A stretch of 43,267 nt of DNA from a virus. Within the stretch, counting starts at the first letter, position 1. The number at the start of each line of letters is the position of its first letter. The translations under genes and the position numbers were made by a program. Positions 1 to 43,267 of the stretch are shown here, one piece after another. Under the pieces are notes generated by a model. That model was not told the origin of the DNA. It saw nothing but the letters and a program-made list of their open reading frames with translations, and ran no database searches. The stretch covers positions 1-43,267 of the IMG/VR virus record IMGVR_UViG_3300008261_000081, one strand, 5' to 3'.

Positions 1-537
1 AGCGTAATCAAACTTATCAAAAATACCAATGTCATGATCACCATGCTCCATGACCCATCCCATATCTGTAGTTACACCAGATAGAGAACCATGATATAGA
101 GCAATGTTAATCTTCCCTAGATCAGTTGGATCGGTCCAATTTGTTTCATCAAATACACTCAATACATTCAACGTAATATCTTTATCAAGCGAAGTCTCTC
201 CAGACTTCTTGAGAAGATGAAGATTTGGAAGATTAAGAGCATCAACGATTGGAGTAAGAGCATCCTGCCTATTATTATTCTTTAGGTTACCATCGTGATT
301 ACCAAGAATAATATAGGTCGGAGCTATGCTAGCTAAGTTACGGAAAAAGTCAGAACACATCTCAACAAACTCTGGGGAGATTTGTGTCTTCGTATGAGCA
401 ATGTCTCCGCAATGCACAATGTAATCTACTTTCTTCTCTGTAAGAATTTCATACAAGTGTGAGAAAGCATTACGGTATTCTTCATGATATTTGAGATTAC
501 GAATATGTGTATCCGCAATATGAGCAATCCTTACCAT
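1..537 (-). CDS. SbcD/gp47-like metallophosphoesterase nuclease, 3' end outside window
   Basis: Only the first 179 residues are inside the window; the gene runs off the left edge. The product looks like the nuclease subunit of an SbcCD/Mre11-Rad50 (T4 gp46/47) type complex, which processes DNA ends in recombination-dependent replication. The calcineurin-like phosphoesterase signature is visible in order: ADTH (D9, H11), CGD (D45) and the invariant LGNHD (N80, H81, D82), the residues that bind the two metal ions in this family. The ATG at 537 is preceded by AGGAG at good spacing, 13 bp after the stop of the primase gene, so the two are probably co-transcribed. The SbcC-like ATPase partner would be expected just beyond the left edge, which is inference. 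Another calcineurin-like phosphatase is possible, but the ADTH/GNHD pattern and the recombination neighbours favour a nuclease. Confidence 0.85.
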   Translation of the reverse strand, partial: MVRIAHIADTHIRNLKYHEEYRNAFSHLYEILTEKKVDYIVHCGDIAHTKTQISPEFVEMCSDFFRNLASIAPTYIILGNHDGNLKNNNRQDALTPIVDALNLPNLHLLKKSGETSLDKDITLNVLSVFDETNWTDPTDLGKINIALYHGSLSGVTTDMGWVMEHGDHDIGIFDKFDYA

Positions 538-550
538 TTATACTCCTATT

Positions 551-1498
551 TTAAAACGACAATTCAATCTTTCGTCTCTGCCAATAGTTGATATCAACTA
601 GCTTGGCATTTTTCTTTCTCTCTGCAAATTCTTGCTTCGACATCTCGCCAACATCTGAGAAGGGACTGATGTCGACTTTATAGAGTTCTATATCATAGTC
701 TAGGAATTGTTTAATAATATCTAAAGCTCTCTTCTCTGCATCTAGATCAAGAGCTAGATAAACTGGCGTATCGTGCTCGACGACTCTATTAACCAACAAG
801 GAGCCTTCTCTCAGAGTTGTTCCAAGGATAGGTACAGCGTTCCCAGCCACGATTGCGTCAAACACACCTTCGACTATTGTAAGATCATCATCCCAATCAA
901 CATAAAGTTCATTAAAGATAATATCTCTGCTAGCCTGAGGAGCTAGATACTTTCTCCATTCGCCCGTATATGACCGTCCAATAAAGTAGTCCAGATCACC
1001 GTTTAGATTGAACGATGGGACAATGATGCGACCAGCGTAGTCTCCGGAAGAGCAAAACCCTATCTTCCACTTTAAGATATCCTGCTTGGATACTCCACGC
1101 TTATGAAGAAAATTCAAAGCAGGAGAAGCCGTTACTGGAAGATTCTTCGAAGCAAGAGATACAAACTCAGCCGGTAGATCAACAAGCTTCTTTTCTACCT
1201 CATCTGCCCCAAATAGCTTCTGCACCATCAAAGCATCGAATGATGAAATCTCTGTCTTTCCCGACAAACGATCCCATGATTTTAGATGCGAGAAGGTGCC
1301 ATGCGAACGCACAACTCTACGAATACTGGCTCCGTGATAATCGCACACCCAACACTTGAACTTATCCTTCTCAATATTGATTGAGAGTTTGTTCTTGTGG
1401 TGATTACACTTGGGACAGCGATAAAGACGCTCAGAGCCAGACTTGAAAGATTCACCAAGAATCTCTCCTAAGATATTTACCTTTTCTTTGAACTCCAC
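551..1498 (-). CDS. DnaG-like DNA primase (zinc finger + TOPRIM)
   Basis: This 315-aa protein is a DnaG-type primase that would make RNA primers for lagging-strand synthesis. The N-terminal zinc-binding domain has two CxxC pairs (C28/C31 and C49/C52). A catalytic-core segment with a primase-like 'RIIVPSF...G' pattern lies near residues 157-175. A TOPRIM fold follows, with the EG glutamate at E210 and the DxD pair at D251/D253. The protein ends soon after TOPRIM, so no helicase is fused to it, as in T4 gp61 and unlike T7 gp4. The start is a GTG at 1498, inside the last codons of the RuvC-like gene (22-nt overlap). There is no good Shine-Dalgarno and no ATG before the zinc finger, so translation is probably coupled to the upstream gene. 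The replicative helicase is not in the window. Confidence 0.9.
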   Translation of the reverse strand: MEFKEKVNILGEILGESFKSGSERLYRCPKCNHHKNKLSINIEKDKFKCWVCDYHGASIRRVVRSHGTFSHLKSWDRLSGKTEISSFDALMVQKLFGADEVEKKLVDLPAEFVSLASKNLPVTASPALNFLHKRGVSKQDILKWKIGFCSSGDYAGRIIVPSFNLNGDLDYFIGRSYTGEWRKYLAPQASRDIIFNELYVDWDDDLTIVEGVFDAIVAGNAVPILGTTLREGSLLVNRVVEHDTPVYLALDLDAEKRALDIIKQFLDYDIELYKVDISPFSDVGEMSKQEFAERKKNAKLVDINYWQRRKIELSF

Positions 1499-1881
1499 TT
1501 TAGACCAGCTTTTGCTACAACTAGGCTATCTGCACGATCGTATGCTTGAATAGCCGTAATGAAATGTGGAGTTAAACCAAAAACTTCCCACACAATCCAA
1601 GATACGATTCCATTGAATCTAGCTAGCGTTAAAATCGTCTGAGCTGTTGATTTGCCCCTACTTATCCAGAGAGGAGACTCGATATAAATCTCTTCTATTT
1701 TAAATTTTGATTTAAGTTCAAGGAGATAACTCTTTACCTTATCAGCCTTAGAGAATATATCCATATCCTTCTTTTTGCTTTGACTGTTCAACTTCCAAGC
1801 TTCGCAGTAGAGTATCTTATCATCCATGCTCAATACTGTAGCGCCAGTTATTGAAGTTGATATATCTAAGCCTAATATCAT
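1477..1881 (-). CDS. RuvC-like Holliday junction resolvase, compact form
   Basis: This 134-aa protein has the RNase H-like RuvC fold signature. It opens with GLDIST (D6) on strand 1. The second acidic residue is in YIESP (E68), and the C-terminal helix carries DRAD (D115 and D118), matching the RuvC pattern of two aspartates three apart. It would cut Holliday junctions or branched DNA before packaging. Bacterial RuvC is usually about 160-175 residues. This one is shorter because the segment between the central helix and the DRAD helix is reduced and almost no tail follows. The ATG at 1881 lies 1 bp from the stop of the 419-aa structural gene, with a weak GGA upstream. The 3' end overlaps the primase start. 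Resolvase rather than a generic RNase H-like protein is supported by all four acidic positions. Confidence 0.8.
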   Translation of the reverse strand: MILGLDISTSITGATVLSMDDKILYCEAWKLNSQSKKKDMDIFSKADKVKSYLLELKSKFKIEEIYIESPLWISRGKSTAQTILTLARFNGIVSWIVWEVFGLTPHFITAIQAYDRADSLVVAKAGLKWSSKKR

Positions 1882-1882
1882 A

Positions 1883-3142
1883 TTAAAAATCCAATTTTAG
1901 TTTAAAAGTAAATTCACGATCTTCTGTCTTTAATATCGGCTTAGCCAATTTTGCGATCGCAATGAGGTTTCTATTTTCATCGTAGATACCTATCTTAGAT
2001 ATCCAAGTCTGCTTAGCAAATTCCGGAGTTGGATCCGCATAAGGAGAATATACAGTATTTTTTATTTCAATATTCTCACTTTCATAAAAGCCACGCTCTG
2101 AATTCCACGATATCATTTTATCACTTTGACCATGTTTCTTGTAAGTAGGATTATTAGAATGGTTTAATTCGCCACGTTTAGCATGAGCAAGCATTGTCAA
2201 GATGGGAATATTTGTAGTTCCATTGAACTTTATATAGAAACTTGAATTGATGACAGAGGTAGGAGTATCTTCTAATCCATAAGGATCTTCTGGCACGCCT
2301 TGCTCGTCGACATATCCTTGGGTGCCCCAATAAATCCACTTAGGATAGTCAAGTTGCATGTCCTCCCCTCCTTCTATAACATTGATTTCCGGGAAGGGAC
2401 AATACTTATATCGCTCCTTGTAGAGCGATGACAATTCCCACTCTCCCGTCAATATTATAAATCCTTCATTATAGAGAACAATTCCTGCTACTTTCCCTAA
2501 ATCTTCTTCTTTTCCTTGAGTTTGAATTAATTCACCATTTTTATTTACGTCTTCTATGGCTGCAACTACTTTGCCACGTATACGATATTCAAGTTTAACG
2601 CTTCCTTTGTCGATATAAGAACCAAAGAATATTGAAGGTATACTTATCAACGCAAGACGATCTTGCATCATATCATGGTATTCTGACTTAAAAGCGAAGT
2701 GAGGGCTTATTGTCTTATAACGATTAAGAATATTCCGAAGAGCTAATATTCTTCGCCTCTCTTTGCCACATATATCATAAAATTGATCTTGCGGACTTAC
2801 ATATCTTTCAATAGCTATTGAACTAGCTAAAGGATATTTTCCTCTTATCTCATCGCCATATTCAAAACCTTGAAACTCTTCAGTTGATATGGTTTTAAAA
2901 GATAAATTAGTACTAGCTCTTGTAATAAAAGGATAAATTAATTCGTTATCTCTTCTATTAATATTAATCTCATAAAGGCTCAAATATCCCGATGGGACAT
3001 GCTTAACATCATATCCCTCACTTTTCTCTTCTGCTTCACCATTGTAATAAATCTTCCTATTATGTATGAAAAACTCTATTTTTGGATGTGTCTCTAATAC
3101 ATTATGAAAAATATCATTTTCATTGAATTCATAATAAGGCAT
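1883..3142 (-). CDS. Predicted virion structural protein (419 aa), paralogue of its upstream neighbour
   Basis: I do not recognise a named domain. The protein is a tandem paralogue of the 395-aa product encoded just upstream (3155-4342). Both have an NxSxNPTYxK motif about 90 residues before the end, then a segment 'IxxIGIYDxNxxLIAIAKL', and both end in KLxLDF/RVRLDY. A central hydrophobic 'CGxIxYxxGxIxL'-like strand is also shared (here KVAGIVLYNEGFIIL). There is no signal peptide or membrane segment. The composition is that of a beta-rich, soluble structural protein. The ATG at 3142 is preceded by AGAGG. It closes the structural run, followed after 1 bp by the RuvC-like gene. A peripheral tail or baseplate role is inferred from position. 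An internal head protein cannot be excluded. Confidence 0.6.
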   Translation of the reverse strand: MPYYEFNENDIFHNVLETHPKIEFFIHNRKIYYNGEAEEKSEGYDVKHVPSGYLSLYEININRRDNELIYPFITRASTNLSFKTISTEEFQGFEYGDEIRGKYPLASSIAIERYVSPQDQFYDICGKERRRILALRNILNRYKTISPHFAFKSEYHDMMQDRLALISIPSIFFGSYIDKGSVKLEYRIRGKVVAAIEDVNKNGELIQTQGKEEDLGKVAGIVLYNEGFIILTGEWELSSLYKERYKYCPFPEINVIEGGEDMQLDYPKWIYWGTQGYVDEQGVPEDPYGLEDTPTSVINSSFYIKFNGTTNIPILTMLAHAKRGELNHSNNPTYKKHGQSDKMISWNSERGFYESENIEIKNTVYSPYADPTPEFAKQTWISKIGIYDENRNLIAIAKLAKPILKTEDREFTFKLKLDF

Positions 3143-3154
3143 GATAAACCTCTA

Positions 3155-4342
3155 TTAGTAATCTAGTCTAACTCTTAATACCATTTCATTTGTAGGATCT
3201 TTTCTCAATACTTCAGAAAGCTTAGCCACTGCGAGCAGCTCATTGTCTGACGAATATAAGCCAACAGAAGAGATATATGAAATAGGAGCGTCTTCAGTGC
3301 TATCTTTAACTCTTATTTTACTATCCTTTAAATATGTCGGATTGGAGCTATAATTAAAATCATTATGATTAATTCTACAGAAATAAATAGTCGAATTAAG
3401 TTCAGTTGTATTATTGAAAGCAAGTCTTGCCATTCTTCTTCTTAAAGCCGTACAAGATGTTGGGATGTCTAAATCACTAGCCATATCCTCTACTTTATAT
3501 TCTACATCATCTTCTGAAATATGCATTATGGGAGATTCATCTTCTCCGTCTACAAATTGCGGAATTTTGCCATTAGGAGTTACTGTTGAATATTTCTGGA
3601 ACAGGTTGGGTGAAAGAACAATCACACCTGCTTGATAATAAATAAGGCCGCATCTTTCATCTATCTCTGGTAGAGAAGAATATAGTTGAGTGTCTTGTAA
3701 ATTCCCTTCTGAATCAAAAGTATTAAGTTCTCTACATCTCAAGATTCCATAATCTCCAGCTGGTGAGTTTACTCTATAACTATAATCGTTATCCAATCCT
3801 TCGTCTGAGATATATAGAAGTCTCCTTAACGCAAGTGGATCTTCCGGATCATATGTCTCCTTACCTACATCTAGGTGAATAAAGCATGATCCTTTCTTTA
3901 TTTCATCCTTATTTAAGAGTCTGGCGACACTGATGACATAAACTTCATCAAATTTATCGCCTCCTTGCAATATATTTCCATCCTCATCAAATTTTAATAT
4001 ATTTCCAACAGTATCATGACCTACAAGTACTTGTGCCATTTGATTATATATTCTTGCTTTCTTGAGAGATGAAACGTTTGATCCATCATAATATTCTGAA
4101 TCAGAAGATAGCCCAAAAGTTAAATCAAATATATGATTGGCAGAAGAACTTAAATAAGGATAATCGTATACGCTTTGAAACATCTTATGTGGATAATTCT
4201 TGATATTTGTAGTCTCAGGATTTATATCTGGTTCTTGATATGTACCAAATATGATTCCTCCATGAATCGGAATAGCTTCGTGGAGAAGAGTCCTAGTCGT
4301 TGTTACATCATCATTTGAAAAACTTTTAAAAACTGTTGCCAT
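3155..4342 (-). CDS. Predicted virion structural protein (395 aa), paralogue of its downstream neighbour
   Basis: This is an unrecognised 395-aa soluble protein. Its C-terminal half aligns by eye with the neighbouring 419-aa protein: NYSSNPTYLK, then SSVGLYSSDNELLAVAKL, then a terminal RVRLDY. Upstream of that both have a short GxIxYxxGxIxL beta segment (here CGLIYYQAGVIVLSP). The N-terminus (MATVFKSFSNDD, then TTTRTLLHEAIP) is not obviously shared. The start is well supported, with AAGGAG 8 nt before the ATG at 4342. The gene sits 12 bp from each neighbour in the structural operon. A virion role is inferred from the surrounding structural genes. The duplication may allow two related subunits in one ring or two copies of an adhesive element. 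Confidence 0.6.
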   Translation of the reverse strand: MATVFKSFSNDDVTTTRTLLHEAIPIHGGIIFGTYQEPDINPETTNIKNYPHKMFQSVYDYPYLSSSANHIFDLTFGLSSDSEYYDGSNVSSLKKARIYNQMAQVLVGHDTVGNILKFDEDGNILQGGDKFDEVYVISVARLLNKDEIKKGSCFIHLDVGKETYDPEDPLALRRLLYISDEGLDNDYSYRVNSPAGDYGILRCRELNTFDSEGNLQDTQLYSSLPEIDERCGLIYYQAGVIVLSPNLFQKYSTVTPNGKIPQFVDGEDESPIMHISEDDVEYKVEDMASDLDIPTSCTALRRRMARLAFNNTTELNSTIYFCRINHNDFNYSSNPTYLKDSKIRVKDSTEDAPISYISSVGLYSSDNELLAVAKLSEVLRKDPTNEMVLRVRLDY

Positions 4343-4354
4343 TTCATTTACTCC

Positions 4355-5290
4355 TTAATCGACAAGCTTAATGAATCTTAGAGGAACATCTATACTAGAA
4401 CCAGTGGTTGCTCCAGTTATTCTTACAATAGAATCAATGAACTTATATGACTTTCCATCTATTTCTTGACTATTACCTAATTTATCAAATAGATATTTGC
4501 TTGTATTAAGTTCAAGCGATGAACGAATTTTAAATTCAAGTATTGTACCTCTTGGACCTCTAATAACCTGACCCGGATCATCTTCTTCCCTTTCCGTGTT
4601 CTCAGAGACAAAAGAACTATCTTGTCCTAAAGATAAATAGTAGCTCGCAACGTTATCATCGTCGATATAAGAAATAGATGCTGAGCTTGTTCCGGAAGAT
4701 TCTAAGATCATCCCAAATCTATTATCTATTTCTATAATATATTGTGTTTCTGCCAAATCATTATCTATTACATATCTTGATGATATTTGGTTTGCTGTAT
4801 CTAAACCTTGATCAATTCTACAATATGCACCCTTAACCGAATTCTCGCCAAACATTACTCCTTGACGAATGTTATTAGTCACGTAACCAATTGAGTCTTC
4901 AGTGTCCTTATCTACTGCGACTAAGAATGCTTTATACTCAGGATGCATAGACACTTCTGAACTAAAGAATTCATTTAATTTTAATACAGGAAGAAAAAGC
5001 AGATTGTTTCTCGGTATTGAGATAAGTTTCGACTTCATGGAAGAGATATTGTTTGTAAAAGCTTCTAATATAGGAGTCATCATTATATCTAAATCATAAT
5101 AAGCTGAGCCACTTGGGTGAGCGCCTAGAGGGTGATTACTGTTTCTATACAAGCTATAATCTATCTCGTCATCAGCTAAAGCAAACTTTGCAATTCTAAA
5201 AGAGCCATCTCCTCTCGAAAGTCTTGCTCTGCCTGTATCTGTCAGGACAGCATCTAAAATAATATCTCCTGAATTATCTAAAAAAGCCAT
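4355..5290 (-). CDS. Predicted tail/baseplate structural protein (311 aa) with shared N-terminal module
   Basis: The open frame extends to a TTG at 5347, but the real start is almost certainly the ATG at 5290. GGAG stands 8 nt before it and the protein then opens MAFLDNSGDI. Residues about 9-42 have the pattern 'ILDAxLTxxGRxxLSxGxxxFxIxxFAxxDDEIxY'. The same pattern occurs at the N-terminus of the 309-aa protein at 11334-12263 (IDIELTQYGKHLLSTGKF, then FFDDDILYD), so the two share a module. The rest is beta-rich with no recognised domain, transmembrane segment or signal peptide. A 53-bp gap, the widest in the window, separates it from the 832-aa gene upstream. The role is inferred from position as a peripheral virion protein. 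The shared module might be an attachment or assembly tag. Confidence 0.65.
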   Translation of the reverse strand: MAFLDNSGDIILDAVLTDTGRARLSRGDGSFRIAKFALADDEIDYSLYRNSNHPLGAHPSGSAYYDLDIMMTPILEAFTNNISSMKSKLISIPRNNLLFLPVLKLNEFFSSEVSMHPEYKAFLVAVDKDTEDSIGYVTNNIRQGVMFGENSVKGAYCRIDQGLDTANQISSRYVIDNDLAETQYIIEIDNRFGMILESSGTSSASISYIDDDNVASYYLSLGQDSSFVSENTEREEDDPGQVIRGPRGTILEFKIRSSLELNTSKYLFDKLGNSQEIDGKSYKFIDSIVRITGATTGSSIDVPLRFIKLVD

Positions 5291-5297
5291 ATTTGTT

Positions 5298-5302
5298 TCT
5301 CC
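5298..5302 (-). promoter_or_regulatory. Shine-Dalgarno (GGAGA) fixing the start at 5290
   Basis: The minus strand reads GGAGA at 5302-5298, followed after 7-8 nt by the ATG at 5290. The upstream in-frame TTG at 5347 has no such site and overlaps the stop of the preceding gene. This decides the start of the 311-aa protein and removes a spurious 19-residue extension. Confidence 0.8.
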
Positions 5303-5343
5303 GTTGCTAGAATTAAGTAGTTTCCTATATGAAAACAACAATT

Positions 5344-7842
5344 TCAATTTTCATTATTTTTCAAAAATTCATGTTCAAATACTATATTTAAATCAATCTT
5401 TCTGCCAGTTTCTTTAGAAGTTAGGCGAATTTTAAATCTTTTTCCCCATAGTGTCTCATCTCTTGTGCCTAAAAATACAGTATCTTGAGCATCATTATTT
5501 AAAATGCTCTTATTGAAATTTATTACAGCTTGAGCATAAACTGGTTTTATTTGCATTAATCTTTTCATTGTCTTAGCGAACATTTTCGGCTCTTCTTCCA
5601 AAAGCTCAACCACTTCTATCTTAGGATAAATTGAACCGTTATCATCTATTATCTCAACCTGATAAATCGGGGTAGGATATGAAATATGTCCATGATTATC
5701 TACACTCCTGAATGTATACCAATATTTAGTATTTGGCTCTATATTGTCTATGTAGGACGTTGTATTTTCAATTACCTCTCTAATACTTGGCGTGAAATCA
5801 GAATAAGAAGAAGGATGATAATCCAATCTAAAAATTTCAAACTTGTTTATATGATCGTCGGATTCATAACGAATCTTATTGTCATCTCTATCTTGATTCT
5901 TTCTTATCTCATCAATAATTGATAACTCTGAAGGGAAAATAACTTCTGGTTTTAATTCATATGAGCCGATATTTGAAGATAAATTTATCTTTATTTGGTC
6001 AGAAACAGATTTAAAAGGAACTATTTCAACATCTGGCCAGATAGGTGGCGAATCAATAACTCTATTAGAATATTTAAATATTGGAATTTCAATTAACTTA
6101 AGAGAAGGAGAAGACACAACAGTCACATATGAATTAGAAATATTATTAAATATATTTTTATAATAATATTTTGTTCCAAATATAAGTTCATATGCGTAAA
6201 TGATGTATGTGTATCTTTTTCCATATTTAACTTGTGTATCTACAAACTTATGAATATCTATATCGTTAGAGTTTGGTAGCCAAAAATTCTGAATTACTTC
6301 TCCATTTTCGTCGCCTCTTCTTTTCTCTATTCTATAAAGAACAGTTTCACTTTGAGCTTTCTTACCCATTAGAATATCTTGATAGCTTCTAGTTCTATTT
6401 TTTGTAAGCTCTCTTATCTTAGAAGAAAAAACAACTGACATTAACGTGCGATATAAATCATAAGCAGGATCATCTACAACTTCTTGTTCCGGGTCGTTTG
6501 CTCCTATAAAAATAGAATTAGGAGAATCAAAAAAACCTATTGGTGTTTCTCTTCTACCATCAATAAAACTTTGGTACCATTCATTTAGATCAAGTGCTCT
6601 TCTTACGGAATTCAATATTTGCGGAGGAGCTATCTGCACATTTTCATTGACCCTAACGACATCACTCAAAGCCTGAAGATTATTTGTCGTATATTCAATA
6701 AATCTCTTTTCTGGTAAAGAGTTAATCCTGCTAGCTACCGTATTCATGAGAATAGAGCTAAATCCAGAATCTTTGATCATCTGAGAAAACTCAGTCTTTT
6801 TATCTGTGGAGAACTGTATATCAAAGTACATTGGGAAAAGTTCTTTTTTAGGATATAAATCTTTAAGCAAATCAATATTTTGGTTAGATATTAGGAGATT
6901 AGTAAATTTTTTAGATAACTGTTCAGAAGTAGCACTAGGTAATAACGATGCTTGTCTTCCGTATACATCAAAATATTCAATACTATTACTATATCTTATA
7001 TCGTCTTTGTTATCATAAATTTTCTTCATCAGATTCTTTACTGATTCCGTCATAAATGTATTAGATAGAGTAATATGGTTTCTATACCATTCATTCTCAG
7101 ATTCTGAACGCTCCTTAGACATCTCATAAAGCATAACGTACATATTAGGTAAGTTTTGTTCCAATATGGCATCTGATGATATTCCGGTCTCATATGCTGA
7201 AATGAAAAAATTATATGTTGGCTTTATATCTACAAACATAGAATTCGATGATGTATTAAATTTTTTTAAATATCTGTTATCAAAAGGCAGAGTTAAAGAA
7301 GAAACATGGTCTTCTCTTATAGTATTAGAAAAGCTTCTATTTATTAATCTATCAGATATTCGATAAGGATTTAAAAAGTCTAAAGAATTCCTTTGTTGGA
7401 AAACTGGTGATGATTGATTGGGCGTTATCCTGAATGATTCGTAGAGCTCCGGGAGGATGCCGCTCTCGTTCATCTCTACGGGCTGAGCTATATCGAAGCT
7501 ATAAACGAAAGGAGCCATTAAAGACACTTTAGGGTCATTTCTCATATAAGAAATATTACCGTCTTCATTAGCCCAACAAGAGCCAATTAATACTCTAAAA
7601 GGATCAATATTGCTAACGGTATAATTATTATCATTAGATAACCTATCAATATATTGCTTATATGTTTGTGTCATAATAAGCTCAGAATCAAAAATATTCT
7701 TTTGTTTTCCAAAAGCTGTTACTGTTGTCTGTATTGAACGCTCAACGATATTGCCTTCTTGATTTCTATAAATTGGAACTTGTTGCTCAGATAGTTCTTT
7801 TAATAAAGAATCAATTTCAGATGGTGTCAAATTTTCTTTCAT
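5344..7842 (-). CDS. Predicted virion structural protein with FN3-like segments (832 aa)
   Basis: This large soluble protein has no enzyme signature I recognise. Two stretches in its C-terminal half look like fibronectin type III-type beta sandwiches. One lies near residues 500-565 (ETVLYRIEKR ... YGKRYTYIIYAYEL) and a clearer one near 685-735 (FEIFRLDY ... NTKYWYTFRSVDNHGHISYP), with the usual TxYxYxFRxxDxxG core. Such domains are common in phage tail and baseplate proteins and often mediate weak surface contacts. The N-terminal 400 residues are unassigned. The ATG at 7842 follows GGAG at good spacing. The gene ends with TGA 53 bp before the 311-aa gene. A tail-fibre or baseplate-periphery role is inferred from domain style and neighbours. 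Confidence 0.6.
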   Translation of the reverse strand: MKENLTPSEIDSLLKELSEQQVPIYRNQEGNIVERSIQTTVTAFGKQKNIFDSELIMTQTYKQYIDRLSNDNNYTVSNIDPFRVLIGSCWANEDGNISYMRNDPKVSLMAPFVYSFDIAQPVEMNESGILPELYESFRITPNQSSPVFQQRNSLDFLNPYRISDRLINRSFSNTIREDHVSSLTLPFDNRYLKKFNTSSNSMFVDIKPTYNFFISAYETGISSDAILEQNLPNMYVMLYEMSKERSESENEWYRNHITLSNTFMTESVKNLMKKIYDNKDDIRYSNSIEYFDVYGRQASLLPSATSEQLSKKFTNLLISNQNIDLLKDLYPKKELFPMYFDIQFSTDKKTEFSQMIKDSGFSSILMNTVASRINSLPEKRFIEYTTNNLQALSDVVRVNENVQIAPPQILNSVRRALDLNEWYQSFIDGRRETPIGFFDSPNSIFIGANDPEQEVVDDPAYDLYRTLMSVVFSSKIRELTKNRTRSYQDILMGKKAQSETVLYRIEKRRGDENGEVIQNFWLPNSNDIDIHKFVDTQVKYGKRYTYIIYAYELIFGTKYYYKNIFNNISNSYVTVVSSPSLKLIEIPIFKYSNRVIDSPPIWPDVEIVPFKSVSDQIKINLSSNIGSYELKPEVIFPSELSIIDEIRKNQDRDDNKIRYESDDHINKFEIFRLDYHPSSYSDFTPSIREVIENTTSYIDNIEPNTKYWYTFRSVDNHGHISYPTPIYQVEIIDDNGSIYPKIEVVELLEEEPKMFAKTMKRLMQIKPVYAQAVINFNKSILNNDAQDTVFLGTRDETLWGKRFKIRLTSKETGRKIDLNIVFEHEFLKNNEN

Positions 7843-7872
7843 CTTTTATACTCCAGAGACTTATCTAGCAAA

Positions 7873-10800
7873 TCATCTATTCTTGCTATAAGAAAAAGAA
7901 GTAGGCTTCTTATCCCCAATAATATTACTTGTAATAGCCATATTAAAATTTTTATCAGATATAGCCGATACTTTATTTAAAATAACTATGCGCATATCAT
8001 CTTTTATAGTGTTTGAATTAGTTTTAGTTTTTATTAGTTTATTTGGCTTTATTGTAAAGTAATCATTATATATAGGTAAATTTAAATTTTCTGGTCTTGA
8101 AATTCCAAGCTCTTCGTTCTCGTAAGGTATCATTCTACATAGTAATTCCTTATTTAAATTTCTCGACCATATATCAGAAGTAAGCAAAGTCCATAAAGGA
8201 TATTTAATGTTATTATCTCTAAAACCAACTAATACCTCAATTTTATTAATCAAATTGAAATAAAAATTAAATTTTGAAGAAGTCAATGGGTCTAGCGATG
8301 GCTCACGTGTTTTTTCAAAGAAATCTTCTTTTACATACGAAGACATTATCGAACCAATAAATAAACTTTTTAACTGATTTGGAAAACTGTTCAGCAACAA
8401 AGACAAATCATTAGTTGACGATATATTATGTCTCCTTGTAAATCCATTAGAGGAAGGATCTGTTTTTAAATTCAGAATAATATTATTTTGATTTCTTAAG
8501 TTCAAAGACGAAACCGTAAGAGTATTTCTTCTCTGATTTGGGATATTGATGGTTGAACGCTGTAAAGAGCTATTCATATTCAATTGCCGCTGCTGAGTGG
8601 CTATTGGTCTAACTTGTGAAGTTAATATATTTACAATTCTTGAAGCATTAGCTCTAGAGATAATATCCGAAGGTGACCTACGACCTATATCCTCTCTTGC
8701 TGCAATAAATTCTGGTTCTTCCTTTCGAACGTGAAGATCAATCTTCTGTTGTATATCTGTTGCGCTATTATTGCAGATGGTATTATTTTGGAATGAAGTT
8801 CGAAGTGTAACATTCTCTCCATCAGAGCTTAGTTCGACTGGTGGATTATGAAACTCACCAAGAGATACGTTTAAAGACGACAAGAAATCAGAAATATTAT
8901 TAACCTCTTCATTAGAAAAAGACAACAATTGCTGTTCAAAATTATTTAATAATCTACTATTAGGAGTAGTCAAATGTTCTTCTAGAATTGAATAATAATC
9001 ATTATTTATATTATTTTGCAAAAAAAGATTAATATTCAAGTTATTATCAATATTTACAAAAACAGGACTTAAATAGCCCATACCTGTAGTTAAATATGAA
9101 TTATCAAATTCAATATCTAAAAGCTGAGATGGGAAGTTAACATCTTCCCAAAACCTCATAGTCTCTTCTCTTACTCTGTCTAAAAGTTGCTCAGGGCTAA
9201 TTGCCAATAGGCCGTCATATCGATAGTCTGAAAAGTAATCATATCCTCTTGATATAAAATCAGAATCATACTGTTCGTCATTAAACCAGTGATTTACTAT
9301 AATATTTTTTATAGTATTTTTCCTTAAATCTTTTGATAAGATATCGTCTTCCCAATATGTTCTAAGTTCATCTCCTACTACGATAGCAACTCTAGTAATG
9401 AATTTGTCCATCATTGATATAATGGAAGATATGCCAGCAATAGTACCAGAGTAAGGATCAGCAAAACTTATAATCTGTTCGACAATATTCTTTCCATCTC
9501 TATTGTTTTTGAAAAATCCAGTAAATATATCAAAAACTTTAAAAAACTCAACTACGGCACTAAACCACGGAGCAGCAGTAATATCTGCTGCATATTCTTC
9601 GTACTGCTCTTTTATAAAGTGAGACGTGAATCTTCCAGATGATATATTGAAATTTCCTTTTTTATTTTGCTCATGAGAACCTTTTTCCCACCTCGCTACA
9701 TCGACATGCGGATCTTGTAATTCATAAATATATTTACTGGTATCTGGAATTGAGGCTTTCGCTAAATATCTATTTAGTAAATTCCTGCTTTCTCTCATTT
9801 TCTTGAGAAGAGAAAGGACGTAATCTTGTATACCATCTTGAATAGTGATCTCGACACCATATTGATATACGCCATCTGTTATGCTAGATATCGATTTATC
9901 AACTACTTTAAAAAATCTTAAATTATTATTTCCTATATCAAGATTATAATCTGATTCTTTAATAAGTCCATAACTTGTATCACGTGATAGTAGCATTCCC
10001 TGCGGATCATCAGACGAAAGCACCACTAATACAGGCGGCTCATCTTTATTGAAGACGCTATTGGAATTTATTTGATTACCAATTCTATTATAATCAAGAT
10101 TGTTTTTCACTCTTCTTCGTAAGATTTTAATTTCTTTAATCTTACTGTGCAGTAACATTTCAGAAATTTCTTCTCTAGAAGCATTTGAAATTAATTTTTC
10201 ATAAACAGAATTCTCCCTCAACATCTTCAGGTGATCAAAAGCAAATGTCATTTTTGCTTCTCTATTGGGAGATTTAGTGATGAAAATATCTGAGAAATAA
10301 TAATTTCTTGGCTTAGTTAAGCTACTACTATTTTTTAGAAATTGAAATTTACTATTAATGTCTGTAAAGACTCTATTTTCTAAAGCACTTAAATCAATTT
10401 GTATTTTTTGTAATTCATCAAATTTTCTGAAATCTTGTATCTTATCATTATTTACCTCCAATAAAACTAGAGGTTCCGACTTTGATGTAGGGGAAGAACC
10501 GGTAAACCATGAGTTAATACCATTTTCATGCACTGGACCTTGCCATACTTCACCCGACGTCTTTTTAAAGACAAAAGCTTTATTGTAAGTTTTGCCGTTG
10601 TTGATAACAATATCAGAACTTATCTTGCCATTTTGTAATTTAATAAAAGAATCCTGCGGTATATACGATAAATTATAATCATTAGCCAAGGCCTCAATAT
10701 CAATTGATGATAAGGCGAATAATGCTAAGTGATTTATGTTTTTATTAAAATTAAAATTAGTTTTTAAATTTATATTATGTATCGTATCACCATTGGCATT

Positions 10801-11337
10801 TACTTCTGAAGTATGCTGAGTATATGAACTCATGTCGCTTGATACATCGATTCCAATATTTAATTTTTTAAATAAAATATTCCTATGAATTGCATCATAG
10901 ATATCCTCATTTGGAAAAGCAAATTTAAGTATTTCATATGGATAAGAATCTTCTTTAAGTTTAAAGCCATTATTTAAAATAGTATTTATAGCTATTTTCG
11001 AACTTGATAGAGCGGCTGTTACATTTTCGTCAATACTGGCTATAATAGATATTTTTACATATTTAGTAAACTTATTCTCAAACCATTTACTTATCGGTTC
11101 TCCAGAGATGATCTCTTTTAAAGATAAATCTAAGGTAACATTTACCTTTTCATTTTGTTCTAGTTTCTGAATTACATTAATGTTTTCAAATTCTATATAA
11201 TTTTCTCTTGGATGTTGTATGTGAGGATCAGATTCCCGATGCTGTGAAATGACTTTATTTTCTAAAGTGATCTTGTCAATTAAAACATCTGGTAATATAG
11301 ATTCTAATAATCCTGCTTGATCTTTAGGAAATTTCAT
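7873..11337 (-). CDS. Predicted large virion structural protein (1154 aa), unrecognised
   Basis: I cannot assign a family. The start is set at the ATG at 11337. Its GGAG lies 8 nt upstream and it overlaps the previous stop as ATGA. A GTG three codons earlier coincides with that Shine-Dalgarno and is unlikely. The protein is Asn/Ser/Ile-rich and soluble. The N-terminal 200 residues look beta-rich, and the centre has helical stretches around residues 500-700. A C-terminal segment near residues 1020-1060 (INKIEVLVGF, then YPLWTLLTSDIW) looks like a conserved domain ending. There is no membrane segment beyond a short hydrophobic patch near residue 640 and no catalytic motif. Its place between the 309-aa and 832-aa structural genes implies a baseplate or tail-adornment role. 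Confidence 0.6.
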   Translation of the reverse strand: MKFPKDQAGLLESILPDVLIDKITLENKVISQHRESDPHIQHPRENYIEFENINVIQKLEQNEKVNVTLDLSLKEIISGEPISKWFENKFTKYVKISIIASIDENVTAALSSSKIAINTILNNGFKLKEDSYPYEILKFAFPNEDIYDAIHRNILFKKLNIGIDVSSDMSSYTQHTSEVNANGDTIHNINLKTNFNFNKNINHLALFALSSIDIEALANDYNLSYIPQDSFIKLQNGKISSDIVINNGKTYNKAFVFKKTSGEVWQGPVHENGINSWFTGSSPTSKSEPLVLLEVNNDKIQDFRKFDELQKIQIDLSALENRVFTDINSKFQFLKNSSSLTKPRNYYFSDIFITKSPNREAKMTFAFDHLKMLRENSVYEKLISNASREEISEMLLHSKIKEIKILRRRVKNNLDYNRIGNQINSNSVFNKDEPPVLVVLSSDDPQGMLLSRDTSYGLIKESDYNLDIGNNNLRFFKVVDKSISSITDGVYQYGVEITIQDGIQDYVLSLLKKMRESRNLLNRYLAKASIPDTSKYIYELQDPHVDVARWEKGSHEQNKKGNFNISSGRFTSHFIKEQYEEYAADITAAPWFSAVVEFFKVFDIFTGFFKNNRDGKNIVEQIISFADPYSGTIAGISSIISMMDKFITRVAIVVGDELRTYWEDDILSKDLRKNTIKNIIVNHWFNDEQYDSDFISRGYDYFSDYRYDGLLAISPEQLLDRVREETMRFWEDVNFPSQLLDIEFDNSYLTTGMGYLSPVFVNIDNNLNINLFLQNNINNDYYSILEEHLTTPNSRLLNNFEQQLLSFSNEEVNNISDFLSSLNVSLGEFHNPPVELSSDGENVTLRTSFQNNTICNNSATDIQQKIDLHVRKEEPEFIAAREDIGRRSPSDIISRANASRIVNILTSQVRPIATQQRQLNMNSSLQRSTINIPNQRRNTLTVSSLNLRNQNNIILNLKTDPSSNGFTRRHNISSTNDLSLLLNSFPNQLKSLFIGSIMSSYVKEDFFEKTREPSLDPLTSSKFNFYFNLINKIEVLVGFRDNNIKYPLWTLLTSDIWSRNLNKELLCRMIPYENEELGISRPENLNLPIYNDYFTIKPNKLIKTKTNSNTIKDDMRIVILNKVSAISDKNFNMAITSNIIGDKKPTSFSYSKNR

Positions 11338-12263
11338 CTTTTGCACTCCGCTTCACTATCCATGATATTAGTGATGATATCGTTATTTTGCTGCGCTGAA
11401 GGAGATATAGTACCTTTGAATTTAGATTCTTTACCCATTGTAAGGAATATATTTTCTTTTTCTTCTATCTCTATTTGAGTTAACAATTCCTCATCGATAT
11501 AATCATCGACGACAATATTGAACCAATAATTTACATAACTAGGATCCTCAGATGAATTCCTTTCTTCTATCGAAGTACCATTAAAATCAACTAAAAATCC
11601 GTCTTTAATTTTTTTATTAGTTTTTTTAAAAGCCAATTTTATAAGCTTCTCTTCATATGAAGTTGAATTGTCTATTATTAAATTTCCTTGAGAATCAACC
11701 TTCTCGACTAAGAATACTTCAATATCAAAATTTTCATTTTGAAAGATGGAATTCATTTCTCGGATATCAAATAATCCAAATTCCTCTTTCGTAACTAGTG
11801 ATAAATTAGCGTCATAATGAAGCTTGTAAGTAATTGGATCAATATTTATTTGAGGTATACTTTCTTCTGCTGATGAAATTATTTCAAGATTTGAAATATC
11901 TTTTATTTTTCCTTTTAATAACTGTATCTTCCAAGCTGGCATTTTATTAATACCTATCTCAGAATTACCAAGAGGCATTAATAACTTATGATTAGATTTT
12001 ACTGGGTTTACCGATCCTCTCCTTACATCTTTTTCTATACTAGAAAACACATATTGCGTTTTGAGTCGTGGAGTTTCTTCTTCGATTCTATTCTGTATTT
12101 CAACAGAATTTTCAACTATATTTGAGTATTGAGCATCGTATAGGATATCATCATCAAAAAAAGCATAAAGCTTTGGACTAAACTTACCAGTTGACAAGAG
12201 ATGCTTTCCATATTGAGTTAACTCAATATCAATCACTTCCTCTTTGGAATCAAAAAAAGACAT
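11334..12263 (-). CDS. Predicted tail/baseplate structural protein (309 aa) with shared N-terminal module
   Basis: This 309-aa protein opens MSFFDSKEEVIDIELTQYG and then has LLSTGKF ... YAFFDDDILYD. The spacing of the LT-x2-G, LSxG-x-F and F-x-DD-x-I-x-Y elements matches the N-terminus of the 311-aa protein at 4355-5290. I therefore read a common N-terminal module followed by divergent bodies. The body is acidic and contains beta-strand-like stretches, with no signal peptide or membrane segment. The ATG at 12263 is preceded by GGAGGTGATTA, a strong Shine-Dalgarno that also spans the stop of the 3888-aa gene 2 bp away. Its stop overlaps the next start (ATGA). This tight coupling suggests fixed stoichiometry with its neighbours. 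A structural role is inferred. Confidence 0.65.
   Translation of the reverse strand: MSFFDSKEEVIDIELTQYGKHLLSTGKFSPKLYAFFDDDILYDAQYSNIVENSVEIQNRIEEETPRLKTQYVFSSIEKDVRRGSVNPVKSNHKLLMPLGNSEIGINKMPAWKIQLLKGKIKDISNLEIISSAEESIPQINIDPITYKLHYDANLSLVTKEEFGLFDIREMNSIFQNENFDIEVFLVEKVDSQGNLIIDNSTSYEEKLIKLAFKKTNKKIKDGFLVDFNGTSIEERNSSEDPSYVNYWFNIVVDDYIDEELLTQIEIEEKENIFLTMGKESKFKGTISPSAQQNNDIITNIMDSEAECKR
11346..11349 (-). promoter_or_regulatory. Shine-Dalgarno (GGAG) fixing the start at 11337
   Basis: GGAG on the minus strand at 11349-11346 lies 8 nt before the ATG at 11337. It directly abuts and overlaps the alternative in-frame GTG at 11346, so the ATG is the plausible start. That start overlaps the TGA of the preceding gene by 4 nt (ATGA). 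Confidence 0.75.
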
Positions 12264-12265
12264 CG

Positions 12266-15200
12266 TTAATCACCTCCAGACTCAAGTAAGTTTACTTCAT
12301 TAATTATGCTAGAATTTGTATTTTTGATTACAACTCCTCCTTGGATTTTGCAAAGTTCAATCAAGCTACAATAATCATATGGCCAGTTATAGGTAAAATC
12401 ATTTATTTGATTATTTGAATTTATAACATTTGCCATATCCCAATAATTGGTATTAGCTTTTTTCTTGACTCTAAATACGAGCCATCTCATGTCATTAGGT
12501 AATTGACGTCCTTCAAAAAAATTATCTTTGCTTAATTCGTGTTCAATTGCTTGAGTTTCTAAAGATGAACCAATTGAAATTTTAGGCATTAATCCTTGCC
12601 AAATATTTGATAAGTCATCCTTGTCTAAATTGTGAGTAAATTCAAATATATACATTACAAATGGTTTAACTTTATTGTTTAAAACAGCATTTCTATTTAG
12701 AAAATTAAATTGTGGTGGTAAATTATATTTCTTCATTTTCTTTATCATATCAGTTACAGTATTATCTGGTAATTCTGAGTCGATCGGTCTTCTCATTGAA
12801 GAATCCCATAATGTAGAAGATATTGAGAAAAAGTATCTATCCATTATTTTTATTGTTTTAGCTCTTCTACGATCACGTGTCCCAGTAGGCTTATCAGTAA
12901 ATGGTATTAGAATTAATGCTTCAGATATCTCTTTACTATCAGCTATTTCCCCAATTCTTGATCTTTGTGATGTAAATCCGCATACATCCATAAGAGAGCC
13001 TATCTTATCATCGCATGCATTCAAAATTCTACGAGAATAGAATTCTCTATCTCTCTGTATTTCAACTTCTTTATCATCACTTAACAAATCTATATTCTTT
13101 TGAGAATCGATATAATAAATTCCAAGTTTTCCTGTTGGGTTCATTACAGGATCAGTCTTTGATTCCAAAGTTATTTTTGGATTTATTGTAGCGATAAGTC
13201 TCTCTAATTCACGTCTTCCTCTTCTATTATTCAAGAAGCTGCGATCATGATCATATATTATTTCTACTACTACTTTAGCACTTGTTGATAATCTGAAAAA
13301 CTCTCCATTGTCTTGCTCTTCGGACAATCTTTCACGAGATATACCTCTAATTCTCTCCCCATCAAATGAAGATACCCAGACTATTCTGGCGTCCCATGGG
13401 AAGCTTCTATCTCTCAATCTGCTCAGCTTTATATGATAGACAATAGCATTTGCCAAGTCTGATGAAGTTGGTACATTTGATGTGGCTGGTAAGACTAAAT
13501 CATCAATATTTGTAGCATATCTATCGGCTTGTAAATAAGCTTCAATATCATACTCTCCAGACATCCCTACTGAAAGATTTTCTAATGTTGCTCTTGGACT
13601 GGTACCGATTGTTCTAATGCATGCGTCGGCCGAGTAAGGTATAAATTCTGATGAGTTATCGGCTGACAATATTTCAGCTATAGATGAATTCATGTACTTA
13701 TCTTGCCATGAATAGAAATTCACTCTACCACCCACAGACTCAACGGCATTAGAAGGTTGTCCAATCTTTATATAATCAATTCTTCCAGTTGGATCTTTGA
13801 GAGTAATAATATTTCTATTAGCCTCTCTAGTATCACGAGGAATACCAATTAAAACTGAATAATCAATTGGTTGCTCTGAAGAACAGACTGGCGATTCTTC
13901 AATTGCCAAGAATATCCCCTGTTCTGAAGTTGGAATCTCGCCATAACCTCCCCACATGCCAGTACCACATTGGTTATCTTTATTAAGATAACTTAAGTTT
14001 TGTTCAGTTTTAAAATTAAGTACTGGACTTTCGAATTTTGGCGATATTGTCCAAACAGAATCCTCGCCTTCTTGAGCTATACCATTAAAATTTATTGACG
14101 ATTGAATTGGCATTCTCGACTGGTACGCTGGTGTATCCTGCCATTTATATGGCACTTCACCGATGGCGGCCAGATAAAGTTGAGAAGCAGTTAAAGATTG
14201 TCCTGAAGTTCTAGAAGAGAAAAGCTCCTCCATTTCTTCATTGATATAATCAATTTCTAAATTAAGAAGTAATTCACCAATTGTTGGCTGCCCAGTTCTT
14301 GGAGCTTTGAATTTTAATCGTGCCTTTGCACGACCATAGAAATAAGGTGGAACATAAGCAGCTTGAGAAGGATCAGCTACAGAGAGATGGTTTAAATCTC
14401 GTTCGGCATCTTCAGGCAAGTATCTCATAGAAGGACCAAAATAACGTCCATGAGTTGTTATAGGAAGACCATTATTGTCAACACCAATGACGATATCTTT
14501 ACCGTTATGCGGACTCATGATCATTTCGAAGTTATTTGTTTTATAGAGATGTACATCAAGATAGTATGTCCAGCCTTCTTCTACATGCTTCCACTGATTT
14601 TGTGGAGCTGATTTAAAGTTAGTTAAGCTATTATTTTTTAAGAAGAAGTTTGGTATTTCTGCTAAAAAGTTATGCATAGCCATTTCATATAATGGATTTT
14701 GCTGCCCAGTCCATTCAAAATATGGATACACTTCGTTTTCTTTTATACTTCTTGAATTATTCTTGTAGTTTTCTTGATAATAAGAGGGAGCTAACAAAAA
14801 TACTTTTGAATCTTCTTGCTCTATTCTATTTGGCAAATAATCCCTTAAAGATACCAAAGATTCGAAAGGTAACCTAAATGTTGGTAATTGATTGATTATA
14901 GCGCCTTCGGAATCAAATATTCTATTGACTAAATTCTCTTCAAAAGAAAAATTGTATGAGCTTGATATTCTACTATCAGTAAATGTATTTTCAATATATT
15001 GCAATATATTATTGACTGTCTGCGATAAAGATTGAACCGATAATCTGGCGAGGGATTCATTTCTCAGTAGGGAAGAGATAAAAGTTGATTCATTAAATCG
15101 ACTATAATTCCCACTCATATCTGCTATTTGAGTTCCATAAGTACGAAGTTCTTCAGCGAATTCATTGGCACGGCTAACCATCAGCTCTCTTGATAATTCT

Positions 15201-18200
15201 TCCACTTGTCTTGAAGAAGTTACAGCATTAAGAGATACTTGCCTATAAACATCATCAGTTACGATTTTATTTAAAATATTTTGAGCTAATGTATTTTCAA
15301 AACCAGATACAAATTCTTCTATTGGAGTTACATTCTTTACCATATTTTCAACAAAATCATAAATTTTATCTTTTAATTCATTTCCTGTTCTGCCAGAATA
15401 TGCAGCCCAGTCAACAGCAATACCAGACTTAATAGTGTTAAAAAGAATGCCCGGTGCAAAAAATGGTTGTAGAGCAGCTTGTTCTGTTCTAGCTCTTGCA
15501 TATGCTTGATTATCATCCTCTCCGGTAACATAAGGAATAATGCTATCATAAAATAAAGAGCCCAATTGCATAGCACGTTGAGATGGATAGAAACCATTAT
15601 ATGGCAGAAGCTTCTTTATGGCATCAACTTCAAGTCGTAAGACGTGGATACCAAAGTCTCTATGGTCATCCATTATCTTGGGTAGATAGTGGATTGTATC
15701 TGTGTGAGAATAGCACTTGAAGAATTCCTCTTTCCATAAGAAAGTATTACATATATTTGTTTCACTATTTTCTGTAACGCCAAGTCTCCACCACCCTACC
15801 AATTCAGAACAAGCAGTATTTTTGGCTAGTTGAATAACTTGTTCTCCACCTGCTTCTGAGATTACAGTCTCACCTTCATTCAATACATTAAATGGGCCAT
15901 ATCCCAGAGATAGTGGTGGTAATAATAAATAATCATTTAAATTAGGAATAAAAGTATTTGTTGGTAATTCAATACCACTTCTTAAAGTAGAGTTTAAATA
16001 TTTTCCAATATCTGCTATCCCAACTATGCTCTCAAAATTAATATACTGCTCTGTTGGTTCAGTATCATCTTCATTTAAGATAGTGATAGGAACTCTATTA
16101 AAATCAAAGAATATATCATAGTTTAATTGAACAAGCTTGCAAACTTTCATCTCGTCTCGCCATTCACTATAGATCTCATTAGCATCTTCACATTGAGACT
16201 TGAAGATTTTATTTGCTAAATTATTGAACAATCTTTTTGTTTTAGAATAATAGGCATTAGATTTATGATCAAAAAACCAACGGTAATCTTCCGGAGTGTT
16301 ATGCTTTTTATTTCTTGCATTACTTAAACTAAGTTCACTTAGGCCGGGATTTCCTCTATATAGAAATAGGTCTGTGGCTTTGCCGGAAAAATAACTATCG
16401 CCCGCCTTAGCAAAACTAATATGAGAAATAGTCTTTGGAAGATTATCTTTGAAAAGAAGCGTTCCATCGTTGATGAAAACATCAAGTGAATCTTCAGCTA
16501 ATCCAGCTATCTCTCTCATCCTTATCGTATTTGAGGCCTGAGAAGGAATCCATTTCCCGTCAATAAATAAAATCACTCTATGTCTATTTTCTGATGGTTT
16601 ATTTGATTTTCCACCACCAACATAATAAAGACATATATTTTTCCATTTATTCTTTATTTCACTTGCTTTAATAGCAAATATTAATTTATTCCCATAAGTG
16701 TCTTCCCATATAAGATCGCCATAATTACTATTTCCCTCTTGGAGATAAAAATAAGAAATCAATTTGCTTTTTGATGTCTGTTCACTTAAGAAGCGACTGC
16801 TGTTGACAACATTTCTAATATTTTTGATCGTCTTGTCGATACTAGATGTAAGCTGTTCAATCTCTCTAGAGATAGAAGTTCTCCTTTGCTCAAAAATTTG
16901 AGCAATAGTATCATTTGAAATCAAAGTATTATTTACTTTATTTAGATCATTTACTTTATTATCTAATTGGTTTTGTAGATTTGATAAGTCAAGTTTCTCT
17001 TTTTGAAGATCTATTATCTCGCCATTTAAAGATATATAATTATTATTTTCAATTTGAGCAAAAGAGTCAGAAGTAAATTCAAATATACCATTCTTGTTGT
17101 TTTGAGTATCTTGCAATAATACCCAAGATGATAGCATGAAAGAGTTATTCCACCTATCAATAAGCAAATCAGATTCCTTCGGTGGTGACGACCAATTCCA
17201 ATTAAATGTATTTGCTGTACCTATCTTTAATCCATTTAGTATAGTGTTATCAGATAGTTCAGTGACAAGTTCCGTTAAATCAAGTGATAAACTAATTTTA
17301 TTTTCTGACTCCAATTTAACAACTGGATATGGTTCTTTTGATTTCCAATTGTTAGCCAGTTCAGAGTCGATAGGCAACGGTTGCTCGTTGATGAACATAT
17401 CATTTACATTAGATATGTATCTAATATCATTAGCTAATAATGTCTCATATTCGCCATTAAATAATTCAGACCATCCAGATGCATAATTTTTTTGGCTTCT
17501 ATATGTTGAGCTGCTGCTAGTTGCACGAGATATGTTAACTCTGGATAAAGAACCTGAAAAATCATCTCTCTCAAAAGCACCTTTCATTTCAAGGATATTT
17601 CTATTATCAACATAAAAATCAGAAGAATTCTTATTGATATAAAAATCGAGATGAGTTGATATGTTGAATTCTGGAGTTATTGAATAATTCTGACCTATTA
17701 ATCTAATATCTTTTGAATACTGATCATAGTCATCGTGCCAAGGCGAATTTTGAGATATTTCAGCGGCCTTCCAAAGCCAAGCTTTTTCTGGTGCTTTTAA
17801 ACTTCTTGAATTATAAATAAATTGTAGCCTTGCTCTGGGGGCGATCCAAGAGTTGCTATCCTCTGCATCGAATACGTTAATATCATTTGATTCATTTGTT
17901 ATAAAATTATACGTATAGCCGTTATATTGAGGATCACCAGCCCACGTCAGATCTCCTCTCATATCAATATTCTCTTTATTTCTTGGCTTATATTCTAATG
18001 CCCACACTGAACTTCTTCTAACTTGATAGCCTAAAGAATTTAATCCTGTATGATTATCCAAATCATTATTCCAAGAAGTTCTCTCTCTCTTATCATCAGA
18101 AGCCCAGAACGTTCTTATTTCAGAAGCTCTTGCGTCATATCCTTCATAGCCTTCTTTTTCCTGATAGAATCTTCTACTTCTAGTCTTATTCAAGCCAGCA

Positions 18201-21200
18201 TTTCTATGCTTAGGAAAAATATTTTCCTTATATGAGGTCTCAAACATTCTTAAGCGGAAGATTCCCGCTGTATCATCAGGATATACTTCTTTATATCTTT
18301 CTGATATAAAGTCATACATTTGTCTTTTGATCGTCTTAAGTCCCAAATTCTTTTCCAAATAAGGATTAGCAAAATTCTCTATATTATTAGAATATGTTGT
18401 AGCAATATTATTGAATCTGAAATTTCTTGGCATTTCAGGGTCAAAAGAGACTCCTGTTCTAATAGGAGAATTCCATGAAACTACTGGTTCAACATAATTT
18501 GTTACTGTTTGAGATCTCCTCTCTCTAAAGAGAGTGAGACTGTCATTGTCATCTCTATATGAGATGACCTTTGGAACATCAAGATTTGAAATAATATTTT
18601 CTCTTCTCATCCTAGAGACAATTTTCTTTTCGTTATTCCTTATTTGCTTCCAAGTTGGCACTTGGTAAGGGCCATCACGATGAAGCAACATATCATTTAA
18701 AGTCAAATTATTATTTTCAAGTAACTTGAAAGTATTGTCATCATCTATAGGTAAGCCAGTAACATTTTTACCAACAAAATGTTCATAACATGAGTTATAA
18801 TTTTCTTGAACTAAATCATATGTTGAAGGATGATTCTCTCCTTCAAACTTATAATAATTATTTAAAAATGGTATGCCATCATCAATTATGATTTGTTCTC
18901 CATCTTTCTTGATGACAAGTTTAGAATATGTTGGAAGCGTTGGATCTAACTCTATTGTTGGGTAATATGATGCAATGTTTGGATACCTACTGACATACCC
19001 CCATGGACATATATTACGGATAATTAAATCATTTCCTACCTGCTCAACATAAGTCTTTTGTGTTGAAGAATTTATCCAAGAATACTGATAATCACTTCTA
19101 GGAAGCTGATGTGTTACGTAAGCATTATCTCTAGATGCTTTACATTCATTTTCTTCATCAATAATTTCTGGTCTATATGCTGTATTTCTATGATCTTTAT
19201 GGAAATTTGGTCTACACCTTAAATTTTCTTCTGTAGTACAATCAAGAAGAGCAACTCCCCTTCTATAGCTAGCATATCCCCATTTCTTTGTATGATATGT
19301 TAAAAGGTCTTTTAATATAAGTCTAACATCAAGATTTCTATAATTTAATCCATTATATACAGAAAACTCTTCTGCTTCAACATCTAACATTCCACGAGAT
19401 AAAGTATCTGGTGATCCCGGAGCAGAAAATCTCTGAACAAAAATATGTTCACTTCTTTCCCTCGAAGGAAGTTTAAAATCAAAAAGACCCAAAATTGATT
19501 CTGAAGAAGAGGTTGCTCCTTCTTGGATATTGTTTCCTTCCTTTCCTATCAACCATCTATTATTATTAGTTCTTCCAGAAGTTTGCACTACCTGATAATC
19601 AAACTTATAATTTCCATAATTTTGCTTTATATTTCTTATATTTACAGGTCTTTTTGTCTTTTCGTCACGATAATATTTTGCCTTAGGCTTATCATCATCG
19701 ACTGGCGAATAAGTACCATTTTCAAATTTCCAAGCCTCTGGTCTTTCTGATTGCTGATCAAAAGTTATATGTCGACTTTGTAAACCACCAACGTGTGTTT
19801 CGGTAAAAACACCTTGTAGTGGTATAACTTTATCATCGCCATATGTATCTGAATGGTTGCTATTCCAATATTTGCTTTCAGTATCAAGCTCTTTATTTAA
19901 CTCAAAAAGCGAAAGCATGCTTCCATTTAAACCCGTCTGCTCAGAAGCAATATTGAGTCTTGAATGTAAAAATGGAAATTTAACCTCTTGGTTATCTTTG
20001 CAATTTGAATTTGCAATATTACTTGCTTCTACGAAAGAAACTGAATTATTATCAGCTAATTCTGCTCTAACATAATCTATTTTTTTGCTGACCCTTGAAT
20101 TAATGCCAGAATGAATGTTGTTCTGGAAGTCAACATTAAATTTGTATGGAGACGATAAGCTTCTTATTGCAAAAGTCTGGCCTTCATATGTTCTTCTATC
20201 GCCCGCTACTTCATATGAAAGATTTCTCTTTGTATGATTTCCAAAATTTGTAGTAGTTATTGATTCTAGAATTTTTTGCTTTGAATCATCAACCTCTACT
20301 GTTCCAGATGTCAATTCAGAACTATCTCTCTCTGCTCTTTTTTTCCACCAAAGACAATTTTCATCCTGCTGTGAGGTTGCAGATCCATATTTCCAATTAT
20401 AAGTAGACTCATTTATACCTAAAATTGTTCCCTCTGGTGGTCTTTGATTTACTTCTAGTGTTGGAAACTTATTCCAATATTTATTTCTCTCCAAGATATG
20501 AGACTCAATCATGGTTCTCATATCTTCTGAGAAATTAGCAGAAGCAGGGATAAGCTGTTTTATCATCTCAGTGATTGAAGAATCAATCCACTTATAAAAT
20601 CTAATATATCTCTCCACTCTAGGTGATTCAATATATCTCTGAAAGAATATTTGTCTCAACTTATTGAGATTTTTATATTCCATCCTATATCTATTAACAG
20701 GCTCTCCAAGTAAATTATTAAACGATGAAATACCAGCAAATACCTGCATTATTTCTTCTGAAATATTTTGATACATACTTTTTTCAATAGCCCAAAAATA
20801 GTTGATTGGTCTAATATTTTTAGTAAAAAGTTCATCATCTTGATTCAAGATCTTGATTGTATCAGAAGAACTGATAATTTCAGGTTGGTTTTGTTTTGCT
20901 GCAAATAAATAATTTTTGTCTATGGCAAGTTCTTCAGGATAATAGAAGTCTCCTTTACCTGTATGCTGTGTTTTTACTATTTTACTAAGCCAGCTATATC
21001 TTGCATCTTCAGATGATTCAATGATACTTCCTCCGGAAACATCATCAACATAGAAAAAAGAATCAGATAGGATATTTTCTGCGCCGTCAATTCCATCAGA
21101 AGGACTAGCTTTACCTACTGTAGCAAAATCCCAATACAGACAAAGAGTTTCTATTTGTGGAACTCTTTTATTAATTGAAGTTTGATCAAAAAATGCTGGC

Positions 21201-23932
21201 TTATACGGATCCATCACTCCGTAGTTATCAGGATCTTGTGAATGATATCTAATCGTTTCATTGTCTAGATAATCTTGCCAATACCTAACCTCTCCTATTT
21301 TCACATCAGAGAGACTAACTCTTGTACCATTAAAATCTTTGTATTCAGCTCCTAAGAAAATTCTCTTATTAGCATTTAGAGCTTCTTTTGCAGCTGTTTC
21401 TGTCAGCTCATAAGATAAAACAAACTCATTCTCAACTGAATCTAATAGTGTTGAAATTCCATAAAACTCTAAATAATATTTAACATTTTCAGTAGAGTAC
21501 TCAGTTAAATCTGGATTGTTATCAATTCTTATTCTGACAGCAAAATTCCATTTAATGTCTTCGTATACATCATAGAAAAATTGAGTCTCCAATAGACCAT
21601 TCTTATAACCATAATTATTTAAGTCTGGTTCAACTCCCATTCCTCTAATGTCTAGTCTGAATTTGGCGTTTTTTCCGAATTCGGAGTCTCTTATGACAAC
21701 AACTCTGAATCCAAGCTTAGAACTGTCTGTCCATGATAAATCATTGTTATCTTCCTTAGCTTCGTGCATACCGAAAATGCAGCTTGGAGATTCATCTGAG
21801 AAGCCAAAACTTTGTGAAAAATACTTTGGATGATCAATTTGTAACTTTCTTGGAAAGATTACAGCTGCTTCAAATGTAAATGGAATATAATCAAGTTGAT
21901 TATCAATACCTCCAGAAATATAAGAAGAACTATGCTCATTATCTGGCTGCTTTTGTTGATAAACTGTAGAATCAAATCTGTCTGTATCATTAAAATCTAA
22001 GAAATTTTTCTTGACAGATGTTGAACGATAACGATCTTCTAACTTATACTTAACATCATTTCCATATAAATTGATTTTAATTAAATTATCACCAATTCCA
22101 AAACATCTTAAAATGTTTCTAAAAGATTTTTCAGTACCTTTAGACTTATATATCGAAACAATATTATTATATATATTGTGATATATCATGTTCTTGACGT
22201 TATATATCTTTTCTTCGAACAAGCTCTCTTCATCTCTATTTAATAGAGCTTCAAATACCGAAGAGTCAATAAATATCTCAGGCGAAACCAATCCCATTGA
22301 CTCAAGTAACTTCTTTGCAAATGGTAAAGGCTTCTCGCCATCTTCAATATAATTAACGTCTCTTAATCTTGGTAGTGACTCTATTTGGAGGTGTAATGTA
22401 TCAAAATAACTTGACACTATCTGAGTTAAATTGAGAATATTATTATCTCCATACTGTTCATCTACAGAGGTTATCCATTCAGGTATAGAACTATATATTG
22501 CAGCATTATTCTGCATATCATGTGAATTACCTAATAATTTTTTGTCAGAAATATATCCAGAAACTAATGGATTTTCACGATAAAGAATCGGATCTTTAAA
22601 TTCTTTATTTTTTATTTTCTTTTCATTAATGGCTGAGCCAGTGCTACGTACAGAAACAGTATAATTGATGATGGTACCATTTGATATTCTACCAGAATAA
22701 TCAAGAACTTGCTTATCCAAGGAATTGATCTTTTGAGTATCAACTATTCCTTCGTTAAACTTAAAATATACTCCAAGTTCAATATTAGAATCATCTGTGT
22801 TTGTCCCACCATGTACCTGAGAGATCCAAAACCTTCCAATATTTTCTGATGTTCTGGCGGATTTCCAAAATCTAAACTCATCAAATGAACCTTTGATTGC
22901 GCCAAAACCATAAAGATTATTTTGATTTGTACTTATTTTATGTTGTAAAGCGCCAATAGTGGCACTTACGTGATTAGTATTTCTGATAAAAGAAGTAACT
23001 GATGTTCCTTCTATTTTTTCCTGAATAAGTTTGCCATTTAAATAAAGCTTGATTGAAAGATTATTTCCTTTATTTTTTACAGATATTGCATAATGATTCC
23101 AATTTCTTATATTAAATGTTGATGGCAGCTTATCTCTGTCTCCAATCGGCAATAAATTAATACCATAAGTTCCGCCAACATCAGATTCATATGATGTAGT
23201 GTAAGTAACCTCTATCAAAGGTAAAGAAGAAGTTTTATCTTCTGGGAGTTGAATTAGGAATCTTGCATAATCATCGGTTCCATATTCATGATTATTCCAT
23301 AAGTCAAATAGTATTGACTTTCCATCAATTAACTCTCTATCTTCATCTAGCTTAAACCAAAATTCTACTGTGTTACCTTCAACACCACTAGTATATAAGT
23401 TTGTTTCTCTTTTCTGTTGCGCATTCAGCAGATTAGACTTTCCTAAGAATTCAGGAAATTGTCTTTTTAATTCGCCGGTTGGGTTGTTTGGCGTAGGGTT
23501 TGGACCACCTCTTACAAGAACAAATTGTGGATTATTTAGATATCTAAATCCATCAAGAATACTGCTCTGAATATAATTCTTATTTAATGAAATATATCCT
23601 GTTGTTCTAGGATACTCATTTTCAAAAATATAATTATCTATATAAGTATTATTATTCTGCCAAGATGTCTTTTCGAACAATGAACCATCATATGGATATG
23701 AATTAATTATTTTTTCGATTGAATCAAGATAATATTTTTCAGCTGAACCATATCTAGCAAAAGTCTTTGGATCATTAAAATTTATGATCGTCTTGGGGAT
23801 AAAACGTAAAATATCCTCATTTCTCTCTTGCAAATGTTCAAAAGACTCACCGTCTCTCTTGACAACTTCTTCAAATTTTTCAATAGTTAATATCTGATTT
23901 GACTTTTTACCAAATAAGTCCTTGATACTCAT
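12266..23932 (-). CDS. Giant multi-LamG virion protein (3888 aa)
   Basis: This is the largest gene in the window. Three concanavalin A/LamG-like modules can be seen. Module 1 (residues about 183-376) runs from TVEFWFKLDE to SFDEFRFWKSARTSENI, then YFKFNEG and LDYSGRISNG. Module 2 (about 680-897) runs from TFEAAVIFP to VKIGEVRYWQDYLDNETI. Module 3 (about 2262-2544) starts SFMLSSWVLL and ends KATDLFLYRG. It is interrupted by about 80 coiled-coil-like residues (about 2299-2377). A helical, aromatic-rich segment near 1040-1160 includes ERYIRFYKWIDSS and ESHILERNKY. No protease, hydrolase or membrane segment is apparent. LamG folds in phage proteins usually bind glycans or mediate assembly. It follows the gp6 and DNRLRE genes, so a baseplate-periphery or side-fibre role is likely. 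It might take the place of gp7 or gp10, but no similarity to those is visible. The ATG at 23932 has GGAG upstream. Confidence 0.75.
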   Translation of the reverse strand: MSIKDLFGKKSNQILTIEKFEEVVKRDGESFEHLQERNEDILRFIPKTIINFNDPKTFARYGSAEKYYLDSIEKIINSYPYDGSLFEKTSWQNNNTYIDNYIFENEYPRTTGYISLNKNYIQSSILDGFRYLNNPQFVLVRGGPNPTPNNPTGELKRQFPEFLGKSNLLNAQQKRETNLYTSGVEGNTVEFWFKLDEDRELIDGKSILFDLWNNHEYGTDDYARFLIQLPEDKTSSLPLIEVTYTTSYESDVGGTYGINLLPIGDRDKLPSTFNIRNWNHYAISVKNKGNNLSIKLYLNGKLIQEKIEGTSVTSFIRNTNHVSATIGALQHKISTNQNNLYGFGAIKGSFDEFRFWKSARTSENIGRFWISQVHGGTNTDDSNIELGVYFKFNEGIVDTQKINSLDKQVLDYSGRISNGTIINYTVSVRSTGSAINEKKIKNKEFKDPILYRENPLVSGYISDKKLLGNSHDMQNNAAIYSSIPEWITSVDEQYGDNNILNLTQIVSSYFDTLHLQIESLPRLRDVNYIEDGEKPLPFAKKLLESMGLVSPEIFIDSSVFEALLNRDEESLFEEKIYNVKNMIYHNIYNNIVSIYKSKGTEKSFRNILRCFGIGDNLIKINLYGNDVKYKLEDRYRSTSVKKNFLDFNDTDRFDSTVYQQKQPDNEHSSSYISGGIDNQLDYIPFTFEAAVIFPRKLQIDHPKYFSQSFGFSDESPSCIFGMHEAKEDNNDLSWTDSSKLGFRVVVIRDSEFGKNAKFRLDIRGMGVEPDLNNYGYKNGLLETQFFYDVYEDIKWNFAVRIRIDNNPDLTEYSTENVKYYLEFYGISTLLDSVENEFVLSYELTETAAKEALNANKRIFLGAEYKDFNGTRVSLSDVKIGEVRYWQDYLDNETIRYHSQDPDNYGVMDPYKPAFFDQTSINKRVPQIETLCLYWDFATVGKASPSDGIDGAENILSDSFFYVDDVSGGSIIESSEDARYSWLSKIVKTQHTGKGDFYYPEELAIDKNYLFAAKQNQPEIISSSDTIKILNQDDELFTKNIRPINYFWAIEKSMYQNISEEIMQVFAGISSFNNLLGEPVNRYRMEYKNLNKLRQIFFQRYIESPRVERYIRFYKWIDSSITEMIKQLIPASANFSEDMRTMIESHILERNKYWNKFPTLEVNQRPPEGTILGINESTYNWKYGSATSQQDENCLWWKKRAERDSSELTSGTVEVDDSKQKILESITTTNFGNHTKRNLSYEVAGDRRTYEGQTFAIRSLSSPYKFNVDFQNNIHSGINSRVSKKIDYVRAELADNNSVSFVEASNIANSNCKDNQEVKFPFLHSRLNIASEQTGLNGSMLSLFELNKELDTESKYWNSNHSDTYGDDKVIPLQGVFTETHVGGLQSRHITFDQQSERPEAWKFENGTYSPVDDDKPKAKYYRDEKTKRPVNIRNIKQNYGNYKFDYQVVQTSGRTNNNRWLIGKEGNNIQEGATSSSESILGLFDFKLPSRERSEHIFVQRFSAPGSPDTLSRGMLDVEAEEFSVYNGLNYRNLDVRLILKDLLTYHTKKWGYASYRRGVALLDCTTEENLRCRPNFHKDHRNTAYRPEIIDEENECKASRDNAYVTHQLPRSDYQYSWINSSTQKTYVEQVGNDLIIRNICPWGYVSRYPNIASYYPTIELDPTLPTYSKLVIKKDGEQIIIDDGIPFLNNYYKFEGENHPSTYDLVQENYNSCYEHFVGKNVTGLPIDDDNTFKLLENNNLTLNDMLLHRDGPYQVPTWKQIRNNEKKIVSRMRRENIISNLDVPKVISYRDDNDSLTLFRERRSQTVTNYVEPVVSWNSPIRTGVSFDPEMPRNFRFNNIATTYSNNIENFANPYLEKNLGLKTIKRQMYDFISERYKEVYPDDTAGIFRLRMFETSYKENIFPKHRNAGLNKTRSRRFYQEKEGYEGYDARASEIRTFWASDDKRERTSWNNDLDNHTGLNSLGYQVRRSSVWALEYKPRNKENIDMRGDLTWAGDPQYNGYTYNFITNESNDINVFDAEDSNSWIAPRARLQFIYNSRSLKAPEKAWLWKAAEISQNSPWHDDYDQYSKDIRLIGQNYSITPEFNISTHLDFYINKNSSDFYVDNRNILEMKGAFERDDFSGSLSRVNISRATSSSSTYRSQKNYASGWSELFNGEYETLLANDIRYISNVNDMFINEQPLPIDSELANNWKSKEPYPVVKLESENKISLSLDLTELVTELSDNTILNGLKIGTANTFNWNWSSPPKESDLLIDRWNNSFMLSSWVLLQDTQNNKNGIFEFTSDSFAQIENNNYISLNGEIIDLQKEKLDLSNLQNQLDNKVNDLNKVNNTLISNDTIAQIFEQRRTSISREIEQLTSSIDKTIKNIRNVVNSSRFLSEQTSKSKLISYFYLQEGNSNYGDLIWEDTYGNKLIFAIKASEIKNKWKNICLYYVGGGKSNKPSENRHRVILFIDGKWIPSQASNTIRMREIAGLAEDSLDVFINDGTLLFKDNLPKTISHISFAKAGDSYFSGKATDLFLYRGNPGLSELSLSNARNKKHNTPEDYRWFFDHKSNAYYSKTKRLFNNLANKIFKSQCEDANEIYSEWRDEMKVCKLVQLNYDIFFDFNRVPITILNEDDTEPTEQYINFESIVGIADIGKYLNSTLRSGIELPTNTFIPNLNDYLLLPPLSLGYGPFNVLNEGETVISEAGGEQVIQLAKNTACSELVGWWRLGVTENSETNICNTFLWKEEFFKCYSHTDTIHYLPKIMDDHRDFGIHVLRLEVDAIKKLLPYNGFYPSQRAMQLGSLFYDSIIPYVTGEDDNQAYARARTEQAALQPFFAPGILFNTIKSGIAVDWAAYSGRTGNELKDKIYDFVENMVKNVTPIEEFVSGFENTLAQNILNKIVTDDVYRQVSLNAVTSSRQVEELSRELMVSRANEFAEELRTYGTQIADMSGNYSRFNESTFISSLLRNESLARLSVQSLSQTVNNILQYIENTFTDSRISSSYNFSFEENLVNRIFDSEGAIINQLPTFRLPFESLVSLRDYLPNRIEQEDSKVFLLAPSYYQENYKNNSRSIKENEVYPYFEWTGQQNPLYEMAMHNFLAEIPNFFLKNNSLTNFKSAPQNQWKHVEEGWTYYLDVHLYKTNNFEMIMSPHNGKDIVIGVDNNGLPITTHGRYFGPSMRYLPEDAERDLNHLSVADPSQAAYVPPYFYGRAKARLKFKAPRTGQPTIGELLLNLEIDYINEEMEELFSSRTSGQSLTASQLYLAAIGEVPYKWQDTPAYQSRMPIQSSINFNGIAQEGEDSVWTISPKFESPVLNFKTEQNLSYLNKDNQCGTGMWGGYGEIPTSEQGIFLAIEESPVCSSEQPIDYSVLIGIPRDTREANRNIITLKDPTGRIDYIKIGQPSNAVESVGGRVNFYSWQDKYMNSSIAEILSADNSSEFIPYSADACIRTIGTSPRATLENLSVGMSGEYDIEAYLQADRYATNIDDLVLPATSNVPTSSDLANAIVYHIKLSRLRDRSFPWDARIVWVSSFDGERIRGISRERLSEEQDNGEFFRLSTSAKVVVEIIYDHDRSFLNNRRGRRELERLIATINPKITLESKTDPVMNPTGKLGIYYIDSQKNIDLLSDDKEVEIQRDREFYSRRILNACDDKIGSLMDVCGFTSQRSRIGEIADSKEISEALILIPFTDKPTGTRDRRRAKTIKIMDRYFFSISSTLWDSSMRRPIDSELPDNTVTDMIKKMKKYNLPPQFNFLNRNAVLNNKVKPFVMYIFEFTHNLDKDDLSNIWQGLMPKISIGSSLETQAIEHELSKDNFFEGRQLPNDMRWLVFRVKKKANTNYWDMANVINSNNQINDFTYNWPYDYCSLIELCKIQGGVVIKNTNSSIINEVNLLESGGD
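16800..17035 (-). other. Coiled-coil insertion inside third LamG-like domain of the 3888-aa protein
   Basis: Residues about 2299-2377 of the giant protein are rich in heptad-like Leu/Ile/Val spacing with charged and Gln/Asn residues (EIIDLQKEKLDLSNLQNQL ... SREIEQLTSSIDKTIKNI). A helical hairpin is suggested by the central break near NDTIAQ. The flanking strands belong to one LamG-like unit, so the coil appears to project from a loop of the sandwich. Confidence 0.5.
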
Positions 23933-23934
23933 TT

Positions 23935-25338
23935 TTACTCCACCCTAAACTTGAAAGTTTCTGGTTGTTGTACAAGGTTGCCTTCAATTTCATATTGAAG
24001 CTCTATTCTATAAGAATATTCTGGCTCTAGAAGAGTCATGTCAAAATCGAAATAATTACCTGTCTTATCGTAAGACATTAATGTATGTACTCCAAAATCT
24101 ACAGCAACTTGTTCATCAACTACTCTGACAATTTTGAAATATGCCTTTTCTATAATAGAATTCTCAATATTTCTGCTTGCCTTGGTATAAATAGTCGGAG
24201 TCCAATCTTTTAATCTTGAATATAATCTAAATCTTGCTGTTTCATTTTTAGAATAAACAGTTTTCATATTTACAATATTTGTTATATACGTCGGCAGTAC
24301 ATCACTTCTGATTGTCCTTGATAAAACTTTTAGCTCCTCTGAGTAAAATATATCTGGCGGTGTCTTGTTGTTTTGCCAGTCTACATACACGAGTTCCTCT
24401 TCTGTAGTCAAAGATACAATAGCCTTATAGACACCAGTCTTTATTTTTTCCATCTGAAGGTGGTCAGGTTGTATTTCTGCTTCTTTATTTAAATCTGAAT
24501 AAAATTTAATTGTCAAATCAGTATCTGAGCCTGAATCGATAGTTACTGTCGGTATATCAGTACTATTCTTAAGATATAAAATATTATCATTATTTGATGA
24601 CAGTAAACTATTTTTATAAAAATTTCCTCTATTATCTGCTTCAGAAGAATTCCATAAAGCATATAATGCTGGTCTTTGAAAAAAATACTCTGAACTCCGA
24701 GCAAAAAACTTCTTTGTATAAAATGAAGTTTGAAGAGTTCCATCTTCATTAGCATTTGGGAATTTTATCATTAATCCATAATTTGGCGTTCCCTCGATCC
24801 ATGACTCCACAATATCAGTTATATCTACTTCCAAATCTTCATAACCTTCAGAAAAAGTGACTGTTTTAGTTACTTCGGAATCATAATCTCCGCCTTCACT
24901 ATCCCATAGAGAGCCCACATCAGCCGATTTCCAATCAGACCCAAGTCCTCCTCGTGATGCTCCTCGGTCTGAATAATCTTCCATGTCTAGACCTATGCCC
25001 TCTGACCATACTTTAGTCACTGGGTGGATTTTTAATTCATAATCAAAAGGCAATGTTAAACCATGCGGAGCATTACACAGCTTCATTACAAATGAGACAT
25101 TACCAGTTGAAGGTATTTTACCATTTTGTCTAAGATTTGCTATTTCAGTAATGGGGAATGATATTAATATTCTAGAGCTTTCTAGCTCATCGCCTGATAT
25201 ACCACGACCATATATTGTGTACACTTCAAGTATATCAGAAGCTCCCATATTAGAATCGATACTTCTTGTTTGTAAATTACTTTTTAGAGCATTAGTAATT
25301 GTAGTATCTTTTTCAGCTATAAACTTTTTAATTGCCAT
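23935..25338 (-). CDS. DNRLRE-like domain virion protein (467 aa)
   Basis: The N-terminal about 230 residues match the pattern of DNRLRE-type beta-sandwich domains. The protein opens with a 'DTTITNALKSNLQT' strand. It then has 'SRILISFPITEI' in place of the usual R-x-L-x-x-F-D. A 'KVWSEG' strand follows, and then the hallmark 'LEVDITDIVESWIEG' with 'NYGLMIKF'. Such domains occur in bacterial surface and phage structural proteins and often adjoin glycan-binding parts. The C-terminal half is beta-rich and unassigned. The ATG at 25338 shares its A with the TAA of the gp6-like gene (TAATG), so translation is coupled. The TAA at the other end lies 2 bp before the start of the giant LamG gene. The context suggests a baseplate-peripheral connector or adhesin, which is inference. 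Confidence 0.65.
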   Translation of the reverse strand: MAIKKFIAEKDTTITNALKSNLQTRSIDSNMGASDILEVYTIYGRGISGDELESSRILISFPITEIANLRQNGKIPSTGNVSFVMKLCNAPHGLTLPFDYELKIHPVTKVWSEGIGLDMEDYSDRGASRGGLGSDWKSADVGSLWDSEGGDYDSEVTKTVTFSEGYEDLEVDITDIVESWIEGTPNYGLMIKFPNANEDGTLQTSFYTKKFFARSSEYFFQRPALYALWNSSEADNRGNFYKNSLLSSNNDNILYLKNSTDIPTVTIDSGSDTDLTIKFYSDLNKEAEIQPDHLQMEKIKTGVYKAIVSLTTEEELVYVDWQNNKTPPDIFYSEELKVLSRTIRSDVLPTYITNIVNMKTVYSKNETARFRLYSRLKDWTPTIYTKASRNIENSIIEKAYFKIVRVVDEQVAVDFGVHTLMSYDKTGNYFDFDMTLLEPEYSYRIELQYEIEGNLVQQPETFKFRVE

Positions 25339-27146
25339 TACTTAATTACTCCATTAATATCATCATTTAAGAATCTTATTTCCCAAATACAATTCTTTGG
25401 TATATCAAGATATCTTCCATCAGGTGATAAATTTGCCTTTATATTATATCTTATATCTGAATATAGTCCACCTGCACGAAGACTTATATCGACGTTTATA
25501 ACATCAACTACCCCTTCTATATTTTTCAAGATACTATAGACATCTGTTATAAAAAATGGCTCTCCTATCTCAGGATGTTTAACAAAATTCTTTTTAAGGG
25601 CTTCTTTTGTTTTATCTAGAATTTCAAACTTCTCCATATCTTGACGCCCAAGTATTTGATAATTAATTGCTAAATTGATTATCCTAGCATCCAAAATATC
25701 AATTGTATCATTGACCATCTTATGCTGAGATAACCATGTCTTTACATTTTCTTTAATTGTATCATTAGTATAAGCTAGATTACCAGAAAGGCTTTCTGAT
25801 ACAACATACATATTTAAATTTCTCTTTAGAGAATCAGAATCTCTATATACTTTACATCTCTTTACAGCTCCAAATTTAGTTGGCATTGCATATGTAAAGG
25901 CTTCATAATCCTTTGCGGTAACAGCTCTATTTTGAGTTGAAAAGTTATTCAATATTCTCATCTTTAATTCTTGCCCAGAAGGATTTGTGACATCTCCAGT
26001 GATTGGAGATTCATTGGTACATTCAAGTGTAGACATAATAGATTGAACTTGATTTTGATCCAAAAGATTTAGGTTTTTAAATTCAAAAAAAGGAGTAACA
26101 ACATTGACAACAGAATTGGCGCTGGCGTTGACATTGCCAGTTGTGTTTACTCTATAAGTAATTTGTAATGTTGTATTAGAGGGAGCTATTCCAAATTCAT
26201 CCGATTCAACAAGCATATTTGGATCGAATGACGTATCTGAAATATAAGGAGAACCGTGCCTCTTCAAAATAACATTACTTGGATCTAGTACAGATTTATT
26301 AATGATATTATCATTATCGACTTCTAGATCGGAACTAGCTCCAAAAGTTAAATGAAGTTTATTTCTAGATCTCTCAGTCACAAACCTTCTAGCAACTTGA
26401 AATGGTTTAATTATCTCGCCAGCTTCGAATCTATCTTGATTTCTATTTGTAACCGATCTATAGATCGTATCTTGGGATAAGAAATCAACTTCGTAATATT
26501 CATGACCTTCACTATCAATTACAGAGATGATTTCACTTATATTTCCATTAGATAGAGTTACTTTTCTAAACTTCTTATATTCTGGTATATTAATAAATTC
26601 TTCATTAATCATTCCAGATATAATTCTACCCTGAGCTTTTACAGCCCATGCCGTAGGTACTGATGTTTCCTGACTTACACGAGCTACACGAATTTCGTTT
26701 AATGGATGGTCGAAATGGACATCTTCATCTAACATGAAGTTTGAACCATTAACAGTTGAAAGTATTGTTTTTCTTTTCAAGATAGGTAGATAGTTTATCT
26801 CTGGTGCTGTACCATCCATATTTGATGGACACATCAAATAAAAAGTACACATTCCATACGATGAATTTCTTGAATTAAATTTGTAGCCTAGTTGCTTACC
26901 AAGTTTAATAATATTTTCATATTCTTGCGCTGTCTCTAAAAAGCTTTCATTGGCTTGATAATCAAGATAAAATGATAATATATCACCTACGTAGGCTACA
27001 GTATCAAGCATTAAAGAACCAAAAGAAGCTTCACTGAAATCTCTAAACGTTTCAGGATAATATCTTTTAGCATAATCTACTAGCGATTCCTTGATCGAAT
27101 CAAATTCTCTACTAGTATATTTAATTGGAACTATTTTCTTTGGCAT
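25338..27146 (-). CDS. gp6: Baseplate wedge protein, T4 gp6-like (602 aa)
   Basis: This is a homologue of the T4 gp6 / baseplate J family, which forms the inner ring of the contractile-tail baseplate. The N-terminus has the typical start of the family (YTSREFDSIKESLVDYAK, then FSEASFGSLMLDTVAYVGD and LSFYLDYQANESFLETA). The C-terminal half has the J-like signature: 'RAVTAKDYEAFTYAMP', 'GAVKRCKVYRD', and a following 'VKTWLSQHKMVNDTI' helix leading to strands. T4 gp6 is 660 aa, so the length fits. The ATG at 27146 is preceded by GAGGAAA. The gene lies 13 bp after the gp25-like gene, the pairing expected in myoviruses. It would act in assembled virions on the baseplate. Confidence is high for a wedge protein, slightly less for strict gp6 orthology. 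Confidence 0.9.
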   Translation of the reverse strand: MPKKIVPIKYTSREFDSIKESLVDYAKRYYPETFRDFSEASFGSLMLDTVAYVGDILSFYLDYQANESFLETAQEYENIIKLGKQLGYKFNSRNSSYGMCTFYLMCPSNMDGTAPEINYLPILKRKTILSTVNGSNFMLDEDVHFDHPLNEIRVARVSQETSVPTAWAVKAQGRIISGMINEEFINIPEYKKFRKVTLSNGNISEIISVIDSEGHEYYEVDFLSQDTIYRSVTNRNQDRFEAGEIIKPFQVARRFVTERSRNKLHLTFGASSDLEVDNDNIINKSVLDPSNVILKRHGSPYISDTSFDPNMLVESDEFGIAPSNTTLQITYRVNTTGNVNASANSVVNVVTPFFEFKNLNLLDQNQVQSIMSTLECTNESPITGDVTNPSGQELKMRILNNFSTQNRAVTAKDYEAFTYAMPTKFGAVKRCKVYRDSDSLKRNLNMYVVSESLSGNLAYTNDTIKENVKTWLSQHKMVNDTIDILDARIINLAINYQILGRQDMEKFEILDKTKEALKKNFVKHPEIGEPFFITDVYSILKNIEGVVDVINVDISLRAGGLYSDIRYNIKANLSPDGRYLDIPKNCIWEIRFLNDDINGVIK

Positions 27147-27159
27147 TCATATTTCCTCA

Positions 27160-27585
27160 TCACATAGGTACAAGACCAGTGACATTATCAATGTTATCTA
27201 GATCAAAGTAAATTTTTAACTCTTGTTGCTCCTCAAGTGGAGAAATATAAAACGTTATGACAATGCTCAAATAATTATCAGGTAAATCGCTATTTGTTTC
27301 AGAATCATAGAAAGATATATCAATTATATTAATATATGGAAGATAATCAGCAACTTGTCTTCTTATTTTTGCTTGTATCTCGGATTTAGCATATTCTGTA
27401 TTCTGTTCAAAAAGAACTTTCTTGATACCAACACCAAATGATGGTTCCATCATTCTCTCACCCGGATTTGTTAAAATAAGCATCCTAAGGTTCTGCAAGA
27501 CAAGCTGCGTGAAAGTTATATTCATTTGATAGCCCAAACCAGTATCTATAAGAAGCGGCAGCCTTGGTGATATACTTCTAGTCAT
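27160..27585 (-). CDS. gp25: Baseplate wedge protein, gp25/W-like (141 aa)
   Basis: This short protein has the GPW/gp25 family signature. Residues 17-37 include LGYQMNITFTQLVLQNLRML, followed by the diagnostic 'TNPGERMMEPSFGVG' at 39-53, which contains the EPxFG motif. T4 gp25 is 132 aa, so the length fits. In contractile machines gp25 binds the sheath and organises the inner baseplate together with gp6 and gp53. The gene starts at an ATG with GAGG upstream, 10 bp after the 1699-aa gene, and directly precedes the gp6-like gene, as expected for a baseplate operon. Confidence 0.95.
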   Translation of the reverse strand: MTRSISPRLPLLIDTGLGYQMNITFTQLVLQNLRMLILTNPGERMMEPSFGVGIKKVLFEQNTEYAKSEIQAKIRRQVADYLPYINIIDISFYDSETNSDLPDNYLSIVITFYISPLEEQQELKIYFDLDNIDNVTGLVPM

Positions 27586-27595
27586 TTATTAATCC

Positions 27596-30500
27596 TCAAA
27601 TTGTTTGAAATGAATTTTCTGTAGCAGTAACTATCTTAGCTATTTCAATTCTTTTTGCCTCTAAGTCAATATTGCACTGATTATTCTCAGTATTCTTATC
27701 ATCTTTTTTGGCCTCATCCTTATCTTTATTTGTTTTTTTAAGTTCTAAATCTTCTCCAATTTCGATTATTGCCTCTTTGATTGGATTAAAACCGTATTTA
27801 ACAAGATAAGCGATACCTTGATTAGTAATTGCAGGACCCCAACCACCATAATTAACAGGAAACAGAGACATAGCAACTGGGCCTATAGGTATACAATTAC
27901 CTGAAAATTTAGCTAAATCTACAATAAGTTTAGATGCTTTAATAAGTGGATCTGTCGCTTCGACAAAGTTTTTCCATATTATTTCTGGTGTTTTCCTAAT
28001 AAATTTAAGAGCTAAATCATATCCTACTTTACTTAATTTCTTGAATGAAGACTTGTTAAATTTTGGATCAATAGAGATCTCGCCTTTAAAACTAAATTTA
28101 ATACAAGGAGTTATTTCTCCATTTCCGAGTTTATTGAAAAAGTCTTCAATATCTGAATTCTCTACAATATCTTCTCTGTAATTTGAACTAAATAAAGATG
28201 AAAATGCAGCTTTTAATTTATCCTTAGTATTACTAAAGATAATTTCAACATCTTCCTGCGAAGAAACAGACATTATTGTATATGTCGTTAAGATAGCTTC
28301 AAATCGATTCAATGGTATTGAAAAATTGAATATCGTTTTATATTCTTTTGAAGATATCATCTTTTCTCTTAAGAAGTCCAAGACTCCTTCATAGTTTTCA
28401 TCCCATAGAAAATAATTTAAGTCAAGAAGAGAAATAGGGTTATCTCTTGAAAAGATACTATCCCCTGTAACATCAACAATTGGGGTCGGGAATAAGACTC
28501 TCTTCTTAGAAGAAACTCTTACCCCTCTGATGATGACGTCGGATTCTTCTTCTATATAATATGATTTATATTTATTACCTATTTTTTTCACCTTTTCTAA
28601 AACGTTTCCTTTAGGTGCTTCAAGAGAAACAGTAAAATCTGTGTTTTGATAAATATTTGAAATAGAAATGGTACTACTATTTTCTTCCTGTCTTAATGGG
28701 GGAAGATAATTAAGTCTTAAACATGGCGTAATTGACTTAATAAAATTAGAGATATTCCAGAACTCATGTTCATCACTAAATTCCTTTGTTAAGATATTAT
28801 TCTTTATAGAAGAAATAAAATCATTAATCTTTTGTTTTATTTGCTTTATTGGTAGATATGCTTCATTATTTGAAAATATACTAAACCAAGCTCTGTCTAT
28901 CATCAAAGTAAGATCATCTATTTTCTCTTGTTGAACTCCTCTGAGGAGAATTCTTAAGAATGATTTTTCTTTATTGAAAATAACATGATAATATCTTTCA
29001 AGAAATAAATTGCCATTAGATAAATCAAACTGATATCCATTTTCAAATACATTTCTATTTCTGGTTGTGGAAGTTATTCCATTGCTTTCAATATCTTGAA
29101 ATCTTAATTCATTATTTTCATTTGGCAAATCTATTAAAGGAATCCACTCTCTAAGCATTTTTTCATGTATAGAGAAAGAATTATTATTTCTTTGCTTATA
29201 TTTTTCATTCCTTAAAAGGAGCTCTCTTATTTCAACTGAGACAGAAGCCAACTCATATATTAATAGACTTCTTAGAGCTTCTTCTCTATCTTCATCAGTA
29301 ACATCAATAAACTGAGGCCCTAATACATCTTCTCTTTCTTCTGATGCTTCTTCGTTAGGAACTGTGACATTATCTTCATCTACTTCAGATTCAAAAGTCA
29401 TAGGGACGACAGGTCTTGAGACGTTATTTAAATATAAGAAATCTATGAAATGATAATAATAATTATTTCCCATACTTAACATTTCTTCCTTCATCTTCTT
29501 CATAAGAAATTCTATAAGAAAAGGATCAAATCCTTTATCTGGGCGGAATTCTGAAAAAGAAAATATCCCTCTAAGATAATAGTCTACCATATATGCACGT
29601 ACCGTAAGCCTAATAATGGTCTTAAGTGTTGCCTTATTAAAACTATTCATTTCACCCGATTTTTGCTGGGACATCATGGAACAAAAGCCGCCATCTTCTT
29701 TAAAATAAGATATGGCATCTTTTTTAAATTCTTTTATCATCAATAAGTCAGGTGTTATGTTGCATAGTTTTTCCTGTTCCGATGGTTCTCTCAACCATTG
29801 TATTCCTTGAATAAAAGGAATATCTATTTTCATTCCAGATTTTTCATCCCCTACGGCTGATTCAGAATCAAATAAAATTGAATTAGATATATGTCTTGAT
29901 ATGAGCGACACAATATCGCCAACTAAATTTGGCTGGACATAAGCAGTATAAAATCTAGCGATATTATCAAGATAATTTTCTATTTCATCATCGACCACTC
30001 CAAGCTCAGAAAACTTCTCATGCCATTTTTTTCTAGCGTGAAGGCCGACAACAGATAATTGCCGAGGGAATGTTAAAATATCAATTTCATTATTCTCTTC
30101 TTCTTCAACTGCTGGTTCTTCATCAAACTCAATATTTGAATCAAATTCTAATCTTTCTTCTAAATCTGGATTTAAATCAGGCTCTATAGAGTTGGGATTT
30201 GTTAAAACTACTTCTTGTTGCGAAACTTCTTGTAGTGAAGGTGATGATGGGAAAAGCTCTTTTATATAAGAACTAACCTCATTGCTAATAGAAATTTCTT
30301 TCTTGCTTTTTAATGTTTCACTACTATCCTCATCTGCCGTATTACCAGAAAAGACTTCAATGATGAATTTATCAGTTATAGATGAATTTTGATCAGAATA
30401 TTCTGGCCATGGGAGCTTATATCGTATTTTCCAATCAGGAAAAAGATCGTCAATTTCTTTTTCTGAAAAATCTCTCCATGATTCTAACTTTGATTTCATT

Positions 30501-32695
30501 TCCTTTAATTTTGATATATTGTCTTCATCAGAAGGCAAAATTAGCTCATAGAAAATACCCTCTTCATCTAGAGATATCTTAAATAAATCTTTATTATTTT
30601 CAATATTTGACAATATATTTTTAGTTTTTGGACATGTTGTCCTTATAGTCTTTGTTATTTGAATTTTTTTATCTTTTAATAAACCAAAGTCTGAAGCTTC
30701 AGACGGAATAGCATTGGTGTTTAATTGATATACTTGCCCTTCAATTCTAACTTTTAATCTGTTTCCTTCTGATTGAAGTTTGACAAGCTGAGGATTCCAG
30801 ATGTAATTATCTGCTGCTTCTGATTGCTCCTGTCCTTCATCTAATTTAATAAATATTGGAATATCAACTTCCGTTTGTGTTTCTTTAAGTAAAATATCAT
30901 CATAAGAGCTAATATCTTTCTTGAAAGAAGAATCAATTTGTTCATATACAATAAGCAAAGTTTTATCAAACATTGATTTGAATGACTCTTCTTGCATAAA
31001 ATCAATTGAACTATTTTCACAAATAAAAGGTTTATTTGATTTCGGTAAACCTACATCACCATTTGAAAAATTCTCTATTTTATCAAGCAGCTTTAATTTA
31101 TCTTCAATTCTTTTTAATTTTTGTTCCTCTAACATTTTTGAAATATCAGTAATCATGTTATCAGGCGATGATATTAGTTGTTCTCTTAAGGTCGAAATTT
31201 TATCATCATGACAAAAAAATGAATTATTTATAGGTATAGTAGATATAGAACTACAAAAATCACTTGGTAATAAAGTGCCAATAGATAGCATAAAGTCTTT
31301 TATTTTTATTTTTGAATTTAATTTCTTAAAGTATTTTAAATACTTATTCTTTATAAGACTTGAGATCAAAGTCAATGTATCATCATCTGTATATCCATTA
31401 ATAGCTCTACAAATTTCTACAGGGTTTAGAATGATAGATAAATCGTCTAAAAATTCAGATAAATTAACATTAATATTCTCTTTTTCTTCTTCGCTCTGAG
31501 GACTGCCAAACCCATTATTTAATAACCCTAAAGAATCAAGAAGATTGATTTTATCTTTAGCTAATTTATCTGAATTAGCAGCTAAGCTGTTTATCGCATC
31601 ATTAATATTTTTCTTTTTATTCTCTTCATTTTTTTTGCACTCTTGTTCTATCGCAGTTATCATTTCATTTATTGTAGAAATAAGCTGTTTAGTTATTATA
31701 TTAATTGTTTCTTTTTTGATTTTATCAGCCAACTCTTTTAAAGCGTCTTCAGTTGGAAGACTTTGTAATTCAATACCCGGTGGCACTGGTAATTCTTTTT
31801 TATTAACTACTTTTGAGTTAATGCTATTATCTGTAACATAATATATATTTTCTTTTCTATCTTTTGATAATTGTCCTTTGTCTGCGGCTTTAAGAAAATT
31901 ATAAGTTTTCTCTATATTATTTGAGAATGTTTTAATGCTTTCAGTGTCAATATCTACTGACCAGTCAAAATCTGATAATAAGCATTTCTTAGCTGTTCCA
32001 ATAATATCTTTAAGCGAGTACCTATTCAAAAAATTATGATAAAGCTGATCTAGATCTTTGACTTTCTTAATAGACTCTCTTAATTTAATTTCAAATTCAC
32101 TAGGGTCTTCCTCTTTAATATTTATTGATTCTGACTTAGCTTTCTGCTTTAATTTTTTTTCTTGTTCTGAAGCAGAGTTTCTAGTAAGAACTGTCGTTGG
32201 ATCAACTATTATTTTTTCTTTACTATTCGGCCCGGCTTCAATGACGGGCGGTTCAAAGTCAACATAAAATTTGATATATTCTTCCCAAGTCTTTTCTTTT
32301 AATGTATACTGTTCAATCATTTCACACAAAAAGAAAAGATATTTAACTAATCGTTGAGAATCAAATGGAGATTTTAATCTTGTCTCTTCCCACTTAGTTT
32401 TCTCTTGTTTATATTCTTGAGTTGTTTTAAAGTAAAAATGCAGTGGTTTAAAATCATTATCTATTGTTATTTCAATAATTAAATCTTTTTCATCCTTAGG
32501 ATAATTATTTGAAATGATTAAATCATCTATTAAAGTAATGAATTCTTTGAATTCATTTGCTTCAGATTTTAAATCTAGACCAATTACTTTCTTTCCGGAA
32601 CTCTCTATTTCACTAGAAAGCTTAATCATTATAAGAGATAGATTATTTATCTGTTCTCTAAATGTGTTATTAAATAACAATATTTGTCTTATCAT
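27596..32695 (-). CDS. Unrecognised 1699-aa baseplate-locus protein
   Basis: I do not recognise a family. The protein is long, charged and largely helical by eye. It has a Lys/Glu/Asn-rich coiled-coil-like region near residues 330-390 and a strongly acidic linker near 825-880 (many E/D, including EEPAVEEEENNEIDI). A Gly/Pro/aromatic segment lies near 1620-1650 (SLFPVNYGGWGPAITNQGI), followed by a very Lys/Asp-rich tail (KKTNKDKDEAKKDDKN). There is no signal peptide, membrane segment or enzyme motif. The start is taken as the ATG at 32695 with AAGGAT upstream; the in-frame ATG at residue 23 is less well supported. It is encoded between the spike-like gene and gp25, so a hub, tail-tube initiator or wedge role is plausible. 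It could be a tape-measure-like protein, although that gene usually lies elsewhere in T4-like phages. Confidence 0.6.
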   Translation of the reverse strand: MIRQILLFNNTFREQINNLSLIMIKLSSEIESSGKKVIGLDLKSEANEFKEFITLIDDLIISNNYPKDEKDLIIEITIDNDFKPLHFYFKTTQEYKQEKTKWEETRLKSPFDSQRLVKYLFFLCEMIEQYTLKEKTWEEYIKFYVDFEPPVIEAGPNSKEKIIVDPTTVLTRNSASEQEKKLKQKAKSESINIKEEDPSEFEIKLRESIKKVKDLDQLYHNFLNRYSLKDIIGTAKKCLLSDFDWSVDIDTESIKTFSNNIEKTYNFLKAADKGQLSKDRKENIYYVTDNSINSKVVNKKELPVPPGIELQSLPTEDALKELADKIKKETINIITKQLISTINEMITAIEQECKKNEENKKKNINDAINSLAANSDKLAKDKINLLDSLGLLNNGFGSPQSEEEKENINVNLSEFLDDLSIILNPVEICRAINGYTDDDTLTLISSLIKNKYLKYFKKLNSKIKIKDFMLSIGTLLPSDFCSSISTIPINNSFFCHDDKISTLREQLISSPDNMITDISKMLEEQKLKRIEDKLKLLDKIENFSNGDVGLPKSNKPFICENSSIDFMQEESFKSMFDKTLLIVYEQIDSSFKKDISSYDDILLKETQTEVDIPIFIKLDEGQEQSEAADNYIWNPQLVKLQSEGNRLKVRIEGQVYQLNTNAIPSEASDFGLLKDKKIQITKTIRTTCPKTKNILSNIENNKDLFKISLDEEGIFYELILPSDEDNISKLKEMKSKLESWRDFSEKEIDDLFPDWKIRYKLPWPEYSDQNSSITDKFIIEVFSGNTADEDSSETLKSKKEISISNEVSSYIKELFPSSPSLQEVSQQEVVLTNPNSIEPDLNPDLEERLEFDSNIEFDEEPAVEEEENNEIDILTFPRQLSVVGLHARKKWHEKFSELGVVDDEIENYLDNIARFYTAYVQPNLVGDIVSLISRHISNSILFDSESAVGDEKSGMKIDIPFIQGIQWLREPSEQEKLCNITPDLLMIKEFKKDAISYFKEDGGFCSMMSQQKSGEMNSFNKATLKTIIRLTVRAYMVDYYLRGIFSFSEFRPDKGFDPFLIEFLMKKMKEEMLSMGNNYYYHFIDFLYLNNVSRPVVPMTFESEVDEDNVTVPNEEASEEREDVLGPQFIDVTDEDREEALRSLLIYELASVSVEIRELLLRNEKYKQRNNNSFSIHEKMLREWIPLIDLPNENNELRFQDIESNGITSTTRNRNVFENGYQFDLSNGNLFLERYYHVIFNKEKSFLRILLRGVQQEKIDDLTLMIDRAWFSIFSNNEAYLPIKQIKQKINDFISSIKNNILTKEFSDEHEFWNISNFIKSITPCLRLNYLPPLRQEENSSTISISNIYQNTDFTVSLEAPKGNVLEKVKKIGNKYKSYYIEEESDVIIRGVRVSSKKRVLFPTPIVDVTGDSIFSRDNPISLLDLNYFLWDENYEGVLDFLREKMISSKEYKTIFNFSIPLNRFEAILTTYTIMSVSSQEDVEIIFSNTKDKLKAAFSSLFSSNYREDIVENSDIEDFFNKLGNGEITPCIKFSFKGEISIDPKFNKSSFKKLSKVGYDLALKFIRKTPEIIWKNFVEATDPLIKASKLIVDLAKFSGNCIPIGPVAMSLFPVNYGGWGPAITNQGIAYLVKYGFNPIKEAIIEIGEDLELKKTNKDKDEAKKDDKNTENNQCNIDLEAKRIEIAKIVTATENSFQTI

Positions 32696-32707
32696 GATGT
32701 GATATCC

Positions 32708-33637
32708 TTAATTAACATTATTGAATCTAGATAAGATCCAAGTTTTGGAATGACCTGAGGTAATATAATTTGTTTTAAAAACTTGTAAATTAAGCTTATG
32801 ATTTACTAATGATACAAATGTTTCTATAAGTGTTCTATTCATTGTTATTAATCCAGAATTTACTAACGAATAAGAAGGAGAGGTCAATTTACCTTCGAAA
32901 GGCGAAATATGAACATGATTTGCTATGAATTTATTATAGTCAGATTGTATCTCTAAAAAATTATTAACAATGCCATTTAAAGCAGAAACATGATCTACTA
33001 ATTCATTTAAACAATCAATAAGTTTTCTCCCTTTAACCATAGGCTCAAGTCCCTTGTCGTTATTACCTGCTATCAGGTCAATACCATATACAGCTTTACT
33101 TTCTGATTTCTGAGAATTTTCATAATCTGTTCTTGTAACAAGTTTTATTCCTTCTCTCCCAACTACTCTTACGGCATCTGCTTTTATGCCAATAGCAGAT
33201 TTGGCAACTGAACGCTCCATAGAGCCAGTTCTTAGCTTAAGATTATCATCTATATCAGATTTTTGACTAAGATATATTCTAGCAGCATCCTTATCAAAAT
33301 CTGGGTGGCACAATACTCCTTCGCCACTTGGTACTCTTTCCGTGGCTAATTTGCCCATTCTTCCAACAACAATGTCAATTGAGCCAGCATTAGGATGACC
33401 TAATCCGCCATATCCAATGTCTTTGGTACCAGTTCTATCTCGACCTAAGACTATCCAAGCATTATTGGCATTACTATAAACCTTTTCACAGTCAGCTTGA
33501 ATATATTCAGGTACAGATTCTCTTAGATTACTGCAATAAAGACCACTGGCGTCTGTTTCATCAATTGAAATATTACTCATCCTATTTTGGATCAATGGGT
33601 CAATGAAATTTATTTTCGAAACTTTGTTATCTGTCAT
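32708..33637 (-). CDS. Putative baseplate spike-tip protein with HxH motif (309 aa)
   Basis: This protein has features of tail spike proteins (the gp5 C-terminal / gpV type). A beta-rich middle contains repeating short strands such as KADAVRVVGREGIKLVTR. A helical stretch follows, then NHVHISPFEGKLTSPS, in which H241-V-H243 followed by a Gly and T/S-P-S resembles the metal-binding HxH tip of gpV-type spikes. It has no lysozyme or peptidase domain. That function may lie in the 1291-aa protein encoded upstream. The ATG at 33637 has AGGAGA upstream. It is followed after 12 bp by the 1699-aa gene. The call rests on the motif and on position beside gp25/gp6. Another baseplate component is possible. 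Confidence 0.5.
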   Translation of the reverse strand: MTDNKVSKINFIDPLIQNRMSNISIDETDASGLYCSNLRESVPEYIQADCEKVYSNANNAWIVLGRDRTGTKDIGYGGLGHPNAGSIDIVVGRMGKLATERVPSGEGVLCHPDFDKDAARIYLSQKSDIDDNLKLRTGSMERSVAKSAIGIKADAVRVVGREGIKLVTRTDYENSQKSESKAVYGIDLIAGNNDKGLEPMVKGRKLIDCLNELVDHVSALNGIVNNFLEIQSDYNKFIANHVHISPFEGKLTSPSYSLVNSGLITMNRTLIETFVSLVNHKLNLQVFKTNYITSGHSKTWILSRFNNVN

Positions 33638-33655
33638 TTCGATATTCTCCTATCG

Positions 33656-33925
33656 TTATTTGATATGATTAAATAGGTTAGGCGCTAATTGTTTAGCTAT
33701 TGTTGGAGTCCAAGGCACCAATGGTCTTCCATTCGAATGCGGAATATTATACTTCTCGCATAGCGGTATAACAGACCTCCACGCTCTTGTCATTTCTTGT
33801 GGCTCAAAAGCTATTATCTTTTCTCCATTGAAATCACTTTCATAATCTTTAAACTTTTTTGTCTTTAAAAGAGGATATTTTACTTCTAACAAAACGAGCA
33901 GACAATCTTGCTCCAAATTCTCCAT
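33656..33925 (-). CDS. Small ORF (up to 89 aa) or frameshifted C-terminal extension of the 1291-aa protein
   Basis: This frame overlaps the last 77 nt of the 1291-aa gene and continues 193 nt beyond it. Its apparent ATG at 33925 lacks a Shine-Dalgarno (upstream GATCAGTTCTTGA). The overlapping part looks like out-of-frame translation, whereas the part beyond the overlap reads like real protein (EMTRAWRSVIPLCEKYNIPH, then GRPLVPWTPTIAKQLAPN). An A6 tract at 33860-33855, just before the TAA of the long gene, would join the two frames if one A were absent or a +1 shift occurred. The fused product would read KDKKFKDYESDFNGEK at the join. An independent gene could start at an internal ATG near 33792 (MTRAWRS), but its Shine-Dalgarno is also poor. 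I favour an extension of the upstream protein. No function is assigned. Confidence 0.45.
   Translation of the reverse strand: MENLEQDCLLVLLEVKYPLLKTKKFKDYESDFNGEKIIAFEPQEMTRAWRSVIPLCEKYNIPHSNGRPLVPWTPTIAKQLAPNLFNHIK
33849..33860 (-). other. A6 homopolymer abutting the stop: candidate frameshift or sequencing-indel site
   Basis: On the minus strand the 1291-aa frame reads GAC AAA AAA GTT TAA. The overlapping frame reads ACA AAA AAG TTT AAA. Loss of one A, or a +1 slip here, removes the stop and adds 64 residues. The site is shown directly; whether slippage, an assembly error or a true stop applies is open. Confidence 0.4.
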
Positions 33926-36900
33926 TCAAGAACTGATCACCCGGCATTAGAGGAGGATGTTTTTTAACCTTATATGTCGTATTTACTGATATATCTTCCC
34001 ATCGTTTACCTATAGATGGGATAAACCTACCTAATCCAGCATATACTTCCAGTATAAGAGCTGTGTTGTGTTTATAACCATCATAATGCCATGGATGTTG
34101 TTTAAAAATATTTTGATCCTTATAATAACTATCCTTGATGGTAACACCATCACTATCAATGAAATCAGCAAAACTAATTCCACTCCAACCATAAACCCCA
34201 ATATTTTCTAAACCATCAACAATTATTTGTGTTCTTAAATCTTTATTAGATCTCAGTGCTTCTCCAAGTTTAAGAGGTGTTTCATAACCAGCTGGGAGTT
34301 CGCTCATCAAAATATTAGTCATGTGTCGATATGACTGACAATATCCAATGCAATCAGGGCCACCCTTGAGCCAGTTTAATCCCTTACCACCCCAGCCATA
34401 AGGACGTCCTGACTGATCTTCGACAACAAGCCTTTGCGCAAAAAGAATTCTTTCAAGATAGCTCCAACCGGGCTTTTTACTTTTACTACAAGAACCGAAT
34501 GTTATCTTTTCAGACACAGCCCTATTCCTACCACCATTGATAACATATAAAAGCGTTTGATTTGAATACCAATTTCTTATATCCGGCGACTGTTCTGCCT
34601 CAGGCTTTAAAACTGGTGAATCTATTATGTAACAAGGCTGACACCAGTCTTTAAAATATACATTGTCTTCGAAAGAATAATCATCAGCTAAATTCTTTTT
34701 TCTTGTTGCGCTCCTTAGCTCATTGATCGCTCTTTCTCTCTCTTCTTCAATAGGCTTAATAAAATCTCTATTTAAGGAAGAGAATATACTCTCAACTATA
34801 GGCGTTAATTCTTCTTTATCTTTTTTTCTAGCCTCGGTCGCTAAAGGTTCTCTCTTCCTAAGATCTTTAATAATCAATTCAATTTCAGATAAGGTAAAAT
34901 CACCTTGTTTATTTGGTGGATACCGCCAGCCGCCAGCTACTAAACGCTGTGCAGTGAAAGGATCAATTTGTCTTTCCATTTTTTTTTCAATATTTATTTG
35001 TTGAGTAAATATTTGTTTTACGTTATTGACATTGAATTTATTTCCGTATTTGACATCAGGCATTTGATTTCTTATGCTTTGATATCTAACTTTATTTGTT
35101 ATTTTTTCGCCTGAATATTTTTCAGGATACATGTCCGCTAAAGGATAGTTATCGTTTCCATAAAAAGTTTCTAATGCGCCTATATTTCTAGATCTTAGAT
35201 GATTAAGATCATTTAATTCTTTGATTTTACTAGTATCCCAATAAGCCATACAATGAAGATAATTGTCATCTGATGGCTTTGGATCTGTAATAAAGTTATT
35301 TGGGCTTGCATTATTTCCATCTGACCAAATTTCATTGAATAACGAACTTTTATCATTAGGTATATTATATCCAGCTGAATTTTCTCTTGGATCTGAAGTA
35401 TTTAAGAAATTTAGAAATAAATTTAAATTAATTTTCAATTCTTTATTAAACTTTAAATCGATTATATTTTTGTAATTTTCAATTTTTGTAATATCTTTAA
35501 AGTCTGAAGTAACTCCAAATTCCTTATTTTCTACAATATATCTAGATGGAAGAGATACTATCGATCCTTTAGGAGTTTCTGTTGATGTGTTGATTCCCAT
35601 GTCAAAATAATAATCTTCTGCTTTATTTATTTTTTCATTAATAGAAGGAAATGAAGATTGACCGTTGTTAATTAAATTTCTAGCTAGGTATCCAGCTATC
35701 AACGGAGAAAAATAATGTTGATTGCCAATTTTTAAATTTTCAAAAGAAGTATCGTTTGGATTTCCAGAAAGATATCCTTTTCTTATAAGATCGTATGTAT
35801 TAGCTTTTGTTCTATCAAATATTTGATCTGGAAATCTCTCCTTCAAGAGAGCCATCTGAGGTGGAATAAACAATCCTGTAGTATACTCAGTTCCATATAT
35901 ATACAAACCACCTTCTTCCAAGATAGACCTTATAACTTCAAAAGTAGGCTTATATGGTTCAGCCAGAATAAATCTCTTTCCGGAAAAAGAAGCAAATTTA
36001 CTTTGACGAGGCGGCTTTCTTATATAATCATTTGCTTTTGAATACAAGACTATATAAGATTCAGGATATTCATTGGCTAATTCTATTATTTCATCTACTT
36101 TAGAATGATGACGATGTATAAATCTTTCAGACTGAGAATTGATCTCTATATTTCGTGCTTGCTCTTCAGTATAAGCATCGCCTTCCAGCCCACGCATAAA
36201 AGCTTTTATGGCATTTTTATAAGGAGCGCCAAGAGGTTTTCCATTCTCATCTTTATCAAATTCGCTAACTAGACCAGAACCAAAAATAGCACTTATAGTT
36301 TGTGATTGAGGTGAAGTTGTACCAACTGGTAAAGGAGGTCTTCTGGTTCTCGTGGGAGCAGGAGTCGATTCTCCTGTTGAACCTGTGCCAGTATCTTGTG
36401 TAGGCGTCGGATTAGGATTTGTTTCACTATCGTCTTCTATCTGCTCACTATCGTCTTCTTCAGAGTAAATTAAAGCAGCTTTAATAGCTGTCTGATCTAC
36501 TTCACAAGAAGTAGCTCTTCTTTCGCCTCCGATTATGTCATTTCTTAGATACTTTAAATAATCTCTCGCAACCATGGAAGGGGGAATGATGGGAGTCTGT
36601 TCCATCATCACATCTTTAGCATAAGTCGATTTTCCCTGAGGAGTCGGAGCATTATGAATTTTTGACATGAAATAAGGACCAGAACGATCTTTTGGATTCA
36701 TAAAGTTAACTAAAACAATATCACCAACAACTGCGGAGTCGGCATCTGTTCTTAGTGCTGTGAATGTTTTATAATTATCACGAATTATTGACCACTGCTT
36801 ATTCCTAAAATCAGTAAAATCTTCAGGCAAGTCTCCCATATCAATTGGTGGAAGATGCCTATCAAGTTCAGGAATAACTACTATATAACGCTTATATTTA

Positions 36901-37724
36901 CCAACCATTTTAGGCTTAGTAGAATTTTTTTCATCTTCCTGAGAGAAGATGGCTCCATGGTGAGTATGGAATGGAATATTGCTTCCATCAATATCTGGAA
37001 GAACCATTATAACATAACCAAGGAATGGACCACTTGAATTAGTCAATATATCCCGAGTTAAGGAATTCCTTACAGCTTCTCTCATTGCGATAGCTGAAGA
37101 GCCGGGAGTTGTAATTACGGGAGCAGCAGCTTCAAGTGGTCTATTCTCCAAATGAGGATTAAGGTTTGCAGGTCTTAATGGCTGTTTCTCAAGTTGAGAA
37201 AGTGTGCTGTTTCCATTAGATGGCAACAGCGAAGGTGGATTATAACGACCTGCATTAGCACTTTTTTTTGCGGCCTCAGGAACAATGGATGTAGGATCAC
37301 CTTTATCACGCCATGAAGTTCTTACACCTCTAACATCATAATGAACAAACCCGTCCTCTTGATATATTCCAATCCCACCTTTAGTGATAGCTCCGTCAGC
37401 CATTAATTGATCGATAAATTTAAATAACTGGGTGGGATCCATGCCTGTGCCGCTTGCCGATATATCAGCAGCCATGGCCAGCATATGTTTAGATTCTTTA
37501 ACTCCTCCTACAGATTCATTCTTAGAAGGACTTCTATAGCCTGAATATATAATAAGCGGTTTACCAATATTATCTCTTATAATCTGTAAATTAATAATTA
37601 AATTTTTTAAATTAGGTAATAATTCAGATGGTACAGTACCACTACCTTCTCTTATCGCTGCATCATTGAATTTTTGTACAATTTTTTCTAAATTATCACC
37701 TAAATCTATTTTAAGATATCCCAT
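33849..37724 (-). CDS. Hub/tail-lysin-like protein: M15 peptidase + NlpC/P60-like module (1291 aa)
   Basis: Residues about 30-140 form a Peptidase_M15-type domain. SGYRSPSKNE precedes SKHMLAMAADIS, giving zinc ligands H80 and D87, and FVHYDVRG supplies H128. This family cleaves peptidoglycan stem peptides. Residues about 231-360 are beta-rich (GYVIMVLPDIDGS ... GDIVLVNFMNP), resembling the OB-type region of hub/spike proteins. A Pro/Thr-rich linker follows (about 435-466). Near the C-terminus, PYGWGGKGLNW then GPDCIGYCQSY (C1125), with KHNTALILEV (H1219) and MPGDQF, resembles an NlpC/P60 cysteine peptidase order of Cys then His 94 residues later. The protein would breach the cell wall during injection. 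The ATG at 37724 has only a weak GAGAA upstream. It may continue into the next frame (see 33656-33925). The M15 call is firm; the NlpC call is tentative. Confidence 0.75.
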   Translation of the reverse strand: MGYLKIDLGDNLEKIVQKFNDAAIREGSGTVPSELLPNLKNLIINLQIIRDNIGKPLIIYSGYRSPSKNESVGGVKESKHMLAMAADISASGTGMDPTQLFKFIDQLMADGAITKGGIGIYQEDGFVHYDVRGVRTSWRDKGDPTSIVPEAAKKSANAGRYNPPSLLPSNGNSTLSQLEKQPLRPANLNPHLENRPLEAAAPVITTPGSSAIAMREAVRNSLTRDILTNSSGPFLGYVIMVLPDIDGSNIPFHTHHGAIFSQEDEKNSTKPKMVGKYKRYIVVIPELDRHLPPIDMGDLPEDFTDFRNKQWSIIRDNYKTFTALRTDADSAVVGDIVLVNFMNPKDRSGPYFMSKIHNAPTPQGKSTYAKDVMMEQTPIIPPSMVARDYLKYLRNDIIGGERRATSCEVDQTAIKAALIYSEEDDSEQIEDDSETNPNPTPTQDTGTGSTGESTPAPTRTRRPPLPVGTTSPQSQTISAIFGSGLVSEFDKDENGKPLGAPYKNAIKAFMRGLEGDAYTEEQARNIEINSQSERFIHRHHSKVDEIIELANEYPESYIVLYSKANDYIRKPPRQSKFASFSGKRFILAEPYKPTFEVIRSILEEGGLYIYGTEYTTGLFIPPQMALLKERFPDQIFDRTKANTYDLIRKGYLSGNPNDTSFENLKIGNQHYFSPLIAGYLARNLINNGQSSFPSINEKINKAEDYYFDMGINTSTETPKGSIVSLPSRYIVENKEFGVTSDFKDITKIENYKNIIDLKFNKELKINLNLFLNFLNTSDPRENSAGYNIPNDKSSLFNEIWSDGNNASPNNFITDPKPSDDNYLHCMAYWDTSKIKELNDLNHLRSRNIGALETFYGNDNYPLADMYPEKYSGEKITNKVRYQSIRNQMPDVKYGNKFNVNNVKQIFTQQINIEKKMERQIDPFTAQRLVAGGWRYPPNKQGDFTLSEIELIIKDLRKREPLATEARKKDKEELTPIVESIFSSLNRDFIKPIEEERERAINELRSATRKKNLADDYSFEDNVYFKDWCQPCYIIDSPVLKPEAEQSPDIRNWYSNQTLLYVINGGRNRAVSEKITFGSCSKSKKPGWSYLERILFAQRLVVEDQSGRPYGWGGKGLNWLKGGPDCIGYCQSYRHMTNILMSELPAGYETPLKLGEALRSNKDLRTQIIVDGLENIGVYGWSGISFADFIDSDGVTIKDSYYKDQNIFKQHPWHYDGYKHNTALILEVYAGLGRFIPSIGKRWEDISVNTTYKVKKHPPLMPGDQFLNGEFGARLSARFVRSKISSFKDKKV

Positions 37725-37736
37725 CTACTATCGTTC

Positions 37737-38045
37737 TCACTGCTCCTCTTCTGGATCAGCTTGAACGCCTCCCTTAATGATTTCATATATTTCCTCTTTC
37801 AGCTCAGAGGTTATATTTACATTAGAGCTAGTTTCACGATTCACGATAGAAGTTATCTTGACCAACTGCTCATTTGATCTTTGTAAAGTCTCAAGGTACT
37901 TGGCTGCAATCAAACCAACAGATTGATGATCTGAATTGCTCGACATATTCTTCAGAAGATCGGTTAAAAGCTTCGAAGCTAAAGCTCTATCATCACGAAC
38001 GTTTCTTGTCGCTTCATCGACATATTGCTTTAGCTTCTTATCCAT
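37737..38045 (-). CDS. Small helical protein (102 aa), possibly terminase small subunit-like
   Basis: The protein is predicted to be all-helical: an N-terminal charged helix (KQYVDEATRNVRDDRALASK), a second helix with LLTDLLKNM, and a long helix with GLIAAKYLETLQRSNEQLVKI. It ends in an acidic tail. The arrangement of two long helices with 'YLETLQRSNEQLVKI' is reminiscent of the core of T4 gp16-type terminase small subunits, but no family motif proves this and no large terminase gene is in the window. The start at 38045 has GAGGT upstream. It ends 12 bp before the hub-like gene. It could equally be a scaffolding or chaperone protein for the baseplate. Confidence 0.55.
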   Translation of the reverse strand: MDKKLKQYVDEATRNVRDDRALASKLLTDLLKNMSSNSDHQSVGLIAAKYLETLQRSNEQLVKITSIVNRETSSNVNITSELKEEIYEIIKGGVQADPEEEQ

Positions 38046-38070
38046 CCTTTTACCTCATGGCAAAACCTTC

Positions 38071-38790
38071 TTAGATATTGCCATCATTCCAATCTGAAAT
38101 AAATAACTTATATTTATTTCTTAGTTTATTGAGATTGTTAACAACTTGTTTTGTATTTAAGCCTGTCAATTCTCTGATGTACAAATAAATAGCTTTCTTG
38201 TTAAAAATTTCAATATGTTCTGGGTTTTCAAGCAAAACTAATATTGCCTTATAAACCTTTTCTTCATTTGGTTTCATCGGCATATTAGCCCAATTTTCTA
38301 TTTCTTGAAGAAGAAGTTCTCTAAACTCCCAACCTTCTCTGTCTCCATGATAGGGGTTGTGAGTTATCATATGGGTTTCTTCAACCATTTTCGGCAGTTC
38401 ATCGAAGGTAATCTCCTTCTTATTGCGATAAGAATTCTTCTTTACCTTGTGGATAAACCAGTTTTTTGTTATTACCGAAAAATAAGAAAAGGCTTTCGAG
38501 CCCTTGTCAGCGTTAAACTTTTCAAGGACAGTCGTAAGCCATACTTTGCAATCTGCTTTTAAGTCTTCAATATTGGGCAGAGTAGTAAACTTATACGTAA
38601 AGACAATCTTGTCCACCATCTCGTTGAACACTGGTTGTATCAATCTTCGATATAAGTCTTCTTTCTCAGATTGAGTTGTCGAGGTTACGTAAGATAAGAT
38701 AGCATCTTCATGCTCTTTGGTGAAATATAGTTTTTTATTCAATTTCTTCCTTCTTCTTTTCTTTCTCTTGGGCGTCTCTTCTTCAAACAT
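38071..38790 (-). CDS. gp55: Late-transcription sigma factor, T4 gp55-like (239 aa)
   Basis: This looks like the phage sigma factor that directs host RNA polymerase to late promoters. Residues about 80-120 contain the region-2 core: WLTTVLEKFNADKGSKAFSY, then FSVITKNWFIHKVKK. It has the tKAFSYFS-x-ITKN element typical of gp55. A C-terminal helical region (about 195-235) would contact the polymerase. The N-terminus is strongly basic (KRKKRRRKKLNKK). T4 gp55 is 185 aa, so this one has about 50 extra residues at the ends. It starts at an ATG at 38790 that overlaps the TM-protein gene by 8 nt. It lies directly before the structural genes it would be expected to activate. Confidence 0.85.
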   Translation of the reverse strand: MFEEETPKRKKRRRKKLNKKLYFTKEHEDAILSYVTSTTQSEKEDLYRRLIQPVFNEMVDKIVFTYKFTTLPNIEDLKADCKVWLTTVLEKFNADKGSKAFSYFSVITKNWFIHKVKKNSYRNKKEITFDELPKMVEETHMITHNPYHGDREGWEFRELLLQEIENWANMPMKPNEEKVYKAILVLLENPEHIEIFNKKAIYLYIRELTGLNTKQVVNNLNKLRNKYKLFISDWNDGNI

Positions 38791-39109
38791 CTTCTTCTTC
38801 GTCTTCCTCTGCTAGGTCCTGTTCTTCTTCTGGAAGGATATCGTTTTCGCTCTTTTGCAAGAACTCAACTAAGTCCTTACTATGTGCCAGTAGCCTTCCT
38901 AAAGTATCATCACCATAAAACAGAGGAAGCTCGTGTACATTATTAAGATGTTGAGAGTATTTCTTAACTTCAAAGAAGATCTGCTTTCTTTCTTCAAGAA
39001 GAAGAGACATCTTGTAAAGAACTTTACGTATATACCAAATCATGACTCCAGTTGAAGCCATTGATAATATAGTGATCAAAATCAAAATAATGTCTAAAAA
39101 AAGACTCAT
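38783..39109 (-). CDS. Single-TM membrane protein (108 aa)
   Basis: Residues about 5-27 form a hydrophobic helix (LFLDIILILITILSMASTGV) followed by a basic juxtamembrane patch and a long charged helix. The tail is very acidic (EEDEEEDV). I recognise no family. The topology suggests an N-terminal anchor with a cytoplasmic coiled segment. The ATG at 39109 overlaps the zinc-ribbon gene by ATGA, with AAGGA upstream, and its end overlaps the sigma-factor start by 8 nt. This coupling to the sigma factor suggests expression together, not a proven link in function. A role in lysis timing or membrane association of late complexes is possible but unsupported. Confidence 0.6.
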   Translation of the reverse strand: MSLFLDIILILITILSMASTGVMIWYIRKVLYKMSLLLEERKQIFFEVKKYSQHLNNVHELPLFYGDDTLGRLLAHSKDLVEFLQKSENDILPEEEQDLAEEDEEEDV

Positions 39110-39357
39110 GGACTATATTCCTTTGTATACTCTCCCTTGTCTTCCTTTACCATTTGCCTAGCTTCTTCGATTGCTCTTTTAACTTCTGAGCCGATCTGCT
39201 TCTCAGTTATCATGCTCTTTTCAGCTGAAATAATTGGCAAAATCCTAACAAGGGTTTGCTTGGAACATTTGGGACACTCTGTTCTATTGTCACTCATGGA
39301 ATGCCTAACATCTAAGGCGAAATTACATGAATCGCATTCATAATGATATCTTGGCAT
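39106..39357 (-). CDS. FmdB-like zinc-ribbon protein (83 aa)
   Basis: The N-terminus has two CxxC pairs, C8/C11 and C28/C31, with YHYECDSC leading the first pair, as in FmdB/CxxC_CxxC_SSSS-type zinc ribbons found in many bacteria and phages. The C-terminal 45 residues are a charged helix. Such ribbons are often annotated as regulators, but the role is not known. The start shares bases with the TAA of the 63-aa gene (TAATG) and has GAGGTGG upstream, and its end overlaps the TM-protein start. It lies two genes upstream of the sigma factor, so a transcription-related role is possible. Confidence 0.7.
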   Translation of the reverse strand: MPRYHYECDSCNFALDVRHSMSDNRTECPKCSKQTLVRILPIISAEKSMITEKQIGSEVKRAIEEARQMVKEDKGEYTKEYSP

Positions 39358-39548
39358 TAGTCATCCACCTCAGTTAAAACTACATTTGCGCCAGCCTTGA
39401 TAATAGGCGGATTCTTTACAACTAACTCTGAATCGTTAAGAGTCTCAAAATTAAATCCCTTGAGAACAGGAACAATATCCGACTGTTCCATTAAGCTCTT
39501 TTGTAGAGCCATCATAATAGCACCCATAGCTTGATCTGATAAAATCAT
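39357..39548 (-). CDS. Small conserved-looking protein (63 aa)
   Basis: A short protein of 63 residues starts with AAGGAGGT 8-9 nt before the ATG at 39548, the best ribosome-binding site in this region. It has an N-terminal helix (SDQAMGAIMMALQKSLMEQ) and a C-terminal segment rich in Val/Pro (VVKNPPIIK). No function is recognised. The strong Shine-Dalgarno and the overlaps with both neighbours (ATGA with the glycosyltransferase gene, TAATG with the zinc ribbon) support a real gene. It may be a small structural or regulatory phage protein. Confidence 0.6.
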   Translation of the reverse strand: MILSDQAMGAIMMALQKSLMEQSDIVPVLKGFNFETLNDSELVVKNPPIIKAGANVVLTEVDD

Positions 39549-40735
39549 ATAATTACCTCCTTGATTGAATCGATTAGTTTAACATTTTGCACTATTTCAG
39601 AATAATTGTTAAGGATGTGTTCAAATAATTTTTGAGAATTATCATAGAATCTACTTGTATTATTATATACTTCTCTCATCTTAAATCTTAGGCTATTAAT
39701 ATCCGTAAAACACCAATTTGCTCCCTTCTCTATTACTCCATCCCAGATAGCTTCTTTTTGTACTGGTCCTATCTTATAATCTACTCCGACAATATGAGAT
39801 ACTGAGTCAATGGTTGTATAATCAGTATACCCTCCCCATTGAGGGGCTATAATTGGAAGACCACTAGAAGCAGCTTCGAATACTGGTAATGCAAATCCTT
39901 CACCATGAGAACTTGTAACATAACAAGAAACTTTCTTATGTTTATAAAGTCCTCTCATCTCACTGTCAGTTAGATTGCCATGTAGTAAATGAATCTGACA
40001 CTTTTTATTAGGCCATTGTTCCTTTAAGACCTGAAGGGCTTTTTTTACTGATTCTCTGTCCATGTGAGAGTTGTTTGCTATGTTAATCTTCAAAATAAGT
40101 CCAACATCGGACTCGTCATGAAACTCAGAAATAAAAGCATTGATTGTTGTTTCAACATTCTTTCTAGGACTAACCTGCGCTACTGTAAGAAAATTAAATT
40201 TACTACTTCCAAGGTCAAGTTCAATCTCTTCTTCTTCAATATTTCTAAAAGGAAAAGAAACTATATCGATAGGAGTCTCTACTCCAATTTCCTTTGATTT
40301 TTCGCCACTCATTGGATTTTTTATATTTGTCTTAGCACTTAAAAACCCACGTTTTGCATGTTCCGATGGGACTATAATCTTATCAACGTTATAAGTAGGT
40401 AAAATCCAAGAATCAGAAATTCTATCTGTCTCAATTCCTGCGGTTATACCAATATTCTTTTTGCAAATCTTTTTCCACTCATTTGGAACTGTAACCTGAA
40501 TAGATAGATCGGCATCTAAACTTGGACCGGCTTGAATTGTTTTCTTGATAAGAGAATCTATCCAATTTCTTTCCTCATCATCTTCTGATTTCCAACTGGA
40601 AACTCCCCACGGTGTATTCAAGAGATAGATATCAAATTCATCCGTTCTGCTTTTAAGAGCACGTAGTACAAATCTCATATGCTCTCCATATCCTGAGATA
40701 GATAATGCTGGTCCTCTTACTATTACTTTCTTCAT
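39545..40735 (-). CDS. GT-B (GT4-like) glycosyltransferase, 396 aa
   Basis: The protein has the C-terminal donor-binding half of group-1 glycosyltransferases. HGEGFALPVFEAASSG near residues 280-295 carries the E-x7-E motif that contacts the nucleotide-sugar, followed by LPIIAPQWGG. The central segment FLTVAQVSPRKNVETTINAF is also typical. The N-terminus (GPALSISGYGEHMRFVLRAL) fits the acceptor half. It resembles the next upstream glycosyltransferase (40732-42012), so the two are tandem relatives. The start at 40735 overlaps that gene by ATGA. The Shine-Dalgarno is distant (GGAGA about 13 nt away), implying translational coupling. The acceptor is unknown: a virion protein, DNA base or host surface glycan are all possible. 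Confidence 0.85.
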   Translation of the reverse strand: MKKVIVRGPALSISGYGEHMRFVLRALKSRTDEFDIYLLNTPWGVSSWKSEDDEERNWIDSLIKKTIQAGPSLDADLSIQVTVPNEWKKICKKNIGITAGIETDRISDSWILPTYNVDKIIVPSEHAKRGFLSAKTNIKNPMSGEKSKEIGVETPIDIVSFPFRNIEEEEIELDLGSSKFNFLTVAQVSPRKNVETTINAFISEFHDESDVGLILKINIANNSHMDRESVKKALQVLKEQWPNKKCQIHLLHGNLTDSEMRGLYKHKKVSCYVTSSHGEGFALPVFEAASSGLPIIAPQWGGYTDYTTIDSVSHIVGVDYKIGPVQKEAIWDGVIEKGANWCFTDINSLRFKMREVYNNTSRFYDNSQKLFEHILNNYSEIVQNVKLIDSIKEVII

Positions 40736-42012
40736 AGGCTTTCAATTCTCCATCTTCTATAATTCTTTCTTGTGCTCCACGAACCATTTAATTCATGAAT
40801 TTGGGTTAAAACTGCATTCCAAGAGCTATTAAACTTTGATATATCATACTCATTTATGACATGTTTTCTTCCTAATTCTCCTAGCTTTTCTCTCTCTTCT
40901 CTAGGCATGAGATACATCTTATGTAGGGCAGATAGAAAATCTTCTCTAGATACCTTATCTTCGAAGATATATGGTACTCGTTGAGAACTATTTATGATAC
41001 GGACAGCTGGTTCAATTCCAATTCCGAATTTATTGCCGTTGTAATCCTGAACTTGTTCTTTCAAACCTCCCGTCATATTAACAATAATCGGAGTTTCACA
41101 AGCAAGAGATTCAAGAGTTGATAATCCAAATCCTTCAGCATCTGCAATATTTATGGTAACATCTGCCATATTATATATCATAGCAAGTTCATAAGGCTTA
41201 TATTTTTCAGTCGAAACAAACACTTCAGACGTAAGTCTGTTTTCTATAAGGCTTGTAATATCTGCTCCGTATGGATCCTTGGGATCGGTGTGCATGATGA
41301 GTACCGCCTTATCTCTTCCTACGTCTTGTATAAAATCACAGAACCACCAAAGAAGAGAAGCACTCATTTTTCTGCGTCCATTTCTATTATTCCAGAAAAA
41401 TACAAACTTATCTCTTGAACCAATAGACTTTTCTTTGAAGTCTAAAACCATTTCTCTGTCATACTTCTTAAATACTTCAGTATCAACTGTATGAGGAATA
41501 TGCCATTTATCAACTTCTGAAGCTGTTTTACTGAGAATATCTCTGGTTAGCTTCGAAGCTGATATGATTGCATCATTACTGAGATATGAATCTGTATTAA
41601 AATGAGGAATAGGATAGTTATCCCAGACATGATAATAGACAATAGGAACATTTGATCTAATCTCGTCTTCCATCCCCCAGAGCCATTGCCAATATCTAGG
41701 ATCAGTCATAATCCACATTATATCTGGTCTTTCTGTACGTAGTACTGATCTGATAATATCAGGATTTCCAAAATACATCTCAGAGCCTGAAACACCATTA
41801 TTTCCAACAGGAAAGATTTTCCAATCTTCTTTCCACCTTTCATCCCATATGGCACTTTTATCTAACCTAGGATCATTGATTGAGCCGCCTAAAGACACAA
41901 CAGAATAATTTCCTGTCTTCAATAAGCCTTCAATCATATATCTTGTCTGGATTGCAACTCCCGTAGTTAGATAAGGATGGTCACCTAAGGTGAGGATCTT
42001 TATTTTCTTCAT
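40732..42012 (-). CDS. GT-B (GT4-like) glycosyltransferase, 426 aa
   Basis: The ATG at 42012 is chosen because AAGGA lies 7 nt upstream; an in-frame TTG at 42030 overlaps the preceding gene. The N-terminus LTLGDHPYLTTGVAIQTRYM and the C-terminal AEGFGLSTLESLACETPIIV (residues about 289-308) followed by NMTGG show a GT4-type fold with the E-x7-E motif. A segment KFVFFWNNRNGRRKM fits the linker strand and loop before the donor site. It is followed directly by the 396-aa glycosyltransferase. Together they may add a two-sugar unit or act on different acceptors; this is inference. No neighbouring sugar-nucleotide synthesis gene is visible in the window, so host donors would be used. Confidence 0.85.
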   Translation of the reverse strand: MKKIKILTLGDHPYLTTGVAIQTRYMIEGLLKTGNYSVVSLGGSINDPRLDKSAIWDERWKEDWKIFPVGNNGVSGSEMYFGNPDIIRSVLRTERPDIMWIMTDPRYWQWLWGMEDEIRSNVPIVYYHVWDNYPIPHFNTDSYLSNDAIISASKLTRDILSKTASEVDKWHIPHTVDTEVFKKYDREMVLDFKEKSIGSRDKFVFFWNNRNGRRKMSASLLWWFCDFIQDVGRDKAVLIMHTDPKDPYGADITSLIENRLTSEVFVSTEKYKPYELAMIYNMADVTINIADAEGFGLSTLESLACETPIIVNMTGGLKEQVQDYNGNKFGIGIEPAVRIINSSQRVPYIFEDKVSREDFLSALHKMYLMPREEREKLGELGRKHVINEYDISKFNSSWNAVLTQIHELNGSWSTRKNYRRWRIESL

Positions 42013-42014
42013 AA

Positions 42015-42806
42015 TTAATTCCTTTTGCAATGTTCAGTGTTATAGAACTCGCACGTGCCATACTGTGTCTTGCACGATAGTCTGTTCTTTACATAGTTTT
42101 CGTTAAGAATATTAAAGATGGCACTGTTCAATAGTTTAAGAGCGTTTCCTACCTTTTTAGCTCCTGAAGAGACTTCAAATATCTCTACCTGATCCTTATT
42201 GGCGGTTCTCTTAAGAAGAGCAAAATGAGTTTTAATTAGCTCATGGTCGATACCATGCTTTTGAGCATAGAAGTTCTTATATAGAGTTAACTGATATGTC
42301 GTCATTGTATCAGTTCTCTTTTTCATGTCCCATCCCCAAGAGCAAGTCTTCCAATCAATGATATGAATCTTCCCGTCTGGTGTCTTAAGTACAAGATCGA
42401 TAAAACCCTTGAAGTTATAATCTTCAACTTCTTGAATCTTTTCCATCAGGTCTTCTTCCGTCTTTAGGATCTCATATCCATTGGCGAAATAAGCGTTTAA
42501 TGCAGGAATAATTCTCTTGGAGATTTCACCACCTGCAATTCTCATTTGCTCAATAGATTTTTCATCAAGCTTCTCTACTGTTTCCTTAGGAAGCTTCTTT
42601 AGTTCATCAAAGAATGAATCTTCAAAATATTTGACTTCATCGATAGTTTGGTCAAGAAGCTTCTTCTCGCAAGCTCCATGTACAGCCGTTCCAAAAGCTG
42701 TATACTCATTACCATTAAATATCTTATTCTTATCAATATTTACGAGCTTATGATACCAAGGACAAGTATTCCAGTTTTTGAGTTCAGAAAATGAAATATG
42801 AGGCAT
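42015..42806 (-). CDS. PD-(D/E)XK nuclease, Cas4/RecB-like with probable Fe-S cluster (263 aa)
   Basis: The protein has the RecB/Cas4 nuclease layout. An N-terminal cysteine lies in FSELKNWNTCPWYHK (C15), and TAFGTAVHGACE follows. GFIDLVLKTPDGK then IHIIDWKT supplies the D and D-x-K catalytic residues, followed by the TYQLTLY (QxxxY) motif. At the C-terminus three cysteines (C245, C252, C260) with C15 form the Cys-x(n)-Cys-x6-Cys-x7-Cys pattern typical of AddB/Cas4-type 4Fe-4S domains. It would degrade or trim DNA ends, most likely in recombination or replication. No cas genes or CRISPR array lie in the window, so a CRISPR role is not implied. The ATG at 42806 has AGAGGT upstream. The gene sits between a small acidic protein and the glycosyltransferases. 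Confidence 0.85.
   Translation of the reverse strand: MPHISFSELKNWNTCPWYHKLVNIDKNKIFNGNEYTAFGTAVHGACEKKLLDQTIDEVKYFEDSFFDELKKLPKETVEKLDEKSIEQMRIAGGEISKRIIPALNAYFANGYEILKTEEDLMEKIQEVEDYNFKGFIDLVLKTPDGKIHIIDWKTCSWGWDMKKRTDTMTTYQLTLYKNFYAQKHGIDHELIKTHFALLKRTANKDQVEIFEVSSGAKKVGNALKLLNSAIFNILNENYVKNRLSCKTQYGTCEFYNTEHCKRN
42019..42024 (-). promoter_or_regulatory. Shine-Dalgarno (AAGGAA) fixing the start at 42012
   Basis: AAGGAA at 42024-42019 precedes the ATG at 42012 by 6-7 nt. The in-frame TTG at 42030 lies upstream of this site and would overlap the previous gene. The ATG removes the spurious six-residue extension and leaves a 2-nt gap after the nuclease stop. Confidence 0.75.
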
Positions 42807-42807
42807 T

Positions 42808-43182
42808 TTATACCTCTTCTTCGTTGATGATTTTATTCTTTGACTTTTTTCTCTTCTTGAGAACAGGAGTCATATCCTCTTCTACTTCAAGAGTAAGTTC
42901 TTCTTCGGACTCTTCCTGAGTCTCAATCGGAGCATCCGATTGAATTTGAATAACCCATTCGCCAGAAGCTTCATCAGAACGATTTGTCAAAGTATTACCA
43001 GAGATTACCTTAATCATCTCGACTCCACCTTCTTCTGCAATTTTCTTGAGGACGGACTCTGTAATCTTCGTAACAGGATGTTTAGCCAAACGATTCTTTA
43101 AGCTAACCTTGATATAGGCTAGACCCTTATCCCTATCGACAAGCACTTCCTTGTGCTTTATCCAAGTCTTATCATAAGTCAT
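42808..43182 (-). CDS. Small acidic protein (124 aa), unrecognised
   Basis: A 124-aa protein with an N-terminal mixed region (residues 1-80, including DKGLAYIKVSLKNRLAKHP and GEWVIQIQS). A very acidic stretch follows (EESEEELTLEVEEDM), then a short basic patch (KKRKKSKNK) at the end. No domain is recognised. The ATG at 43182 has AAGGAG at good spacing, and its stop is 1 bp before the nuclease start, so co-translation with the nuclease is likely. The charged tail may mediate protein interaction. Function is unknown. Confidence 0.6.
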   Translation of the reverse strand: MTYDKTWIKHKEVLVDRDKGLAYIKVSLKNRLAKHPVTKITESVLKKIAEEGGVEMIKVISGNTLTNRSDEASGEWVIQIQSDAPIETQEESEEELTLEVEEDMTPVLKKRKKSKNKIINEEEV

Positions 43183-43194
43183 GATATTCTCCTT

Positions 43195-43267
43195 TTATCC
43201 TTCTACTATGCTTTTTATTTTCGAGTATAAGACAGGAGATACTTTCTTTAACTCCATCTTGTCTCCA
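43195..43267 (-). CDS. 3' end of an upstream gene, partial
   Basis: The first 73 bases on the minus strand read in frame as GDKMELKKVSPVLYSKIKSI, then VEG and a TAA at 43197-43195, 12 bp before the next start. It is either the C-terminus of a larger gene beginning beyond the right edge or a 20-aa ORF from the ATG at 43257. The former is more likely given the tight packing. Nothing can be said of function. Confidence 0.45.
   Translation of the reverse strand, partial: GDKMELKKVSPVLYSKIKSIVEG

Follow-up and report, generated by a model that had tools for sequence, protein, structure and literature searches.

According to passages of PMC6300606, TssF-TssG and gp6-gp7 have the same 2:1 trimeric architecture, in which a triangular core is combined with a three-helix bundle; the trimer recruits receptor-binding parts and contacts the spike and sheath. 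In T4, gp7 is a protein of 1032 aa. The lack of a recognizable gp7 in marine T4-like phages has been published: a passage of PMC7029224 describes its replacement by VrlC in cyano- and pelagimyophages, and a passage of PMC3037559 assigns gp7 to the non-cyanophage core. PMC10966104 was set aside as a gp7 source because the "gp7" of the passage concerned is a neck protein. Two cyanophages encode giant proteins at the gp7 position. In S-RIM50, the gene directly after gp25 and gp6 has a product of 6405 aa that is annotated as "baseplate wedge initiator gp7", and ACG-2014i has a 3494-aa protein there, annotated as a structural protein. Searching the literature for T4-like baseplate proteins that carry LamG, or for giant baseplate genes, returned two siphophage papers only.

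Here we analyzed an 11.7-kb gene encoding 3888 aa in a 43,267-base virus record (IMGVR_UViG_3300008261_000081; the whole record is referred to as the window). The gene starts with ATG, occupies 27% of the window, and probably encodes a baseplate wedge protein of the gp7 type (P2 gpI/TssG-like) in a lineage of uncultured T4-like phages. The first-pass annotation had described a single gene of this extent behind gp6, with three LamG-like units. The ORF, gp6, gp25, and one LamG domain were confirmed, but not the count of three. The size, remarked on there as far above that of usual tail proteins, has a precedent in the S-RIM50 protein. The giant gene and its nearest neighbors are as follows:

27160..27585, minus strand, gp25-type wedge gene (phrog_261, E 8.8e-17; PF04965, 48.5 bits)
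25338..27146, minus strand, gp6-type wedge gene (phrog_219, E 5.7e-23)
23935..25338, minus strand, DNRLRE-like gene, directly upstream (NF033679, 32.2 bits against a cut-off of 34)
12266..23932, minus strand, giant gene, 3888 aa, probable gp7-type wedge protein
11334..12263, minus strand, 309-aa gene, directly downstream

In transcription order, the giant gene is preceded by a 1291-aa peptidase M15 gene, a 309-aa gene, a 1699-aa gene, gp25, gp6, and the DNRLRE-like gene, and is followed by genes of 309, 1157, 832, 330, 395, and 419 aa. The spacing to each neighbor is 2 bases. The DNRLRE gene does lie directly in front, as annotated, but its family score falls slightly short of the cut-off. We compared the locus with 102 relatives containing the N part, drawn from two viral-contig scans (L003-L024, plus L028-L107 as the best 80 of at least 596); the distant L025-L027 were left outside this set. 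These loci are not independent events, since a single contig carries both L011 and L033 and some other rows are near-copies. The DNRLRE-like gene is immediately upstream in all 101 relatives that have upstream sequence, with gp6 found in 97/102 loci and gp25 in 95/102. Downstream, 69 relatives are complete at the C end; the 309-aa gene comes next in 66 of these, and the remaining three loci end within 350 bases.

Among nine long relatives, seven contain gp23, and the same seven have a sheath match (over the cut-off in three). By sequence, the phages carrying these relatives are contractile and T4-like. Models for T4 gp7 (phrog_964), gp8 (PF09215), and gp9/gp10 (PF07880) matched none of eight records, namely the window and seven long relatives. 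As positive controls, phrog_964, PF07880, and PF09215 match T4 and S-RIM50. In ACG-2014i, only the gp8 model (PF09215) matches and phrog_964 misses, and in the phages immuto and Mel-JY01 the gp7, gp8, and gp9/10 models are all unmatched, so the absence of these proteins holds by sequence model only.

Several neighboring genes have features of their own. The 1699-aa gene (27596-32695), upstream of gp25, matches no Pfam family (threshold E 0.05) and has a weak PHROG match (E 0.055); similar-sized relatives occupy the same place. The 1291-aa gene (33849-37724) has its peptidase M15 domain at residues 39-130 and is possibly a hub or lysis protein. Near their N-termini, the 309-aa (11334-12263) and 330-aa (4355-5347) proteins resemble each other (38% over 45 columns, E 9e-4 from one pair), perhaps through a shared docking domain. 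The 395-aa (3155-4342) and 419-aa (1883-3142) proteins, 23% identical over 207 columns (E 1e-9 from one pair), look like paralogues.

Within the giant protein, a putative gp7-like core lies in two halves:

22013..22537, minus strand, gp7-like core, first half, residues 466-640
22097..22150, minus strand, core motif KSKGT..S.RN..RC.G, residues 595-612 (K598, G599, K602, R605, N606, and G612 invariant)
20453..20815, minus strand, core, second (helical) half, residues 1040-1160

The motif residues are invariant in a 23-row N alignment that includes the window, as are P484, W486, and D511 among others, and E1143 and R1149 are nearly so. Three gp6-adjacent proteins, from Flavobacterium phage immuto, Microcystis phage Mel-JY01, and L025, are matched by profiles of residues 466-660 (hhalign 99.3%) and 1040-1165 (98.7%). 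We also compared the core, and these three intermediates, with gp7 itself. Against a 7-row profile of T4, cyanophage, and Desulfovibrio gp7, the core scored 89.9% (E 1.7e-6, an optimistic value from one pair), and the reversed control scored 0.4%. Scores against the separate sets were 0.5-1.2% for T4-type gp7 alone (24.7% with Desulfovibrio added), 9.2% for the cyanophage giants alone (26.8% with Desulfovibrio added), and 0.5% for P2 gpI. The intermediates themselves had no match among the gp7 profiles (0.4% and 2.7%). The whole N part aligned with T4 gp7 at 0.3% and at another place, with T4 gp6, gp8, and gp10 also unmatched by hhalign, and the helical half (1040-1165) matched neither T4 gp7 nor gpI. 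The Pfam Gp7 domains, present in T4 gp7, were not detected in the giant protein at E up to 1. Between the known groups, T4-type and cyanophage gp7 cores score 90.8% to each other, and the T4 gp7 model matches the S-RIM50 giant at the same core motif (E 8.2e-6). The core profile comprised 104 rows that represent 103 proteins, L030 being entered twice. Aeh1 and Thanatos gp7 are absent from it because the motif pattern missed them, and removal of near-copies reduced 15 cyanophage-type rows to two (ACG-2014i and S-RIM50).

A model of residues 1-1190 built from 23 sequences had a mean pLDDT of 66 and a pTM of 0.44. The core was modeled poorly, with pLDDT below 50 at 547-633 and 1016-1190, so the gp7 fold is not confirmed. 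In a Foldseek search with this model (E < 0.001), LamG/pentraxin and lectin-like chains lead, and no gp7 chain is among the matches listed.

We nevertheless favor a gp7-type protein, for several reasons. The gene follows gp25 and gp6, as in P2 W-J-I, T4 6-7, and the cyanophages, and its upstream neighbor is kept in every relative where it can be seen. The core matches both gp6-adjacent intermediates and the combined gp7 profile, and its motif is also where the T4 gp7 model picks up the S-RIM50 giant. No T4-type gp7 gene was found in the window or the seven long relatives, and gp23 and sheath accompany the gene in most long relatives. Against this stand the one gene that separates gp6 from the giant gene, the weak scores with the T4-type, cyanophage, and P2 gpI sets alone, the missing Pfam Gp7, and the low pLDDT of the core. 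The first-pass annotation had taken the product for a virion protein and left its role open among gp7, gp10, and side fibers. The strict synteny and the gp7-like core argue for a place in the virion, at the baseplate, and for gp7 among the three roles, though homology to T4 gp7 is inferred.

The domains around the core were assigned as follows:

22601..23605, minus strand, LamG 1, residues 110-444 (PF13385 at 186-365, above cut-off)
21038..22012, minus strand, probable LamG-like domain 2, inserted in the core, residues about 641-965 (predicted beta sandwich)
15773..17485, minus strand, insert I1, residues 2150-2720, annotated at first as a third LamG (unproven)

LamG 1 is certain by both profile and model. 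PF13385 is found in 18 of the 23 N-terminal rows (window included), and modeled residues 110-442 match the LamG/pentraxin-like domain of PAPP-A with Z 19.7 and an rmsd of 3.0 over 220 aligned residues. Domain 2 is probably LamG-like, given a beta sandwich predicted at about 635-965 and two tandem-LamG chains that align across both domains, though with an rmsd of 27; Pfam finds no LamG at 641-965. The two core landmarks that flank it lie 531 residues apart in the window protein, 440 in L025, 453 in Mel-JY01, and 169 in immuto. Given the short distance in immuto, domain 2 is best regarded as an insertion. For the third unit (about 2150-2660), there was no Pfam match and no hhalign match to LamG 1 or 2, which are likewise unlinked to each other (0.1-0.5% among LamG regions). 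Insert I1 is present along its full length only in L003 and L004, and partly in L028. The annotated helical segment was seen just as weak family matches at 2296-2392.

If the protein is of gp7 type, the two halves of its core (residues about 466-640 and 1040-1160) would link a pair of gp6 copies into a wedge, as is proposed for T4 gp7, P2 gpI, and TssG. With one gp7 in each wedge, a part fused to gp7 is present in six copies per virion, a stoichiometry that the giant protein would share. LamG 1, before the core, and LamG-like domain 2, inside it, would face outward, where they could bind cell-surface sugars or neighboring tail proteins. The core itself may recruit receptor-binding parts and touch the spike and sheath, as in gp6-gp7 and TssF-TssG.

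Alternatively, the product could be a receptor-binding or side-fiber protein encoded beside gp6, in which the LamG domains do the work and the likeness to gp7 is a motif-level coincidence. LamG 1 is clearly a carbohydrate-binding-type fold, and a passage of PMC7029224 places concanavalin A-type proteins, thought to be receptor-binding, in cyanophage and pelagimyophage structural operons. However, the aligned relatives conserve both LamG 1 and the core, with the invariant residues mostly outside the LamG loops, and the neighbors are constant, unlike the variable host-recognition cluster described in the same source. No alternative gp7 candidate turned up in the window or the seven long relatives. 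We therefore regard a receptor-binding or side-fiber protein as unlikely and a gp7-type wedge protein as the better reading.

Behind the core, the chain continues with two modules, M and C:

19058..20377, minus strand, module M, first part, residues 1186-1625 (relatives' alignment, splits)
17933..19057, minus strand, module M, second part, residues 1626-2000 (relatives' alignment, splits)
12269..17932, minus strand, module C, residues 2001-3888, with inserts I1 and I2 (A2 alignment, 65 rows; L101 model)
15407..15460, minus strand, module C signature, residues 2825-2842 (conserved in the A2 alignment)
13013..13891, minus strand, insert I2, residues 3348-3640 (missing in most BLAST alignments; 89% nucleotide identity to L003)

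The A2 alignment took in 65 of 77 located C parts. Module C was modeled confidently on the natural 947-aa L101 protein (65 sequences; mean pLDDT 73, pTM 0.83). Compared with PDB structures, module C gave no clear match (Z 2.1-3.6, the best 3.6 over 100 residues); the 947-residue model was searched whole, so these weak matches do not prove a new fold. BFVD returned seven matches to module C at E < 0.001, none with a function. Pfam, PHROGs, and NCBIfam searches of the whole chain found nothing above cut-off other than LamG 1, and PHROGs gave no result for the relatives' split proteins. Searching PDB sequences with both profiles yielded nothing but one Rab-18 match (E 0.36), which was taken as chance. 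When GTDB genomes were scanned for module C, there were 17 matched stretches, from which five MAG loci were obtained. One, L279 (CP070664.1, a WOR-3 MAG), was set aside, with a module C piece and downstream phage genes joined to bacterial genes; this MAG "chromosome" is probably a misassembly.

The complete gene is a single chain of 2643-3874 aa in 52 of the 102 relatives and comes in two parts in 17; the remaining 33 are cut off at contig or locus ends. Conservation covers residues of about 1-1185, 1400-1975, 2054-2148, 2720-2850, 3017-3347, and 3641-3876; the two inserts occupy about 2150-2720 and 3348-3640. The natural splits fall at three places:

20261..20419, minus strand, breakpoint 1, residues about 1172-1224 (L019, L023, L037, L047, L071)
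19043..19066, minus strand, breakpoint 2, residues about 1623-1630 (at or near it in eight relatives, L014, L029, L061, L064, L087, L092, L093, L099; the first half terminates there in L086, L091, L107)
17933..18160, minus strand, breakpoint 3, residues about 1925-2000 (near it in L011/L033 on one contig, L040, L055, L066, L069, L101, L102)

The two halves are separated by -4 to 40 bases in all but L071, and a Shine-Dalgarno-like stretch was seen at 11 of the 18 split junctions inspected. In L071, 2.1 kb lie between the halves (13780-15914), with open frames of 150, 281, and 250 aa that by eye look like structural proteins. Of 90 clusters, 79 could be labeled as split or single, and a quick tree was made with one representative of each (58 single, 21 split); L013 was too short for it. 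On this tree, the state changes at least 12 times, nine of them forced by well-supported branches. The recurrence at three places indicates that the modules are separable, and repeated fusion and splitting at the same places suggests that they sit side by side at equal dose. In a gp7-type protein, modules M and C, being part of one chain with the core, would be present in equal dose and would probably make up the outer wedge, which module C and the LamG domains would dress.

A bolder proposal, which we consider rather doubtful, is that module C is an unseen fold kept across an uncultured T4-like lineage. Placed beside or on the gp7 core at one per wedge, it would take over the T4 outer wedge ring (gp8, gp10, perhaps gp11), and one chain would build most of the wedge. 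Of these ring parts, gp8 and gp9/gp10 went unfound by models in the window and seven long relatives.

The same splits could instead mark the cut sites of a precursor processed into separate virion proteins, as their recurrence at three places and the 12 state changes required by the tree (at least nine forced) might be read. This is improbable, as 52 of 69 complete relatives are single chains, and module C has its own fold in either case.

The ORF itself is a real, single translated chain with no assembly joint. A stop-free frame of this length has a chance of about 10^-144 at this base composition, and the protein is collinear with L003 (3874 aa) over residues 1-3870 at 65% identity. Compared with L003, codon position 3 is the most divergent in 12/12 segments, both inserts included, and position 2 the least divergent in 11/12; the exception is segment 3348-3640, where positions 1 and 2 tie. 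Given this bias in all segments, the entire ORF behaves as translated sequence. An assembly error fusing separate genes, raised in the first-pass annotation and suggested at most by the split forms, is already refuted by collinear relatives, with the modules on one complete chain in 52 of 102 rows (90 clusters at 95%), by L003, and by the codon-position bias along the whole ORF. Neither Rfam families nor tandem repeats were found. Residues 3001-3640 (13013-14932) show 82-89% nucleotide identity to L003, compared with 62-75% in other segments, and are likely a recombination tract.

At least 596 stretches of viral contigs encode a relative, yet PHROGs does not recognize the protein. Naming it would annotate the largest gene in many T4-like contigs. 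The natural fusions and splits also map baseplate parts that are likely adjacent at equal dose. As a possible new fold, module C offers a clean target.

Compared with known systems, the giant gene resembles T4 gp7, P2 gpI, and TssG in its place after gp25 and gp6, and in the combined profile its K-G-T/I motif core lines up with gp7 in the same order. Conversely, neither T4 gp7 nor P2 gpI alone matches it significantly, it matches neither phrog_964 nor the Pfam Gp7 domains of the strict T4 family, and it is nearly four times longer than T4 gp7, with LamG domains and modules M and C. The immuto gp109 (1265 aa), Mel-JY01 (1336 aa), and L025 (1717 aa) proteins match both core halves, and immuto and L025 also have the synteny with gp25, gp6, and the DNRLRE-like gene. 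All three are shorter, gp109 has no insert in the core, and for immuto and Mel-JY01 modules M and C are unmatched in phage records by tblastn. The best seven BFVD matches are uncharacterized viral proteins (A0A1B1IWQ4, A0A1B1IV21, A0A0F7L9Z0, and others, some labeled uncultured marine virus), with 25-36% identity in the N part, 17-28% in module C, and no function given. The S-RIM50 and ACG-2014i proteins are likewise giant, directly follow gp6, and contain the same core motif, but tblastn with the M and C parts of L101 (E up to 0.01) gave no match in them or in any other of the 50,697 phage records. With giant wedge proteins already annotated in cyanophages, the giant gene is most likely an unusual version of a known part, whose family, by sequence, has its own modules M and C beyond the gp7-like core.
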